Shown in pieces: positions 1 through 64,000 of a stretch of 64,000 bases of DNA. Position 1 is the stretch's first letter, and each line of letters begins with the position of its first letter. Under the pieces are notes generated by a model, which was given only the letters and a program-made list of their open reading frames with translations, made no database searches and had not been told where the DNA came from. Source of the DNA: an uncultured Flavobacteriales bacterium (GTDB lineage: Bacteria > Bacteroidota > Bacteroidia > Flavobacteriales_G > Salibacteraceae); the NCBI GenBank assembly GCA_937121175.1, contig CAKZKD010000004.1, positions 248,001-312,000 on the forward strand, given 5' to 3'. The position numbers were made by a program, and so were the translations under genes.

Positions 1-199
1 TAATAAAAGTCTCAAAATAAAATCCCAGTTTTCTGGACTTGAGTTCAACGACTCCGGCTTGGCTTATTCTTGTTTTTTGATTTTCGGTAAGTTGTGTGAG
101 TTTCAACTCATTTAGCACGGAATCATTTAAGAGGCTTTGGTTGGTAATTATCCATTCTAAATCATGAATGATTTGAGTAGCGGAAAGAAGTATGCTCAA
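1..199 (-). CDS. Partial protein at left edge, possibly DUF1853-like
   Basis: An open minus-strand frame enters from the left edge and can be followed back to a TTG at 199, seven bases after the TAG of the preceding gene (206..916). About 66 N-terminal residues are visible, with HDLEWIITNQSLLND near residue 11 and KLGFYFETF near the edge. The pattern of a D-L-x-W segment followed by an R-x-LG-x-YFE segment reminds me of DUF1853 proteins of unknown role, but this is recall from a short fragment. No ATG is available in frame, so the start is uncertain. It would be the last visible gene of the operon read from 4090. Confidence 0.4.
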   Translation of the reverse strand, partial: MSILLSATQIIHDLEWIITNQSLLNDSVLNELKLTQLTENQKTRISQAGVVELKSRKLGFYFETFI

Positions 200-205
200 T
201 AGAAT

Positions 206-916
206 CTATTTAACATCTACAGTACCATTTAACGTTCCGTTTACGTAAGATTGAGTCTTAATGTGCTTTCCTGACTTATCGTAAATTTTCCATTCTTCAA
301 TTTTACGGTAGTCCCCAATTAAATCGAAAAAATGTACTAACCCTTCAGCAGCTATCTTACCATTTTCATGGTATTCTTTTTTATAATAGGTATGGTCTTT
401 TCTTTTCTCAAATTCCATAGTATTCTGAGGCTTACCATTTGAATAATAGGAATTTCTATAAATTACAAATTCAAAGTTATTGTCATATTTTTCTTCGTAT
501 TCTACCTTGCCATTTTCGTAATAATCAGTCCACTCCTTCACATTTCCAAACGTGTATTTTACTTCCGATTTTTTAGCACCGCTTTCAAAATAGACTTGCA
601 ATTTCGAGTGGTCATCATCAACCAATCCAAACTTACGCTCTAGTTGCCCATTCGGAAAAAAGTTTTTAAAACTCTGAAGTTTACCTCTAATGTAAAAACC
701 TTTGTGAAGCAATTGTCCAGTCGAATAATAATCTTCGATATGTCCAGCACACGGTTTTCCATCGCAAATTCGAGAGGAATCTCCATTTAACGAAATCACC
801 ATCTCCTCATAACCTTGTATTCCAAAATCAGGATCTATAACAACATTTGGCACGTTCTGCGCCATTATTGCAGTCACCAAAAGAAAAAAAACAATGGATA
901 AATTATTTTTTTTCAT
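206..916 (-). CDS. Secreted YwqK/MORN-type repeat protein
   Basis: A 236-residue protein with a signal peptide (residues 1-19, hydrophobic FFLLVTAIMA then Q). The rest consists of repeats of the form Y-x-x-NG-x, seen at YSTGQLLHKG, FFPNGQLERK, YYENGKVEYEE, YYSNGKPQNT and YHENGKIAAEG. This is the pattern of YwqK-type MORN-variant repeats. Function is not known; such proteins in Bacteroidota are usually exported. Its ATG overlaps the TAA of the DUF4249 gene by one base (TAATG), which indicates translational coupling to the TonB receptor/DUF4249 pair upstream. The name antitoxin often attached to YwqK-like proteins has no support here, because no toxin gene is adjacent. Confidence 0.75.
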   Translation of the reverse strand: MKKNNLSIVFFLLVTAIMAQNVPNVVIDPDFGIQGYEEMVISLNGDSSRICDGKPCAGHIEDYYSTGQLLHKGFYIRGKLQSFKNFFPNGQLERKFGLVDDDHSKLQVYFESGAKKSEVKYTFGNVKEWTDYYENGKVEYEEKYDNNFEFVIYRNSYYSNGKPQNTMEFEKRKDHTYYKKEYHENGKIAAEGLVHFFDLIGDYRKIEEWKIYDKSGKHIKTQSYVNGTLNGTVDVK

Positions 917-1761
917 TAATCCTTAACAGTTGTCGCTTCTCTTTCAGATGCAGTGGTAAAAAAACCTAACGCGCCGTTGTTAAAATTAGAAGGAATATTA
1001 GCAGGAGGGCCATCGAATAAACCGCCTCTAAAAACCTGTTTACCTAAAGCATCCAAAAATTCATAGTAGGCTTTAGAAATTCCAAACATTTGAAATCGAA
1101 CTGTGCTACCTGGGACAATTTCTTCGGTTTCAATCCCGGTAAAAATAGGCCAACCTTCTTTTGGTGAGCGTCCATCGACAAATTCATCGGATGCCCAGCT
1201 CCAATCTCGATAAGTTGGAGTCATGTCTTTGTAAGCAGTATCCGGTTTTTTAACTTGATATTTCCATAAATAATAATCGCCTAAACCTTTGTCTTCAGTT
1301 CCAAACATGGCAATGTTTACGAACGGTTTTTTTCCACCGTTCTCAAAATCAAAGTCTTCCTCTTCAAACGTGATAATGGTATCTAATTCAATTACCGAAT
1401 TCATATAGTCTGAGGCACTGTATGTAGTACCTTCAAAATCGATAGTCAACGTGTATTTCTTTTCATTTGGGAAGGCTACATCAGGTGTGAAATATTCCCC
1501 CGGATTTTCTTCAATACAAGACCATGAGTTCGTGCCATCACTTATCTCCACATTTGCATTCTCAGCCTTCGGTGCTGCTTCTTTTTCAAAGAAACTAGTT
1601 GATTTAGTTATTCTGATTAAGTGCTTTTTCTTGGCATTTGTAATAAACCCATCAACGACAATTCTTTGTTGGTCTTCGTTTAAGTCAAAATCGATGTTCT
1701 TCGTGCATGAGCTGATTAAAAAAGCTCCTACGAGTAGTATTATAAAATTTTTTATAGTCAT
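916..1761 (-). CDS. DUF4249 family lipoprotein
   Basis: A 281-residue lipoprotein. The start is put at the ATG at 1761, not the TTG at 1776, because this leaves four bases after the stop of the TonB receptor and gives a clean lipoprotein signal ending in LISSC, with Cys as the lipidated residue. The sequence after it (IDFDLNEDQQRIVVDGFIT, an N-terminal beta-rich region, then long loops with YYLWKYQV) matches DUF4249, a family nearly always encoded beside a TonB-dependent receptor in Bacteroidota. By analogy it is probably a surface or periplasmic partner of that receptor, in the position a SusD-like protein takes elsewhere; its ligand is unknown. Confidence 0.85.
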   Translation of the reverse strand: MTIKNFIILLVGAFLISSCTKNIDFDLNEDQQRIVVDGFITNAKKKHLIRITKSTSFFEKEAAPKAENANVEISDGTNSWSCIEENPGEYFTPDVAFPNEKKYTLTIDFEGTTYSASDYMNSVIELDTIITFEEEDFDFENGGKKPFVNIAMFGTEDKGLGDYYLWKYQVKKPDTAYKDMTPTYRDWSWASDEFVDGRSPKEGWPIFTGIETEEIVPGSTVRFQMFGISKAYYEFLDALGKQVFRGGLFDGPPANIPSNFNNGALGFFTTASEREATTVKD

Positions 1762-1765
1762 AATC

Positions 1766-4090
1766 TTAAAATTCAAAGTTCCACGTAATAGAAGGAATAA
1801 TAGAAAACAAATAAGTCATTTCTGCAACAGCAGTATTATTTTCAGCGTCCTCCTTAAAGTTAATTGAGAACGCATTTTTTCTTGCATATAAATTATAAAC
1901 TGAGAAGTTGAAAGAACTTTGAAAACGCTGATCCTCGGGTGACACCTTCCAATTTAGTCCAATGTCAGCTCTATGATAGTCAGGCATTTTGGAAGCATTT
2001 CGGTCAGAGTAAACTGGAATAATTTCGCCACCATAATCTAATCGACCAGTTGGAGCAGTTAATCTTGTTCCTGTATTGTAAACCCAAGTTGCAGATAGGT
2101 CTAGTTTTTTGTTTAATGCATAGGTTCCAACAATACTAATGCTATGGGGTCGGTGATAATTAGCCAGATATGAATTACCATTATTTATCCCATCTACAGT
2201 TCTGGTAGCCTTACTTAGAGTGTACGAAATCCAACCTGTTAAGTCTCCCTTTTGCTTCTTTACATAAAATTCAGCACCATAGGACTCACCTTTACCTTGA
2301 CGAATCACACCTTCCAATTGCTTATTTAATAAAATATTAGCATTATCTGCAAAATCAATTTGATGCTGTAAAGCCTTGTAATAAACCTCAACGGAAGCTT
2401 CAAACATATTATTTTTCAAATTCCTGAAGTATCCAAGAGCAATTTGATCAGCCACACCGGGCATTGTGTTTGTTGAACTTGGCATCCAAACATCCAAAGG
2501 AGCTCCTCCAGTTGAATTTGTTGCTAAATGTAAATATTGAGTCATTCGATTATAGGACGCCTTAACCGAGCTAACATCATCGAGGGTGTACTTAATTGCA
2601 AATCTAGGTTCAAAATTAGTAAACGTGTTGTAAACATCTCCTGACTCATATGCATCAAATCCTGTATTGTTATAGTTTTCATCGTATGTGTACACAGTAT
2701 CCTTTCCAACGTTACTAAAAGCAGAAAACCGCAAACCATATTGTAGCGTTACCAATCCACCTATCTTTTGTTCATTACTAGCGTACAGAGCGTTTTCCCA
2801 TGCATACCTGTCAAAAAACTCTAAGGTATTAAAGGCATCGTTTTCCTCCCCTGGCTCTATTAATGCCGGCTTAAATGTGTGGTAGGTAGATTGAAAACCA
2901 AATTTCACAGTATTCTTAGTATTGGCATAAAAAGTATAGTCATTCTTAAGACTATAGTTCAATATTTTACTTGTCCAAAGAAACTCATTTGGTCCTGAAG
3001 GAACTCCCAAGTTATAGTTGAAATTTGAGTAAATACCTGTGAAATTTGAAAATAATCTATCACTGAATATATGATTCCACCTGGTGGTAACCGTCTGATT
3101 TCCCCAGCCAAGCTTGAACAGTTCAGGGAAGCCTAAAACATCTCTTCCTGTATAGGCCGATACAAAAACACGATTTTTATCATTTATTCTCCAATTCACT
3201 TTTCCGTTTAAATCATAAAAAAACAACTGAGCACCTTTTGCAGGGTTATCATCAGGTAAAACTTTAAGAAATAGATCACCATATGTTCTTCTTCCAGAGA
3301 CAACGAAAGAAACTTTATCCTTAATGATAGGCCCTTCTAATGTTAGCCTAGACGATATAAGCCCGATACCTCCGCTTAATTTCATTTTCTTCGAATTTCC
3401 TTCTTTCATTCTTACGTCCAAAACACTTGAGAGCCTACCACCATATCTTGCCGGAATTCCACCTTTATACAATTCCGCATTTTTAATAGCATCTTGATTG
3501 AAAACACTAAATATTCCGAACAGATGTGATGCATTATAAACTGGAGCCTCATCCAAAAGGATTAAGTTTTGGTCTAGTCCTCCTCCCCTGACAAAAAAAC
3601 CGGTGCTACCTTCTCCTCCACTTTGCACACCAGGTAATAATTGAATTGCTCTTATTACATCGACCTCACCCATCAATGCAGGAATCTTTTTGATCGTTTC
3701 CATTTTCATATCGATAGTACTCATCTGAACCTCTTCAACATTCTGGTTTTCAGCCTCACCAACTACTTCAACCATTTTCAAGCTTTCCGAATTTTTTGGC
3801 AGTTCAATGTTTAAAGTCTGACTTGATGTAAGATCAATCTGTTTGGTAATAGATTGGTTTCCAAGAAAAGAAAAGACCACGGTGTATTGACCTGGCGCCA
3901 CCGAAACAGAATAAAATCCGTAAATATTTGCACTACCTCCTGTTTTTAACTCCTTAATGAATACAGTAGCACCAATCATTTCTTCACCGGTTTCAGCATC
4001 TCTGATATAACCACTGAGTGTAGATTTTTTTTGGGCGGTAACGGTTGTAAATCCGATTAATATGGTCAATAATAGCAGTAAATTTTTCAC
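1766..4090 (-). CDS. TonB-dependent outer-membrane receptor
   Basis: A 774-residue receptor. Order: signal peptide (1-19), carboxypeptidase-regulatory-like domain (about 22-100, STLSGYIRDAETGEEMIGA), plug domain (about 125-235, with VDVIRAIQLLPGVQSGGE and GGLDQNLILLDEAPVYN), then a 22-strand type barrel to the C-terminal aromatic residue (ITWNFEF). It imports an unknown substrate across the outer membrane with TonB energy. The start is GTG: the codon before it is a stop, and no ATG precedes the signal peptide. It heads an operon with the DUF4249 lipoprotein and the YwqK-type protein. Receptors with this partner are distinct from SusC/SusD pairs, so a polysaccharide substrate should not be assumed. 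Confidence 0.92.
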   Translation of the reverse strand: MKNLLLLLTILIGFTTVTAQKKSTLSGYIRDAETGEEMIGATVFIKELKTGGSANIYGFYSVSVAPGQYTVVFSFLGNQSITKQIDLTSSQTLNIELPKNSESLKMVEVVGEAENQNVEEVQMSTIDMKMETIKKIPALMGEVDVIRAIQLLPGVQSGGEGSTGFFVRGGGLDQNLILLDEAPVYNASHLFGIFSVFNQDAIKNAELYKGGIPARYGGRLSSVLDVRMKEGNSKKMKLSGGIGLISSRLTLEGPIIKDKVSFVVSGRRTYGDLFLKVLPDDNPAKGAQLFFYDLNGKVNWRINDKNRVFVSAYTGRDVLGFPELFKLGWGNQTVTTRWNHIFSDRLFSNFTGIYSNFNYNLGVPSGPNEFLWTSKILNYSLKNDYTFYANTKNTVKFGFQSTYHTFKPALIEPGEENDAFNTLEFFDRYAWENALYASNEQKIGGLVTLQYGLRFSAFSNVGKDTVYTYDENYNNTGFDAYESGDVYNTFTNFEPRFAIKYTLDDVSSVKASYNRMTQYLHLATNSTGGAPLDVWMPSSTNTMPGVADQIALGYFRNLKNNMFEASVEVYYKALQHQIDFADNANILLNKQLEGVIRQGKGESYGAEFYVKKQKGDLTGWISYTLSKATRTVDGINNGNSYLANYHRPHSISIVGTYALNKKLDLSATWVYNTGTRLTAPTGRLDYGGEIIPVYSDRNASKMPDYHRADIGLNWKVSPEDQRFQSSFNFSVYNLYARKNAFSINFKEDAENNTAVAEMTYLFSIIPSITWNFEF

Positions 4091-4111
4091 TTAATAACGT
4101 TTTATAATTTG

Positions 4112-4119
4112 CAAAAGTA
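4112..4119 (-). promoter_or_regulatory. Promoter -7 element for TonB receptor operon
   Basis: On the minus strand this reads TACTTTTG, a full match to the Bacteroidota -7 consensus TAnnTTTG, 22 bases before the GTG start of the receptor. No clear -33 TTTG is seen at the usual distance. Confidence 0.6.
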
Positions 4120-4323
4120 GCTTAGTCTTCGCGTTTCGTGGATAAAGTATTGTGTTAATATATTCATACAGACAAGTGAAGTGCGATTTACCCCTATTGA
4201 AAACAATTTTTTCTTGTTCTATTGACGGTTTAACCGACTATAAGTTACATTGCCCATTCAATTATCCTTAACAATACTTATCTAATAGTGATGATGCTAA
4301 AATCAATTACCGAAATGCGGTAC

Positions 4324-4331
4324 TATCTTTG
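4324..4331 (+). promoter_or_regulatory. Promoter -7 element for S41 peptidase
   Basis: TATCTTTG matches TAnnTTTG exactly and lies 18 bases before the ATG at 4350, implying a very short leader. This supports the ATG at 4350 over the upstream TTG at 4329, which falls inside the promoter. The -33 box is weak. Confidence 0.6.
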
Positions 4332-4349
4332 TTTTACCAAAAAGAAAAG

Positions 4350-5954
4350 ATGATTCGATTTACAAAAACGATTACCCTCATTGCCAGTGTTGTACTAGTA
4401 ACGGTCAATCAAGCTAGGGCACAAAGCAAAACTCAACAAGCCAATCAAAAATTCAATCACTTAATTAATGTGGTTTCAGCTGTATATGTAGATTCAGTTG
4501 ATGAAATGAAAATGGTAGATGATGCCATTATTCGGCTACTCGCGGACTTGGACCCCCATTCGGTTTACATCCCCAAAAAAGACAAAGAGAAAATGAATGA
4601 ACCTCTTCAAGGAAAGTTTGAAGGTGTCGGTATTCAATTCAATATTTTCTTAGATACCATTTTAGTTGTCTCTCCAATTTCTGGTGGTCCAAGTGAAAAA
4701 TTAGGGATTTTGAGTGGAGATAAAATTGTAACCATTGAAAAAGATACGGTAGCCGGAACTGGAATATCTAACAGCGATGTAGTAAAATATTTACGTGGAC
4801 CAAAAGGAACAATGGTAAATGTTGGCATTAAAAGAAATGGTGAAGATGAACTTCTAAGCTTTGACATTAAACGAGATAAAATTCCAATTTACAGCGTTGA
4901 AGAGGGTTATATGGTGAATGACAAAGTGGGTTATGTAAAAGTAACGCGTTTTGCTAGAAACACTGTGGCTGAGTTTAACCTGCAACTCAATGCGTTGAGA
5001 AAGGAAGGAATGAAAGACCTCATTTTGGATTTAAGAGGAAATGGTGGCGGATACTTAAGCACGGCTATTGGTTTGGCTGACCAGTTTTTGGATGCTAAAA
5101 AAATGGTGGTTTATACTGAAGGCCGCAACATGCAGCGAGATGAAACGTATTCTACTTATAACGGGACCTTTAAGTCAGGAAAATTAGTAGTACTTGTCGA
5201 TGAAGGTTCGGCCAGTGCAAGTGAAATCGTTTCCGGAGCAATTCAAGATTGGGACAGAGGTTTAATTGTTGGTAGAAGGTCATTTGGAAAAGGATTGGTT
5301 CAAAAACCTTTTCCATTGCCTGATGGGTCGGAATTTAGATTGACTATTTCGAGATATTACACCCCTTCTGGTCGTTGTATTCAAAAACCCTACGATAAAG
5401 GAAAAAAAGCGTACCGAAACGATATCAATGAACGATTTAATGCTGGTGAACTCACAAATGCTGATAGTATTGATTTACCAGATTCCTTGAAATTTGAAAC
5501 AAAAATTAATGGAAGAACGGTTTACGGTGGTGGTGGAATAATGCCCGACTTTTTTATTCCAATTGATACAAATTCAAGATCTGATTATTATTTGGATTTA
5601 CTCAGAAAAGGAATTTTTAATACCTACTCGTTGAGCTATCTTGATAAAAAACGTAAGAAACTTGCGGCCCAATACCCTAATAAATATGAATTTGCAAAGA
5701 ATTTTGAAGTAACTCCAGAATTGCTTGAAGACTTCATATCCTATGGAGAAAAAAAGAAAGTGGAAAAGGTGGATGAAGATTTGGAAAAATCGAAGTCGGA
5801 AATTGAAAACTTATTGAAAGCATACATTGCCCGAGGTCTATTTAATGCAGGTTCGTATTTTCAAACCATAAATTCACAAGATGATGCATTTATTCAGGCG
5901 GTAGAAGTGCTTTCTGATGATACTTTTGATAAACTAAATGTAAATTATAAATAA
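4350..5954 (+). CDS. S41 family C-terminal processing peptidase
   Basis: A 534-residue exported serine protease of the CtpA/Prc family, which trims or degrades envelope proteins from their C-termini. Order: signal peptide (MIRFTKTITLIASVVLVT, cut after ARA), a helical N-terminal segment, a PDZ domain (about 80-165, GVGIQFNIFLDTILVVSPI and GDKIVTIEKD), and the protease core with LILDLRGNGGGYL. The catalytic serine lies in GSASASE (about 286-292) and the general-base lysine in FGKGLVQ (about 314). The C-terminal 130 residues are helical and charged. It is followed after eight bases by the DUF1573 gene, so the two are probably co-transcribed. Start chosen at 4350 for the signal peptide and promoter position. 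Confidence 0.93.
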   Translation: MIRFTKTITLIASVVLVTVNQARAQSKTQQANQKFNHLINVVSAVYVDSVDEMKMVDDAIIRLLADLDPHSVYIPKKDKEKMNEPLQGKFEGVGIQFNIFLDTILVVSPISGGPSEKLGILSGDKIVTIEKDTVAGTGISNSDVVKYLRGPKGTMVNVGIKRNGEDELLSFDIKRDKIPIYSVEEGYMVNDKVGYVKVTRFARNTVAEFNLQLNALRKEGMKDLILDLRGNGGGYLSTAIGLADQFLDAKKMVVYTEGRNMQRDETYSTYNGTFKSGKLVVLVDEGSASASEIVSGAIQDWDRGLIVGRRSFGKGLVQKPFPLPDGSEFRLTISRYYTPSGRCIQKPYDKGKKAYRNDINERFNAGELTNADSIDLPDSLKFETKINGRTVYGGGGIMPDFFIPIDTNSRSDYYLDLLRKGIFNTYSLSYLDKKRKKLAAQYPNKYEFAKNFEVTPELLEDFISYGEKKKVEKVDEDLEKSKSEIENLLKAYIARGLFNAGSYFQTINSQDDAFIQAVEVLSDDTFDKLNVNYK

Positions 5955-5962
5955 CTAGAAAA

Positions 5963-6535
5963 ATGAACGACTGGAAAGAGTTAACGAAGATTGCACTACT
6001 GGCAATCCTAACAGGGACATTGGTGTATGGAACTTTTTTTAAATCATCGAAAAGTAAGGTGAGAAAACGCCCTCAAATCGGAAAGACCACACCAAGTACT
6101 GCTCCATCTACTACCATCCCTGACAACCCAGACATGAATCCTTTGAGTGGTCAGAATGAATTTCCTTCGGCTAGTGATCCTGCGGCAAACAAAAGCCAAT
6201 TTCCAAACACCAATGTAGCTTTTGTTTCGGAAGAACATGATTTTGGTGCAGTAAAACAGCATACAGAAAATGACCATGTATTTGAGTTTACTAATACAGG
6301 TAGTGAGCCACTTCTAATCGAGAATGCTCAGGGTTCTTGTGGCTGTACCGTCCCTGACTATCCAACAGAACCAATAATGCCAGGAGAAACAGGCGTGATT
6401 AAGGTTAAATACTCCCCAGGAACACAAATTGGAAAACAAACCAAAACGGTTGCCATAACTTCGAATTCAGAGCCTAGGGTTCGTAACCTCTTTATTTATG
6501 CAAATGTTGAAGAGGCCCCAGACCCTGCGTTATAA
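5963..6535 (+). CDS. DUF1573 domain protein, membrane-anchored
   Basis: A 190-residue protein with one N-terminal membrane segment (about 8-25, IALLAILTGTLVYGTFF), a Thr/Pro/Ser-rich linker (about 35-75) and a C-terminal DUF1573 domain (about 85-185). The domain shows the family hallmarks HDFGAVKQ, FTNTGSEPLLI and GSCGCTVP, with immunoglobulin-like strands ending in NLFIYANVE. DUF1573 proteins are abundant in Bacteroidota; their function is not established. It follows the S41 peptidase by eight bases and ends in a strong terminator, so the pair forms a two-gene unit of envelope proteins. Confidence 0.88.
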   Translation: MNDWKELTKIALLAILTGTLVYGTFFKSSKSKVRKRPQIGKTTPSTAPSTTIPDNPDMNPLSGQNEFPSASDPAANKSQFPNTNVAFVSEEHDFGAVKQHTENDHVFEFTNTGSEPLLIENAQGSCGCTVPDYPTEPIMPGETGVIKVKYSPGTQIGKQTKTVAITSNSEPRVRNLFIYANVEEAPDPAL

Positions 6536-6559
6536 AACCATCTAATATTTAAAATATCG

Positions 6560-6593
6560 AAAGCCTTTTGTTTAAAAAACAAAGGGCTTTTTT
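6560..6593 (+). terminator. Rho-independent terminator after the DUF1573 gene
   Basis: The arms AAAGCC and GGCTTT are extended by TTTGTTT pairing with AAACAAA, with a run of T after the stem. The hairpin directly abuts the stop codon of the convergent response regulator gene, so it may serve both strands. Confidence 0.75.
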
Positions 6594-7215
6594 ATGTTTT
6601 AATTTCAACAAGAGATGTTTCAATTGCGTATCGAATCAGCTCTGCAGGAGTCTTAAAGTGAAGTTTACCCATAATGTTTTTTCGGTGGGTGCTTATGGTG
6701 TGCTTACTTAATGTCAGTTCGTCCGCAATTTGAGCGGTGGTTAAGCCGTCGCAAATTAACTGAACTATCTCGATTTCTCGTTTGGTTAGAACAGTGGGGT
6801 CGCAATTGTAGTCAAATTCATCTTTATCGATAAGGCTATCCAGTACTTTGTTACAGAAAAAACGCTCCCCATTCATAGCACTCTCAACTGCTTCTATTAT
6901 CTCTTCTTCGCTACAATCTTTGGTTAGGCAAGCATTAATTCCATTTTGAAGTGTAGCTAGAATAAACGGTCTAGACAATTCACTACTAATACTAATTACA
7001 CAAGCTTTTTTTTGTTTAGATATATCCTTAACTCGTCCAATTTTTACATGCATCGGATCAGATATAATTACATCAAAAGCTGATTTTTTTAAAGCGGTGT
7101 TGAAAGTTTTGTCACACTCAGCTTCAACGAAAATTAGCTCCCGAAACTTGTGGCTCAAAACCGACTTCACTCCTTCTCTGAAAAGGACACTCGTATCTGC
7201 TACTAAAACGTTCAT
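6592..7215 (-). CDS. NarL/LuxR-type response regulator
   Basis: A 207-residue two-component regulator. The N-terminal receiver (about 1-120) keeps the acidic residue near the start (VADTS, with only one of the usual acidic pair) and the probable phospho-acceptor Asp in DVIISDP. The C-terminal LuxR helix-turn-helix (about 140-200) shows LTKREIEIVQLICDGLTTAQIA and the recognition helix region SKHTISTHRKNIMGKL. The receiver is somewhat degenerate: the second acidic residue of the pocket is replaced by Thr, so phosphorylation is uncertain. No sensor kinase is adjacent. It is divergent from the WYL regulator, and both have strong -7 elements in the 123-bp gap. Confidence 0.88.
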   Translation of the reverse strand: MNVLVADTSVLFREGVKSVLSHKFRELIFVEAECDKTFNTALKKSAFDVIISDPMHVKIGRVKDISKQKKACVISISSELSRPFILATLQNGINACLTKDCSEEEIIEAVESAMNGERFFCNKVLDSLIDKDEFDYNCDPTVLTKREIEIVQLICDGLTTAQIADELTLSKHTISTHRKNIMGKLHFKTPAELIRYAIETSLVEIKT

Positions 7216-7245
7216 GGTTCTTATTTAGAATAAATCTAAACAACG

Positions 7246-7253
7246 CAAATATA
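7246..7253 (-). promoter_or_regulatory. Promoter -7 element for the NarL-type regulator
   Basis: On the minus strand this reads TATATTTG, an exact TAnnTTTG, 31 bases before the ATG at 7215. A TTTTG box lies 16 bases further upstream, slightly closer than usual. Confidence 0.6.
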
Positions 7254-7287
7254 CCAATACAACCAGATTCAAAAGACATAAATTAAC

Positions 7288-7317
7288 TTGATTTCAATTA
7301 TTTATTAAATATGTTTG
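7288..7317 (+). promoter_or_regulatory. Promoter (-33 and -7) for the WYL regulator
   Basis: TTG at 7288-7290 and TATGTTTG at 7310-7317, separated by 19 bases, match the Bacteroidota two-part promoter. The start codon at 7339 is 22 bases downstream. Confidence 0.7.
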
Positions 7318-7338
7318 GGGATTGTATAAAATCAAGAA

Positions 7339-8355
7339 ATGCCTGCAAACAAATACGCTCTATTGCGTTATCGAATCATTGATAAAACTATAAGGAATAA
7401 GTACAGACCGTACCCTTCGAAGGAAGATATTAGGCAGGCTTGCGAAGATTTTCTCTATAATAGTTTTAAAGAGCGCGTTTCTATTTCGACCGTCGAGAAA
7501 GACCTATTTGCAATGCGCAACGAAGAGGGCTTAGGATATTTAGCACCTATAAAATTTAGTAGGGATCTAGGCGGTTATTATTATGAGGATGAAACGTATT
7601 CGATTGATAAATTACCCCTTAACGATGATGATATTGAAGCCGTGAAATTTGCGGCTCATACACTTTCTCAATTTAAGAGAATTAGCATGTTTAGCCAGTT
7701 CAACAGTGCTATCGAAAAATTAATGGACCGCGTTGAATTAACGGATAACCTTCAGGATAAAACGATTGACCAACTGGTTCTTTTCGAAACTGGAGCAACA
7801 GTTAAGGGTTCAGAGCAATTGGGTATAATATTTAAGGCGATCAAGGAAAAAGTATCCATAAGCATCGAGTATAAAAGTTTTCAGGCAGGAGTTAGTTCAG
7901 TAAGGAGCATTGACCCTTACCTACTTAAGCAGTACAAAAATCGATGGTACACAGTTGCTTTTGAAACAAAAAGCCAGAAAATCAAAACTTTTGGATTAGA
8001 CAGAATAATTTCCGTAAAAATATTACAGCAAAACTTTACTATTCATTCCGATTTTTCTCGTGAAGATTTTTTTAAATATTCGACCGGTATTACCACTGGC
8101 AGTAAGAAGCCTTCAAGTGTAAAAATTCAATACTCACATTTTGCATCAGGCTACATCAAATCTAAACCAATACATATTTCTCAGAAAGAATTGGAATCGA
8201 ATAATGACGGGATAGTTTTTGGATTTGAAATCTATATTACACCTGAGTTAATTCAGGAAATAATGGCTTGGGGTAGCAACGCCATTGTAATTGAGCCCAG
8301 TTCTTTGAGAACACAAATAAAACTCGAACTAAAAAAGACTTTTGAATTATACTAG
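7339..8355 (+). CDS. WYL-domain transcriptional regulator
   Basis: A 338-residue regulator of the YafY/PafC type. The N-terminal part (about 1-75) is a winged-helix DNA-binding region (ALLRYRIIDKTIRNKY, then SISTVEKDLFAMR). The central WYL domain (about 165-235) carries VSISIEYKSF, DPYLLKQYKNRWYTVAFE and FGLDRIISV, where the RWYTV segment stands in for the name-giving W-Y-L. A C-terminal WCX-like region follows (about 255-335). WYL domains are thought to sense ligands, in some cases nucleic acid. Targets are unknown. Its 3' end overlaps the convergent gene 8352..8816 by four bases. Confidence 0.85.
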   Translation: MPANKYALLRYRIIDKTIRNKYRPYPSKEDIRQACEDFLYNSFKERVSISTVEKDLFAMRNEEGLGYLAPIKFSRDLGGYYYEDETYSIDKLPLNDDDIEAVKFAAHTLSQFKRISMFSQFNSAIEKLMDRVELTDNLQDKTIDQLVLFETGATVKGSEQLGIIFKAIKEKVSISIEYKSFQAGVSSVRSIDPYLLKQYKNRWYTVAFETKSQKIKTFGLDRIISVKILQQNFTIHSDFSREDFFKYSTGITTGSKKPSSVKIQYSHFASGYIKSKPIHISQKELESNNDGIVFGFEIYITPELIQEIMAWGSNAIVIEPSSLRTQIKLELKKTFELY

Positions 8356-8816
8356 GCGCTAACCTTAGGTTGTTTTCCTGTCCAGGCAGGTACTTTACCT
8401 TGGCGAATAAGCATTTTCGCTTTTCTTGCGTGCTCTTCAAAATCGCCAAAACATAGAGCATCTAACGCATCTTGCCTGGTTTCTATATCGTCACCTAATT
8501 TTTCTTTGATTTCATTAAACGCCCGCTCGACAAATAACTCGAAACGTTCAGGTGCCCAGATGTACTCTTTTTTGTGCCAATCGGGTTGGGTTCTATCAAT
8601 TTGGAATTCCGCTGGTAGTTCACCGTTGATTCTCTTTTTTACAGCAAGCGTATCAAATTTCTTAGGAATCAAACGGTTATCAAACACAAATGGTTTTGAA
8701 ACTGAAATAGCATTTTGACGTTTTGCATGATCCACGACAACCATACCTTCTATAATTAAACCTTTCTTTTCAAGGTGTTTATATTTTGCACGGAATCTGT
8801 CTAGTATCTGTAACAT
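8352..8816 (-). CDS. Conserved-looking protein of unknown function
   Basis: A 154-residue soluble protein with no signal peptide or membrane segment. I do not recognise a family. It is lysine- and arginine-rich with an acidic patch (IKEKLGDDIETRQDALDALCFGDFEEH). Features visible are MVVVDHAKRQNAISVSKPFVFDNRLIPK near the N-terminus and a C-terminal RQGKVPAWTGKQPKV. The ATG, coding character and the tail-to-tail arrangement with the WYL regulator (four-base overlap) support a real gene. Its own promoter would lie in the 115-bp gap shared with the divergent acyltransferase. Confidence 0.65.
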   Translation of the reverse strand: MLQILDRFRAKYKHLEKKGLIIEGMVVVDHAKRQNAISVSKPFVFDNRLIPKKFDTLAVKKRINGELPAEFQIDRTQPDWHKKEYIWAPERFELFVERAFNEIKEKLGDDIETRQDALDALCFGDFEEHARKAKMLIRQGKVPAWTGKQPKVSA

Positions 8817-8931
8817 AAAAAGTATTTTTCCTATTTGCTATTAAAAAATGGAGAACAAATTTATTAACATTGTAGATACCTTCGTGCATTTTGCACATAA
8901 ATATTTAAATTTCAGCGATTAAGAGCAAATT

Positions 8932-9696
8932 ATGCCACTAATACGTAAAGATGCATTCGGTAAAATAGTGCTAATCAAACGATTATTAATCGTCGCACTT
9001 GGCATGGTTGGGTATTACCGTCTGGTAATCAGGAACAATGCTCATATCATTGGAATGCAAAACATAAAAGGTTTGCCAAAAACCAATGTTTTGTTTGTAA
9101 GCAATCATCAGACATATTTTATGGATGTAGTACTCATGTACATGGCATTTTGCGCGAACAAAAATGGTTTTAGTAAAACTGTAAAAAACCCTTTCTACCT
9201 TCTTAATCCACTCACTAACTTCAACTATGTAGCTGCAAAAGAAACTATGGACAGTAGCATTCTCTCAAAACTTTTAGCCTACACCGGGGCCGTTACCATC
9301 AAAAGAACCTGGCGAGAAAAGGGAAAGGAAATCAACCGAACCGTTGATTTGAAAGACCTAAGCAATATTTTTAAAGCATTAGAACATGGCTGGGTAGTCA
9401 CGTTTCCACAAGGCACTACCACACCGTACGCTAAGGGTAGAAAAGGAATCGGGCATATTGTAAAACAAAACAAACCAATTGTGGTTCCAATTCAAATTGA
9501 TGGTTTTCGGAAAGCATTCAATAAAAGTGGTATAAAACTGAAAAAACGAGGAACCGATATTTCACTTGAATTTAAAAAACCGCTTCACTTTACAGGTGAG
9601 GAGTCTCCACAAGAAATTTTGGATACTATTATGAAAGAGATTGGACAAAGTGAACAGGATATCCCAACTGTGTTAAAAGAAAAGATACGTACATAA
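8932..9696 (+). CDS. 1-acyl-glycerol-phosphate acyltransferase family (PlsC-like)
   Basis: A 254-residue acyltransferase, probably at the inner membrane, that would transfer an acyl chain to a glycerol-phosphate or similar lipid acceptor. The catalytic block reads SNHQTYFMDVV, in which His and Asp are separated by five residues, not the usual four, and the acceptor-binding block reads FPQGTTTPYAKGRKG with Gln replacing the common Glu. I recall both variants as recurrent in a Bacteroidota subfamily, so the enzyme is probably active. An N-terminal hydrophobic segment (about 12-30) may anchor it. It is 95 bp upstream of the next gene on the same strand. Confidence 0.82.
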   Translation: MPLIRKDAFGKIVLIKRLLIVALGMVGYYRLVIRNNAHIIGMQNIKGLPKTNVLFVSNHQTYFMDVVLMYMAFCANKNGFSKTVKNPFYLLNPLTNFNYVAAKETMDSSILSKLLAYTGAVTIKRTWREKGKEINRTVDLKDLSNIFKALEHGWVVTFPQGTTTPYAKGRKGIGHIVKQNKPIVVPIQIDGFRKAFNKSGIKLKKRGTDISLEFKKPLHFTGEESPQEILDTIMKEIGQSEQDIPTVLKEKIRT

Positions 9697-9791
9697 ACTG
9701 GCTATTGTAAATACCAACTTATTTTAATCAATTGCGTACTAAAATGTATGGAAATATTAGACCTTTGCTAATATCGAAAAACTAAATTTTA

Positions 9792-11213
9792 ATGTCAGGA
9801 GAAAGAGTTAAAAGTACTCGTGAGAAAGCCCTAAGAATTAACTTGGATAGAAATATTTACGGTTCTTTTGGCGAGATTGGTGCAGGACAGGAAGTAGCAA
9901 ATCATTTCTACAGAGCAGGGGGAGCATCTGGTACAATTGCCTTCTCTTTATCGGCATACGATATGAAAATTAGCGACTTTATTTACGGAGAATCAGACCG
10001 TTACGTAAGTGAAGACCGACTTAAACAAATGCTGAATTTTGAGTACAAATTAACTACCCGAAAATTAAGTGCACGATCAAAACACACTCGATTTTTTACT
10101 TTTTCAAATACAGTTGAAGTACTTAACTTCAGCAAAACCAACAAAGGACATGGATGGCTAGGAGTTCGATTTCAATTGAATCCTCTGGCCGAGCCAAACC
10201 AATGCATTATTCATGTAAACATGAATGACAATGACCAAAAATTGCAACAAAATGCTCTTGGCATACTAGGAGTAAACCTTTTGTATGCTTGTTATTTTTA
10301 CAGTCATGATCCTAAAATATTTTTAAAATCACTGTTAGATAACATTGAAGGAAATCGTATTGAAGTAAATATGTTTAGCCTTAAGGGGCCAGATTTTAGT
10401 CATGTCGATAATAGGCTAATGGCGCTCCGATTAGTTAAGTACGGAATGACGGAAGCTACCATTTTTGGTTCAAACGGCGATCTACTTCAACCAGCTGAAT
10501 ACCTATACAAGAAGAACGTTATTGTTATGCGCGGACGTTTCAGACCAGTTACCCATGTGAACATTGACATGCTAAATACTGGTAAGGAGTTGTTCTTGAA
10601 AGAAGAGGATGTGGATCCGGATAGGACGAAAATAGTCTTTGAATTGACCCTAAAAGATTTAAGTGCTGAAGGAGCTATAATCGATAAAGATTTTCTTGAC
10701 AGAGTGGATATTCTTTGTTCATTGGGACATACCGTAATGATATCCAATTACGTTAAATATTACAAGGTTGTCAATTACTTAACCCAAATAACACGGAGTA
10801 GGAAAATTGGAGTAATCTTGGGAATATCAAACCTAAAAACCATTTTCGAAGAAAAGTATTACGACAATCTTCAAGGTGGAATTTTAGAGGCCTTTGGACT
10901 TGGGTTTGGAAACAATGTGAAACTATACGTTTATCCGGCATTTGATAAAACATCTAATAAACTTTTACAAACTAACTCCCTCGACTTAGATACTCACTTG
11001 TCAGGGTTAATGAATTACTTGAAGTCTTGCAATAAAATTTGTGACATAGATAATGCAGACACTAGTAAAATGAACATTTTCTCTGATGAAGTACTAAAAA
11101 TGATCTACGAGCAAAAAGAAGGTTGGGAGAAAATGGTACCTAAAGCTGTGGCTGACCGAATTAAAGAAAAGGAGCTTTTTGAATATGAACCTCCATTGAA
11201 ACAACCTTCATAA
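9792..11213 (+). CDS. Large conserved protein of unknown function
   Basis: A 473-residue cytoplasmic protein (no signal peptide). The N-terminus reads MSGERVKSTREKALRINLD, followed by YGSFGEIGAGQEVANHFY and GGASGTIAFSLSAYDM. I recall this N-terminal signature as strongly conserved in a family found in many bacteria, often given the label nicotinate-nucleotide adenylyltransferase; I see no nucleotidyltransferase motif (no HxGH, no SxTxR), so I do not adopt that name. Later blocks include VNMFSLKGPDF, LRLVKYGMTEATIFGSNGDLLQPAE and VIMRGRFRPVTHV. The next gene starts one base after its stop, so the two are co-transcribed. Confidence 0.75.
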   Translation: MSGERVKSTREKALRINLDRNIYGSFGEIGAGQEVANHFYRAGGASGTIAFSLSAYDMKISDFIYGESDRYVSEDRLKQMLNFEYKLTTRKLSARSKHTRFFTFSNTVEVLNFSKTNKGHGWLGVRFQLNPLAEPNQCIIHVNMNDNDQKLQQNALGILGVNLLYACYFYSHDPKIFLKSLLDNIEGNRIEVNMFSLKGPDFSHVDNRLMALRLVKYGMTEATIFGSNGDLLQPAEYLYKKNVIVMRGRFRPVTHVNIDMLNTGKELFLKEEDVDPDRTKIVFELTLKDLSAEGAIIDKDFLDRVDILCSLGHTVMISNYVKYYKVVNYLTQITRSRKIGVILGISNLKTIFEEKYYDNLQGGILEAFGLGFGNNVKLYVYPAFDKTSNKLLQTNSLDLDTHLSGLMNYLKSCNKICDIDNADTSKMNIFSDEVLKMIYEQKEGWEKMVPKAVADRIKEKELFEYEPPLKQPS

Positions 11214-11214
11214 T

Positions 11215-13596
11215 TTGACTAAAAAAAACAAACATACGGTCTCCGCAGTCGCTAGTATTCTTCTAACGATTTCCTGCGTTTTTTCCTACGCCCAATCTTC
11301 AAGAGCATTAAATACATTTGAGGTTTTTGGAGATTCGCTTTTTGAAGGTAAATGGGATGACCGAGGTGCGGACAATGTGGTATCTTCAGTGTTCCTTTCG
11401 AATTTTGTTTCGGTTGATAGCTCATTTAATTTTATTACTACAAGTGGGTACATTTATTCAAAAAAAGAATCGAACTCTGAATGGACGTTAGTTAACCCAA
11501 CCAACAAATTCAACGAAGTCATAGGTTTTTCTAAGTTCATCAAAAATGGAACCACCTACCTTAATGTAGCTCAAAAGAATGGTGCCGTATATCACTCTAG
11601 TGATAATGGAAAAACATGGAAACTAAGCACTGGACTAAACGTTGGCTTCACTTCAATAAATAAGCTTATTACCGCCCCAAACGGCGACCTCTTTATGCTT
11701 ATGGAAGAAAAGGACATTGATACATTTCTTGGGCTCTTCAAATCAAACGATAATGGAAAGTCGTTTACAAAAGCAAAGCAGTTCAAGCCTCTGTTCCCTC
11801 TTCCTTTTATCACTTATGATATTGCAAATATTCATGGTTTAGATAGTTCCATTGCTGTAATGTACTATGACACTTTAGCGCTGTATAATCTGTACACTGA
11901 CTCGCTACACCAAATATCTAAGGTTCAAACATTTGGATATCGGGAAGCTGGTATTTGCGGAGTGATAAATTCCTCGGACACGGTATTGTATCTAAACAGA
12001 GGCGGCACTATTCATTCCTATGACCAAAATTCCAATTCTTGGAATCAAAAGTCATTAATTAGTTTCGAACCTTTAAATCCTTATTCTTTCGATTGCGATG
12101 CGCAAAACAGCGCCACATTATTTTTAGGAAGTGAGGTTTTGTATAAGTCTTCGGATTCAGGAGCAACTTGGGCTCCGCAGAATTCAGTATCGGATTTTTA
12201 CAATGACCGGACAAAGTTTTTGCATCGTAACATTAATGCTGCTTATAGTGCATCTAATCACAATGGACAGTCCTTTCAATTGCTTTCGACCGATGGCGGC
12301 ATGTATGTAAGTCAAGATAAACTTACTAGTGTAATCAATCTAACAACCAGTAAAATTCGGAATGCAACTTACATGGACATTGAAGTCTTAAAAAATCAAT
12401 CTGAAATAATAGCAGCTGACGATTTTCAAGGCTTGCAATATTTCAACAAATGGAATTCAGATAGCTCCATAAATTCTGATTTTGTTTCAACTGGTTCTTA
12501 CCAGAAAATATCGGCTAACAATGGCTCCTCATACTGGGCATCCAGTAAAAAAAATGTAGGATTTGTACTGACAAAAAACAACCTGTATTTAGAAGAAAAA
12601 TGGAATTATTCTGACAGTCTAACCCGAGGAAATACCATTGTACCAATACAAACAATTCCAGGTATAGGAACGAAAGTTTTAGTAGGTGGGATGTACACCA
12701 CTGGCGACGTAGATAAAAAAGATTATCTATACGAAGCCGAGTACAAGAATGGGGGTTTAGTCTTAAAAAAAGGTACTTACAATTTCAATCTAAGCCCTGC
12801 TAAGGATGAATTCGTTTCAGCCATTTCTGTTTCTTCGCACGACACCAACCACCGATACGTTCTTACTTCTAAGGGCAATTTTTACTTTAGCGTGGATGCA
12901 GGTAAAGTATGGCGGCGCTCAGCTTTTTTTAATGAATTGAGTGCTCACGATAGATACGGTGCTGTAATCTATGCTTCCAAAACTACAAGTGGAAAAGTAT
13001 ATGCAGCTGGAATAGGTAGTGGCAATGGGTGCATTTTTGTTTCCACTAATCAAGGAAAAGATTTCGTTAAAATTGGAGATGGGATGGTTGGAAACGAGGT
13101 TTACGATTTGGAAACAGCTAATGAAGATAGCCTAATTTTTGCCGCAACCAAAAATGGTCCTTATGTCTTTGACATTCAAAGCCAAGAATGGATTTCTGTA
13201 ATTACTACAGGCCTTCCTTCGGCAGAATTTAACTGTCTGAGCTTGGTACCGAACGCGCAACAGGTTTTATTCGGAAGTTACGGACAAGGCATGTATGCTT
13301 TTAATTATCAATACTTTAGTGACACTATAATTGATTATCTCATAGATTTTCCAGAAGTATCTAATGTCGAGTTATTTCCAAACCCCGTAAAAGATCAGTT
13401 GAACCTGAAAAACCTAGAAAAAAACGCAAAAATATTCATTGGTACCGTGGATGGAAAATTAATTGAGACCCCTGAGTTGCGGAATTCTGATACCAACACG
13501 GTTTCATTAAGAACCGAAGAAATTCAGCCTGGAATCTATATACTTGGCATCCAAACAGAGAACCAAACGAACCATTTCCGATTTATTAAAGAATAA
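11215..13596 (+). CDS. Exported BNR/propeller-like protein with T9SS type A signal
   Basis: A 793-residue secreted protein that starts with TTG one base after the previous stop; no ATG precedes the signal peptide (about 8-26, VSAVASILLTISCVFSYAQ). The body contains repeated Asp-box-like elements (SSDNGKTWKLS, KSNDNGKSFTKA, KSSDSGATWAPQ, SVDAGKVWRRS, STNQGKDFVKI), which indicates a sialidase/sortilin-type beta-propeller. The last 80 residues (VELFPNPVKDQLNL, then GIYILGI and a basic end) are a type A sorting domain, so it is expected at the cell surface or released. Ligand or enzymatic role unknown; the Asp boxes alone do not prove glycosidase activity. Confidence 0.85.
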   Translation: MTKKNKHTVSAVASILLTISCVFSYAQSSRALNTFEVFGDSLFEGKWDDRGADNVVSSVFLSNFVSVDSSFNFITTSGYIYSKKESNSEWTLVNPTNKFNEVIGFSKFIKNGTTYLNVAQKNGAVYHSSDNGKTWKLSTGLNVGFTSINKLITAPNGDLFMLMEEKDIDTFLGLFKSNDNGKSFTKAKQFKPLFPLPFITYDIANIHGLDSSIAVMYYDTLALYNLYTDSLHQISKVQTFGYREAGICGVINSSDTVLYLNRGGTIHSYDQNSNSWNQKSLISFEPLNPYSFDCDAQNSATLFLGSEVLYKSSDSGATWAPQNSVSDFYNDRTKFLHRNINAAYSASNHNGQSFQLLSTDGGMYVSQDKLTSVINLTTSKIRNATYMDIEVLKNQSEIIAADDFQGLQYFNKWNSDSSINSDFVSTGSYQKISANNGSSYWASSKKNVGFVLTKNNLYLEEKWNYSDSLTRGNTIVPIQTIPGIGTKVLVGGMYTTGDVDKKDYLYEAEYKNGGLVLKKGTYNFNLSPAKDEFVSAISVSSHDTNHRYVLTSKGNFYFSVDAGKVWRRSAFFNELSAHDRYGAVIYASKTTSGKVYAAGIGSGNGCIFVSTNQGKDFVKIGDGMVGNEVYDLETANEDSLIFAATKNGPYVFDIQSQEWISVITTGLPSAEFNCLSLVPNAQQVLFGSYGQGMYAFNYQYFSDTIIDYLIDFPEVSNVELFPNPVKDQLNLKNLEKNAKIFIGTVDGKLIETPELRNSDTNTVSLRTEEIQPGIYILGIQTENQTNHFRFIKE

Positions 13597-14703
13597 CTAC
13601 TTCGCGGAAACTGCTGCTAATTTCCTCAAGGCTTTAAAGCACAATTCATTCTCTTCCGGTAATCCAACGGTAATTCTTAAACAATGAGAAAGTCCAAAAG
13701 CTTTTAGAGGGCGAACAAAAACACCCATTTTCATCAATTCCTCGAAGTAGTATTGGACAATGCCCTCTGTTTTTAGGTTGAGCATCACAAAATTACCATA
13801 ACTCGGGATGTACTCCAGATCAAGTTCCTTAAAAACAGCGTAATATTTCTGAATTTCACTTGTATTATTCGAAATAGTTTTCTCCAAATACTCAAAATCT
13901 GACAAAGCACCAATTCCCGCAGCCTGCGCCAAATTTGAAGGCTCAAAAGTTAACTTAACTTTCATTATTGCTTCAATTAATTTTGAGTGACCAATGGCAT
14001 AACCAATCCTGATTGCCGCAATTCCATACGCCTTAGAAAAAGTGCGGAGGGTTAATACATTCTCGTATTTATAGTTGGCACTGTTTGGATAGTCAACACC
14101 CAAATCATTTGCAAATTCGTAATAAGCTTCATCAACAATAATCAAAATGTGTTCTGGCACTTTTTCTATAAACTCTACTAAATCTTGCTCAGCAATCATA
14201 GCACCAGTCGGGTTGTTAGGGTTGGATAAGTATATCGCCTTTGTTTTATCATTAATCGAACCCAACAGCGCATCCAAATCAAAACCAAATTTTTGATTCA
14301 GTGGAACAGTACTCACCTTTACATTGTTAGCCTTTGCCCAGATATATACTGCAACAAAAGTTCCTTCACAAGTCAACAACTCCTCTCCTTCCTTAAAAAA
14401 GGCGTTGAACAAATTATTGAAAATGGATTCGCTACCATTACCAACAGCCACTTCATCGAAAGACCTATTCCATTTTTTAGCCAGAAGCGTTCTTAACTCC
14501 GTACAAACTGGGTCAGGGTATAAATGCGAATTCGGTGTTGCTTTGGCAATGCACTCTAGCGCACGAGGCGAGGGTCCAAAATTATTTTCATTGTTCCACA
14601 ACACCGCCACTTCAGACAAATTGAGCTCTTTAATTATTTGAGGCAATGGTTTACCGGGCTTATAACTTTTGAGTTCTTGAATATTTTCGGGAATATGAAT
14701 CAT
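13597..14703 (-). CDS. hisC: Histidinol-phosphate aminotransferase family (HisC-like)
   Basis: A 368-residue fold-type I PLP enzyme. Seen: SNPNNPTGA (about 162-170), DEAYYEF with the cofactor-contacting Asp, the Schiff-base lysine in TFSKAYG (Lys225) and RIGYAIG with the phosphate-binding Arg. HisC converts imidazole-acetol phosphate and glutamate to histidinol phosphate; stand-alone copies like this one, outside a his operon, can also act on aromatic amino acids, so the substrate is inferred. The start is placed at the ATG at 14703 (MIHIPENIQELKSYKPGK), because a perfect -7 element lies at 14719-14726, inside the longer frame beginning at 14802. It ends head-on with the previous gene with no spacer. 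Confidence 0.85.
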   Translation of the reverse strand: MIHIPENIQELKSYKPGKPLPQIIKELNLSEVAVLWNNENNFGPSPRALECIAKATPNSHLYPDPVCTELRTLLAKKWNRSFDEVAVGNGSESIFNNLFNAFFKEGEELLTCEGTFVAVYIWAKANNVKVSTVPLNQKFGFDLDALLGSINDKTKAIYLSNPNNPTGAMIAEQDLVEFIEKVPEHILIIVDEAYYEFANDLGVDYPNSANYKYENVLTLRTFSKAYGIAAIRIGYAIGHSKLIEAIMKVKLTFEPSNLAQAAGIGALSDFEYLEKTISNNTSEIQKYYAVFKELDLEYIPSYGNFVMLNLKTEGIVQYYFEELMKMGVFVRPLKAFGLSHCLRITVGLPEENELCFKALRKLAAVSAK

Positions 14704-14718
14704 GTCTGAAATTTGATT

Positions 14719-14726
14719 CAAATATA
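14719..14726 (-). promoter_or_regulatory. Promoter -7 element for hisC
   Basis: On the minus strand this reads TATATTTG, an exact TAnnTTTG, 16 bases before the chosen ATG at 14703. It decides the start against the upstream in-frame codon. Confidence 0.6.
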
Positions 14727-14811
14727 ATCGACCAAATTTCAAATCTGATGAATTCGTGGCGTTGATTAAAAAGTTTACTTTGTATCCAATAAACATACTC
14801 AATAAGCTAAA

Positions 14812-15591
14812 ATGATATTCAGAGTTTTCAGGAGCTTTTTTCTAATTATTAATTACAAAACCATCATTACATCTATGGTTTCGTTAGGTGCGGCCTATTT
14901 GTGCAATTTGTATCACATAAAAGCAGAATTCCCCCTCTATCTGATTAGTATCGCCATTGTATTTCCTATTGTTTTTTCGATTGACTCTGCCTACAAAAGA
15001 CGAGAATACGCTCTACAACAATACGCTGACTTAAAAGCACATGCACTTTCATTTTATTATGGAGTTCGGGAGTGGGTTCAACCGAACAAAGAAGGTATTG
15101 CCGAAGAAATTAAAAAAGAATTGGACGAATTGTTCAATAAAATGAGTTCCAATTTTTTACTGGAACCAGAAGACGCCAAGAAAACCGAACACGAAATTTA
15201 CCAACGATTCTCTAGTTTGTCGGCAAGGGTAGCTATGTTTAAAGAATATGGCTCTGCGGGAAGTGAGAACTCAAGGTTGCACCAATATGTGAGTAAAATG
15301 ATGGTTTCTTACGGAACCATGAAAAACGTATTTTATTACCGAACACCGATTACCCTGAGGGCATACAGCAAAATATTCATATACTTCTTTCCTATTTTGT
15401 ACGGACCATACAGTGCAAGTACTTTCTCAGATTATTCTCACGGGATAGCCTACATAATAGCAGTTTTGTACAGTGTAATATTAGTTAGCTTAGATAATTT
15501 GCAAGAGCACTTAGAAAATCCTTTTGACCAAGTTGGTGAAGACGATATAAAGTTCGAAGTAGATGAGCTAAGAGAAGCCATGATTAAATAA
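14812..15591 (+). CDS. Membrane protein resembling a divergent bestrophin
   Basis: A 259-residue integral membrane protein with hydrophobic segments near 10-32, 40-60, 185-200 and 210-228. I recognise no named family directly, but it parallels the bestrophin encoded at 62837..63712: a pair of N-terminal segments, then FSIDSAYKRREYALQQYADL where bestrophins have FRTNTAYDRWWEGRKQWG, a long charged helical middle, a second hydrophobic pair, and a tail HLENPFDQVGEDDI matching EIEDPFGTDENDLP. Bestrophins are pentameric anion channels. The key Arg-Thr-Asn signature is absent, so channel function is uncertain. It precedes the TerB-like gene by eight bases. Confidence 0.6.
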   Translation: MIFRVFRSFFLIINYKTIITSMVSLGAAYLCNLYHIKAEFPLYLISIAIVFPIVFSIDSAYKRREYALQQYADLKAHALSFYYGVREWVQPNKEGIAEEIKKELDELFNKMSSNFLLEPEDAKKTEHEIYQRFSSLSARVAMFKEYGSAGSENSRLHQYVSKMMVSYGTMKNVFYYRTPITLRAYSKIFIYFFPILYGPYSASTFSDYSHGIAYIIAVLYSVILVSLDNLQEHLENPFDQVGEDDIKFEVDELREAMIK

Positions 15592-15599
15592 TACCGATT

Positions 15600-16022
15600 A
15601 TGAGTGACCCTTTCGAAAAAATGAGATACAACAAAAAGTCATTATTAGCACTTTTTGTAATGATGTCAAAGTCTGACGATGATATCGACGATAGTGAAAA
15701 GCAGTTTATCGAAGATATGCGAATTCGTCTAGGAATTTCAATTGAAGAACTAGACCATATTTGGAAAAACGAAGAAGACTATCCACTTGAGCCTCCAAAA
15801 TCCGAGAAGCACAGGATGACTATTATGATACACCTTCTTTACCTTATTGCAATCGATGGTGTTATTACGAAGGAAGAACGTGATTTGATGCATGAAGTTG
15901 GATTAAAATTAGCCATTAAACCCTCCCTTACCGATGACCTAATGAACACTATGGAAGAACATTTAAACAAAGAATTGCCTGACGGTTTAATAGCTTCAAT
16001 AATTGCTAAATATCAGAATTAA
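15600..16022 (+). CDS. TerB-like helical protein
   Basis: A 140-residue all-helical acidic protein with no export signal. Two similar halves are visible: LLALFVMMSKSDDDIDDSEKQFIEDMRIRLG (about 16-46) and HLLYLIAIDGVITKEERDLMHEVGLKLAI (about 80-108), each a hydrophobic helix followed by an acidic D-x-I/V-x-x-x-E turn. This is the repeat of the TerB/DjlA-N superfamily, proposed to bind metal through these acids. The role in Bacteroidota is unknown; tellurite resistance should not be assumed since no ter genes are nearby. It is co-directional with, and eight bases after, the bestrophin-like gene. Confidence 0.7.
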   Translation: MSDPFEKMRYNKKSLLALFVMMSKSDDDIDDSEKQFIEDMRIRLGISIEELDHIWKNEEDYPLEPPKSEKHRMTIMIHLLYLIAIDGVITKEERDLMHEVGLKLAIKPSLTDDLMNTMEEHLNKELPDGLIASIIAKYQN

Positions 16023-16029
16023 TTGACTC

Positions 16030-17925
16030 TCATTTACGGTAGCGGAATACCATATCTGACTCAATTTCTATTTTCTTCTGCTCTTCCAACCATTCCATAA
16101 CACGCACTACTGATGCATCGTCAAATTTTGACAAAGAATCAATTAAGGATTGAAGAACGATTTGCTGATTTCCGATTGCTTCAAGTATAGTATTTGCTAA
16201 ATCCGCGAAATTTATGCCCTTTCCTAGACTAGATTTAATCGTTAAACAATAATCACATTTACCACAGTATGCCTTTCTATTTTCGCCAAAATAGGACAGC
16301 AACATTTTAGAACGGCAATCTTCTTGAGTTACGATGCTTTGCATCCCATACATTCTTTTCAATGCTCGCTCCTTGAGCATATCGTATGAAGAAACATGAA
16401 AGTTTATAGATTCTGACTTAATTCGGTTTTTGAGCATGGTAAGTTCATAATTACTGCGCAATTCTTTGTACTGCACAATGGATTTTTTATGCATGTTAGT
16501 CAACGTGCTTTTTATTTCAGATAGAGTCCATTCCAAACGTTCGGCTAGTTCCGTTTCATCTATTTGAGTCGGAAAATCGAACAGCCCTGAATAAGACCGA
16601 AGCAACATAACGAACACAGCTTTTTCTTTGTTCTCAGTTTCAAAATATTTTCTCCCAACCAGAATTTTTACTGTCGATTTGGCAAACGATTCCTCGGGTA
16701 AATAAACAAGCCCCTCTAAGGCTAACACTTTCATCGCCGATTTCACCTTACTACTCGGTAGGTTGCATCTTTTTGAAAACTGTTTCATATCAAACGGATA
16801 CGATTCGTTTTCACCAGACTCGACAGCTATTTTCAACTGATTCATCAGCGTTTGATACACCTCTCGAATCAATTCTTTTTCTGGAAAGCGTCTGCGAACA
16901 GATGCTTCAAGGCTTAGCACATCGTTTTCATTGTACAACAAAACGGCATAGGCTTTTTTTTCGTCTCGTCCTGCCCTACCTGCTTCTTGAAAATAGGCTT
17001 CTGGGGTTTCTGGAATATCAAAATGAACCACCCAACGCACATCGGCCTTATCGATTCCCATTCCAAAAGCATTGGTCGCCACTATTACTTGTACTTCATT
17101 TCTAATCCATTTATCTTGAGCTTCACTCCGCTCATGGGTTGGTAAACCAGCATGATAAGCCAACGCATTTATACCTCGGTTAATTAATAATTGGGCATAT
17201 TCTTCGGTCCTTCTTCTATTCTGCACGTACAGTATTCCCGAGCCGCCTGTTTTTTCTATCAATAATTCAAGCCGGTGAAACTTGTCGTGTTCATTTTTAA
17301 TGATGTAGGAAAGGTTATCGCGCTCAAAACTTTTTTGCAGAAGATGGTCTTCTTTAAACATCAGTTTATCTTGAATGTCTTTTGCTACCTGAGGAGTAGC
17401 GGTTGCGGTAAGCGCAATAACTGGAACATTTGGAAGAAATTCTCTTACCTCAGCAATTTTCAGATAATCGGGTCTAAAATCATATCCCCATTGAGAAATA
17501 CAATGCGCCTCATCAATAGCTAATAAGTTGCATTTAATAGATGGCAAACGGGCTAAAAACAACTCGTTTGACAACCGTTCTGGAGAGACATACAAAAACT
17601 GAGTTTTACCGTAAATGCAATTATCCAATGCTTGGTCAATTGCCGTTTTGGACATTCCGGAGACCAGACATTCGGCGTTTATTCCTCGTTTTTTGAGCTG
17701 ATAAACTTGGTCTTTCATCAAAGCTATGAGCGGTGAAACCACAATGGTACAACCGCCAAAAAACAATCCAGGAACCTGAAAACAAACCGACTTACCTCCA
17801 CCTGTAGGCAACAATGCCAAGGTATCTTTCCCTTCTATGACCGAGGTAATAATTTCCTCCTGCAAACTGCGAAACGAAGAATAACCCCAATAGGATATTA
17901 GTATGTCGTGAATGGTTTTTGCCAC
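16030..17925 (-). CDS. recQ: RecQ family ATP-dependent DNA helicase
   Basis: A 631-residue 3'-5' helicase. Seen: motif 0 SFRSLQEEII, Walker A PTGGGKS (about 40-46), DEAH box followed by CISQWGYDFRP, motif III ALTATAT, and motif VI QEAGRAGRDEK. The RecQ zinc site is present (CRSKMLL, then YCGKCDYC), followed by a winged-helix-like tail; no HRDC domain is apparent, as in other short Bacteroidota RecQ proteins. Start: the frame extends to a TTG at 17943, but homologues begin about a dozen residues before the YWGY motif, so the GTG at 17925 is preferred. It follows the TPR gene by about 33 bases on the same strand. Confidence 0.9.
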   Translation of the reverse strand: MAKTIHDILISYWGYSSFRSLQEEIITSVIEGKDTLALLPTGGGKSVCFQVPGLFFGGCTIVVSPLIALMKDQVYQLKKRGINAECLVSGMSKTAIDQALDNCIYGKTQFLYVSPERLSNELFLARLPSIKCNLLAIDEAHCISQWGYDFRPDYLKIAEVREFLPNVPVIALTATATPQVAKDIQDKLMFKEDHLLQKSFERDNLSYIIKNEHDKFHRLELLIEKTGGSGILYVQNRRRTEEYAQLLINRGINALAYHAGLPTHERSEAQDKWIRNEVQVIVATNAFGMGIDKADVRWVVHFDIPETPEAYFQEAGRAGRDEKKAYAVLLYNENDVLSLEASVRRRFPEKELIREVYQTLMNQLKIAVESGENESYPFDMKQFSKRCNLPSSKVKSAMKVLALEGLVYLPEESFAKSTVKILVGRKYFETENKEKAVFVMLLRSYSGLFDFPTQIDETELAERLEWTLSEIKSTLTNMHKKSIVQYKELRSNYELTMLKNRIKSESINFHVSSYDMLKERALKRMYGMQSIVTQEDCRSKMLLSYFGENRKAYCGKCDYCLTIKSSLGKGINFADLANTILEAIGNQQIVLQSLIDSLSKFDDASVVRVMEWLEEQKKIEIESDMVFRYRK

Positions 17926-17958
17926 CAACCAAAAATAGCCCAAACTAGTGGCTAAGAC

Positions 17959-18876
17959 CTATGCTGCATTTCTGTGATTTTGTTTGTTTGATAAAATACT
18001 AGTCAACAGAGTATTCGCTTTTGGGTGACCCAATGCACGGGCAAATTGCAAATCTTCGATAGCTGTTTTTTCTTCTATTTTAAACTCAATTTTTATTTGA
18101 GCCAATTTCACGATTGCTTCGGCATTATGCGGTTCCATGCTCAACACTTTTTTGAATGTTTTGTAGGCTTTTGGCCATTTTTTCTCTTCAAACAAAACGG
18201 TTCCTTTAAGCATTAATGTTTCGATGTGATTCGGAACTAAACCTTCCATTTTATCGATATCTTGGATAGCCAATTCAATATTTTTATTGGCAATGCGCAC
18301 ATATGCTCTACCTTTTAGTGCCCCAAAGGAGTTTGGATTAAGCAGCAAGGCAAAATTCAAATCGTTCAATGCTCTTCCGTCTTGGTCCAATTGGGAATAC
18401 AAATTGGCACGTTGAATATAAATCGACTCGGCTTCTGGTTTTATATGTACTGCTTCATTTAGTGTAGAAAGACTAGCTCTGTTCAATCCTTTTTTTAATT
18501 GACATTCCGCTAATTTTAATCTACCACCAACAGATTTTTTGTCTAATGAAAGGTGTAATTCCAGTTTTTCTACCGCAGCATCGATGGCTCCGTTTTGCAT
18601 CAAATTAATGGCTTCCATAAGCAATTCGTTGCTCCAGGTTTTAATGTGACCGTTGTTTGCAAATCGGATTAATGATTTGTTCTCAAGAATTAAACTCCCT
18701 TTTTCATCCAACAACATTTCGTAAAATTCTTTGCAGGATATCATAACTTGACGTTTTACCGCAGCGCCTTTATCGTGCTCTTTCCACAATTCGGCAGCAA
18801 CCTTTTTTAAAACATCCCATACTCTTGGATTCATTCCTACTGGTCTCACTAACTTTGTTTTTTTATTGCTCTTCAT
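17959..18876 (-). CDS. TPR-repeat protein
   Basis: A 305-residue soluble protein. Residues 1-95 are basic, with a helical region (GMNPRVWDVLKKVAAELWKE, ISCKEFYEMLLDEKG) of no recognised family. From about 95 to 290 there are five or six tetratricopeptide units, for example ALLLNPNSFGALKGRAYVRI and VLSMEPHNAEAIVKLAQIK. It probably acts as a protein-interaction scaffold; partners unknown. The ATG at 18876 lies 40 bases from a perfect 25-bp palindrome at 18916-18940 shared with the divergent DinB gene. RecQ follows about 33 bases downstream and may be co-transcribed. Confidence 0.75.
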   Translation of the reverse strand: MKSNKKTKLVRPVGMNPRVWDVLKKVAAELWKEHDKGAAVKRQVMISCKEFYEMLLDEKGSLILENKSLIRFANNGHIKTWSNELLMEAINLMQNGAIDAAVEKLELHLSLDKKSVGGRLKLAECQLKKGLNRASLSTLNEAVHIKPEAESIYIQRANLYSQLDQDGRALNDLNFALLLNPNSFGALKGRAYVRIANKNIELAIQDIDKMEGLVPNHIETLMLKGTVLFEEKKWPKAYKTFKKVLSMEPHNAEAIVKLAQIKIEFKIEEKTAIEDLQFARALGHPKANTLLTSILSNKQNHRNAA

Positions 18877-18915
18877 ATCCTAGTTTTTTATGATTATGAA
18901 GCGAAGAAATGACCT

Positions 18916-18940
18916 GGGAACGTAAAGTATTTACGTTCCC
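18916..18940. promoter_or_regulatory. 25-bp perfect palindrome, operator candidate
   Basis: The arms GGGAACGTAAA and TTTACGTTCCC are exact inverted repeats of 11 bp around a 3-base centre. The site lies between two divergent genes (TPR protein and DinB protein). No T-run follows it on either strand and no gene ends here, so it is more likely a protein-binding site or a leader hairpin than a terminator. Confidence 0.55.
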
Positions 18941-18996
18941 AAAATAAAAATTACAAAATATTGACTATCAGTATTTTGAACTCTAAAAAACTTAAA

Positions 18997-19509
18997 ATGA
19001 AACCTATACAATCTGAATACGCACCCTACTACGAAACTTACGTATCACTCACTGAGAATGCAGAACTAATTCCTCAACTCAAAGACCAACTAAATGCTAC
19101 CCTGAAAGTTATTGAAGATTTGTCTGAAGATCAATTCAACTATGCGTATTCTCCGGATAAATGGACAGTTAAAGAACTATTTCAGCATATTATCGATTGT
19201 GAAATTGTGTTTGCGTACCGTGCATTTTCTATTGCTCGCGGAGAACAACAGCACTTGCCGGGTTTTGACCAAGATGATTACGCTGCTCAGGCATCCAAAA
19301 CAGATTTAACCAAAAACGAAGTTGTTGAAATGTACCGACAAACTAGGAAATCCACCATTTCTTTAGTAGGGTATTTAGCCGAACATGATTTGCGAAAACT
19401 AGGGACTGCCAGTGGAAATAACCTATCGGCGCGGGCAGCTTTTTATATAATCCTCGGTCATGAATTACACCATATCAATGTACTCAAAAGACTGTACCTT
19501 AACGGTTAA
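18997..19509 (+). CDS. DinB family protein
   Basis: A 170-residue four-helix-bundle protein of the DinB/YfiT superfamily. The family's metal-site histidines are visible: ELFQHIIDCE (about residue 54) and the HELHHINVLKRLY motif near the C-terminus. Members include thiol-dependent S-transferases acting with bacillithiol or mycothiol and many of unknown role. The first ATG (18997, MKPIQSEYAPYYETYVSL) is preferred to the TTG at 18961, which lies in a non-conserved AT-rich stretch. Its last 11 bases overlap the 3' end of the convergent T9SS gene. Confidence 0.82.
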   Translation: MKPIQSEYAPYYETYVSLTENAELIPQLKDQLNATLKVIEDLSEDQFNYAYSPDKWTVKELFQHIIDCEIVFAYRAFSIARGEQQHLPGFDQDDYAAQASKTDLTKNEVVEMYRQTRKSTISLVGYLAEHDLRKLGTASGNNLSARAAFYIILGHELHHINVLKRLYLNG

Positions 19510-22228
19510 CTACAAATCGCTGAACTTTGGATTTTCCCTTGCCATCAATTCGAAGAAAGTAAACCCCATCTGGTAAATTAAGGTCGTAACGCAATGTTGT
19601 TTGTCCGATCAATTCCTCGGTCGGCATTTCGATAATTCGTTTTCCCATTACGTTTACGATGCTCAATTCCGCCTCGATTAAGTCAACGGATTGTACTTGG
19701 ATTTCAAAATTCCCGTTATTAGGATTTGGAAATAAAGCAAAAGTTGAATTTTCGAATGCATTGGAAACTGAACCGGGTTTTTCTTTCATGGTATCCTCAG
19801 GAAAAACAAATACAGAATCCTTAACTCCTACCGACCAAATACCTCTACCGAAAGTTGAAGCGTAAAGTCTCCTTTCTTTAGGGTGAATCTCCAAATCGCT
19901 TACAATTACGTTCGGAAAATCCTTCACGTACAATTCCCACGAGGATAAACTATCGTTGGTGTAATAAATTCCAACATCACACCCAATGTAAATTCCGTTG
20001 TCTCTGGAGTCTTCATCCTGCACTATGGTATTGATAGGAATGTTAGGGAGGTTAAGCGAAATATTGGTCCAATTTAATCCTCCATCTGCTGATTTATACA
20101 CTTTTTGCCCCGCTTCAAATCCACCAAAAACAGCCCACACCAAAAGTGGGTCTCTATTATCAATGGTAACTGCTGTACAATACAAACTATCGGGTAATCC
20201 AGCGGTGACATTACTCCACGTTTGGCCGAAATTACTTGTATAAAACAATTCAGTATAATAATTACTGCCAAATACAGGGCGTTTGGCCACGATTAGATTG
20301 TAGTCGTTGTAACCCGACATGTCAAATGCAGAAATTGCCGCTCCACTCGTAGTTGGAAGATTTCCTAAAACCTGATTTCCACTTACGCTTGAAACTCGAA
20401 TAACATTTTCAAAACCAATAAAATAATCACCAGCCGAATTACGACTTTGTTCTATTGGAGTTGTCCAACCGCCGCTTCCAGCGCCGAATGCATTCAAATT
20501 AAATACAAAAGACCCGTTGTTACTAAATCTATAGAAACGACCAAATTGCGAAGATGAAACCCCTTGCTTTGGGTCTTCTCTATGAATAACAGCGTCCATG
20601 CCATCACCTCCGGTAATGTTCATCCAAGTGCCTTTATCATCTCGATAAAAAGTTCCGTTGTCCTGTGCTCCAGAGATAATATAGCCAGGAACACTATCGC
20701 ACAAACCAACTCGGTACAATGAGGTTATTTGCATACCGCTTGAAACATCTTCCCACGTGGTAGGAAACTCATAATTGGGTACGTTCCGAGTATCTGACCA
20801 TGAACCTAGTTTAATGGTATCGGTTCTAAAAATTCCGCCGTCGTTACACAAATAGTATTGATTGTCTAATGGATTATGGGTCAGGAAATGCTGGTCGGCA
20901 TGGGGGGTAAAACCATAATGTCTTTGCCAGTAGGAGCATATTTCCCAATTTTTTCCGCCGTCTTCGCTTCCCCATAGATTTACTCCTCCTACAAAAACTT
21001 TTTCCTTGTCATTTTTATCCACATACACGGTCAAATCATAAGTTCCTTGACCTCCTGACCCAGTACCTCCACTCCATTCTAAAATATTGGGTCCAGAAGT
21101 TTCACTAATTTGTTTTGTCCATGTTTTTCCAGCATCGGTACTTTGGTAAAACCCGAACAAGCCTCTATCACGGTTACAAGAAACGGCATATACGTAATTG
21201 GTATCCAAACTTGATATAGTAAGTTCAACCCGTTGCATTTGCTCATTTGCATTGAATAACGTTGCTCCAATAGTTCTCCAATTTTCCCCAAAATCGTTCG
21301 ACACCATTATTTCTGGTTCTCCTATCCCTAGGTTAAATAAGTAACCAGATGAAGCATAAATCGTATTTGGATTAAGTGGGTTTTGCTCAAAATCCCAAAT
21401 CAACCCTGCGTGTTTACTAGTCCACGTTTGTCCGCCATCGTACGACTTTAAAATGCCGTCAACCCCAGCACAAATGATTTCGGAGCTATTAGCCGGATTC
21501 ACAAAAATTCTGCGAATTAATGTATTGTCAAATTGGTTTTGCTGATACGTTAAACCAGTTGGAGACCAACTCAAACCCCCATCGTAGCTTTTATAAACCC
21601 CAGCGCCGTAATGCGTATTTCGCTTTCTGCCATCGGTACTCAATGCAACACCTATGTATGCATAATCGCAAACAGAAGCATATAAAGTATCGTTGTGATT
21701 TGGGTCAACTGCTATGTCACTAATTCTAAGAATTGGCAAGCCGTCGTTGACAGGGAAATAGGATTGGCCACGGTCTGTGGTTTTCCAAATTCCACCTTGA
21801 GAAACACCCACCCAATAGGTATTGGTATCGGTTGGATGAAACGTAATGGTATTCACCCTTGCAACCCCGTGACTACTGGCAGAATTATAGGCTCCAACTA
21901 AGGTGTCAGGACCTTCTGGAACCCAAGTCGAGTCTGTTGCTCTTGAAGCGTTGCTTCTATTTTTGTGTTGAGTAATTTGGGTGGCTGCGTCCAAATAACT
22001 TTTTACTGAAGCGGTTTTACCGTAAGCTGCAGTTCTAGTTTCCGTAAAATGTAACCAGCGCATGTGCCACTTGTAGCCTTTTTTATTTTCCGTGTGTTCA
22101 GTTTTCCATTCTTCAAACTGCTTTTGATATTCTAAGTATTCGTTGGTAGGGTTAGCAGGAAGAAAGTCTTCTTGGGCAAATCCAGAAATCGAAAGGATAA
22201 GACTGAAAAGGATAATGATGTGTTTCAT
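19499..22228 (-). CDS. Large exported sortilin/BNR propeller protein with T9SS type A signal
   Basis: A 909-residue secreted protein: signal peptide (1-18, ending SGFAQ), an N-terminal helical region (YLEYQKQFEEWKTEH, WHMRWLHFTETRT), then two beta-propeller-like parts with repeated Asp boxes (TTDRGQSYFP, SYDGGLSWSPTG, SYDGGQTWTS, STDAGKTWTK, SEDGGKNWEI, SADGGLNWTN) resembling VPS10/sortilin or xyloglucanase propellers. The C-terminal 80 residues (ALFPNPNNGNFEIQV to QRFVVNR) are a type A sorting domain. Probably a cell-surface or released protein; no catalytic acid can be assigned from sequence alone. The gene overlaps the DinB gene tail to tail by 11 bases. Confidence 0.87.
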   Translation of the reverse strand: MKHIIILFSLILSISGFAQEDFLPANPTNEYLEYQKQFEEWKTEHTENKKGYKWHMRWLHFTETRTAAYGKTASVKSYLDAATQITQHKNRSNASRATDSTWVPEGPDTLVGAYNSASSHGVARVNTITFHPTDTNTYWVGVSQGGIWKTTDRGQSYFPVNDGLPILRISDIAVDPNHNDTLYASVCDYAYIGVALSTDGRKRNTHYGAGVYKSYDGGLSWSPTGLTYQQNQFDNTLIRRIFVNPANSSEIICAGVDGILKSYDGGQTWTSKHAGLIWDFEQNPLNPNTIYASSGYLFNLGIGEPEIMVSNDFGENWRTIGATLFNANEQMQRVELTISSLDTNYVYAVSCNRDRGLFGFYQSTDAGKTWTKQISETSGPNILEWSGGTGSGGQGTYDLTVYVDKNDKEKVFVGGVNLWGSEDGGKNWEICSYWQRHYGFTPHADQHFLTHNPLDNQYYLCNDGGIFRTDTIKLGSWSDTRNVPNYEFPTTWEDVSSGMQITSLYRVGLCDSVPGYIISGAQDNGTFYRDDKGTWMNITGGDGMDAVIHREDPKQGVSSSQFGRFYRFSNNGSFVFNLNAFGAGSGGWTTPIEQSRNSAGDYFIGFENVIRVSSVSGNQVLGNLPTTSGAAISAFDMSGYNDYNLIVAKRPVFGSNYYTELFYTSNFGQTWSNVTAGLPDSLYCTAVTIDNRDPLLVWAVFGGFEAGQKVYKSADGGLNWTNISLNLPNIPINTIVQDEDSRDNGIYIGCDVGIYYTNDSLSSWELYVKDFPNVIVSDLEIHPKERRLYASTFGRGIWSVGVKDSVFVFPEDTMKEKPGSVSNAFENSTFALFPNPNNGNFEIQVQSVDLIEAELSIVNVMGKRIIEMPTEELIGQTTLRYDLNLPDGVYFLRIDGKGKSKVQRFVVNR

Positions 22229-22321
22229 AGTAAAAAGCTAAGTGCACAAATTAACCAATAAATACGGCTACTTAGATGTACAATTGAAGACGGAATGAGT
22301 TTGTTTGACAAGAAACCTAGT

Positions 22322-24478
22322 TCACCTAATTTCCTGTTCAGTGGCTTCAACACTTGGTGCACTAAACCCAGGTTCAGCATAAATGATTGACTTTGTCACA
22401 AAGTTGTAATAGGCCATTTTATCGTTGGCAGTAAACTGGATTATCTCTTCAGAAACAGCTTCGATTCCATCATAAATAGCTGCGAGAATCGGCTCGTTGT
22501 TTCGATTAATAACACCGAATTTGCCCTCCTTTTTTACCAACAACAAACTTTGCTCAAAAGGCTCAATACTTTCATACTCCGCCGGAATTACAAACTTCCC
22601 ATCTGGGTTAATCATACCAAATAACCCTTTAGATTTCACTTTGGCCGTTCCGTATTCGAAATCTCCTGCATATTCATATTTGTAGTTGATTTTCAGTTTC
22701 ACTTTTTCATTCGCATAACCCCATTTCTTATACCGCTTAACTGCCGATAAACCATTCGGGTTAAAACCTCCTATTTGCTCAAACATAACTGGATAAATGC
22801 GTTTTCCTGTGGAATCAATCACACCGTACAAACCCTTTGAATTCCGCACTGCTATATAACCATTGGTTATCTTATTATTAGCGGCAACTATTTGATTAAA
22901 AGCATATTTCAAATCAATTATTAGATTACCCAATTCATTTACAAACCCGTATTTACCTTCCTGAACAACCATCATCATTCCTTCGGACAAATCGCCAATA
23001 AACTCATATTCAAATGGTAAAATGGTATCTTTCTTAATATTCAATAAACCGAAATTATCTTGGTATTTTAATTTAATAAGCGAGTCGTTTACAAACGACA
23101 CCCAATCGTAAATTGGCTGGATAAGAAACTGACCCGTTTTTGAAATTAAGCCCTGTTTTCCATCTAAAGTAACTTTTGCAAAATCGTTCTCAAATTCAGA
23201 TGCACGCTCAAATTTGTAAGGAATTTTAATTCGGATTTCGTCATTGAAGTAACCGTACTTTCCATCTCTTTGAACTCGAATTAAGCCATTTTGCATTTCA
23301 CCAATATCATCATATCGAGTTGGTAACACCAATTGACCATGATTATTCACTAATCCATAAAAATCGCCTTTTTGAACCCAAGCAAATCCATTTACAAAAT
23401 TACCTGCATCGTCGTAGCTCAGTGTGACTATTACTTTTCCTGCTTTATCAATAAAACCAGTAAAATTGCCCTTACCCACCATAGCAATTCCCTCACTGAA
23501 TGGTTCCACCCAATCGTATGTGGGTTTTATTTTCACTTTTCCTTTATCGTCAATAAAACCCCAACGGCCAGATATTCGAAACGGCAGATAGACTGAATTT
23601 AACAACTCTACATTCAGCAGAATTTCATTTTTGCTGGGGTAATCGGGGTACTTAGCCAAAAACGCTTTGATTTGTTTCGGGTTGTTTTGAGTGACGGTAA
23701 GCATATAAACTCGCTTCCAAGCTTCACTTACATTTTTGTTATTTGGATTTGCCAAAATGAACTTATGATATACTTCAGGTGATTCTACTTTAGTGGTTCG
23801 AGCATATATTTCATCTTGAGCCTCACCGACATAAGGACTCATTGGGTATTCGTTAATGAAAGTCTTGTAGGCAGCTACTTTCTTCAACTTGGTCTTATAC
23901 TCGTAATACAGTCGGTCGTATTTATGACGGGCTTCTGCAGCTTGTTTAGCCTCTGGGTATGTTGTAAAAAACTCCTGAAAAGCCTCCCAGGTGTTTTTTG
24001 CATTGGCTTCTTTAAATGCGGCTTTATCGCGCAAGGCAATTGCTTGGTGAGTTTTCTTGAACCAAGGATGGGATTCTAGATAACTGTTATAGGCCACGGA
24101 AGTATTTTCCGCTTTGGCTTTCTCGAAGAACAACTCGCTTACTTTTTCTTTTTGCTCTCTAATTTCCATTGAATCCACGCCAACGGCAAACAGTTTAGCC
24201 CGTTTCTTTTCATCCAAATTAGTAAACGCTTTTTCTGCTTCCAAAATGAATTTGTAAGCCGAATCGGGCTGATGAAACGGATTGTCTTTTCTCAAATAAA
24301 TGATACTCAAACCATACCCCGCTCCAGTGGTGTCTTTTTTGTACGATTTCTCGAAAAGTTCTTTGGCTTTAAAATAATTGTAAATATGAAGTGCTTCGTA
24401 TGCTTTTTCAAGCTTACCGGCTGAGGCCGATAGGGAAAGTAGCACGAATACCAACCCTATATAAACAACGCGAATCAT
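22322..24478 (-). CDS. Exported TPR plus WG-repeat protein
   Basis: A 718-residue protein with a signal peptide (1-20). The N-terminal part (about 20-290) is helical and TPR-like (YEALHIYNYFKAKELFEKSYKKD, FKEANAKNTWEAFQEFFTTYPEAKQAAEAR). The C-terminal 400 residues are about ten WG repeats of the form W/YGFID-x-x-GK-x-x-I-x-x-x-YD (RWGFIDDKGKVKIKPTYDWV, YGLVNNHGQLVLPTRYDDI, QGLISKTGQFLIQPIYDWV, FGMINPDGKFVIPAEYESI). WG-repeat proteins are common in Bacteroidota and of unknown function. It stands alone, with an exact -7 element just before its ATG. Confidence 0.85.
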   Translation of the reverse strand: MIRVVYIGLVFVLLSLSASAGKLEKAYEALHIYNYFKAKELFEKSYKKDTTGAGYGLSIIYLRKDNPFHQPDSAYKFILEAEKAFTNLDEKKRAKLFAVGVDSMEIREQKEKVSELFFEKAKAENTSVAYNSYLESHPWFKKTHQAIALRDKAAFKEANAKNTWEAFQEFFTTYPEAKQAAEARHKYDRLYYEYKTKLKKVAAYKTFINEYPMSPYVGEAQDEIYARTTKVESPEVYHKFILANPNNKNVSEAWKRVYMLTVTQNNPKQIKAFLAKYPDYPSKNEILLNVELLNSVYLPFRISGRWGFIDDKGKVKIKPTYDWVEPFSEGIAMVGKGNFTGFIDKAGKVIVTLSYDDAGNFVNGFAWVQKGDFYGLVNNHGQLVLPTRYDDIGEMQNGLIRVQRDGKYGYFNDEIRIKIPYKFERASEFENDFAKVTLDGKQGLISKTGQFLIQPIYDWVSFVNDSLIKLKYQDNFGLLNIKKDTILPFEYEFIGDLSEGMMMVVQEGKYGFVNELGNLIIDLKYAFNQIVAANNKITNGYIAVRNSKGLYGVIDSTGKRIYPVMFEQIGGFNPNGLSAVKRYKKWGYANEKVKLKINYKYEYAGDFEYGTAKVKSKGLFGMINPDGKFVIPAEYESIEPFEQSLLLVKKEGKFGVINRNNEPILAAIYDGIEAVSEEIIQFTANDKMAYYNFVTKSIIYAEPGFSAPSVEATEQEIR

Positions 24479-24482
24479 GACG

Positions 24483-24490
24483 CAAAATTA
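24483..24490 (-). promoter_or_regulatory. Promoter -7 element for the WG-repeat gene
   Basis: On the minus strand this reads TAATTTTG, an exact TAnnTTTG, only five bases before the ATG at 24478, so the transcript would be almost leaderless. No good -33 box was found, so confidence is moderate. Confidence 0.45.
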
Positions 24491-24634
24491 GGTTTTAGAC
24501 ATTGCTTAACCGCAGTAGGTATTGGCAGTTGTTAACCATTAAATTTTGACTTAGCAGATTTTAATATTCGAAATGATAGAAAAGTTTCTTTTTCGGATTC
24601 CAGCCAAATGAATACCCTTCCTTTGCAAATTCTT

Positions 24635-25816
24635 ATGAACGAGCAAAAATCCTTTTATACGCTTCAATTTTGGTTACTCTGTGCAAGTTCGGTGCTGTTC
24701 ATGGCGAGTTTCAATATGATAATTCCAGAACTTCCCTCCTATTTGGATTCAATGGGTGGTCAGGATTACAAAGGATTAATCATTGGATTATTTGCAGGAA
24801 CTGCTTTAATCTCCCGACCATTTTCAGGAAAGTTAGCGGATACCATTGGCCGAGTTCCAATAATGATAATTGGCCCATTGGTGTGTGTTGCTCTTGGATT
24901 CCTGTATCCGCTGTTTACGACCATTTGGGGTTTCCTTTTTCTCAGAATATTACATGGTTTTAGTACTGGTTTTAAACCCACAGGAACTACGGCTTATTTG
25001 GCGGATATTGTCTCAAGCAAAAACAGAGGGGAAGCTATGGGTATTCTCGGTGTTGCAGGAAGTCTTGGAATGGCTAGCGGACCAGCAATTGGAAGTTACA
25101 TTGCCATGGAGTATTCGCTGAATACTATGTTTTATGCAAGTTCTATTACCGCTCTTCTTTCGGTTCTGGTGCTTTTTGGCATGAAGGAAACTTTGCCATC
25201 TACCACCAAATTCAATCCCAAAATGTTACTTATTCACCTTAAGGATGTTATTGAACCTCGAGTACTCGCTCCTTCCATAATTATGCTGCTCACCGTATAT
25301 AGTTTTGGAACTATTCTTACTGTTACCCCAGATTTAAGTGACCATTTAAATATTGGAAATCGGGGTTTATTCTTCACCGTCACTTTGGTTGCATCTATTG
25401 TTGTTCGTTTATTTTCGGGCAAGGCCAGTGATAAATATGGGCGCATCAACTTGTTGATTTTAGGTTTGAGCTTTCTTTTATCGGCTATGATTGTTTTAGG
25501 CTTTGCTAATACTCCAGAGCTTTTTTACACTGGTGCAGTGCTTTTTGGTATTTCGGCAGGTATCAACTCTCCAACCATTTTTGCTTGGACGGTTGATTTG
25601 GCCGATGAAAAAACACGAGGAAAAGGCATGTCAACCATGTTTATTGCTTTGGAATTGGGTATTATTCTAGGTTCTGTTTTTGGAGCGTTTTTTTACGATA
25701 ACAATCCAGAGCAGTTTAAATATGCATTTTGGGTTGGAGCTTTATTAGCGACCGTTGGGCTTATTCGATTGGTTTTAGCCAAAAGGACCTTTACTAGTAG
25801 AGCCTCAATAGGTTAG
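24635..25816 (+). CDS. MFS transporter
   Basis: A 393-residue major facilitator protein with 12 predicted membrane segments. Motif A is visible between segments 2 and 3 (GKLADTIGRVPIM) and again between 8 and 9 (GKASDKYGRINLL), and motif C-like glycines occur in SLGMASGPAIGSYI, which suggests an efflux-type antiporter. Substrate unknown. The ATG at 24635 (MNEQKSFYTLQFWLL) is preferred to the ATG at 24608: the intervening residues are not membrane-like, and a TTCCTTTG near-match to the -7 element lies at 24618-24625. Monocistronic. Confidence 0.87.
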   Translation: MNEQKSFYTLQFWLLCASSVLFMASFNMIIPELPSYLDSMGGQDYKGLIIGLFAGTALISRPFSGKLADTIGRVPIMIIGPLVCVALGFLYPLFTTIWGFLFLRILHGFSTGFKPTGTTAYLADIVSSKNRGEAMGILGVAGSLGMASGPAIGSYIAMEYSLNTMFYASSITALLSVLVLFGMKETLPSTTKFNPKMLLIHLKDVIEPRVLAPSIIMLLTVYSFGTILTVTPDLSDHLNIGNRGLFFTVTLVASIVVRLFSGKASDKYGRINLLILGLSFLLSAMIVLGFANTPELFYTGAVLFGISAGINSPTIFAWTVDLADEKTRGKGMSTMFIALELGIILGSVFGAFFYDNNPEQFKYAFWVGALLATVGLIRLVLAKRTFTSRASIG

Positions 25817-25855
25817 TTTTCGCCAAATAAAGACAGTGTAGAATAATGTGAATGT

Positions 25856-25881
25856 CGTCATTCTCAGCTTAACTGAGAATC
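25856..25881 (+). repeat. Dispersed 26-bp repeat, copy 1
   Basis: CGTCATTCTCAGCTTAACTG and the following GAGAATC match the reverse complement of 45898-45923 at 24 of 26 positions. This copy also forms a hairpin (ATTCTCAG and CTGAGAAT around CTTAA). It lies just after the MFS gene. Confidence 0.65.
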
Positions 25882-25977
25882 TATAACTTAAATTAGGATT
25901 TCTGCCTGCGCAGGAATGGCGATACCTGATAACGGTTATATAGAATAACCCGCATTTTTCAACATCACCCAAAAACA

Positions 25978-26012
25978 AGAAACCCCAAAAAGGTTGACTT
26001 TTCAGGGTTTCT
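25978..26012 (-). terminator. Possible terminator of the IcmF gene
   Basis: The arms AGAAACCC and GGGTTTCT are separated by a loop that can pair internally (AAAA with TTTT). On the minus strand a T-rich TTGTTTTTG follows. It lies 139 bases past the IcmF stop, which is rather far. Confidence 0.45.
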
Positions 26013-26150
26013 ACAAACTAAACAAACCACCTAATTAAGGTAATACGTTTGCCACCACAGCAAACTTTTCAAATATTCGCTTTCTAAAGAAGACAAATAA
26101 TGATACCGCTCAAGTCATAACTTGACTTGAATCAGTTAATTAAGGGTTTT

Positions 26151-29100
26151 CTACATATTTCTTCTGTACTGGCCTCCAACCTCAAACAACGCACTAGTTA
26201 TCTGACCCAAAGAACAATACTTAGTTACTTCCATTAGCTTTTCGAAGATATTTTCATTCTGAACTGCAGCTTGTTGCACAGACTTAATTAATTCATCCGC
26301 TTTATGCGAATTGCCTTCATGCAATTGTTTCAACATGCTAATCTGATATTCTTTTTCCTCTTGTGTTGCACGAATTACTTCTTGAGGCAATACCGTTGGG
26401 GAGCCTTTAGAACTCAAGAAGGTATTCACTCCAATTATAGGAAAATCACCATTATGCTTCAGGGTTTCGTAATACAAGGACTCTTCTTGAATTTTTGAAC
26501 GTTGGTACATGGTTTCCATCGCACCCAATACACCACCTCTTTCAGTGATGCGCTCAAATTCTTGTAATACAGCCTCTTCCACCAAATCGGTCAATTCTTC
26601 AATAATAAACGAACCTTGAAGTGGGTTTTCGTTTTTCGCTAAACCAAGTTCTTTGTTAATGATTAGCTGAATCGCCATTGCGCGGCGCACAGACTCTTCT
26701 GTAGGAGTTGTAATTGCTTCATCGTAAGCATTTGTATGCAGCGAATTACAGTTATCGTAAATTGCATACAATGCTTGTAAGGTTGTTCTAATGTCGTTAA
26801 AATCAATCTCCTGAGCGTGTAATGAGCGACCAGAAGTTTGAATGTGATACTTCAACATTTGAGCTCTTGGATTTGCTCCATACTTCTGCTTCATGGCTTT
26901 AGCCCAAATTCGTCGAGCTACCCTGCCAATTACAGCGTATTCTGGGTCAATACCATTACTAAAGAAGAAAGATAAGTTAGGACCAAACTTGTTTATGTCC
27001 ATTCCTCGGCTCAAGTAGTATTCAACATACGTAAATCCATTTGACAATGTAAATGCTAACTGTGTAATGGGATTCGCTCCCGCCTCGGCAATGTGATATC
27101 CAGATATAGAAACCGAATAGAAATTTCGCACATTGTTCCTGATGAAATAATCCTGTACATCGCCCATTAATCGGAGTGCAAATTCAGTAGAGAAAATACA
27201 GGTATTCTGTGCTTGGTCTTCTTTCAGAATATCAGCTTGCACCGTTCCACGAACTTTAGTCAAGGTATCTGCCTTAATAGTTTCGTAAACATCTTTTGGC
27301 AACACTTGGTCGCCAGTTACGCCAAGCAGCATAAGACCAAGACCATCATTTCCTTCTGGAAGTTCTCCTTGGTAACTTGGACGGTCAACGCCAGCATTTT
27401 TATACAGCTCTGCAATCTTAGCCTCTATTTCTTGTTCAAGACCATTTTCTTTGATGTACTTCTCGCAGTTTTGGTCTATGGCAGCATTCATAAAGAACCC
27501 AAGCAACATAGGTGCAGGGCCGTTTATTGTCATAGAAACTGAGGTTAATGGATTTGACAAATCAAATCCTGAGTAAAGTTTCTTAGCGTCATCCAAACAG
27601 CAGATAGAAACACCAGCGTTTCCGATTTTACCGTAAATGTCAGGTCTAAAATCGGGATCGTTTCCATAAAGTGTAACTGAATCAAACGCCGTAGAAAGAC
27701 GCTTTGCTGGCATAGCCAAACTCACGTAGTGAAAACGTTTGTTCGTTCTTTCTGGACCACCTTCACCGGCAAACATTCTTGTTGGGTCTTCGCCTTCTCT
27801 TTTAAAAGGAAACAATCCTGCGGTGTATGGGAATTCTCCTGGAACATTTTCTTGCAAGCTCCATTTAAGAATATCGCCCCAACTTCTGTACTTGGGCAAC
27901 ACCACTTTTGGAATTTGAGAATGCGACAAAGACTCTGAATGCGTTTTGATTTTCAGTTCTTTATCTCGAACCTTAAAGATATATTCGGGTGCAGCATACC
28001 TTGCTTTTTTGTCTCCGAATTCTTCAATAATCTTTAAGTTTCTTGGGTCTAAATCTAACTTTATCGTCTCATAAGACTCCTGTAATTTTTTAATCAATCG
28101 ATCTTTATCATCAATCGTTGAATCAGCAAGTGTGTTTATGCTTATTTGAATACCGTACAATTTTTCGGCAATGTGGGCTTGAGCAGAAACCCATTCGTCA
28201 TAAGACCTATTGTTTTCGGCAATTTCTGCAAGGTATCGAGTTCTTTTTGGTGGAATGATGAAAATCTTTTCGGACATTTCATTCGTTATTTCAAACGAAC
28301 TCTCCAGTTTCACTCCAGTTTTTTCCACCAATTGCTCCATTATCTTTTTGTAGAGCGTATTCATTCCAGGATCGTTAAACTGCGATGCAATTGTTCCGAA
28401 AACAGGCATGGTATCCATATCCACGTGGAACAGATTATGATTCCGTTGGTATTGTTTTTTAACATCACGAATGGCATCTAATGCTCCTCGCTTGTCAAAT
28501 TTGTTCAAGGCAATGATATCCGCAAAGTCTAGCATGTCAATCTTTTCCAACTGAGTTGCTGCTCCATATTCTGGGGTCATTACATACAGGCTCACGTCCG
28601 AGTGGTCTAAAATTTCGGTATCCGACTGACCAATTCCAGAAGTTTCTAAAATGATTAAATCAAACTTGGAAGCTTTAATAATCTGAAGTGCCTCGTTTAC
28701 ATGCTTTGATAAAGCCAAATTTGACTGGCGAGTCGCTAACGAACGCATATAAACTCTATCGGTATTAATGCTATTCATTCGTATCCTGTCACCCAATAAA
28801 GCACCACCTGTTTTTCGTTTTGAAGGATCAACAGAAACTACTGCAATGTTTTTATCCTGAAAATCAATAAGAAAGCGGCGCACTAGTTCATCTACCAATG
28901 AAGACTTACCTGCACCTCCGGTACCCGTAATCCCTAAAATTGGCGTGTCGATTGACTTTGCCATTTCGTGAATTTGATCAAGTGCTGATTTCGCTTTTTC
29001 TGGAAAATTTTCAGCCGCAGAAATTAATCGAGCTATCGAAACCGTATCTTTCTCTTCAAGGTGGTTTACTTCTCCATTCAAATTTTCACCAATTGGAAAA

Positions 29101-29531
29101 TCGGACTGTTTAACCAAATCATTAATCATTCCTTGCAAGCCTAGTGACCGGCCATCGTCTGGGGAGTAAATTTTGGTAATTCCGTATTCGTGCAGTTCTT
29201 TGATTTCTTCAGGAAGGATAACACCTCCTCCACCTCCAAAAAGTTTGATATGAGTCGAATTTCGATCCTTGAGCAAATCGTACATGTATTTAAAATACTC
29301 AACATGACCACCTTGGTATGACGTCATTGCTATGGCATTGGCATCTTCTTGAATTGCGCAATTCACCACTTCTTCAACACTACGATCATGTCCAAGGTGA
29401 ATTACCTCAACACCAGTAGATTGAATAATTCTGCGCATTATATTGATGGCAGCATCATGACCATCAAATAATGAAGCGGCGGTTACAATTCTGACTTTAT
29501 TTGTTGGTTTGTACGGTGCAACTTGTTCCAT
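26151..29531 (-). CDS. icmF: Fused B12-dependent acyl-CoA mutase with GTPase (IcmF type)
   Basis: A 1126-residue fusion. Order: cobalamin-binding domain (about 12-140, DGHDAAI with lower-axial His25), a MeaB-like G-protein chaperone (about 190-420, Walker [10 protein letters not shown] at 203-211, NKFD), and the mutase barrel (about 560-1050, [40 protein letters not shown]). IcmF interconverts isobutyryl-CoA and n-butyryl-CoA, or related branched acyl-CoAs, and carries its own repair GTPase. The Phe in GLFPFKR and the block [13 protein letters not shown] fit the isobutyryl-type pocket better than methylmalonyl-CoA mutase, which would have Tyr and Arg. Monocistronic with a strong promoter. Confidence 0.9.
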
Positions 29532-29553
29532 ATCGTTCCTGTTTTGGGGTGCG

Positions 29554-29585
29554 CAAAAGTACGCTAATAAAGAGATTGAAGCAAA
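29554..29585 (-). promoter_or_regulatory. Promoter (-33 and -7) for icmF
   Basis: On the minus strand: TTTG (29585-29582), 20 bases, then TACTTTTG (29561-29554). Both boxes and spacing match the Bacteroidota consensus, 22 bases before the ATG. Confidence 0.72.
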
Positions 29586-29721
29586 TGTGACCTGTAGGTT
29601 TCGCAGTTCATAAAACGATATATCTTATTCGTGAATTGTACCCGTATCTCCGAACAGTTGGTCGTGTTTTTCGATGAAATACCGTCAAAATTGAAAAGCG
29701 AAACCGTACCTTAGCTGCTCA

Positions 29722-30567
29722 ATGAATTTGAACAAAATAGTTACTTCCGCGCTTATAGTTTTATGCGCATCCTCATCTTTCGCTCAAGAAATTTCTGAAG
29801 CATCTTTAACTCCAACTAGTCAAGTTGTTGCAAGTGCTGATTTATTGACTACCGAAAAATTGGTTACTGTTTGTAACGGAGAAGAAAAATTTTTAAATCT
29901 TGGTTTTTCAACCAATAATATTATTGACTACTCTCCAAAATCTGGTATTGTCAGATTTGAAGGAAATGGAGTTTGGCTAAACCCAAACGCAAATACACTT
30001 TACACGTTCAATCATTCTAAAGGAACTATTGCAGTTGAAGCTTCAGTAGAAACGGTATATGCTCAGTTTTCTGTAACTCCCAATTCTGGAACTGCTCCAT
30101 TGAGCATTGCTGTAACGAACGAAAGTAAAAATGCAGTTAGCTTCAAATGGGATTTTGGAATTGAAGTTTCTGAAAATAAAGAGCCTTCAATTGTATATTC
30201 TGAACCAGGTACTTATCCAATTTCTCTAACCGTTACTGGTGAAAAAGGTTGCACTTCTACTTCTGCAAACAAGAACATTGAAGTTTTTGAAGAAGGAGAA
30301 TTCTTTATTCCGAATGCATTTACGCCAAACTTTGATGGTAGAAACGAAACCTTTTTCGTCATTCCTAAGAACATTGAAGAGTTTACTTGCTCTGTATTCA
30401 ACCAATTCGGTGATTTGGTTACTTCGTTTAGTTCAAGAGACGAAGAATGGGACGGAACTTTTAATGGATATCCGGCACCCTCAGGAAACTATATCTACAA
30501 AATACAATACACTAATTTAGCAGGTAATTCCAAAAAATTGGTTGGCGCTGTTGAACTTCGACGCTAG
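29722..30567 (+). CDS. Exported PKD-domain protein with T9SS type B signal
   Basis: A 281-residue secreted protein: signal peptide (1-21, ending SSFAQ), an N-terminal beta-rich region of about 90 residues, one PKD domain (about 112-190, APLSIAVTNESKNAVSFKWDFG, then PGTYPISLTVTG), and a C-terminal gliding-motility-associated domain (about 195-281: FFIPNAFTPNFDGRNETF, IFNQFGDLV-like VFNQFGDLV, W-DGTFNGYPAPSGNYIYKI). This last domain is the type B sorting signal. It is unusually short for such a protein; most of this class exceed 1000 residues. It may be an adhesin fragment or small surface protein. Stands alone. Confidence 0.85.
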   Translation: MNLNKIVTSALIVLCASSSFAQEISEASLTPTSQVVASADLLTTEKLVTVCNGEEKFLNLGFSTNNIIDYSPKSGIVRFEGNGVWLNPNANTLYTFNHSKGTIAVEASVETVYAQFSVTPNSGTAPLSIAVTNESKNAVSFKWDFGIEVSENKEPSIVYSEPGTYPISLTVTGEKGCTSTSANKNIEVFEEGEFFIPNAFTPNFDGRNETFFVIPKNIEEFTCSVFNQFGDLVTSFSSRDEEWDGTFNGYPAPSGNYIYKIQYTNLAGNSKKLVGAVELRR

Positions 30568-30576
30568 AATTCAGCT

Positions 30577-31347
30577 TTAATCTTCCTTCAAAACTTCCTG
30601 TATTTCCTCGAATGCTTGCACGTATATTCGATAGAATTCTGAATAGGTTGTTTCAATTATTTGCCAGTTTGGTTCAGAAAATTCAAGCTCCCTTTCAATA
30701 ATTTCTAATTTGGGAACAACCCCTTTAATTCCACCTATATTTAGAGGCGATTTTAGTTTATGAGCACTATCGCCCGCTGATTTTTTATCCCAGGTTTTTA
30801 TGGACGTAAGCAACTCAGTACAATACTGTGGTACCTCCACTAAAAAAGATTCGTAAATTAACCCTAAAAATTTACCATCCCCATTAGAAAGTTTTACAGC
30901 GTTTTGATAATCTATTGGATAATCAGTTCCAAAAGAAGCTGCCCGCTTTCTTAATACATTTATTAGATCATCACCCGCAATCAATTCACTTATTAGGCTA
31001 GGAATTTTTGGAATTTCATCGAAACTTATAAAGGCATTTACACCAAAGTCAACCAAAGTCAATTGTTGAGCTGACGTCAATTCAGTTCCATAGACAATAA
31101 TTTTTAAAGGACTTTTTCGCTTAGCATAACGTAAGAGTGGAATAATTTCTATTTCATGTCGAACGTTACTGTACAAACTACCTGAAAGAAATAAAGCATC
31201 AAATTTATTCGCAGCCATAGCACCAATTCCGTCCAAGGGATTATCGATGAAATGCATCTTACATAGATGTGATTCAACCGCTTTTTGCAACAGTAATTTC
31301 TCATCTTCAGAATTAACCAATGAAAGTATGTTAAGTTTTTCTGCCAT
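30577..31347 (-). CDS. Hpt-domain protein with degenerate receiver
   Basis: A 256-residue protein. Residues 1-125 have the alternating beta/alpha pattern of a receiver domain (ILSLVNSEDEKLLLQKAV, FDALFLSGSL, LKIIVYGTEL, VNAFISFDEI), but at the phospho-acceptor position after FDALFL there is Ser, and the acidic pair at the N-terminus is reduced. Residues about 150-250 form a histidine phosphotransfer domain with the phospho-histidine in SAHKLKSPL. It may therefore relay phosphate through the Hpt domain while the pseudo-receiver serves binding. It is head-to-head with the LytTR regulator gene (90-bp gap), which suggests a shared signalling role. Confidence 0.8.
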   Translation of the reverse strand: MAEKLNILSLVNSEDEKLLLQKAVESHLCKMHFIDNPLDGIGAMAANKFDALFLSGSLYSNVRHEIEIIPLLRYAKRKSPLKIIVYGTELTSAQQLTLVDFGVNAFISFDEIPKIPSLISELIAGDDLINVLRKRAASFGTDYPIDYQNAVKLSNGDGKFLGLIYESFLVEVPQYCTELLTSIKTWDKKSAGDSAHKLKSPLNIGGIKGVVPKLEIIERELEFSEPNWQIIETTYSEFYRIYVQAFEEIQEVLKED

Positions 31348-31437
31348 TAAGATAGGATATACGCGCGAAAATCGTTAAAATTGAGCGGAATATGTTTTGT
31401 TTGGTATTTATATTCCATCCTTAAACTATATAGATTA

Positions 31438-32124
31438 ATGAATTGTGTAATTGTAGATGACGAAAAACTGTCAAGGACAGTAATTGAAAAATTTGTTCAA
31501 GACACGAATACGTTGAACCTTGTTGGATCCTATTCAAATGGACATGACCTTCATAAGGCATTGAACAATAAAAGCATAGATCTAATTCTTTTGGATATAA
31601 ACATGCCAGAAATTAATGGTATGGATTTAATAAAAACCACCGAAAATATTCCTCAAGTTGTCTTTATTACAAGCCATACTGATTATGCAATTGAAGCTTT
31701 TGAACATGATGTTACCGATTACTTGGTGAAACCAATTGAATACGCCCGATTTTTGAAAGCTGTTGACAAGGCCGAAAAAATTCACGAAGCGTTTGGGGTT
31801 CAAGAAACTGAAGACAATACAATTTATATAAAAAGTGATAGTCGCCTAATAAAAATGGACTTAACCAAAATCACCTTCATTGAAGCTCTAGGTGATTATG
31901 TGCGAATACACTCAAAAATGGGCAAGTACACTGTGCTAAGCACCATGAAATCTATGGCTCAAAAACTACCGAGTGAGTATTTTATGAGGATCCACAAATC
32001 TTACATCGTTCGACTTGATAAAATTCAAAAAATTGTAAAAAACGAGGTTTATCTAGAAAGTAACACGGTTCCAGTATCTAGAAGTTATAAAGACATACTA
32101 AAAGAACGCCTTCCGTTGCTATAA
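31438..32124 (+). CDS. LytTR-type response regulator
   Basis: A 228-residue regulator. Receiver domain (about 1-118): acidic VDDEKLSR, phospho-acceptor Asp in LILLDINMPEINGMD, Thr/Ser in FITSHTDYA and Lys in YLVKPIEYARF. DNA-binding LytTR domain (about 130-226): IYIKSDSRLIKMDLTKITFIEALGDYVRIH and FMRIHKSYIV. The start is the ATG at 31438, since the longer frame begins at a TTG whose extra residues are not part of the receiver fold. In Bacteroidota such regulators often control surface polysaccharide or cell-envelope genes. The unknown membrane protein gene follows after 49 bases on the same strand. Confidence 0.92.
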   Translation: MNCVIVDDEKLSRTVIEKFVQDTNTLNLVGSYSNGHDLHKALNNKSIDLILLDINMPEINGMDLIKTTENIPQVVFITSHTDYAIEAFEHDVTDYLVKPIEYARFLKAVDKAEKIHEAFGVQETEDNTIYIKSDSRLIKMDLTKITFIEALGDYVRIHSKMGKYTVLSTMKSMAQKLPSEYFMRIHKSYIVRLDKIQKIVKNEVYLESNTVPVSRSYKDILKERLPLL

Positions 32125-32173
32125 AGGCTTCACTCAACTCCATTTTAACATAGCTATTACTTAATATTGCGAA

Positions 32174-33397
32174 ATGGATATTAAGCGATGGTTCCTTGGC
32201 ATACTAATACTTATTCTAGTAAGCATGCCGGTGGTGAGTATTCTTGTGTGGGTGTTTAGCCCGACGTATCCAATAAACTTAATGATTGTCGATAAAACTG
32301 TACTAACACCTGAAGGTAACGAGCATAGAAGTTTCAATTGGATATTAAAACACAATAAGTACGTTAAGCCAGATGGTTCCTATTATGAAATTTCTGATTA
32401 TAGAGGTTTTTTTCCTTTAGATAGTCAAAAGTTCTACATTAACGACCTAGACATTTACAAAGATGAACAGCTTGATAGCCTTTCTGACACTTTAGATATG
32501 GTATATTTTGCTGACACCTACGGTATTTACTATAATGAATGGTATCGCCAAGAAGATGAAAACGAACACTCGGAAATCGTATATGGTAGAACGTCCAACA
32601 ACGATTTTGCTTTCATGCAGAAAATGCACGAAAAACAAAAACTCGTTATAACCGAGTTCAATACTATTGCCTCTCCCACTAATGTTGGTGTCCGAAAAAA
32701 AATGGAAGAGGAATTCGGCGTTCGTTGGTCAGGATGGGTTGGGCGTTACTTTTTTTCGTTGGACACTACCAAGAATCCAGAACTCCCCAAGTGGGTAGTG
32801 AATTTATACAAAGAACAATATTGCGATGAATGGCCTTTTAAAGAGAGTGGAATTGTATTAGTTCATGAATCAGAAGAGATTGTTGTACTCGACAATTCTC
32901 AAGACTTACTGCACGAAGTACCTATTATTAATACTGATAGGTACTATCAAGAATTTTTTGGAGTACCAGAATACATTCGATATCCGTTTTGGTTTGATAT
33001 TACTTACTTGGAGTATGATGATTTAGTAGTTTCGACCTATAAACTACATACTAGCCTAAGGGGAGACTCGGTCTTAAATGCTCATAAAATCCCCAAGGAG
33101 TTTCCAGCCGTTTTGGGTGACCACATTATCAATAGGTTCTACTATTTCGCTGGTGATTTTGCGGATAATCCCATTGCATTTTCAGCGGTATATTCAAGAG
33201 GCATAGAATACCTTGATTTTTTCTTGTACAACAATAAAGACTTATCAGATCGTCAAAAATTCTTTTGGACCTACTACAATCCGCTCATGTCGAAAATCAT
33301 GTCGGACTATTATGGAGTTGTAAATTTTGATTTTGGTGATGATTACAACCCTGATGAAAATACCGAAACTATTTCTTTTGGGGAAGAACCAGAATAA
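32174..33397 (+). CDS. Membrane-anchored protein of unknown family in the polysaccharide locus
   Basis: A 407-residue protein with one N-terminal membrane segment (about 5-29) and a periplasmic body. I cannot assign a Pfam family. The body starts with INLMIVDKTVLTPEGNEHRSF and shows alternating predicted strands and helices: DMVYFADTYGIYYNEWY (about 107-123), KLVITEFNTIASPTN (about 155-169), then FGVRWSGWVGRYF (about 178-190). The order resembles an alpha/beta (GATase-like) fold, which is only a guess. No deacetylase motif is seen. It ends two bases before the convergent glycosyltransferase gene and follows the LytTR regulator, so it is placed as an accessory protein of the exopolysaccharide system. 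Confidence 0.7.
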   Translation: MDIKRWFLGILILILVSMPVVSILVWVFSPTYPINLMIVDKTVLTPEGNEHRSFNWILKHNKYVKPDGSYYEISDYRGFFPLDSQKFYINDLDIYKDEQLDSLSDTLDMVYFADTYGIYYNEWYRQEDENEHSEIVYGRTSNNDFAFMQKMHEKQKLVITEFNTIASPTNVGVRKKMEEEFGVRWSGWVGRYFFSLDTTKNPELPKWVVNLYKEQYCDEWPFKESGIVLVHESEEIVVLDNSQDLLHEVPIINTDRYYQEFFGVPEYIRYPFWFDITYLEYDDLVVSTYKLHTSLRGDSVLNAHKIPKEFPAVLGDHIINRFYYFAGDFADNPIAFSAVYSRGIEYLDFFLYNNKDLSDRQKFFWTYYNPLMSKIMSDYYGVVNFDFGDDYNPDENTETISFGEEPE

Positions 33398-33399
33398 AT

Positions 33400-35547
33400 T
33401 TACTCTCTTAGCAGCCAAGAATCCCCGTTCACGTTCAACCGGATGTTAAACAAGTAATCTTTTGCCCTTTTTTCTGTATCAAATACTGCATATGCCACAC
33501 GATATCTATTGTCACTCTGTACAACAACCGCACGCCTAAAACCCTGCGCCTGTAGACCATCTCGCAGCTGTACCGCATTTTCGTATTCCAAATAACTACC
33601 TGCAATTATGTAATAATCAATCTTACTCGAAGACTTTTTAACCACATCCTTTTTTACTTCAGATTTCTTCTTCGGTACTTCTTTTGTCTCTGGTTTTTGG
33701 GAATCCTTCGTCGGTTGGTTTTTACTTTTATCGTATTCCCCAAATCGAGTTCCACTATCAGGGTCTTTTATTTTTGTTGGACCACCACCTTCCACGAGCT
33801 CTCTCTCTTTTTCAGACTGCTTAGTTGATTTTAGTGCAATTTTCAAAGAGCGAGATAGTAATGCCCTTTCTTTTTTAATCAACGTTTCGGAGGGTGTTGC
33901 TTTAGGTTGGAACATTTCGATAAGTGTTGGGCTAAAAGCCAACTTGTTTTTAGTCAACAATGCATCTAAGTCAACTATAACGTACAAAAATATAGCTACA
34001 GTGGCAACAGCTGCTGCAGCATATCCTGTGATTGAAGCTTTAACCACTGGAGCTTTTTGTACTGGCGTAACTTTTTCTACTACACGAATTCTTTTTGGGC
34101 CTCCAGTTGCAGTTTGCCCAAAGCCTTTACGCGTCATTTCTCCCCAGGACGATTTACCGAATAAGTAATCCAAATTGCCCATAACTGCGGAATAAACGAC
34201 AAATGGATGATAGATAAAGGGCTCTATTAATCCTGTACGAAGCAACGCCAGTAAATCTCTTTTACGCTTGTAGTTATGATAGGTAATTTCTTCTATTAAA
34301 AGTGATAGCACAGAGAAGGTTACGGTAAAACCAAAAATCAACAGCATCATTAATAGAAAGAAGCTCCAATTTACCAATCCCACAAGTGCCAACAGAAAAA
34401 AGAGCATTAATCCGAAGGCTTCTAATAAAGGTGCTGCCCACTCAAATACGAACCAATACGGGTAACTCAACATTCCCAACAGTTTGTACTTTGGATTAAA
34501 GAACATTCCCCTATGTTTCCATAGCGTTTCAATAGTACCACGTGTCCAGCGATTTCTTTGTCTTCCTAAAATGCTCCATGACTCGGGGCATTCTGTCCAA
34601 CATAGTGGGTCTGGAATAAAAGCAACGGTATAATTTCGCTTTTGCTCAATCATATAACGACGCATTCGAACAACGAGTTCCATGTCCTCTCCAACGGTTT
34701 TATGATCATATCCACCAACTTCAATAGCTATCTTTCGACTAAAAACACCCAGTGCACCGCTAATTAAAATGAGTCCGTCCATTAGACTCCAGGCCATTCT
34801 ACCTAATAAAAACGCACGTATATATTCTAACGCCTGCGAACGAGCAACAAAATTCGTTGGAACTCTTACTTCAAGTAAACGTCCATCTTCAACCTTGCAG
34901 CTATTCGCAATACGAATGACTCCACCAGTTGCAATTACCTCTCGTTCATTTTCATCCATGAACGGTTTCATGAGTTTAAGAAGAGCATCCTGCTCAAGCA
35001 CACAATCCACATCAATACAGGTAACATAATCGTACTGAGCGATATTTATCCCAACATTTAAGGCATCTGATTTTCCACCATTTGCTTTATCAACCACCAC
35101 TAACTGGTTAAATGCTTCATTTTGGGATTTATAAACGCCATAAATATCTTTTGTAGGTAACTCATGATTAATGGCAAAATCAACCTTAACCAAATCGTAT
35201 TCCTCAATTAACAATTCAATGGTTTCATCCTTACTACCGTCGTTAATGACCACAACTTCAAAGTTTGAGTAATGAATCGACAGTATCGAACGAACATTTT
35301 CAATAATCGTGGCAGCTTCGTTGTACGCCGGAGCTAGAATAGTAACTGACGGAGCGAACTCCGTATTCAGAATGTCTTTGTAATCGACAAAGAAATTTTT
35401 TCGGAGATATTTCTTTACAGCCAAAAAAGAAATGAGCGATAGTGAAAGGTACGACACCATGATAGACACCGAATAGATGTACAGTAGGTTGTAAAATAAA
35501 TCGACCGCGATATCCCAAAAGGAAGTATCTAAGTCATATTCTTTCAT
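33400..35547 (-). CDS. Family 2 glycosyltransferase (polysaccharide synthase type) fused to SPOR domain
   Basis: A 715-residue inner-membrane processive glycosyltransferase. Order: N-terminal membrane segments (about 15-45), cytoplasmic GT2 domain (about 66-310) with ILAPAYNE, VVINDGSKDET, the DxD motif DVDC (179-182), GEDMELV and QRNRW (330-334, the QxxRW signature of PgaC/cellulose-synthase-like enzymes), several membrane segments (about 360-420), a last membrane segment (about 506-527), a Lys/Ser/Pro-rich linker, and a SPOR domain (about 645-709, YYIIAGSYLEYENAVQLRDG). SPOR domains bind peptidoglycan lacking stem peptides. The ATG at 35547 is preferred to the TTG at 35565. It overlaps the HEAT gene by 14 bases. 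Confidence 0.88.
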   Translation of the reverse strand: MKEYDLDTSFWDIAVDLFYNLLYIYSVSIMVSYLSLSLISFLAVKKYLRKNFFVDYKDILNTEFAPSVTILAPAYNEAATIIENVRSILSIHYSNFEVVVINDGSKDETIELLIEEYDLVKVDFAINHELPTKDIYGVYKSQNEAFNQLVVVDKANGGKSDALNVGINIAQYDYVTCIDVDCVLEQDALLKLMKPFMDENEREVIATGGVIRIANSCKVEDGRLLEVRVPTNFVARSQALEYIRAFLLGRMAWSLMDGLILISGALGVFSRKIAIEVGGYDHKTVGEDMELVVRMRRYMIEQKRNYTVAFIPDPLCWTECPESWSILGRQRNRWTRGTIETLWKHRGMFFNPKYKLLGMLSYPYWFVFEWAAPLLEAFGLMLFFLLALVGLVNWSFFLLMMLLIFGFTVTFSVLSLLIEEITYHNYKRKRDLLALLRTGLIEPFIYHPFVVYSAVMGNLDYLFGKSSWGEMTRKGFGQTATGGPKRIRVVEKVTPVQKAPVVKASITGYAAAAVATVAIFLYVIVDLDALLTKNKLAFSPTLIEMFQPKATPSETLIKKERALLSRSLKIALKSTKQSEKERELVEGGGPTKIKDPDSGTRFGEYDKSKNQPTKDSQKPETKEVPKKKSEVKKDVVKKSSSKIDYYIIAGSYLEYENAVQLRDGLQAQGFRRAVVVQSDNRYRVAYAVFDTEKRAKDYLFNIRLNVNGDSWLLRE

Positions 35548-36631
35548 CAAGAGCGTGCCTAACAATTTCCTTGTTTTTAGGGAACTTTAGTTCCTTGTTA
35601 TCTAATATTTTCAAAATAGCCTTTCCTCCAAGTTCTCTGAGAGCCAAAGCAGCATGCATTGCTATATCAAAATGTTCTCTTTCTTCAATCTCATGCTTAA
35701 AAAAATTCAAATCTCCAGTGTCACCGAGTTCTGAAAGTGTGTCTAAAATTCTTACCTGAACTTCAGGTTTTACCTTTGGATAAAACTCTCTTAGCTTTCC
35801 ACAGCCTCGCTTAAACTGTAGCTCTTTAATACATTCCAAACACTTAACAGCCACATAAGGTCGTTCATGAAGAACATGAACCAGTACCTTTTCCCCTGAT
35901 TGAAATTTCTGAAAATGCGCAATAATTCTACTAGCAAATATGATTACTGAATCGTTATCGGATAGCAACCAATTGTCCACATTTGGTATATCTTCAGGCA
36001 TGAATTTTATCAACTTCTCTAAAAGTACCAACTGCTGCCATTCAGAAATTGGAGTTTTTAGTTTAGGCACAAAATCTAATGCTTCTGGTCCTTTAAGAAC
36101 TACTGCAGCATATTGCGCCTCTTGCCTCAAAATCTTGTTATCGTGATCTACATACTTCACTATAAGTTTATAAGCAGACTTATCATTAAATTCTGACAAC
36201 TCTCGAAAACCTCTTGCCTTATAGTACCAAGCTCCACGCTTAACATCAACTTTAGCGTAATAATCGAGATTTACGTCCATGTAGAAATCTTGCAATACAA
36301 TGGCGCTCTCCCCTGAAACACCCTTGTGCAATTCCATCATGTTATCAACTAAACATCTTCTTACCAATTTAGGCAAGGTTCGAGCGTTATATTTATCTAC
36401 AATTTTCTGGTACTTACTTTGACCTTTGGCGTAATCTGGTTCAAATAAAATTTTGACCAATAGGTTTTGAAATCTATCGTTCCAATATGTCTGCTTTTTT
36501 TCTTTTCTATTGGTTACTGTTCTGCTAATTAAAATTCCAATTAGTAGAATAATAGAAAAGAAAAGAAGAATAAAAATTATTCCACCTATAAAGCGAGATG
36601 CAAAGTCCTGAGCTAAATAATAATCCCACAT
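35534..36631 (-). CDS. Membrane-anchored HEAT-repeat protein
   Basis: A 365-residue protein with one N-terminal membrane segment (about 14-38, GGIIFILLFFSIILLIGILIS) followed by a basic stretch (RTVTNRKEKKQ), which places the helical remainder in the cytoplasm. Residues about 130-360 are HEAT-like repeats (NKILRQEAQYAAVVLKG, HERPYVAVKCLECIKEL, KPEVQVRILDTLSELGD, HFDIAMHAALALRELGG). It is probably a scaffold for the synthase. Gene order between the TPR-YaiO barrel (ATG one base after that stop) and the glycosyltransferase (14-base overlap) argues for a stoichiometric complex. Confidence 0.82.
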   Translation of the reverse strand: MWDYYLAQDFASRFIGGIIFILLFFSIILLIGILISRTVTNRKEKKQTYWNDRFQNLLVKILFEPDYAKGQSKYQKIVDKYNARTLPKLVRRCLVDNMMELHKGVSGESAIVLQDFYMDVNLDYYAKVDVKRGAWYYKARGFRELSEFNDKSAYKLIVKYVDHDNKILRQEAQYAAVVLKGPEALDFVPKLKTPISEWQQLVLLEKLIKFMPEDIPNVDNWLLSDNDSVIIFASRIIAHFQKFQSGEKVLVHVLHERPYVAVKCLECIKELQFKRGCGKLREFYPKVKPEVQVRILDTLSELGDTGDLNFFKHEIEEREHFDIAMHAALALRELGGKAILKILDNKELKFPKNKEIVRHALDERI

Positions 36632-36632
36632 A

Positions 36633-38687
36633 CTAAAATCTCCACCAAATTCCTAGGTTCAAACTAATGATATTAAAATCGGCGATTTGCTGAGGGTAAT
36701 ACTGATCATATATCACCCAAGCTTTTCCATGCAAGGATTTGGATAATTTTTGTTGGTATCCTAAACCAATATTAAAGCTCGTGGATTCTACGGTTTGGGT
36801 AAAAACAGGATCTAGGTACGCGTTATCTGGAGAAGAACCTGTTCCGAGAAATGCCTCTACATAAGTTAATGGATCTGCGAAAAAATACCGCCCTTGCAAT
36901 TGGTAAGACTGGAACAACCCATTCGGTTTAAATATGAAATAAGGTCTAAAAGAAATCCAAAAATTACCAGGGTAATTAGCAATACTTCCAGTAAAAATGG
37001 TAACATCATCCGTTGGATATTGCATGTATCTGAATCCTAAACTTGCTTCAAAATTTAAGGGTAAAGAAACAAAAGGCTCAAAGGCAGCTCTGAATTGTGG
37101 AAACAAAAAATTATTGGAAATGCCTACATTGGCATAGGCATAGAGCCAATCAGTAAAAACTGGGTACGCGTCAATTTCGAATTGTACTCCAGTACTATCG
37201 AATCGATTGGCAAGGGTTACTCTACCTAACAAAACGTGCCGTTTAATTCTTCGTTGATATTCAAGCGTCAATGCAGCTCGGTTAAAGGAAGGGTCAAGGG
37301 CATTGCTCCAAATATCATAAGTAACAAATCCGCCAAATTGATTGAGCATGATTTCTTCTACTTCTTTTCTTAATTCAATCAATTCGGTATTCAGAGAGTC
37401 TTGGTTCAAACCCTCATCAATTGTCTTTAATGCATTGTTTTTTTCGTACCTACTTTTTTGAATTCTTGCTTTTTGTGCATAGAAACTTGCCTCATCTGGG
37501 TGTTGCTCAATAAACTGGTCTGTTAACTTCAAGGATTTACTGTTTTGTCGATCCCAGAAATGCAGTTTCGAATACAACAATTTTGTATTTACATCAGTAG
37601 AATCTACAGGTTTTGGTCCTTGCTCTATTGCTTTTATGGCTTTTTTGAATTCTTTCTTACCGGTAAGAGAAAGCACCCTGAAACGCAGTAATTCTTCATC
37701 TAACTGATAAATAGTATCAAGCCTATTTACAATTGAAAGAACTGAATCGTAATTTTCTTGCATAAGCTGGCTATTCAACACTAAAGACCAAACATCATAG
37801 CTCAAAGAATCTTCGCTAAGCAGAACACTGCAAATGGAGTCACAAATGCTCAAAGAATCTATTCTCAAGTTTGCTTTTGCCAGAAGAGTTCGCAATACCG
37901 GGTCTGCTGGATGAAAAACAAGACCTTCTTCTGCATGAAGAATAGCAGTGTCATTTGTACCCTTCCAGACCGGAATATTGGTATTTTGATGGTGTAGCGC
38001 TAAATTCTTTTGGTCGATTTCAAACCCAGTGTCCACATCACAATAAGCCGTATCGAATAAATTCTGAGTACACCAATTCTTGGATCTTAAAATACGTAGA
38101 TCAATATCCTCAGGCCTTATATTTATTAAACTATCAGCTAATTGTCGTGCTTTATTAACACTATCGATTGCAGTTAGTAATCCAATTTTTAGCTTATTCG
38201 CAGACAAGGCATTTTTATCGTTTTCAATAATAGAATCTGCCCATTCGAAGGCCAATTCAAACTGGGACATTGCTTTTAATGTTCTCGCATACTCTAACAT
38301 TAAATCCGAATCAGATTTATGAACTCCAAGGCCTGTCTCCAAAACATTTAAAGAAGTGTGGTATTCAGTGTCCCAACGCTCTACTACTCCCCAAAGTTGA
38401 AAAATACCTTTGTTTTTAGGGAAATCAGAATTTAGTCCTTCGCATTTTACACGCGATGTATCTAATTGCTTGTTCCATGCATAAACGCGTGCTTGAAAAA
38501 TTCGAACATCGAAATAATCGGACTTTTGTTGAATAATGCTGTCGCAGAGATCAATTGATGTCTGATAGTCCCCGGCATAAGCGAGACGTTTTGCTTTTTT
38601 GAATGCGTCATCAAGATTCTGCGCTATCAAAGTGTTGCCAGCAAACGCGGAAACTACAAAGCAAAAAATTATTTTAACCAAGTTCAC
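36633..38687 (-). CDS. TPR protein with C-terminal YaiO-type outer-membrane barrel
   Basis: A 684-residue exported protein. It starts at GTG (no ATG is available before the signal peptide MNLVKIIFCFVVSAFAGNTL, cut before AQNLDD). Residues about 25-430 are tetratricopeptide repeats (DDAFKKAKRLAYAGDYQTSI, AIKAIEQGPKPVDST, ASFYAQKARIQKSRYEKN), and about 450-684 form a beta-barrel of the YaiO type (ALTLEYQRRIKRHVLLGRV, NFWISFRPYFIF to the terminal Phe). The TPR-plus-barrel layout parallels PgaA and BcsC, exporters of polymeric GlcNAc and cellulose. First gene of the operon with the HEAT and GT2-SPOR genes; a -7 element lies 20 bases upstream. Confidence 0.87.
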   Translation of the reverse strand: MNLVKIIFCFVVSAFAGNTLIAQNLDDAFKKAKRLAYAGDYQTSIDLCDSIIQQKSDYFDVRIFQARVYAWNKQLDTSRVKCEGLNSDFPKNKGIFQLWGVVERWDTEYHTSLNVLETGLGVHKSDSDLMLEYARTLKAMSQFELAFEWADSIIENDKNALSANKLKIGLLTAIDSVNKARQLADSLINIRPEDIDLRILRSKNWCTQNLFDTAYCDVDTGFEIDQKNLALHHQNTNIPVWKGTNDTAILHAEEGLVFHPADPVLRTLLAKANLRIDSLSICDSICSVLLSEDSLSYDVWSLVLNSQLMQENYDSVLSIVNRLDTIYQLDEELLRFRVLSLTGKKEFKKAIKAIEQGPKPVDSTDVNTKLLYSKLHFWDRQNSKSLKLTDQFIEQHPDEASFYAQKARIQKSRYEKNNALKTIDEGLNQDSLNTELIELRKEVEEIMLNQFGGFVTYDIWSNALDPSFNRAALTLEYQRRIKRHVLLGRVTLANRFDSTGVQFEIDAYPVFTDWLYAYANVGISNNFLFPQFRAAFEPFVSLPLNFEASLGFRYMQYPTDDVTIFTGSIANYPGNFWISFRPYFIFKPNGLFQSYQLQGRYFFADPLTYVEAFLGTGSSPDNAYLDPVFTQTVESTSFNIGLGYQQKLSKSLHGKAWVIYDQYYPQQIADFNIISLNLGIWWRF

Positions 38688-38706
38688 TAAGAATGCAAAT
38701 TTGCTG

Positions 38707-38714
38707 CAAAGTTA
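38707..38714 (-). promoter_or_regulatory. Promoter -7 element for the exopolysaccharide operon
   Basis: On the minus strand this reads TAACTTTG, an exact TAnnTTTG, 20 bases before the GTG start at 38687. The best -33 candidate (TTG) is only 13 bases further up, so the upstream box is unclear. Confidence 0.6.
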
Positions 38715-38857
38715 AGTCTATTGATTGCAATAATATTACTCTGAATCACTTCTAAGATGTTGATTTTTTTATGTGAAAAATTATTTCCTGGAAAACTGTA
38801 GTTATTGTTCCCGAAATCGAAAATCTAGAAATTCGTTAATGTATTTTCGCGACAATA

Positions 38858-39247
38858 ATGAAGGGCATCAAAATAATGGTTGTAGAAGATGAAAAAATGC
38901 TTCTAAAAACTATTGAGTTTCGACTCAAGAAGGAAAACTTCACCATTGTTACGGCCGAAAACGGTAAAGAAGCTCAAGAACTGTTACCAAAAGAATTACC
39001 TGACCTTATTATTAGCGACGTTATGATGCCTTATGTTTCTGGGCTTGAATTGGTTAAACACGTAAAAGATTTTGACGGAAAGGATATTCCCGTTATTTTA
39101 CTAACTACATTAAGACAGGAGCAGAATGTAATTAAAGCATTTGAAATGGGTGCTGATGAATTCATGACCAAGCCCTTTAGTCCAAACGAACTTATTATAA
39201 GAGTCAATAGACTTTTACGTCAAAAAGGAATAACCCCCCATGCGTAA
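38858..39247 (+). CDS. Single-domain response regulator
   Basis: A 129-residue stand-alone receiver. Seen: acidic VVEDEK, phospho-acceptor Asp in LIISDVMMPYVSG, Thr in LLTTLRQ and Lys in MTKPFSPNEL. There is no output domain, so it acts by protein contact or as a phosphate intermediate. It is divergent from the TPR-YaiO operon and its stop codon overlaps the start of the BadF-type kinase gene by eight bases (translational coupling). A TATTTTCG near-match to the -7 element lies about 17 bases upstream of the ATG. Together with the Hpt protein at 30577 it could form one phosphorelay. Confidence 0.9.
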   Translation: MKGIKIMVVEDEKMLLKTIEFRLKKENFTIVTAENGKEAQELLPKELPDLIISDVMMPYVSGLELVKHVKDFDGKDIPVILLTTLRQEQNVIKAFEMGADEFMTKPFSPNELIIRVNRLLRQKGITPHA

Positions 39248-40085
39248 ATCTATCTTGATAGCAGAAAGTGGCTCTAGCAAAACCGACTGGGTTTTCATCT
39301 CGAATTCGGGTGAACAAAGAACTTCCTCAATTGGGCTGAATCCTTTTGTAGTTGACTCTACTCATGTACTAGAAACATTAAAAAAAGACACCTTCTTTTC
39401 TAAAATTAAAAATGACTCGTTTGAGCTAGTATTTTACGGCTCAGGTTGCTCTTCAAAGAAAAGAAATGAAGTAATTTATAACGGTTTACATTCATTTTTT
39501 CCGAATGCAAAAATCGAGATTCTTCATGATATTCAAGCGGCAGTAAATGCAACTTGCAACAACAAACCTGGTATTGTGGGTATATTGGGAACCGGTTCGA
39601 ATTGCGTTTACTTTGATGGAAAAAAAGTAGATACAGGCCACCCGTCTCCCGGTTATTTGATTGGTGATGAAGGAGCAGGCATGTATATTGGCAAAACTTT
39701 TTTGAGGGATGTACTTTATAAAATTGCTCCTAGTGATATTCTTTCTGCTTTTGAAGCTGAATACAATTTGTCGTCCTCAGAATTAATCGAAGAAATATAT
39801 GCCGCTGAGCATCCCAATGCCTACATAGCATCTTACGTCAAGTTTCTTGGAAAACATGCTGAACATCATTACACCGAAGAATTAGTACATCGATGCTTTG
39901 CCAAATTTGTAAAATTTCATGTTGTACAATTCCCGGAGGCAGCTCAAGCACCACTGCATTTAATTGGATCAATTGCTTTTCATTTTGAGAATATTATTGA
40001 TGATGTTTTAGAGGAATGGAAAATTGAAAAAGGAGTCATTTTAAAATCACCACTTAGAGGGTTGATTGAGTTCCATAAAAAGTAG
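39240..40085 (+). CDS. BadF/BadG family kinase, N-acetylglucosamine kinase-like
   Basis: A 281-residue ASKHA-fold kinase. Seen: phosphate-1 loop LIAESGSSKTDWVF (about 5-18), HDIQAAVNAT with the catalytic-type Asp (about 97), phosphate-2 GILGTGSNCVYFDG (about 114-127), and GYLIGDEGAGMYIGK (about 138-152). This matches GlcNAc kinases of the BadF/BadG group, which phosphorylate GlcNAc at C6 for recycling or salvage. Substrate is inferred from the family; muramic-acid-type sugars are possible. It overlaps the response regulator by eight bases, and sits beside a PgaC-like synthase, which would fit a role in supplying amino-sugar precursor. Confidence 0.8.
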   Translation: MRKSILIAESGSSKTDWVFISNSGEQRTSSIGLNPFVVDSTHVLETLKKDTFFSKIKNDSFELVFYGSGCSSKKRNEVIYNGLHSFFPNAKIEILHDIQAAVNATCNNKPGIVGILGTGSNCVYFDGKKVDTGHPSPGYLIGDEGAGMYIGKTFLRDVLYKIAPSDILSAFEAEYNLSSSELIEEIYAAEHPNAYIASYVKFLGKHAEHHYTEELVHRCFAKFVKFHVVQFPEAAQAPLHLIGSIAFHFENIIDDVLEEWKIEKGVILKSPLRGLIEFHKK

Positions 40086-40120
40086 ATTTTGTTTGTCTGC
40101 GTTCGAGTGCAACCTATGTG

Positions 40121-40128
40121 TATTTTTG
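40121..40128 (+). promoter_or_regulatory. Promoter -7 element for the DUF6787 gene
   Basis: TATTTTTG is an exact TAnnTTTG only four bases before the ATG at 40133, implying a near-leaderless transcript. A TTTG lies 25 bases upstream, slightly far. Confidence 0.5.
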
Positions 40129-40132
40129 TTCA

Positions 40133-40438
40133 ATGGAAAAACTAAAGCAACGTTGGGGAATAGAGTCTAACCTACAAGTTATTCTAATCCTTATTGTTTT
40201 TTCAATTAATGGTTCGTTCGCCGCATGGATGGCAAAACCTGTCACTGAATACGTTGGAATTTCCCCTGAAGAACATGGCTGGTTCGTTTATATTCCGCTC
40301 AGAATTCTGTTGATTTTTCCCATTTATCAAATAACCCTTCCAATTGTTGGCTTTCTTTTTGGCCAATTCAAATTCTTCTGGAATTTTGAGAAGAAAATGT
40401 TGAGCAGAATGGGTCTTGGTTTTTTATTTAAAAAATAA
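40133..40438 (+). CDS. Small membrane protein, DUF6787-like
   Basis: A 101-residue protein with two membrane segments (about 14-34, VILILIVFSINGSFAAWM, and 55-78, IPLRILLIFPIYQITLPIVGF). The opening MEKLKQRWGI and the tail GQFKFFWNFEKKMLSRMGLG match, from memory, the DUF6787 family of Bacteroidota, function unknown. The start is the ATG at 40133; the GTG at 40118 lies upstream of a perfect -7 element and is rejected. It is tail-to-tail with the ABC transporter ATPase gene. Confidence 0.8.
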   Translation: MEKLKQRWGIESNLQVILILIVFSINGSFAAWMAKPVTEYVGISPEEHGWFVYIPLRILLIFPIYQITLPIVGFLFGQFKFFWNFEKKMLSRMGLGFLFKK

Positions 40439-40448
40439 ACTGGCTCAA

Positions 40449-41129
40449 CTATTCAAGGCCTAATTTATCTAACCTTTTCAATACAGTTTCTTCCTTCATC
40501 GATTCTTCCAAATCAGCATACTCATGTTTTAAAATAGGATTCGAAAATTCTCCTTTTTTCAAAAGAAAAATTTGGCTACAAGTATCACTCAGAGTGGAAA
40601 ATATGTGTGACGATAGAATTACAGTTTTGTTTAGCGATTTAAGTTTCAAAATAATCTCCGAAATCAAAATATTACTTTGTATATCAACACCATTATAGGG
40701 TTCATCCAAAATAAACACGTTGTTGTTTTGCAGTAAAATTGCAGTAAGTGCCAGTTTTTTCTTCATTCCTGTGGAATAGGTTTCTGCGTACCGATTAAGA
40801 GGAAGGTCAAAAACATTTTTTTCTTCAATATTTTCTGGCTTAATATTTCTAGCTCGACACATAAAGTTCAAATACTCCATGCCTGTTATTTTGGTCATGA
40901 AGTAGGGTTCCGTTAATAGCAATCCTAGTTCATTTTTCAGTAGCCCTTTGTCGTATTCAATTTCTCCTTCGTAATTTTCGAGACCGGCTAGACATCTAAA
41001 TAAGGTTGTTTTACCCGAACCATTTGCACCAACAATACCATAGATCTCACCTTCTTCAAAGACCGTGTTTATTCCATTAAGCACTGAATTTTCACCAAAT
41101 GTCTTTTTTAGATTTGAAATTCTAATCAT
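40449..41129 (-). CDS. ABC transporter ATP-binding protein
   Basis: A 226-residue ABC ATPase. Seen: Walker A GANGSGKTT (about 35-43), Q-loop region replaced by LGLLLTEPYF, signature YSTGMKKKLAL (in place of LSGGQ), Walker B VFILDEPYNGVD and the switch His in ILSSHIF. The S-T-G-M-K-K signature is typical of ATPases that pair with ABC-2 type permeases. Substrate unknown. The gene overlaps its permease gene by eight bases, so they are translationally coupled and form one transporter. Confidence 0.9.
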   Translation of the reverse strand: MIRISNLKKTFGENSVLNGINTVFEEGEIYGIVGANGSGKTTLFRCLAGLENYEGEIEYDKGLLKNELGLLLTEPYFMTKITGMEYLNFMCRARNIKPENIEEKNVFDLPLNRYAETYSTGMKKKLALTAILLQNNNVFILDEPYNGVDIQSNILISEIILKLKSLNKTVILSSHIFSTLSDTCSQIFLLKKGEFSNPILKHEYADLEESMKEETVLKRLDKLGLE

Positions 41130-42051
41130 GTAAAATCTCGTTTAAGCTTTTTATGGATTCATTGTAAAAATACGGTATCAATACTAGTATGAGTGGAGGG
41201 AACAAAAGTGACAGTCCTGCCATTATACCTTTGGGCATAGAAACCTCATTTGGATAAGATGTGTATTTAAGCAAAATTGCGACTAATAGGTAAACATAAC
41301 CCAAGCCTATAAAACCGGCTACTATAAGACCTTGAGATTTAAAAAATAGTAATAATAAAATAGCCGTCGGAGTAATAATTAAAGAAGTAAACAACAGTGC
41401 AAATTTGATTTTATACAGAAGAAATTGCTTTGCATCGCTCTTGAAAACCCAAACGTAAATTTCATTTTCTGGAGTATTGTAGTACGACAAACAGACTATT
41501 TGTAATAATAGCAGCGAAAATATTCCAAGGTTAGGATTACCAACCTTTACGGCAATAAACAGAATTACATAAGAGCCTAATAGTACTAGATATGATTTTC
41601 GAAAACCAGTAGAAAACTCAAAAGGAAACTGCGAAAAGAGCTTAGGAACTAGAATCGTCTTACTAAAAAACCGGTCGTAAGTTTTAATTGTGAATAAAAG
41701 CGTTAACAGGACAAGAACCAATGTTTCCAACCACTTTTGGAACATCAACAAAGAAATAAGCATTGGAATAGAGACAACAATATTCTCTGACCATCTAATT
41801 TTATAATAGTTAAATCCAGTCAATGCTGATTTTAAAAATAGGTTTCTTTCCTTTGATGCTAAAGGAGCTAACCAACTAGATGAAATAAAAAGGATTACAA
41901 GAGTTCCAAATTCAGTTTTAGTCATTAATAAATTCACACCAATCCCGAATAGCATTACTAATGCCAGTGAGCCTAACAAGGGGTTTACACCAAAATCTTT
42001 TAGTTTCCTTACCTGCCTTCTAATCTGAAGTTTAAAATAATCCTCTATCAT
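41122..42051 (-). CDS. ABC-2-like permease subunit
   Basis: A 309-residue integral membrane protein with about ten hydrophobic segments (for example LLGSLALVMLFGIGVNLLM, LVLLGSYVILFIAVKV, LFTSLIITPTAILLLLFF, LSLLFPPLILVLIPYF). No conserved family motif is recognised; assignment as permease rests on the eight-base overlap with the ATPase gene. The start is the ATG at 42051 (MIEDYFKLQIRRQVRK), because the longer frame begins at a TTG and adds residues without membrane or family character. Direction of transport and substrate are unknown. Confidence 0.78.
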   Translation of the reverse strand: MIEDYFKLQIRRQVRKLKDFGVNPLLGSLALVMLFGIGVNLLMTKTEFGTLVILFISSSWLAPLASKERNLFLKSALTGFNYYKIRWSENIVVSIPMLISLLMFQKWLETLVLVLLTLLFTIKTYDRFFSKTILVPKLFSQFPFEFSTGFRKSYLVLLGSYVILFIAVKVGNPNLGIFSLLLLQIVCLSYYNTPENEIYVWVFKSDAKQFLLYKIKFALLFTSLIITPTAILLLLFFKSQGLIVAGFIGLGYVYLLVAILLKYTSYPNEVSMPKGIMAGLSLLFPPLILVLIPYFYNESIKSLNEILHD

Positions 42052-42115
42052 TGATGTAGAATAATCGACCGAAACGTATCGTTCAAGAATAGCCAAATCG
42101 TAATTATAAATACAG

Positions 42116-42349
42116 CTATTTTCTTTTTATGAGACTGAGTAATGCTACTCCGGCCCAAAACACATTGATTATAATAAACGGATAAGAACCTAAATGATAG
42201 GCATTAAGGGTTAGCAATATAGCCGCTACCAAATTTGCAATTTGGTAAGACTTATCCGCAGCGGTTATTTTCCCGGCAGAATTTAAATAAAAAGCAATCA
42301 GCAGTCCCGCCGCGCCTATCCAACCAAAAGCTTGAAAAAGTATATCCAT
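42116..42349 (-). CDS. Small membrane protein, CBU_0592-like
   Basis: A 77-residue protein with three membrane segments (about 5-22, 33-52 and 55-73). The sequence MDILFQAFGWIGAAGLLIAFY, then YQIANLVAAILLTLNAY and INVFWAGVALLSLIK, matches my recollection of the CBU_0592 family of small membrane proteins found in many bacteria; its layout recalls half-transporters (SemiSWEET-like), but function is unknown. It is probably transcribed on its own; 65 bases separate it from the ABC permease gene downstream. Confidence 0.72.
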   Translation of the reverse strand: MDILFQAFGWIGAAGLLIAFYLNSAGKITAADKSYQIANLVAAILLTLNAYHLGSYPFIIINVFWAGVALLSLIKRK

Positions 42350-42462
42350 AATGCACAGATTAAATTAATCGTAAACTTAAACCGCTTACGAGTGACGAAC
42401 TTACCAATAATTGAACATTGCTGGTCTATTTTCGAATTACCCAAGAAGAAATTAGAAAACAA

Positions 42463-42492
42463 AAAAGTCGCTCTTTCGATAGAGCGACTTTT
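42463..42492 (-). terminator. Terminator of the LamG/T9SS gene
   Basis: The 12-bp arms AAAAGTCGCTCT and AGAGCGACTTTT surround a six-base loop. On the minus strand the stem is followed by TTTTTTG-type T-rich DNA, 29 bases after the stop codon at 42521. Confidence 0.85.
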
Positions 42493-42520
42493 AAACTAAT
42501 TCAAGAAGACAATAAAGAAA

Positions 42521-44677
42521 CTACTTCACGAGTACCCTGCTATTCACCGAATTCGAATTCGTGATTCTAAAGATATAGATTCCCTTTTCTAATGACTCCG
42601 TATCTATTTCGGAAACACCTGCATCAACTGATGTCGCAAATACAATTCTTCCGTTAAAGTCAATAATATCTAACTGAACTTGCTCTGAGATTGAACTTCT
42701 CAAAGTGACTTTTTCTGAAAATGGATTTGGAGCAATGCTGATTTTTTGGATAGCATCTAAAGACTCCAATCCGGAACAAATATCCACCGTAATAGAAACT
42801 GAATCAGAGCTTTGGCAACCAGCAACCGTTGTGTATTTATAAACGATTGTGTTTATTCCAGTTGTTGCAGTTGATGGATCAAAATTACTTTCAGAAACCC
42901 CTACTCCATTATACGTTCCACCTACTGGTAGTCCACTGGGTAAGGCAATTGGTTTGCCATCGTTGCAGATGTTTTTTTCACTGAACTCATCCAGCGAAAC
43001 TACTGGTGTTGAACCTACGAAGATTGTGGTCGAATCTTTCCCTGAGCAACCTAGGGCAGACGAATATTCATAAACAACGGAACTTAGACCTGAACCAGCA
43101 GTGTTTGGGTCAAAATTGGAACCTGATACTCCAACTCCAGAATAAACTCCGCCTGCAGGTGAGCCCACAGGTAATGTAATTGGTCCAGCAATATCACAAA
43201 TGGTATCTGGATTAAAACTTGAAAGTAAAACCATAGGCTCAGGTTGCACAACAATTGAGGTAGAATCCACTCGTCCGCAACCATATTGATTTGCGTATTT
43301 GTAACTTACGTAATGAATTCCAGAACCTGCATTTAGTGGGCTGAAAGTACTATCCGTAACTCCATTTCCAGAGTACATTCCACCAACTGGAATCCCAGAA
43401 TTGAGTTTTAAAGCACTGGAATTGATACAAATGGTATCTGGATTAAAATCAGCTATTGATACCGCTGGAACAGGGCGAACCGTAACTCTTATTGTATTTG
43501 TGGTTCCAATCAAAGTATTTTCGCAACCGTTACTATCAGTACCTATAACCCTGTACGAATTTGAGCGAGTTGGCACAAAAGTCGCACTATCAATAATACC
43601 CCGAAGTCTCCAGCGGTAGGTAGCTGCTCCTGAACCATATAACGTGAGAGAGTCCCCTTTGCAAATTACCGTATCTGAAGCATTGGCAACAACTATAGGT
43701 ATTGGATTAGCAATTATAGTAATGGAATCACAAGCCCCGTGAAAAGCACAACCGTCTTCTGCGCGTACAAAAAAAGTAGTCGTTTTTGTGATAGGACCAA
43801 CACTTGTAACAGCACCTAAGGTAGTAATCCGGTTACCGGCACAAGAATCTGCGTACAATGCCCACACCTTGTTGTCATTTAATTTACTGGTTGTATCTAA
43901 CATCAGTTGAGTTCCTCTGTTTACACAGACACTGGAGTCGGTAGCAGACAAAATACCAACCACACCTGAGGTTTCACTAATAGAAGTAACGGGTTTAGAA
44001 TCTGGCGTTTGACCTAACAAATGATAATTATTTGACGTTGCGTCTAAAATATTAACTGTAGTACCGTTGAAATGATAAAGTGCTTTGGTTTTGTTATCCA
44101 CAGAAAACTCCGATCTTGGCGGTGTAAAGTTACTGGTATATCGTACCGTGTCTGAAATTCGCAATTCGTCGATTCTTGCTTTAAGAACAACCGTAGTGCT
44201 TAAATCACTTCTTCCAATAAAAAAACGAGATTGTGCAGGTGTAAAGAAAGTGGAAGCGGATGAATCTCGTTTGACACCATTTACAAAAGTGCAAGACGTG
44301 CTATCTAATGCATTATAGGTTACCGCCAAATGATTCCACCGATCTTGACCAATAGGTCTAATGTCATAAGACGTTCTTGGGGCACTCCCGACACTCCTTA
44401 ATTTTACTTGTAACATAGGGCCAGAACCGTGGTAATAACCCATTTCAAAACCACTTCCGGCAGTCGAACCTGCAGCATCAATTAATCGAACTCCTTTTGC
44501 ATCGCACGAAAAAACCCAAAGTTCAACTGTAAAACTTCCGTTTGGCATGTTGGTACCCGTAAAATTATCTTCAATGTAATCATCAACTCCGTCTAGATCC
44601 AAAAAGCCATTAAAGGGTTGTGAAAAACCAAGGCAAGTAATTGCAATAAAAAGTGTGAATAGAGAAATTTTCTTCAT
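42521..44677 (-). CDS. Exported LamG-domain protein with T9SS type A signal
   Basis: A 718-residue secreted protein: signal peptide (1-19), a LamG/concanavalin-type lectin domain (about 22-205, FNGFLDLDGVDDYIEDNF, WNHLAVTYNALDSTSCTFVNG), an immunoglobulin-like region with paired cysteines, then three tandem repeats of about 80 residues (about 405-635) of the form DTIC-x-x-LPSG-P-x-GG-x-YSG-GV-x-x-FDP-x-x-AG-G-x-x-x-YKY, and a C-terminal type A sorting domain (IAPNPFSEKVTLRSSI to SRVLVK). Likely a surface adhesin or carbohydrate-binding protein; no catalytic residues seen. Upstream lie operator-like inverted repeats (44763-44927). Confidence 0.88.
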   Translation of the reverse strand: MKKISLFTLFIAITCLGFSQPFNGFLDLDGVDDYIEDNFTGTNMPNGSFTVELWVFSCDAKGVRLIDAAGSTAGSGFEMGYYHGSGPMLQVKLRSVGSAPRTSYDIRPIGQDRWNHLAVTYNALDSTSCTFVNGVKRDSSASTFFTPAQSRFFIGRSDLSTTVVLKARIDELRISDTVRYTSNFTPPRSEFSVDNKTKALYHFNGTTVNILDATSNNYHLLGQTPDSKPVTSISETSGVVGILSATDSSVCVNRGTQLMLDTTSKLNDNKVWALYADSCAGNRITTLGAVTSVGPITKTTTFFVRAEDGCAFHGACDSITIIANPIPIVVANASDTVICKGDSLTLYGSGAATYRWRLRGIIDSATFVPTRSNSYRVIGTDSNGCENTLIGTTNTIRVTVRPVPAVSIADFNPDTICINSSALKLNSGIPVGGMYSGNGVTDSTFSPLNAGSGIHYVSYKYANQYGCGRVDSTSIVVQPEPMVLLSSFNPDTICDIAGPITLPVGSPAGGVYSGVGVSGSNFDPNTAGSGLSSVVYEYSSALGCSGKDSTTIFVGSTPVVSLDEFSEKNICNDGKPIALPSGLPVGGTYNGVGVSESNFDPSTATTGINTIVYKYTTVAGCQSSDSVSITVDICSGLESLDAIQKISIAPNPFSEKVTLRSSISEQVQLDIIDFNGRIVFATSVDAGVSEIDTESLEKGIYIFRITNSNSVNSRVLVK

Positions 44678-44762
44678 AGTTATTTTGTTTTAAGATTTTG
44701 AAGCAAATTTCTTTGAACTCTATGATTTCCTTGTCGTTCAAAAGGACGATATTTACCATTAT

Positions 44763-44778
44763 CCGTAAAAAATTACGG
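44763..44778. promoter_or_regulatory. Inverted repeat CCGTAA/TTACGG
   Basis: The arms CCGTAA and TTACGG flank AAAA, 86 bases upstream of the LamG gene start. Possible regulatory site; short enough that chance cannot be excluded. Confidence 0.35.
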
Positions 44779-44820
44779 TGTGTTTCTACAACCCAAAACC
44801 GTCAGTACATCAATGAAAAC

Positions 44821-44845
44821 GTAGTATGTTATTATAAAATACTAC
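44821..44845. promoter_or_regulatory. Operator-like inverted repeat, copy 1
   Basis: The arms GTAGTAT and ATACTAC are separated by 11 bases. The inner GTAT-N11-ATAC spacing recurs at 44899-44927, which suggests two sites for one dimeric regulator. Confidence 0.4.
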
Positions 44846-44898
44846 AGTTTACCATACTCAAAAAGCAATAAAAAAGGCTTTACAAAAAACCTGTATTG

Positions 44899-44927
44899 AT
44901 TCGGTATAATACAGTACAATACCGAAT
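44899..44927. promoter_or_regulatory. Operator-like inverted repeat, copy 2
   Basis: The arms ATTCGGTAT and ATACCGAAT are perfect over 9 bp with an 11-base spacer. An overlapping pair CTGTATT and AATACAG (44891-44914) is nested in the same place. Confidence 0.45.
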
Positions 44928-45033
44928 AGCCGACCGATAAAGGCAATGCATAAAATGACAACTTTTCAAGTTCATTTTTTAAAAAAGGATTTGGTTTTTC
45001 AAAATTGAATAAACCTTTGGTTTGACTTTTTTT

Positions 45034-45381
45034 CGTGAAGTGGATAAAACAGTAATCGCCAGCCGATTCCTCTTTTTTTATTCCCCTTGCTTTTGCTCAA
45101 GCAAGCTTGGCAACAAAGTAAAAACCTACCCGAGAGTGCCTGCGGCGTTCTCGACCTTTCCCGTGAAATGGATAAAAAAAGCCTCGTTGCTCGAGTCTTA
45201 CTTTTTTATTCCCCCTGCTTTTGCTCATACCTTCGGCATGGCAACGCAGTAAAAACCTACCCGAGAGTGCCTTCGGCTTTCTCGACCTTTCCCGTGAAAT
45301 GGATAAAAACAGCCTCGTTGCACGAGTCTAACTTTTTTATTCCCCCTGCTTTTGCTCAAGCCTGCGGCTTGGCAACGCAGT
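45034..45381. repeat. Tandem repeat, about 131-bp period, 2.7 copies
   Basis: Blocks beginning at CGTGAA(G/A)TGGATAAAA occur at 45034, 45162 and 45293 (periods 128 and 131). Within each follow a TTTTTTATTCCCC(C/T)TGCTT block, TTGCTCA, and (T)GGCAACGCAGT; AAAACCTACCCGAGAGTGCC occurs at 45121 and 45252. Copies 2 and 3 are nearly identical, copy 1 is diverged. It directly abuts the tmRNA terminator. Confidence 0.8.
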
Positions 45382-45389
45382 GGAAATAA

Positions 45390-45417
45390 AAAAGCACCTC
45401 GCTTTCGAGGTGCTTTT
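45390..45417 (-). terminator. Terminator of the tmRNA gene
   Basis: The arms AAAAGCACCTCG and CGAGGTGCTTTT surround a four-base loop. On the minus strand the stem ends in a run of six T, nine bases after the tmRNA 3' end. Confidence 0.88.
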
Positions 45418-45426
45418 ATCATCAAG

Positions 45427-45819
45427 TGGAGCCGGCGAGAGTCGAACTCGCGTCCAAACATGGAACACTTAGGATTTCTACATGTTTAGCTTATCGTTAG
45501 TTTTCGACTTAAGCCCGGTAACAAGCAACCAAACTCAAGCTTATCTTCTAAATTTCGCACACAATTCGAAGCTCATTGCGCACTAGCCTTCCTTATCGAA
45601 CCCCCAGATTCCCCAAAGCGTTCGGCGAGCTCCAAGGTGAGAGTACTTGTCAATACACCTAGTGTACCGATTAAGCCATCCTACTATTATTCGGATTAAG
45701 CTGCAAGTGCGTAGTTGTTTTCGCCAACTAAAAACGTTGCAACACTTATTACGGATAGTCTTGCAAAACCCGACATGCTTACATAACCATTCGTCATGCT
45801 GTCAAAACCAGTCGGCCCC
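45427..45819 (-). ncRNA. ssrA: Transfer-messenger RNA (tmRNA)
   Basis: The RNA rescues stalled ribosomes and tags the nascent protein for proteolysis. Seen on the minus strand: a 5' end GGGGCCGACTGGTTTTGACAG, a 3' end CGAGTTCGACTCTCGCCGGC followed by TCCA, and a seven-pair acceptor stem between GGGGCCG and CGGCUCC. The T-loop GTTCGACTC is present. The tag frame at 45725-45696 reads GENNYALAA and a stop, the tag form known from Bacteroidota. CCA is not fully encoded and would be completed by the CCA-adding enzyme. A -7 element lies upstream (45848-45855) and a strong terminator downstream. Confidence 0.96.
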
Positions 45820-45847
45820 ATTATTAAAAGAACATTCGTTCAGTCTG

Positions 45848-45855
45848 CAAAAATA
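45848..45855 (-). promoter_or_regulatory. Promoter -7 element for ssrA
   Basis: On the minus strand this reads TATTTTTG, an exact TAnnTTTG, 28 bases upstream of the mature tmRNA 5' end, leaving a short leader for RNase P removal. Confidence 0.6.
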
Positions 45856-45897
45856 CAGCAATCTTTCTACTTTTACCGACCATAATTCGAACTGTGA

Positions 45898-45923
45898 GAT
45901 TCCCAGTCAAGCTGAGAATGACG
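45898..45923 (-). repeat. Dispersed 26-bp repeat, copy 2
   Basis: The reverse complement reads CGTCATTCTCAGCTTGACTG and then GGAATC; it matches 25856-25881 at 24 of 26 positions. It lies between ssrA and the saccharopine dehydrogenase-like gene. Confidence 0.65.
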
Positions 45924-45958
45924 TAGTTCTATTTTCTACTCTAAATTTAAATACCGTG

Positions 45959-47161
45959 TTGAAGATTGGAATCATTAAAGAACGCAAAACTCCTCCAGAC
46001 GAAAGAGTTCCATTGTCACCTGCTCAAGTTGCTGAATTAAATGTGGCTAATTCTAATGTGCAATTTGTAGTTGAGTCTAGCGATATCAGAAGATTTAAAG
46101 ATTCTGAATATACAGCACTTGGTGTTTCAGTTGTTACCGATGTTTCGGATTGTGATATACTGATGGGTGTAAAAGAAGTTCCAAAATCAGCATTGATTGA
46201 AAACAAAACGTATTTCTTCTTTTCTCATACCATCAAAATGCAACCCTACAATATGGAACTGTTGCAAACGATTATGAAAAAGAACATTCGAATGATTGAT
46301 TACGAATGTCTAACTAACGAAAGAGGCAGAAGACTCATAGGTTTCGGCAGATATGCTGGAATTGTAGGAGCTTACAATGCCTTTTTAGCTCTTGGAAAAA
46401 GAAATCATTCATTTGATTTAAAGCCTGCTTTCCAATGCGAAGATCGAGTGGAAATGGAAAGCGAATTGTCAAAAATTATTTTCGCCGAAAAGGGTTGTAA
46501 AATAGCGGTGACAGGAAACGGGAGAGTTGCTCATGGTGCCATGGAAATTTTGGACTTAATGAACATCAAAAAATTAGATGTTGACGATTACATTAACTAC
46601 TCTGGTACTGAACCTGTGTATTGTCAACTTAAAGTTACCGACTACAACAAAAGAGAGGATGGAACTGAAGGTTCGATTCAGGAGTTTTTTAAACAACCAG
46701 AATTGTATGTAGGTGATTTTGCACGTTTTTCTGCTTGCTCCGATATGTATATCGCAGCCCACTTTTGGGGAGAAGGTTCACCTTATATTTTTACTCGAGA
46801 AGAAGCTAAAGCAGCTGATTTTAACTTGAAAGTTGTAGCTGATATCAGCTGTGATATTGATGGACCAGTTGCTTCAACACTACGTCCGTCCACCATTCCG
46901 GATCCTATTTATGGCTATGAACCACAGACTGAATCGGAAATTGCTTTTGATGCCCAAAATGGAATAACAGTAATGGCAGTGGATAATCTACCTTGTGAAC
47001 TACCAAAAGATGCCTCTACGGATTTTGGTGCCGAATTCATTAAGAATATTTACCCTGCATTGGTTAATGACGATAAAGACGAGATTCTAAAGCGCGCCAG
47101 TATTACCCAAAATGGTGATTTAACGGAACGTTATGAGTATTTGAGGGATTATGTGAGTTAA
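45959..47161 (+). CDS. Saccharopine dehydrogenase-like NAD(P) oxidoreductase (AlaDH/PNT N-domain)
   Basis: A 400-residue cytoplasmic enzyme. The N-terminal domain (about 1-130) begins MKIGIIKERKTPPDERVPLSP, the pattern of alanine dehydrogenase/transhydrogenase-type N-domains and lysine-forming saccharopine dehydrogenases; a Rossmann domain follows (KIAVTGNGRVAHGAMEILD, about 180-200). CDIDGPVASTLRPSTIPDP near the end is typical of the saccharopine dehydrogenase group. It probably catalyses reversible NAD-linked conversion of saccharopine to lysine or a related imine reduction; substrate is inferred. Start: the open frame extends back to 45647, inside ssrA, so the TTG at 45959 is chosen as it gives the conserved N-terminus; GTG at 45956 is the alternative. 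Confidence 0.82.
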   Translation: MKIGIIKERKTPPDERVPLSPAQVAELNVANSNVQFVVESSDIRRFKDSEYTALGVSVVTDVSDCDILMGVKEVPKSALIENKTYFFFSHTIKMQPYNMELLQTIMKKNIRMIDYECLTNERGRRLIGFGRYAGIVGAYNAFLALGKRNHSFDLKPAFQCEDRVEMESELSKIIFAEKGCKIAVTGNGRVAHGAMEILDLMNIKKLDVDDYINYSGTEPVYCQLKVTDYNKREDGTEGSIQEFFKQPELYVGDFARFSACSDMYIAAHFWGEGSPYIFTREEAKAADFNLKVVADISCDIDGPVASTLRPSTIPDPIYGYEPQTESEIAFDAQNGITVMAVDNLPCELPKDASTDFGAEFIKNIYPALVNDDKDEILKRASITQNGDLTERYEYLRDYVS

Positions 47162-47187
47162 AAAACTGGTTTTTACTCAAAGGAATT

Positions 47188-47250
47188 GTCATCCTGAGTG
47201 ATTTCAAATCAATCTAAAATTGTTTTGAAATTGTATCGAAGGAGGCCATT
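47188..47250 (+). repeat. Dispersed repeat flanking the GIY-YIG gene, left copy
   Basis: Begins GTCATCCTGAGTGA and ends TTGTATCGAAGGAG, with a different, self-pairing middle (TTTCAAATCAATC to GTTTTGAAA). The right copy at 47581-47629 has the same ends on the opposite strand. Confidence 0.65.
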
Positions 47251-47264
47251 CCGTAGACAAAATT

Positions 47265-47555
47265 CTATTGAAACTTCTTTTTACTTAAACCAGGAAGCAT
47301 TTCAAATTCCCCTTTAATCAAGGCTTCTTTCTTTTTTCGTGTCCAGCCTTTAAGTTGCTTTTCAAAACTAATTGCTTCCTCAATTGCATTTAACTCTAGG
47401 TGATAAACCAACTTTAGAGGTCTTCTTGAGTAGGTATAAGATTTAGGGTTTAAACCTTCTTGGTGTTCAGCTAATCTTCGATCTAAATCGTTTGTGACAC
47501 CCACGTAGTACTTGCCATCCGAACATTCTAAAATATAAGTGTAATACGATATCAT
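47265..47555 (-). CDS. GIY-YIG domain protein (UPF0213-like)
   Basis: A 96-residue protein consisting of one GIY-YIG nuclease domain. Seen: YYTYILECSDGKYYVGVTND (the GIY-YIG strands in the form YTY and YVG, residues 5-20), the Arg in DLDRRLAEH (about 24-32) and the block EEAISFEKQLKGWTRKKKEALI with the metal-binding Glu. Members of this small class (UPF0213, YhbQ type) have shown nuclease activity in few cases and their role is unclear. The gene is isolated and flanked at 15 and 26 bases by inverted copies of a dispersed repeat, which suggests that the gene and the repeats may have moved together. Confidence 0.85.
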   Translation of the reverse strand: MISYYTYILECSDGKYYVGVTNDLDRRLAEHQEGLNPKSYTYSRRPLKLVYHLELNAIEEAISFEKQLKGWTRKKKEALIKGEFEMLPGLSKKKFQ

Positions 47556-47580
47556 GAAAACCTAGCCTACTAATATTTCC

Positions 47581-47629
47581 GTCATATCTCCTTCGATACA
47601 ACCCGACACGTCGGGTCACTCAGCATGAC
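47581..47629 (-). repeat. Dispersed repeat flanking the GIY-YIG gene, right copy
   Basis: On the minus strand it begins GTCATGCTGAGTGA and continues through the palindrome CCGACGTGTCGG to TTGTATCGAAGGAG and ATATGAC. GTCAT and ATGAC make it an inverted repeat end to end. Confidence 0.68.
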
Positions 47630-47659
47630 ATTCCTAGACTGGCACAAGTAGTGATAAAA

Positions 47660-48463
47660 TTAATTCTCTGGCTTGAAGTATTTCAACGCCTCCGGCATTA
47701 ACGCCTGTAAGTCTCTCACTCGAGTTTCACTTGCAGGGTGAGTAGATAAAAACTCAGGTGGTGCTTGGCCTCCAGATAATGCAGCCATTCGCTCCCAAAA
47801 ACTGGTTGCAGCTTCTGGGTTGTACCCAGCTTTGGCCATTAGAATTAAACCAATGTGATCTGCTTCTGACTCGTTACTTCTTGAAAATTTCAATACTCCT
47901 AATTGAGTACCCATACCAATGGACTGCATCAACAATTGCTTTGTCAATGTAGGATTTTCACCCATCGCTGCTCCAATTGTTCCCATACCCATTTGAGCAA
48001 TCATTCCTTGGCTCATTCGTTCGCCGCCGTGATTTGCTAAAGCATGTGCTACTTCATGCCCCATTACCACAGCAACACCAGTTTCGTCTTCGCAAATTGG
48101 CAAAATACCTGTGTAAAAAGCAACCTTACCTCCTGGCATACACCAGGCATTCACTTGTTCCGATACAATTAGATTGTACTCCCATTCGTATCCTGAAAGT
48201 TTATCTTCAATTTTATTCTCTTTATAATAATCTTCAGCCGCTTTCTGAATCCGCTCACCCACTCTTTTTATCATGGCTACTTGCTCATCATCATCACTCA
48301 ATTGGCTTTCTCCCAATACTTGTTGATATTGGTCAAAACTCATGGGCAATAACTGACCATTAGGCACCAATTTCAATTGTTTTCTTCCCGTTATGGGAAC
48401 TGTATTACAGGCCATAAAAACCAACAGAAATACCCAGTAAAATGTCTTGTTCACTTTTCTCAT
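47660..48463 (-). CDS. M48 family metalloprotease, lipoprotein
   Basis: A 267-residue zinc protease lipoprotein of the BepA/LoiP type, which would degrade misfolded outer-membrane proteins from the periplasmic side. Seen: lipobox LVFMAC (Cys19), zinc-binding HEVAH (136-140) with a third ligand in NESEADHIG, and the M48 C-terminal FLSTHPASETRVRDL. The ATG at 48463 is used; the longer frame begins at a TTG inside the rpe stop region. Two bases separate it from rpe, so the two are co-transcribed. No TPR domain is attached, unlike BepA. Confidence 0.92.
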   Translation of the reverse strand: MRKVNKTFYWVFLLVFMACNTVPITGRKQLKLVPNGQLLPMSFDQYQQVLGESQLSDDDEQVAMIKRVGERIQKAAEDYYKENKIEDKLSGYEWEYNLIVSEQVNAWCMPGGKVAFYTGILPICEDETGVAVVMGHEVAHALANHGGERMSQGMIAQMGMGTIGAAMGENPTLTKQLLMQSIGMGTQLGVLKFSRSNESEADHIGLILMAKAGYNPEAATSFWERMAALSGGQAPPEFLSTHPASETRVRDLQALMPEALKYFKPEN

Positions 48464-48465
48464 AA

Positions 48466-49119
48466 TTACCCGCAATTTGCTAATTCTTGAATGGTTTGCT
48501 CTGGATTATTCGACTTAAACACAAAACTTCCCGCAACTAACACATCTGCGCCAGCCGCTACCAATCTTTTTCCTGTTTCCGTATTTACACCTCCGTCAAT
48601 TTCAATCTTAGCGGAGCTGTTTTTTTGAAGAATCAGCTCTTTTAATTTTGCCGTTTTACCAATGGTGTTTTCAATAAACTTCTGACCACCAAAACCTGGG
48701 TTTACAGACATCAGCAACACCAAATCAACATCTTGAATAATATCTTCCAGCAACGATACTGGAGTGTGAGGATTTAAAGAAACTCCAGCTTGCATATCAG
48801 TAGCTTTAATGGCCTGAACTGTTCTATGCAAATGCGTACAAGCTTCGTAATGCACGGTTAAGTTATGTGTTCCTGCATCTTTATAATCTTGAATGTAACG
48901 GTCTGGGTTTACAATCATCAAATGCGTATCGATAAACTTATCGGTATAACTCGCCATTTTCTTAATAATTGCTGGACCATAAGATATGTTTGGCACAAAA
49001 ACACCATCCATAACATCCATATGAAACCATTCAGCAACGGAACGGTCAACCATTTCTACATCACGCTGCAAATTTCCGAAATCGGCAGCTAACATTGAAG
49101 GAGCTATAATAGGATTCAT
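48466..49119 (-). CDS. rpe: Ribulose-phosphate 3-epimerase
   Basis: A 217-residue TIM-barrel enzyme of the pentose phosphate pathway that interconverts ribulose-5-phosphate and xylulose-5-phosphate. Seen: IAPSMLAADF (residues 4-13), the metal ligands and catalytic Asp in FHMDVMDGVFVPN, HLMIVNPDRY, MSVNPGFGGQKF (phosphate loop) and IEIDGGVN with the second catalytic Asp, then GADVLVAGS. Length and motifs are those of the family. The start at 49119 (MNPIIAPSML) replaces a TTG at 49140. It lies upstream of, and nearly touches, the M48 protease gene; pnp, upstream, ends in a terminator. Confidence 0.96.
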   Translation of the reverse strand: MNPIIAPSMLAADFGNLQRDVEMVDRSVAEWFHMDVMDGVFVPNISYGPAIIKKMASYTDKFIDTHLMIVNPDRYIQDYKDAGTHNLTVHYEACTHLHRTVQAIKATDMQAGVSLNPHTPVSLLEDIIQDVDLVLLMSVNPGFGGQKFIENTIGKTAKLKELILQKNSSAKIEIDGGVNTETGKRLVAAGADVLVAGSFVFKSNNPEQTIQELANCG

Positions 49120-49143
49120 GTTCGCAAATTTAGGAAACAAAAA

Positions 49144-49175
49144 AGCCCTGTCTCGATTTGAATCAAGACAGGGCT
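49144..49175 (-). terminator. Terminator of pnp
   Basis: The ten-bp arms AGCCCTGTCT and AGACAGGGCT surround a 12-base loop; TTTTTT follows on the minus strand, 28 bases after the pnp stop. Confidence 0.88.
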
Positions 49176-49202
49176 AACATTTTATTCAGAAGTTATCGAC
49201 GC

Positions 49203-51335
49203 TTAGTTCGCAGCTTCTGGTTTTGGTAATAAAACTTTTCTTGAAAGTTTCATTTTTCCAGTTTTGCTGTCAATGTCAACCAACTTAACCTCAACGATTT
49301 CACCTTCTTTTAGGTATTCGTTTACGTCATTTACGCGTTTCCAATCAATTTCAGATACGTGTAACAATCCGTCTTTTCCTGGCAATACTTCAACGAAAGC
49401 ACCATAAGACTGAATTGACTTCACTTTTCCTTTGTAAATCTCACCAATTTCTGGTTGAGCAACGATTCCTTTGATTCTTGCTAATGCAGCATCAATTCCA
49501 TCTTTGTTCGCAGAAGAAATGTCAATAACCCCTTTCTTATCGATTTCTTCGATAGTAATGGTAGTTTCAGTTTCAGCTTGAATTTCTTGAATGATTTTTC
49601 CACCAGGTCCGATAACAGCACCAATGAATTCTCCAGGAATAGTCATTTGAACCATTCTAGGTACGTGTGGTTTGTAATCTTCTCTCGCTTCGGTGATAGT
49701 CTTATTCATTTCACCCAAAATATGAAGACGACCTTCTTTAGATTGCGCTAAAGCTTGCTCCATAATTTCGTAAGAAAGACCACCTACTTTAATATCCATT
49801 TGACATGCAGTAATACCATCTTGAGTACCTGTTACTTTAAAATCCATATCACCTAAGTGATCTTCATCTCCTAAAATATCAGATAGTACTGCGAAATTCT
49901 TACCATCAGTAATTAATCCCATTGCAATACCAGAAACTGCTTTCTTGATTTTGATACCTGTATCCATCAATGCCATTGAGCCAGCACATACCGTAGCCAT
50001 TGAACTAGAACCGTTAGATTCTAATATATCAGACATGATACGAATGGTATAAGGATTATCTTGACCAGAAGGAATCATCGGCTTAAGTGCTCTTAGCGCT
50101 AAGTTTCCGTGACCTACTTCCCTTCTTGAAGTTCCTCTCATTGGACGAGCTTCACCAACTGAGAATGGTGGGAAGTTATAATGTAAAATGAACTTTTCAG
50201 AACCTTTACCCATTGCACCATCAATGTTTTGCTCATCTAATTTACTACCTAAAGTAACTGATGTCAACGATTGAGTTTCGCCTCTAGTAAAGATTGCAGA
50301 ACCGTGAGTCATTGGTAAGTAATCAACCTCTGACCAAATTGCACGAATTTCATCAAGATTACGACCATCTAAACGCGTTCTGTCTTCTAAAATCATTTTA
50401 CGTACCGCTACCTTCTCCACATCGTGGAAATAAGTATCAATCAACGATTCGTTTCCAGCTAATTGCTCTTCTGATAAAGTAGCCTTATATTCTTCACGAA
50501 TAGCTTTAAAACCTTCGCTTCGTTCTTTTTTAGAAGTACCTTTTTTAGCTAAGTCATAACAGTTGTCATGACATACAGCCATTACTGCATCTTTTAATTC
50601 TATATCGTGTGTTTCATGACTGTATTCTCTTTTTGTTGGAATACCACCAATCATTTCTGCTAGCTTAACTTGAGCATCACACTGAATTTTAATAGCATCG
50701 TGAGCAACTTTGATAGCATCAAGCATTTCTGCTTCCGAAATCTCAGTCATTTCACCTTCTACCATTACTATACTGTTTGCTGTAGCAGCAACCATAATAT
50801 CAATATCTCTTCCTTCGCTTTCTAACTCCGATTTTGTCGGGTTTACTTTTAAAGCGCCATCAATACGCGCTACTCTAACTTCAGAGATTGGCTCTTGAAA
50901 TGGAATATCAGAAACTGCAATTGAAGCAGAAGCTGCAAGACATGCAAATGCATCTGGCATTGTTTCTCCATCAGAAGAAATTAACGAAACCAATACTTGA
51001 GTATCCGCATGGTAATCTTCTGGGAATAAAGGACGAAGTGCTCTGTCAATTAATCTTGAAGTAAGAATTTCACTATCTGAAGGTCTTGTTTCTCTCTTTA
51101 AAAATCCGCCTGGGAAACGCCCAGCTGCAGAAAATTTTTCACGATAATCTACCGTAAGTGGCATAAAATCGATTCCTTCTTTCGCACTCTTTGCCGAAAC
51201 AGAGGTTGCTAATAACATCATTCCGTTGCATTTTACTACAACAGATCCATCGGCTTGTGTAGCCAGCTTACCAGTTTCTATGGTAACCTCTTGTCCTTGA
51301 ATTTCGAACGAATAAGTTTTTCCTATTTGACTCAT
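49203..51335 (-). CDS. pnp: Polyribonucleotide nucleotidyltransferase
   Basis: A 710-residue PNPase, the phosphorolytic 3'-5' exoribonuclease of the RNA decay machinery. Order: first RNase PH domain (about 15-225, [22 protein letters not shown]), helical linker, second RNase PH domain (about 315-545, [21 protein letters not shown] with the phosphate-binding [21 protein letters not shown]), KH domain (about 555-615, [15 protein letters not shown]) and S1 domain (about 620-695, [19 protein letters not shown]). All expected blocks are present. It follows rpsO, the classical neighbour, but rpsO has its own terminator, so pnp may have a separate promoter. Confidence 0.97.
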
Positions 51336-51393
51336 AAAATTGTGTATATAAAAATTTGAAAGGTTGGTAGGTTAGTATTTTGGTATAAAAAAG

Positions 51394-51422
51394 AAAAGGG
51401 CATCCCGTTGGAATGCCCTTTT
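51394..51422 (-). terminator. Terminator of rpsO
   Basis: The arms AAAAGGGCAT and ATGCCCTTTT surround a nine-base loop, followed on the minus strand by CTTTTTTAT. It starts ten bases after the rpsO stop. Confidence 0.85.
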
Positions 51423-51431
51423 CAATTCAAG

Positions 51432-51701
51432 TTATTTTCTGATTCCTAGCTCTTTAATAAGCTCACGGTATCGTACAATGTCTTTTCTTTTTAGGTAATC
51501 AAGAAGTGATCTTCTTTTTCCTACCAAAGCAATCAAAGACTTTTGTGTGTTATAATCTTTGTGGTTTTCCTTTAAGTGACCAGTTAGGTGCGCAATTCTT
51601 TTAGTGAACAAAGCGATTTGTCCTTCAGTGCTACCCGTATTGGTATCTGCACCACCAAATTGCTTAAATATTTCTCTTTTGTTTTCTGACGTTAAAATCA
51701 T
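51432..51701 (-). CDS. rpsO: 30S ribosomal protein S15
   Basis: An 89-residue protein that binds 16S rRNA and early assembles the small subunit platform. Seen: FGGADTNTGSTEGQIALFTKRI (residues about 14-35), HLKENHKDYNTQKSLIALVGKRR and LLDYLKRKDIVRYRELI, the family hallmarks; length matches. Single ATG start. The -7 element TACATTTG lies at 51740-51747. Placed before pnp as in many bacteria; S15 often represses its own mRNA, but no leader structure was identified in the short upstream region. Confidence 0.97.
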   Translation of the reverse strand: MILTSENKREIFKQFGGADTNTGSTEGQIALFTKRIAHLTGHLKENHKDYNTQKSLIALVGKRRSLLDYLKRKDIVRYRELIKELGIRK

Positions 51702-51739
51702 ATCAATGAATAAAAATGTTGCCTCTTTTTTGAAGCCTG

Positions 51740-51747
51740 CAAATGTA
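51740..51747 (-). promoter_or_regulatory. Promoter -7 element for rpsO
   Basis: On the minus strand this reads TACATTTG, an exact TAnnTTTG, 38 bases before the rpsO ATG. No clear -33 box. Confidence 0.55.
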
Positions 51748-51784
51748 GAAAATTAATGGGTAAAATCGACTATATAAATCTTGC

Positions 51785-52630
51785 TTATTTTTTAAGCATA
51801 GTAAGCATACTCGACAAGTTGTCTTTTAGCTCTTTCCGGTCAACTATATAATCAAGAAAACCGTGTTCTAACAAGAACTCAGATGTTTGAAATCCTTCAG
51901 GTAAATCTTTACCGATTGTTTCTTTAACAACACGTGGTCCAGCAAAACCAATCAAAGCTCCAGGTTCAGCAATATTAATATCGCCCAACATGGCAAAGGA
52001 AGCTGTTACTCCGCCAGTAGTAGGGTCAGTAAGAATAGAAATAAACGGAAGTTTTTCTTTAGCCAACAACGCCAACTTAGCACTGGTCTTAGCCATCTGC
52101 ATTAACGAAAAGGCAGCTTCCATCATTCTAGCACCTCCCGATTTTGAAATCATGATAAATGGTACTTTCTTCTTTATTGCTTCATCGATTCCACGAGCAA
52201 TTTTCTCACCCACTACAGAACCCATTGAACCGCCAATAAAGTTAAAGTCCATGCACCCTATAACTACACCATGTCCACCAACTTTACCACGTGCAGTTCT
52301 TACTGCATCCACCAAGCCTGTTTTTTGTTTCGAAGAGGTTAGTCGGTCTGTGTACTTTTTGGTATCCTCAAATTCTAGTGGATCACCAGAAGAAAGGTTT
52401 CTATTTATTTCGGTGAATTTGTTCTCATCAAATAAAATCCGGAAGTATTCAATGGAGCCAATTCTTTCATGAAATCCGCAGCCATCACAAACCCAATTGT
52501 TTGCAGAGTGATCTTCGGAAGTCATAACGTTTTTACACGAACGACACTTGTACCAAAGTCCTTCTGGAGTTTCTTTTTTATCTTTTGTTGGAGTTTGTAC
52601 TCCAGATTTTGCTCTCTTAAACCAACTCAT
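51785..52630 (-). CDS. accD: Acetyl-CoA carboxylase carboxyltransferase subunit beta
   Basis: A 281-residue subunit that, with AccA, transfers the carboxyl group from biotin to acetyl-CoA to give malonyl-CoA, the first step of fatty acid synthesis. Seen: the zinc ribbon with Cys29, Cys32, Cys48 and Cys51, then the crotonase-like core [25 protein letters not shown] and [20 protein letters not shown], and [16 protein letters not shown]. All family blocks are intact. It is 27 bases downstream of fbaB on the same strand, so the two are probably co-transcribed. Confidence 0.97.
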
Positions 52631-52657
52631 ATTGTCAGGGTGTTAAGATTAAACTTT

Positions 52658-53719
52658 TTAAGCTAAATCGATTTTTTCGTCCAAATAAACATCTTGAACT
52701 GTTTGAATCAACTTTACTCCTTCATCAACTGGTTTTTGAAAAGCTTTTCGACCCATAATTAACCCTTGTCCACCAGCTCGTTTATTCACTACTGCTGTTG
52801 TCACGGCATCTTGCAAGTCTGATTCTCCAGCAGAAGCACCACCTGAATTAATAAGCCCTATTTTGCCCATATAGCAATTTGCCACTTGGTATCGTGCTAA
52901 ATCAATTGGGTGCTCCGATGATAGTTTTGAATATACATCTGGATGAGTTTTTCCAAATCCAATTGCACTATAACCACCGTTATTTGTTGGTAGTTTTTGT
53001 TTGATAATATCTGCTTGAATGGTCACTCCAATATGGTTTGCTTGACCAGTTAAGTCAGCAGAAGTATGATAATCTACACCGTCTTTCTTAAAGCCCGAAT
53101 TTCTTAAGTAACACCAAAGAATGGTTGCCATTCCTAATTCATGCGCTCTTTCGAATGCTGCAGCTACTTCCTGTATTTGTTGCTCGGCTCCATCCGAACC
53201 AAAATAAATAGTTGCCCCAACTGCAGTTGCTCCCATTTCCCAAGCATCTTCAACCGAACCAAACATGATTTGATTAAAGGTATTTGGGTAAGTCAAAAAT
53301 TCGTTGTGGTTTAACTTAACAATAAAAGGAATTTTGTGAGCGTATTTTCTTGAACATTGCGCCAAAACTCCATAAGTAGAGGCTACACCATTACAACCAG
53401 CTTCCATCGCTAATTCAACAATATTAGCTGGGTCAAAATATCTAGGGTTTGGTGCAAAAGACGCTGCAGCCGAATGTTCTATTCCTTGGTCAACTGGTAG
53501 AATTGAAACATAACCTGTCCCACCTAATCTTCCGTGATTGTACAACCGAGCCAAGTTGTTCAACACTTGGTTACTTCTGTTAGAACCTATAAAATGTTCG
53601 GTTACAAATTCGCCTCCAGGAGCAGCAATACTGTCCTTAGAAATAGTTTTAGAATTGTGTCCTAAATAGTACTCAGCTTTGTCGCCCAGTAAGTTTTCGA
53701 TTTGAGATAAGTTGCTCAT
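52658..53719 (-). CDS. fbaB: Class I fructose-bisphosphate aldolase (FbaB/DhnA type)
   Basis: A 353-residue Schiff-base aldolase of glycolysis and gluconeogenesis (fructose-1,6-bisphosphate to triose phosphates). Seen: [22 protein letters not shown] (about 68-89), [41 protein letters not shown] and the C-terminal phosphate-binding part [16 protein letters not shown] and [15 protein letters not shown]. The catalytic lysine cannot be fixed without alignment, but lysines are present at the expected strands. A -7 element lies 36 bases upstream. Followed closely by accD. Confidence 0.93.
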
Positions 53720-53754
53720 TTCAAGAAAGTGTTATTCACGTTTATTTAAGGCGG

Positions 53755-53762
53755 CAAAAGTA
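53755..53762 (-). promoter_or_regulatory. Promoter -7 element for fbaB-accD
   Basis: On the minus strand this reads TACTTTTG, an exact TAnnTTTG, 36 bases before the fbaB ATG. The -33 box is not clear. Confidence 0.55.
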
Positions 53763-53815
53763 GGTAAATCTATTATTAAAGAAAGGTTAACCCAATAGAT
53801 TGAATTAGGAACAGG

Positions 53816-56377
53816 TTAATCCGTTTTAGTAGTGACCGCCCTCTCTTCATTTCTTTTTCTAAAATAGCCTTTTAAATAACCTTCAATTGGGAATAAAAAC
53901 AAGGCAAGTAACAGACGAGATAACACCTGAAAAACCGGAGCAGAACCTGTAACCCCTCTGAAATATGGTTCAACAAGTATTTCCACATAATCAAAAACAA
54001 GAAATAAGGTAATGTAGAGCATAATTTTGGTGTAAATGGTGTACTGTCTTATCCCAATAAAAATGGTAGCCAACACTAATAAAAAGAATACCCCAAACTG
54101 TAAAAGATAAAACCATAGTTCTTGCCAGAAAGGCTTTTTAATTTCGAAGGAATATTCAATTGGTTGTTCGGTCCATTTTATACCATTGAAAAAGGTATTA
54201 ACCTTAAAACTGTATTCTCCTGGGGAAAGGTTATTGTAAACCGCTCTGTTCAGTGAAGAAATATCGGAGGCTTCACCATTTGCTCCTTCCAACTTGTACT
54301 CGTACTTCATTCTGCCCGGATACCTTAAACTTATTGCTACAAACTCAAATGAAAAATTGTTTTTATCGTGTTCAAAAAATTGACTTTCATTATTTGATGT
54401 CTGTTTTTGATTTTCTACTTGATTCTTATTCGACTTTATTGCCGTGAAAAATGTAGGAAAATAGGTTCTACTATAATTATCGACAGGAGAGTGTAACCAA
54501 GTTAATCCCTTGTGGTGACCAATCCATAAATTACCGAAATCATCGGCAGTAAAACTATTTGTCATGGTAGGTACTTCAGGGAATCCATCTCTTTTTCCGA
54601 ATGAAATAATTTTTCTGCTATCTACATCAATTCTAGAAATTCCATTGCGATGAATTGACCATAAATTATTATTCTCATCAGTCTGAATTCCAACAACATA
54701 ATTATCGAATAAACCGTCCTTTTTATCGAATCCATACAGAGAATCATTTTCAATTATTATTAGACCTGAGCCTGATGAACCAATGACTAACCTATTATTA
54801 GTGTGCTGATAAATTGTATTAATGTCAACGAATGGAAATTTGTCCTCTTTGCTCACAAAAGACAAATCACCATCACTTCCTTCCCTCACAAGCCCTCCAA
54901 CATAAGTCCCAAAAAATATGTTGTCAAACAGGTCGAAGAAAATATACCGAATGTCGTTTGTCAAAAATCCATTAGCAATATCATATCGTTTAAGCAATTC
55001 TCCATTAGGAGAAAATTTCGCAGCACCTAAACCATCTAAAATTATCCAGAAATTACCTTGATTATCTATTCGAATGGACTTCAAATCAATTCCCGTAAAA
55101 TCGAATTTGAGTTCAATTTTTTCTATTAACGAAGTAGTAATTCGAAATACATTCCCATTCACGGTAGCCGCAACAACACTATTCTGTTTTTCAAAAAATA
55201 AACTGGAAAAGGTTTGTCTCGGAGCATTCTCGAAGTAATTAAAAGAACAACTGTCTTTATCTGCGTGAATTCGAGCTATTATTAACCCACTATCCGTAGC
55301 AATCAGTAGTTGGTCGTGAGTAAATGAAGTTACATCATTCACTTTACCGAAGTTAAACTCAGCGTCCTCAAAATACTCGAATGGGTTAACCAGTACTTGA
55401 ACCATTCCTGCCCCTGGAACTCCGACCCAAATTCCACCTTCTTTATCGAGCATTAATTTGTTGGTTTCTTGAGGAATTATATCAGAACCCAAATGACGAA
55501 TAAGAGATTGCGCGGTTACCTCTTTTTCAAAGTTTAATTCTATAATGTATATGCCTTCGAACTTCGTAGAAATCCATAAATGTTTTTCATCAATCAACTG
55601 AATATCAGAAACATTAAGAGACGCCATCGAACGTTGAACATTAATGTGCTTGGACTCGGTTTCATTTTCTACATTAATCTCCCAAAACCCATTGTCTTCG
55701 GTACCTACAAGTAGTTTATTCTTATCAATTGTTCGAAGTGCAGTTATGTTTACAAATTCAAATTCGGGAACGTACGATACAAATTCAGCCACTGTATCCG
55801 AGTGGTTCAATTGCCAGATGTAAAGGCCTTCATTGGTACCAACCACCAATTTGTTTTCTGTAATCTGGAAAGAATTGGGGTTAGCAAAAATTTCTTCAGA
55901 TTGATTTAGTCGAATCGTTGAAAAAGTGCCCGAATCGTTAGTTCCGAAAAAATTGAACGATGCATCAATTCCATAGAACAGATTGTCGTATTCCAACATT
56001 TGTACTATACTTGATGAAGAATCGCCAGTAAACATGGTATCAACATCTGAAGCAGAATACATTAGAACAAATCCTGTATTAAGCCCAACCAACATTTGGT
56101 CCAATCCTCCGCTGCACAAACTAGTAGCATAAGACAATCCGGTGGTATCAGCGATGTCTAGTTTTAAAAAATCAACCCCGTTGTATTTGGATAAACTAAC
56201 TTCGGTTGCCACCCACAAATAGCCAAATTCATCCTGTACGGCATCATTGACAAAACTACCCTCCAAGCCCTCCTCCTCTCCAAACATGGTTGTAGAAAAG
56301 TCTTGTGCATTTGCGCCTAAGCTTAAAATTGCAAGCGCACAGGAAAAAATTAAATTAAAAATCCTTTTGATAGCCAA
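53816..56377 (-). CDS. Reg_prop/Y_Y_Y sensor-like membrane protein without kinase
   Basis: An 853-residue protein with TTG start (five bases after the previous stop; no ATG before the signal peptide). Signal peptide 1-24. Residues about 30-640 form two-component-regulator propeller repeats (VNDAVQDEFGYLWVATEVSLSKYNG, IRIDNQGNFWIILDGLG, FTADDFGNLWIGHHKGL). A Y_Y_Y domain follows (about 670-745, YEYKLEGANGE, NNLSPGEYSFKV), then a membrane segment and at least three more hydrophobic segments (about 752-830), ending in a basic tail. No histidine kinase, GGDEF or HTH output is fused. Last gene of the operon 58929 to 53816; may signal through another membrane protein. Confidence 0.83.
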   Translation of the reverse strand: MAIKRIFNLIFSCALAILSLGANAQDFSTTMFGEEEGLEGSFVNDAVQDEFGYLWVATEVSLSKYNGVDFLKLDIADTTGLSYATSLCSGGLDQMLVGLNTGFVLMYSASDVDTMFTGDSSSSIVQMLEYDNLFYGIDASFNFFGTNDSGTFSTIRLNQSEEIFANPNSFQITENKLVVGTNEGLYIWQLNHSDTVAEFVSYVPEFEFVNITALRTIDKNKLLVGTEDNGFWEINVENETESKHINVQRSMASLNVSDIQLIDEKHLWISTKFEGIYIIELNFEKEVTAQSLIRHLGSDIIPQETNKLMLDKEGGIWVGVPGAGMVQVLVNPFEYFEDAEFNFGKVNDVTSFTHDQLLIATDSGLIIARIHADKDSCSFNYFENAPRQTFSSLFFEKQNSVVAATVNGNVFRITTSLIEKIELKFDFTGIDLKSIRIDNQGNFWIILDGLGAAKFSPNGELLKRYDIANGFLTNDIRYIFFDLFDNIFFGTYVGGLVREGSDGDLSFVSKEDKFPFVDINTIYQHTNNRLVIGSSGSGLIIIENDSLYGFDKKDGLFDNYVVGIQTDENNNLWSIHRNGISRIDVDSRKIISFGKRDGFPEVPTMTNSFTADDFGNLWIGHHKGLTWLHSPVDNYSRTYFPTFFTAIKSNKNQVENQKQTSNNESQFFEHDKNNFSFEFVAISLRYPGRMKYEYKLEGANGEASDISSLNRAVYNNLSPGEYSFKVNTFFNGIKWTEQPIEYSFEIKKPFWQELWFYLLQFGVFFLLVLATIFIGIRQYTIYTKIMLYITLFLVFDYVEILVEPYFRGVTGSAPVFQVLSRLLLALFLFPIEGYLKGYFRKRNEERAVTTKTD

Positions 56378-56382
56378 TTGGT

Positions 56383-57336
56383 TTATTGCGTAATATTCAC
56401 TTTGACTTTATAGCGGTATTTAGGCACACCACCAATTGGCACACTAAAAAAGCCCACCGCATCTTCATACTGGTTTAACACATATACAGTAACGTTGTTA
56501 TTCACCCCTTTTTTATTAAAAAGTTGCACATCCATCGAGGTATTGTGTTCTGCCTTGGTCATTTTGTGAGCCTGTTTCGCCCATACATTGTCTGCCGAAA
56601 CTGCTGAAACGTGCCTGTTTTTTGAAACGGTATAAACATACACCTCGCCATCCTTATCGTAATCAAAATTGTAAAGTATGACCGAAGAAAGTCCGGCGTC
56701 GATGAATGGATAAATATGCGAAACTCCGCCATCGGACTTTAATCTCAGTGCGTACTCGTAAGTAAATGCATTGGCTCCATCAATACTAACATTGCTATTG
56801 GATTGTGAACTGAGAAAGAAGTTATACAAATTGCCATCATCTCCTTTTACGCCATCAACAGTTATCTTAAAAATATACCCTCCCATGTTGGCATCATACT
56901 CACCATCAATTGGTTTAAAGGGCCCCATTACATAAAATTTATTGTCGTATTGTGGTTGACCACCAAAGGTCTTGCTATAAATTCGGACACCACTGTTATA
57001 GCCCGGAATTGGATCTATTGATCTTGCAGCCTTGTTTGAGTGCGCCCCTTTTCCTCCATACAACGTGAATCGAGTGTAAGTATTAAAATCCCCTTTTTTC
57101 TCATCGTGCATCCCTCCTACTTCAGGATCAAAAATTCTGATGTAAAAGGGTTTTGTGTAATTTTTGGGAATTATAAAGAAAATAGTCTGAGAAAAATCAT
57201 CATCACCCCAAGAGGCTTCGGCTTGTTTACCAAAAGTTACGAAATACTCAAATCCCTCTGCTTTACTTGGTATAGCTTGGGCAACGGAAGTTAAACTAAA
57301 CAAGACTAAACCAATTACTGTAAAATATATCTTCAT
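56383..57336 (-). CDS. Exported protein of unknown function
   Basis: A 317-residue protein with a signal peptide (1-19, ending TSVAQA). The rest is rich in beta strands and aromatic residues (FEYFVTFGKQAEASWGDDDFS, FYIRIFDPEVGGMHDEKKGDF, GGYIFKITVDGVKGDDGNLYNF, YKVKVNI). I recognise no family. It sits between the calcium-repeat/PKD gene (three bases upstream) and the Reg_prop gene (five bases downstream), which indicates one operon and a linked role at the cell envelope, perhaps as the ligand-binding or structural partner of the propeller protein. Confidence 0.72.
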   Translation of the reverse strand: MKIYFTVIGLVLFSLTSVAQAIPSKAEGFEYFVTFGKQAEASWGDDDFSQTIFFIIPKNYTKPFYIRIFDPEVGGMHDEKKGDFNTYTRFTLYGGKGAHSNKAARSIDPIPGYNSGVRIYSKTFGGQPQYDNKFYVMGPFKPIDGEYDANMGGYIFKITVDGVKGDDGNLYNFFLSSQSNSNVSIDGANAFTYEYALRLKSDGGVSHIYPFIDAGLSSVILYNFDYDKDGEVYVYTVSKNRHVSAVSADNVWAKQAHKMTKAEHNTSMDVQLFNKKGVNNNVTVYVLNQYEDAVGFFSVPIGGVPKYRYKVKVNITQ

Positions 57337-57339
57337 GGC

Positions 57340-58929
57340 TTACTTGTTTACGGTAATTGATTTGAATTTACAAAGGTAGAATTTACTGGTATTGCTTTCA
57401 ATGGTAAAGTAGGCTCCAACCTCAAATTCTCCAACGTCCTTGAAAATATGGTCTGGACTCAATTCACAAGAAAATTCGCCATCTCCAAAATCCCAAATCA
57501 CTTCTTTTAACCTATATCCAGTGGGCATTGACAATCCGAAGTCAATTTTGACATTTGCTCCTAATTTCGCTACTGCAGGAAAATCTAAACTCGTACTAAT
57601 GTTGTTGGCGGTAACAATCTCTCTTTGTATTTCATCGCTCTGTATTAGTGTTCTATCCGAAGCATCTAACACATTTAAAATTACTGCATAATTACCTTGT
57701 TCTTTGTAGCAGTGCTTTATTGAACGCCCTTCCAATTTGTTTCCATCTCCCATATCCCATTGCAGGATAACCTCTTTTTCGTTTGGATCTTGAACATTTT
57801 CGACAGCTAATTCTAAACAGTTTTTTTGGGTAACCGAGGATTCACAGTTCTTAAAAAGATTAGACGTTCTGATTTTATATTCCGCGTTACAGCCTTGGTC
57901 ATTGAAGGAAATTCCGTCGGTATTGAACTCGTACATGTCAATAGTACCATTCTTGTCTAAATCTAATCCCCGAAGACTTTCTCCTCCATAATAATGGTCG
58001 TAAATATCTAATACTCCATTTCGATTAATATCATATCCAGAAATTGGTTTGTAGTTCATTACATCTTGGCATTCGATATTATTTATTACTCCGTCATTAT
58101 CTGCATCTGCATCAAATACATCGGCTATACCGTCCTTATCAGCATCGGCCAAGGAGATTTCGAGTAATTCCAAAGAATCGTCCATACCATTATCGTTTTC
58201 GTCATAAAAACCGTCGAATTCGCCATTATCATTGGCATCAGTAACTGCTACATGAAAAACATCTAAAACCCCATCTTGATTAGCATCCCTGTCTTCGTCG
58301 TTCATTAAACCATCTAGGTCCACATCAAAGAAATCTGCAATTCCATCTCTATTTCTATCCTCAAATGCTGCTCCTCCAGCTAAAAAATCGACATCTAAAT
58401 AATTGGGAATTTTATCCTTATCGGCATCGGAATACGGATAAAAGCCTTCGTATTCAAGTTGCATCGGAATACCATCGTTATCGGCATCTCCATCAAGTAC
58501 CAATGAAACATCATCATTATCCCTGTCCAAATCCAATCCATAACTGATTACCATTTTTTCATTCAAGTTGGTCGGTGATTGGCTTTTCGATGTCTGACTA
58601 ATATTTACTACAATTTGCACACCAGACGCAACTGCATTGCCTTCATTATCCAATCCATTCCAGAAAACGTTAGTAGATTTTTGATCAACTAAGTGCGCTT
58701 CCAGTTTTACAGATTTGTTAGGATTTATCGAGCCATCTTCTTTCATAAAGCCCAATAAGATTTCATAGTGCTGGTCTGACTTAGACGAGATTAAAAAAAC
58801 ACCCCCTACTTTTGACTGGCTCTCTAATAGTGGGCAAGAATTAAAAACTATTTGATCCAGTTTTTGGGCAAAAATATTGGCCGAAAAACCACAAATTAGG
58901 GCAAACACGGCATATTTTAGATACTTCAT
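57340..58929 (-). CDS. Exported protein with calcium-binding repeat ladder and PKD domains
   Basis: A 529-residue protein: signal peptide (1-21), an N-terminal beta region (about 25-125) resembling a FlgD-like/immunoglobulin fold (VFWNGLDNEGNAVASGVQIVV), a ladder of D-x-D-x-DG-x-x-D units (about 133-345: DGDADNDGIP, DADKDKIPNYLDVD, DRNRDGIADFFDVD, DADKDGIADVFDAD, DADNDGVIN), then two PKD-like domains (about 385-445, LQWDMGDGN; about 460-525, IWDFGDGEF). The Asp ladder is the thrombospondin type 3 calcium-binding pattern. No sorting domain is seen at the C-terminus, so it may stay in the periplasm or on the outer membrane. First gene of its operon. Confidence 0.83.
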   Translation of the reverse strand: MKYLKYAVFALICGFSANIFAQKLDQIVFNSCPLLESQSKVGGVFLISSKSDQHYEILLGFMKEDGSINPNKSVKLEAHLVDQKSTNVFWNGLDNEGNAVASGVQIVVNISQTSKSQSPTNLNEKMVISYGLDLDRDNDDVSLVLDGDADNDGIPMQLEYEGFYPYSDADKDKIPNYLDVDFLAGGAAFEDRNRDGIADFFDVDLDGLMNDEDRDANQDGVLDVFHVAVTDANDNGEFDGFYDENDNGMDDSLELLEISLADADKDGIADVFDADADNDGVINNIECQDVMNYKPISGYDINRNGVLDIYDHYYGGESLRGLDLDKNGTIDMYEFNTDGISFNDQGCNAEYKIRTSNLFKNCESSVTQKNCLELAVENVQDPNEKEVILQWDMGDGNKLEGRSIKHCYKEQGNYAVILNVLDASDRTLIQSDEIQREIVTANNISTSLDFPAVAKLGANVKIDFGLSMPTGYRLKEVIWDFGDGEFSCELSPDHIFKDVGEFEVGAYFTIESNTSKFYLCKFKSITVNK

Positions 58930-58963
58930 AAAAGTTTACGTTTAGGATTGTTTCAACCCTTTT

Positions 58964-58996
58964 TTTGATTCAAGTTTACAGCAAAATATAACTTTG
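58964..58996 (+). promoter_or_regulatory. Promoter (-33 and -7) for the OmpA-family gene
   Basis: TTTG at 58964-58967 and TAACTTTG at 58989-58996, separated by 21 bases, match the Bacteroidota consensus; the ATG at 59014 is 17 bases downstream. Confidence 0.7.
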
Positions 58997-59013
58997 CTGC
59001 CACAACAGTTTTC

Positions 59014-61059
59014 ATGAAAGCAAAGATTAGCAAACTTCTCACAGTTTTATTTGGATTATTACTTTTTGCAAATGGAGATATTATTGCTCAAGATGAGGGA
59101 GATTCTCGGCTTTCGGATAAACAATTGGAGAAGCTATGGTCTGCACGCGATTTTAGTTCCATAAAAAAGGAATATACTCTTCGATTGAAAGAAGATTCTT
59201 CGAACGCAGATGCGCATTACAACATAGGTGTTGTCGAAATAGAATCGGAAGGCAACCATGCTCAAAGCAAATTCCATTTGGAAAAAGTATTGAACCTTGA
59301 AAAGCAACTCGACTATCCAGAATTCTTCTATTATTTGGGACGAGCTTACCACTTTAATCACGATTACTTTTTTGCACTTGCAGCTTACAATACCTACTTC
59401 TACACCTTACCGGAAGGAAGAAAGAACAAAGAAGTTCGCCGAGAAATGGAATATTTAATCGCCAAAGCAGAAAACGGCTCTGATTTAATTGAACGCGATT
59501 CATCAGTATTCAACCGATTCGTCACCATTTCTGAACATAGAGTTTTATACTTTACTGAAGGTTTAAAATATGTACAAATCGATAACATGGAATCGCCTAT
59601 TAACTCGGCATTCTCTGAATATGGGCCTGTAATATTTTCAAAAAACAATATGCTTCTATTTACCTCCCGCCGAGGCAATGGTGGAGGAGTTGAAGAGATG
59701 TATTTTGACGGCCAGCACTACGAAGACATTTATTCAGCCAAAAACAAAAGAGGAGATTGGCACAACATTCAACCTGTTGATAGCTTGAGTTTTTTTGATT
59801 CGAAATTATTTAATACTGCTGATCATGAGGCAACAGTAAGTTTAAGTAAAGATGAATCTACGTTACTTTTATTTAAGCAAAATGCAATTCAACTCATGCA
59901 TAAAGACAGCAACGGTACCTGGGGCGAAATGCAAAGTGTGAATAAGGTTATACAACAAAAGCTTCCGTATGTCAATGGCGCTTCAATATCTAGTGATGGA
60001 GCAACTCTTGTTGTATCAGCCACCAATCCGACCGATACTGAAAACGAACACTTAGATCTGTATATCATCAAAAAAGATTCTTCTGGAAAGTGGAGTGGGC
60101 TCAAAAACCTAGGCTCTCCATTAAATACTTCTTATGACGAAACCTCACCTTACGTTTACAATGATACCACGCTATATTTTTCTTCTAACAGTGCGGCAAG
60201 TATTGGGGAGTATGATGTTTTTAAATCGGTGCTGAACAACGGAAATTGGTCTGAACCAAAAAACCTAGGAGTACCTATAAACTCTGCTTATAACGAAGTA
60301 AATTACTCGATAGGTACAAAAAGTAAATATGCTTTTTTAGCTTCAGATAGACCAAACGGATATGGTAAGTACGATATTTACATGGTGACCAAGGGAGTCG
60401 ATTACGACAACCAATATGCACATCTTTTTGCGCAGCAAGAAAAGGAACGTTTGGCTGCATTGAACGATGAAAACAACACCGATAAAGACGGGGATCTAAT
60501 AGCTGGATTAAACAACGGAGCTGAGGGTTCGGAAGGTAACTCTTCAAGCAATGGAATTGATGGCTCGGAAGAAAACACTTCAAACAATGGAGCTTTTGAT
60601 AATAGTGCTGGAATTAATGGTTCTTCAACCCTTAACGGAACTAATGGACAAGGAAAAAACGAAAAAGGAAGCTCAACTAGTGGAACAGGTGCGTCAACCG
60701 GAGGAAGTGGTGTAGGGCCAATGGAAGTGTTATTTGAGGCACGAGTTTTCTTTGGATTTGACAAATCGACACTGGCTTCAGAAGAGATAAAGACGTTAAA
60801 CGATTTTGCAGCTAAAATGAAGAATCAACAAAACCTTCAAATATTCTTAGCTGGTCATACCGACTCAAAAGGAGACGAAGATTACAATCAAAAATTATCA
60901 ATGAAACGTGCTGAATATGTTCAATCTAAATTGATTGGTGCGGGTTTGTCGAATAAATATCGCGTATTCGGATTTGGTGAGAATGCTCCTTACATGAACG
61001 AGACTAACGAACAAGACATGGCTAAAAACAGGCAGGTGATGATTCGGGTTTATAAATAA
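59014..61059 (+). CDS. TPR-PD40-OmpA outer-membrane-associated protein
   Basis: A 681-residue exported protein: signal peptide (1-25, ending GDIIAQ), TPR-like repeats (about 50-150, DAHYNIGVVEIESEGNHAQS), a PD40/TolB-type propeller (about 195-470, repeats such as YGPVIFSKNNMLLFTSRRGN, ETSPYVYNDTTLYFSSNSA, YNEVNYSIGTKSKYAFLASDR), a Ser/Gly/Asn-rich linker (about 490-565) and a C-terminal OmpA domain (about 570-681) with FGFDKSTL, LAGHTDSKGDEDYNQKLSMK and KNRQVMIRVYK that should bind peptidoglycan. The layout resembles PorE of the type IX secretion machinery but lacks the carboxypeptidase-like domain, so I call it PorE-like only. Divergent from the 58929 operon; ends in a terminator. Confidence 0.87.
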   Translation: MKAKISKLLTVLFGLLLFANGDIIAQDEGDSRLSDKQLEKLWSARDFSSIKKEYTLRLKEDSSNADAHYNIGVVEIESEGNHAQSKFHLEKVLNLEKQLDYPEFFYYLGRAYHFNHDYFFALAAYNTYFYTLPEGRKNKEVRREMEYLIAKAENGSDLIERDSSVFNRFVTISEHRVLYFTEGLKYVQIDNMESPINSAFSEYGPVIFSKNNMLLFTSRRGNGGGVEEMYFDGQHYEDIYSAKNKRGDWHNIQPVDSLSFFDSKLFNTADHEATVSLSKDESTLLLFKQNAIQLMHKDSNGTWGEMQSVNKVIQQKLPYVNGASISSDGATLVVSATNPTDTENEHLDLYIIKKDSSGKWSGLKNLGSPLNTSYDETSPYVYNDTTLYFSSNSAASIGEYDVFKSVLNNGNWSEPKNLGVPINSAYNEVNYSIGTKSKYAFLASDRPNGYGKYDIYMVTKGVDYDNQYAHLFAQQEKERLAALNDENNTDKDGDLIAGLNNGAEGSEGNSSSNGIDGSEENTSNNGAFDNSAGINGSSTLNGTNGQGKNEKGSSTSGTGASTGGSGVGPMEVLFEARVFFGFDKSTLASEEIKTLNDFAAKMKNQQNLQIFLAGHTDSKGDEDYNQKLSMKRAEYVQSKLIGAGLSNKYRVFGFGENAPYMNETNEQDMAKNRQVMIRVYK

Positions 61060-61060
61060 A

Positions 61061-61086
61061 AAAAGGTCGGCAAATGCCGACCTTTT
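61061..61086 (+). terminator. Terminator of the OmpA-family gene
   Basis: The 11-bp arms AAAAGGTCGGC and GCCGACCTTTT surround the loop AAAT; the stem begins one base after the stop. It is nearly symmetric and can also serve the convergent fhs gene. Confidence 0.87.
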
Positions 61087-61112
61087 ATATTTCCTATTAT
61101 TTCAATTCTAAC

Positions 61113-62801
61113 CTAACTCAACCCAGAAATTTTTCCGTCGTTATCAATGTCCATGTGCTCTGACGCTGGTACGACAGGTAAACCTGGCATACGCATCATC
61201 GCTCCAGTAATTGGAATAACGAACCCAGCCCCTGCTGCAAATTCAAACTCACGTACGGTAACTCTAAAACCAGTTGGTCTGCCAATCAACTTATCGTTAT
61301 CCGAGAATGACTTTTGTGTTTTCGCCATACAAATTGGTAGCTTATCCAAACCAAGTGTGTAAATACGTTTTAAATCCAACAACGCCTTTCCTTGATAATC
61401 AACACCATCAGCTCCGTATACCTTCTTGGCAATAGTTTCAACTTTTTCTTCAATGGATAAATTCCAGTCGTAAAGTGCTTCGAAATTATTTCCAGCTCCT
61501 TCAATATTTTCAACCACGGCTGTTGCCAAATCTTTTGTTCCTTCTCCTCCGTTTGCCCAGCCTTTGCTAACTACAGCTTTCACACCCATTTTAGCACAGG
61601 CCTCTTGTACAAATTTGATTTCATCTTCTCCGTCCCCAGTTCTATGGTTAATAGCTACCACCGGAGTAATTCCGAATTGCTTCGCATTTTCAATGTGCTT
61701 TTCAAGGTTCGGGAAACCTCGCTCTACTCTTTCGACGCTAACATCGCCGTACTCTTCTGTTTTAGCACCACCATGATGGCGTAGCGCACGAATCGTAGCC
61801 ACTAATACAATTGTTTTAGGTTTCAATCCAGCGTATCCGCACTTAATATCTAAGAATTTTTCCGCACCCAAATCAGATCCGAATCCTGCCTCTGTTACTA
61901 CATAATCGCTTAAGGTCAAGCCCATTTTTGTAGCGATAATCGTGTTCGTTCCTTGCGCAATGTTTGCAAATGGACCACCATGAATAATTGCTGGATTTCC
62001 TTCTAAAGTTTGAACTAAGTTTGGTTTAATAGCATCTTTTAAAAGAATTGCCATTGCGTTTTGAGCATTCAAGTCTCTAGCGTAAATTGGTTTTCTATCA
62101 TAAGTAAACCCTACAAAAATATCACCCAATCTTTTCTTTAAATCTTCTCGGTCGTTACTCATACAAAGTATGGCCATCACCTCTGAAGCAGGGGTAATGT
62201 TAAACCCATCTTGCCTTGGAATGCCATTTCCAATACCACCCAAACCGATAGTAATATCTCGCAGAGACCTATCGTTCATATCCATTACCCTTTTCCAATA
62301 AATTCTTCTTGGGTCCAAACCCAGATTCCTTGTTTGGCTCTGAATATTATTATCAATTAAAGCAGAAAGCAAATTGTTGGCTTTTTCAATTGCTGAAAAA
62401 TCTCCGGTAAAATGAAGGTTTATATCCTCCATTGGAACTACTTGCGAATAACCACCACCAGCTGCACCACCTTTTATTCCGAAAACGGGTCCTAAAGAAG
62501 GTTCTCGTAAAACTACAGTTGCTTGTTTTCCTATTTTATTCAATCCCTCTGTAAGACCGATAGAAACCGTTGTTTTTCCTTCACCTGCGGGTGTGGGTGT
62601 TAAAGCTGTAACTAATATTAGATTGTTCTCCTTGGCCTTATTTTCGTCAATAAGGTTTAATGGAAGTTTCGCTTTGTACTTTCCATAATGCTCCAAATCA
62701 TCAACACCTATATTCAACTTAGAAGCAATATCGTTGATGTGCTGCATTTTCGCAGCTTGTGCAATCTCTATATCTGAACCTACTTTTCTTTCTGTACTCA
62801 T
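61113..62801 (-). CDS. fhs: Formate-tetrahydrofolate ligase
   Basis: A 562-residue ATP-dependent enzyme that makes 10-formyl-tetrahydrofolate from formate in one-carbon metabolism. Seen: the ATP-binding loop TPTPAGEGKTTVSIGL (about 62-77), GPVFGIKGGAAGGGYSQVVPMEDINLHFTGD, GGPFANIAQGTNTIIAT and AGAGFVIPITGAMMRMPGLP near the C-terminus. Length is that of the family. The ATG at 62801 (MSTERKVGSDIEIAQ) is used; the longer frame begins at a TTG. It follows the bestrophin gene by 35 bases on the same strand. Confidence 0.96.
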   Translation of the reverse strand: MSTERKVGSDIEIAQAAKMQHINDIASKLNIGVDDLEHYGKYKAKLPLNLIDENKAKENNLILVTALTPTPAGEGKTTVSIGLTEGLNKIGKQATVVLREPSLGPVFGIKGGAAGGGYSQVVPMEDINLHFTGDFSAIEKANNLLSALIDNNIQSQTRNLGLDPRRIYWKRVMDMNDRSLRDITIGLGGIGNGIPRQDGFNITPASEVMAILCMSNDREDLKKRLGDIFVGFTYDRKPIYARDLNAQNAMAILLKDAIKPNLVQTLEGNPAIIHGGPFANIAQGTNTIIATKMGLTLSDYVVTEAGFGSDLGAEKFLDIKCGYAGLKPKTIVLVATIRALRHHGGAKTEEYGDVSVERVERGFPNLEKHIENAKQFGITPVVAINHRTGDGEDEIKFVQEACAKMGVKAVVSKGWANGGEGTKDLATAVVENIEGAGNNFEALYDWNLSIEEKVETIAKKVYGADGVDYQGKALLDLKRIYTLGLDKLPICMAKTQKSFSDNDKLIGRPTGFRVTVREFEFAAGAGFVIPITGAMMRMPGLPVVPASEHMDIDNDGKISGLS

Positions 62802-62836
62802 AGTTTTTCTATTTGGGAAATACAATAATAATTAAT

Positions 62837-63712
62837 CTAACCTAGCAATATTTCCTCAACATTTGCTTTGATTTTCACACTTAATCCGTCAGTAGGAAGG
62901 TCATTTTCATCGGTACCAAATGGATCTTCAATTTCCTCGGCAATCAACTCAGTACTCACCAATAAATAAAAAAGAATACACGTAATTGGAATCGTCCAAT
63001 AATGCGTGATACTCATTATTCCAAACGGCAAAGTGATTGAATACAAGAAAATAAATTTCTTGATGTACATATTATAAGAATACGGAATTGGAGTATTCTT
63101 AATTCGCTCACAAGCACCAATAATATCCATCAACTCCTTTAATTCTCCATCGATAATCCAAAACTGTTCAACGCTTATGTTATTAGAATTTCTCAGTTCA
63201 TTAAGACGAGCATACATCCGGTTAACAATATGAGCTGGCATGTGTCCTTTGGTTGCCAATTCGGCTTTTAGTCCACCTTCAGGCAATTCCTCAATTTCAT
63301 CCATGATTACTCCTTCGCGCAAATGCTCTTTCATTGCAAAAACGAAATTAGGAACCATCTTAGAAAAGAAGATTTTATCGTCCTCACTATCATCTGGCAA
63401 GCAAGTATTTATTTTAATGGCAATGTTTCTAGAGCAATTTACTAATGCTCCCCACTGCTTTCTACCTTCCCACCATCGGTCGTAAGCGGTATTAGTTCTA
63501 AACACCAAGAAAAGACCTAACACAACTCCTAAAAGAGAGTGAATAGCAGTTCCACCGGGATAGTGAAAATTAAATACATGGTTGAATACGATTACTACCC
63601 CTGTAGTATAAATGAGCAACGTGAGCATAGGCGGCCATAGTTGCTTAAAAATATTTTTACTGTCGTTGTTAAATATGAGTTTTACCCAACTATGCGGATC
63701 GTAATCTACCAT
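62837..63712 (-). CDS. Bestrophin family membrane protein
   Basis: A 291-residue membrane protein of the bestrophin (UPF0187/YneE) family, pentameric anion or cation channels. Seen: membrane segments about 22-45 and 58-73, the family signature FRTNTAYDRWWEGRKQWG (about 70-88) with RTN and RWWEGR, a helical cytoplasmic middle, another hydrophobic pair (about 215-260) and EEIEDPFGTDENDLPTDGL near the C-terminus, which corresponds to the conserved acidic (calcium-clasp-like) region. Bacterial members conduct ions of unknown physiological role. Single ATG start; 48 bases after the partial gene at the edge. Confidence 0.9.
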   Translation of the reverse strand: MVDYDPHSWVKLIFNNDSKNIFKQLWPPMLTLLIYTTGVVIVFNHVFNFHYPGGTAIHSLLGVVLGLFLVFRTNTAYDRWWEGRKQWGALVNCSRNIAIKINTCLPDDSEDDKIFFSKMVPNFVFAMKEHLREGVIMDEIEELPEGGLKAELATKGHMPAHIVNRMYARLNELRNSNNISVEQFWIIDGELKELMDIIGACERIKNTPIPYSYNMYIKKFIFLYSITLPFGIMSITHYWTIPITCILFYLLVSTELIAEEIEDPFGTDENDLPTDGLSVKIKANVEEILLG

Positions 63713-63760
63713 GGTGTTGTTTTAGTATGCCGAAAATAAACATACTCTCAAGGTTGGCAA

Positions 63761-64000
63761 CTACGAAACGTAATGCTCGATAATTTCTCCGTCCGAATTC
63801 TTAGTGAAGAAGACAGAAGAATTATTATTTCTGCTGTTCAAATAGCTGGTGTAATCATCCGAAAAACTCATTCGTTTTTCGATGGTTGTAATGAAATTCC
63901 CATTCAATCCCATAAGCATTTCACAAGCCTCACGAACACCGTGTTCACCACCGCTGTATGCCGTAATGTAATCGGCAAGCTCATGATGTCTAACGTATTC
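63761..64000 (-). CDS. Partial protein at right edge, unknown
   Basis: The last 79 codons and TAG stop of a minus-strand gene that continues beyond the window. Visible C-terminal residues include YVRHHELADYITAYSGGEHG and VREACEMLMGLNGNFITTIEK, ending in DGEIIEHYVS. No family recognised; no membrane segment in the visible part. Coding is supported by the uninterrupted frame from the edge and by the gene spacing to the bestrophin gene. Confidence 0.55.
   Translation of the reverse strand, partial: EYVRHHELADYITAYSGGEHGVREACEMLMGLNGNFITTIEKRMSFSDDYTSYLNSRNNNSSVFFTKNSDGEIIEHYVS

Follow-up and report, generated by a model that had tools for sequence, protein, structure and literature searches.

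A conserved gene set in Bacteroidota for a putative exopolysaccharide synthase with a HEAT-repeat partner and phosphorelay proteins

The window, by which we mean the whole 64,000-nucleotide stretch of DNA analysed, carries a minus-strand operon for a YaiO-type exporter, a HEAT-repeat protein and a GT2 synthase, together with genes for phosphorelay proteins and a membrane-anchored protein that we call M407. An ORF check of the window found the reading frames of all locus genes intact, and domains were called using Pfam and NCBIfam profiles. The features are as follows.

36633..38687, minus strand: YaiO exporter gene; signal peptide, about 13 predicted TPR hairpins and a C-terminal YaiO barrel
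35534..36631, minus strand: gene for the HEAT-repeat protein (Pfam HEAT_2, 1e-6), with one N-terminal membrane helix
33400..35565, minus strand: GT2–SPOR synthase gene (Pfam GT2, 5e-23; SPOR, 2.8e-5), given with its TTG start
32174..33397, plus strand: gene for M407 (407 aa), membrane-anchored, with a predicted ThuA/amidotransferase-like fold
38858..39247, plus strand: gene for a single-domain receiver (Pfam Response_reg, 3.3e-28) with D54 and K105
30577..31347, minus strand: remnant of a hybrid histidine kinase, 256 aa, with a degenerate receiver and an Hpt domain with H196
31438..32124, plus strand: gene for a LytTR-type response regulator (Pfam REC and LytTR)

The operon runs from YaiO (38687–36633) through HEAT (36631–35534) to GT2–SPOR (35565–33400) and is flanked by the Hpt remnant, the LytTR regulator, M407, the single-domain receiver and a BadF protein. 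A first-pass annotation had described this operon and its neighbours, and its positions and domain motifs agree with the ORF check and the profile searches. The gap between YaiO and HEAT is exactly one base, and the 14-base overlap that the annotation reported is exact for HEAT and GT2 when the GT2 gene uses an ATG start (35547). An alternative TTG start, 18 bases upstream, extends the overlap to 32 bases, and the GT2 start of one relative (L009) aligns with this TTG. The receiver gene of the window is divergent from the operon. Elsewhere in the window, 26151–29531 (minus strand) encodes a 1,126-aa fusion of B12-binding, MeaB-type GTPase and methylmalonyl-CoA-mutase domains, arranged as in IcmF (isobutyryl-CoA mutase fused); two relatives keep this gene in synteny with the locus. 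We also note a tmRNA gene with the tag GENNYALAA (45424–45819, minus strand) and a 718-aa protein with ten WG repeats (22322–24478, minus strand).

The exporter matched the Pfam YaiO profile (1.7e-50) as well as TPRs, and TIGR04390 (3.5e-41). Its AlphaFold2 model (mean pLDDT 91, pTM 0.71) predicts about 13 TPR hairpins followed by a barrel of 14 strands at residues 449–683; the barrels of PgaA and BcsC have 16 strands. In a structure comparison the barrel part of the model resembled the hydrocarbon channel TodX (Z 20.1, 226 residues aligned), and when the full model was used for a fold search, TPR chains dominated the matches. A barrel lacking a pore had been raised as the case against export, and what the model predicts is a 14-strand barrel on a long TPR arm. 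For the HEAT protein, hydropathy places the membrane helix at residues 17–35, and the basic residues that follow it indicate that the HEAT domain is probably cytoplasmic. The GT2 carries the QxxRW motif reported for it and the Asp motifs, which are invariant in an alignment of its relatives; judged from these motifs, its fold would be that of a processive synthase. A C-terminal membrane helix and the SPOR domain follow, with no further C-terminal domain match in Pfam. SPOR is present on the GT2 in all four genomes of the family (that of the window and three others); GT2s elsewhere are about 475 aa long and have no SPOR. SPOR domains are tied to denuded peptidoglycan, and the SPOR domain of this GT2 would be periplasmic and link synthesis to such sites.

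M407 matched no Pfam family and no solved structure in sequence searches. Its AlphaFold2 model (mean pLDDT 88, pTM 0.87) aligned with ThuA-like, amidotransferase-like, GH42 middle-domain and Agd3 chains at Z scores of about 11 to 13.7, Agd3 being a carbohydrate deacetylase, and Foldseek retrieved the ThuA-like structures 4jqs and 4pxy (E 6e-4). The predicted model shares the overall fold of class I glutamine amidotransferases, but an alignment of 26 sequences contains no invariant or nearly invariant cysteine that could act as the catalytic nucleophile, and amidotransferase activity is therefore unlikely. M407 is membrane-anchored and probably periplasmic. A role in binding or modifying the polymer in the periplasm would suit its anchor and fold and its constant position beside GT2, although sharing a fold does not establish function. 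Profile searches gave no sequence kinship with PgaB, PgaD, BcsB or YbcH. In a Bacillaceae contig (L104, 11388–14657), an M407 domain lies inside a 1,089-aa protein that has no Pfam match and adjoins a GT2, a receiver and a kinase.

At the site of the window's Hpt protein, two relatives from other genera of the same family (L007 and L009) encode hybrid kinases of 882 and 901 aa with the architecture PAS-HisKA-HATPase-REC-Hpt. Aligned to these, the window's copy has lost everything N-terminal to the receiver as well as the receiver's Asp (LSG, versus LMD in the relatives), and has kept H196, the histidine of the Hpt domain, with the residues around it (AHKxKxPLNI). The domains that the annotation had assigned to an Hpt protein with a degenerate receiver are present, but on the evidence of this alignment the 256-aa protein is the truncated remnant of a full hybrid kinase. 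A search for an ortholog of the kinase elsewhere in the genome gave no clear candidate, the best match reaching 36% and extending over the kinase core and receiver only. With the kinase half lost and no clear ortholog present, the relay in this genome is truncated and probably fed in trans; the proposed phosphorelay of the locus's own is thus incomplete here. The lone receiver is well preserved, with the phospho-acceptor D54 kept in 73 of 74 aligned receivers and K105 in all 74. The LytTR regulator (64–68% identity in L007 and L009) is kept only in these two fully syntenic relatives and at 1 of 80 wider loci. In L007 a further LytTR regulator, whose own receiver is weak, is encoded between YaiO and the lone receiver (13148–13816, plus strand); the window has no counterpart. 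The best solved relatives of the BadF protein are Bacteroidota-type MurNAc/GlcNAc kinases, in line with the GlcNAc kinase-like assignment made earlier; its gene is conserved beside the receiver in close relatives only, and we rejected a function in precursor supply. The BadF protein is probably unrelated to the system and lies outside the conserved set.

In L007 and L009 the block is preserved in full, running from the genes for the methylmalonyl-CoA-mutase-type protein and a CHU_C protein through kinase, LytTR, M407, GT2, HEAT, YaiO and receiver to BadF, and a third genome of the family (L008) keeps only the YaiO–HEAT–GT2 trio. GT2 and M407 are 62–78% identical to their relatives. The HEAT gene occurs patchily within the family, in 5 of 60 genomes searched (counting the window's own genome and one weak match from another family), and genomes of the same genus are without it. 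To look more widely, we scanned GTDB species with a GT2 alignment and named 80 loci, picked by GT2 similarity alone; many are from Flavobacterium and Maribacter species and they are hence not independent. HEAT lies directly upstream of GT2 in 70 of these loci, overlapping it in 39; 64 have a receiver no longer than 140 aa upstream on the same strand; and 47 have a hybrid kinase longer than 500 aa encoded within 9 kb. All 37 neighbouring kinases have HisKA, HATPase and REC domains, and 35 of the 37 end in REC-Hpt with a recognizable Hpt domain. The loci span Bacteroidota and Neomarinimicrobiota, and include Bacillaceae (L104) and Symbiobacteriaceae (L105) relatives, labelled Gram-positive, that have GT2 and a receiver and no YaiO match, as expected if YaiO serves an outer-membrane step; in L104, HEAT was detected by Pfam. 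Gene order is thus kept in other genera and across the wider loci, where its confinement to this one genome had been named as grounds for doubt.

Co-occurrence was counted in 395 Bacteroidota genomes, sampled evenly across the phylum. Of these, 94 have the GT2 clade (50 of 171 genera) and 93 have YaiO (49 of 171 genera); 92 genomes have both, that is, 92 of the 93 YaiO carriers, and for 83 of the 97 YaiO genes the distance to GT2 is under 7 kb. For HEAT, 65 of the strongest 66 matches are within this distance. M407 is rarer, with 14 of 395 genomes, all of which have GT2, and 13 of its 15 copies lie within 7 kb of GT2, which makes it a real part of the system. Hypergeometric P values are 7e-87 for YaiO and GT2 and 9e-10 for M407 and GT2; these ignore relatedness and are hence too small, and the genus counts agree with the co-occurrence at genome level. 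The arrangement is far beyond chance, and the association of HEAT, GT2, YaiO and the 407-aa protein that the annotation had suggested looking for across the phylum is borne out. About one in four of the sampled Bacteroidota genomes has relatives of the gene set, and carriers include the cultured genera Flavobacterium, Chryseobacterium, Sphingobacterium, Pedobacter and Maribacter.

The locus has the general features of a synthase-dependent exopolysaccharide system: a membrane GT2 bearing the QxxRW and Asp motifs, co-encoded with a TPR-bearing outer-membrane barrel. PgaABCD of Escherichia coli likewise pairs a processive-type GT2 with a TPR-barrel exporter, and PgaC is the nearest characterized synthase (about 25% identity). 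However, the window's GT2 scores 137 bits against a PgaC/IcaA equivalog cut-off of 422; neither the PgaB deacetylase/hydrolase nor PgaD was found at the locus with Pfam, NCBIfam or the M407 and HEAT profiles; and the window has a predicted 14-strand YaiO barrel, a HEAT partner and a phosphorelay in place of c-di-GMP. For the Bcs cellulose system the score is likewise far too low (CelA 37 bits, BcsA cut-off 699), Pfam and the M407 and HEAT profiles revealed no BcsB-like neighbour, and a genome-wide search found no PilZ domain. NfrA/NfrB/YbcH, the N4 glycan system of E. coli, also combines a GT2, an anchored periplasmic protein and a TPR barrel (PMC8669469), but NfrB and the window's GT2 gave no BLAST match at E 1e-3 and the M407 profile does not match YbcH. 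On these defining features the locus belongs to none of Pga, Bcs and Nfr. The uncharacterized E. coli cluster yaiO-yaiX-yaiP-yaiS also has a YaiO barrel encoded beside a GT2, but this GT2 is only 25% identical to that of the window, its YaiO is short (257 aa), and the other genes encode an acyltransferase and a deacetylase, with HEAT, receiver and kinase missing. A tree of GT2s that included E. coli references gave no resolution owing to its long branches. Searches of the open-access literature for YaiO, for HEAT with GT2 and for Bacteroidota synthases returned no description of the gene set, and the main text of a survey of operons (PMC7112194) is silent on Bacteroidota, HEAT and YaiO; as far as we found in that literature, the conserved set is undescribed.

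Domain searches with positive controls found no GGDEF and no PilZ domain in the genome of the window (3.7 Mb, rated 100% complete). This supports the earlier view of a system distinct from c-di-GMP-controlled Pga and Bcs, one that in this genome would work without c-di-GMP. GGDEF is also absent from 58 of 80 other carrier genomes. In several carriers that do have the domain, a GGDEF match lies about 2–3 kb from GT2, and the locus of L099 includes a gene for an Hpt-REC-GGDEF-REC protein. It is a reasonable inference that in some lineages a diguanylate cyclase serves where most Bacteroidota have only the lone receiver, and because these lineages keep GGDEF at the locus, the system is not c-di-GMP-free everywhere.

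We favour the reading, at a probability of roughly 0.6, that the locus encodes a synthase-dependent exopolysaccharide system in which control of the GT2/HEAT synthase falls to a phosphorelay in place of c-di-GMP. The membrane GT2 would polymerize sugar and drive the polymer over the inner membrane; YaiO, with its TPR arm and predicted 14-strand barrel, would take it over the outer membrane; and M407 may assist in the periplasm by binding or processing it. The SPOR domain would probably keep the synthase where peptidoglycan is dividing or being remodelled. In the wider family, phosphate would pass from the hybrid kinase to its own receiver, to its own Hpt domain and on to the single-domain receiver, which would act on the synthase post-translationally, most likely through the HEAT protein; membrane-anchored and with its repeats probably in the cytoplasm, the latter would be a natural adaptor between the two. 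In the window's genome, where the kinase half is lost and Hpt kept, another kinase would have to supply Hpt and receiver. The conserved gene set, the GT2 motifs and the barrel model argue for the synthesis-and-export locus proposed from the first reading, in which polymer production itself is likely; the amino-sugar polymer also put forward draws on the kinship with PgaC and is a weak suggestion. A recent precedent for such control exists in Myxococcus, where the phosphorylated single-domain receiver EpsW activates the exopolysaccharide enzyme EpsZ after translation (PMC12802240); EpsZ differs from a GT2 synthase in being a phosphoglycosyl transferase, part of a Wzx/Wzy pathway, and no HEAT protein features in the abstract. 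We are more tentative, at somewhat below even odds, about the stronger form of our reading: a distinct and widespread class of synthase, set directly by a phosphorylated lone receiver through a membrane-anchored HEAT protein, a control that would replace that by c-di-GMP across much of Bacteroidota. If true, this would be a second example, after EpsW–EpsZ, of a receiver directly controlling a polysaccharide enzyme. The presence of the gene set in cultured genera opens the control of biofilm polymers in Bacteroidota that lack c-di-GMP enzymes to genetic test.

The contact between receiver and HEAT is where the main competing explanation parts from this reading. The polysaccharide machine could be real and the receiver make no contact with it, HEAT being a structural scaffold and the relay acting elsewhere, for example on transcription through LytTR-type regulators. 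A search of relatives for receiver–HEAT or HEAT–GT2 gene fusions, which would have been taken as proof of contact, found none, so the contact rests on gene neighbourhood; such a scaffold would also fit the LytTR regulator adjoining the locus in three family genomes and the position of the window's receiver outside the operon. We nevertheless regard it as unlikely, though a serious contender, as the output-less receiver is upstream on the same strand at 64 of 80 loci and a LytTR regulator occurs at only one. Decay of the locus in this genome, with regulation or activity gone, would account for the deleted kinase half, the lost Asp of that protein's receiver and the same-genus genomes without HEAT, but all other ORFs are intact, GT2 and M407 retain the identity to relatives given above, and both the Hpt histidine and the lone receiver's Asp are kept, which makes decay improbable. 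We consider it highly improbable that the system is a local relative of Pga/Nfr under c-di-GMP control, with HEAT or another part binding the nucleotide: GGDEF at the locus in some lineages and the nearness of PgaC point that way, against which stand the genome without GGDEF or PilZ, the 58 carriers without GGDEF, and M407 and HEAT profiles that match no PgaB, PgaD, BcsB or YbcH.

The wider loci have two further features. Maribacter-type HEAT proteins (L067, L069–L077, L079, L081, L082 and L087) have an extra C-terminal part of about 350–830 residues, which had no Pfam match in L067, the one tested. At many loci an LtaS/OpgB-like membrane enzyme of the sulfatase superfamily, absent from the window and sometimes accompanied by TPRs, follows GT2 (for example, L037, 11416–13803; L083, 11443–13467) or is fused to it (L035, 9968–13321), which suggests phosphoglycerol-type decoration of the polymer in those loci.
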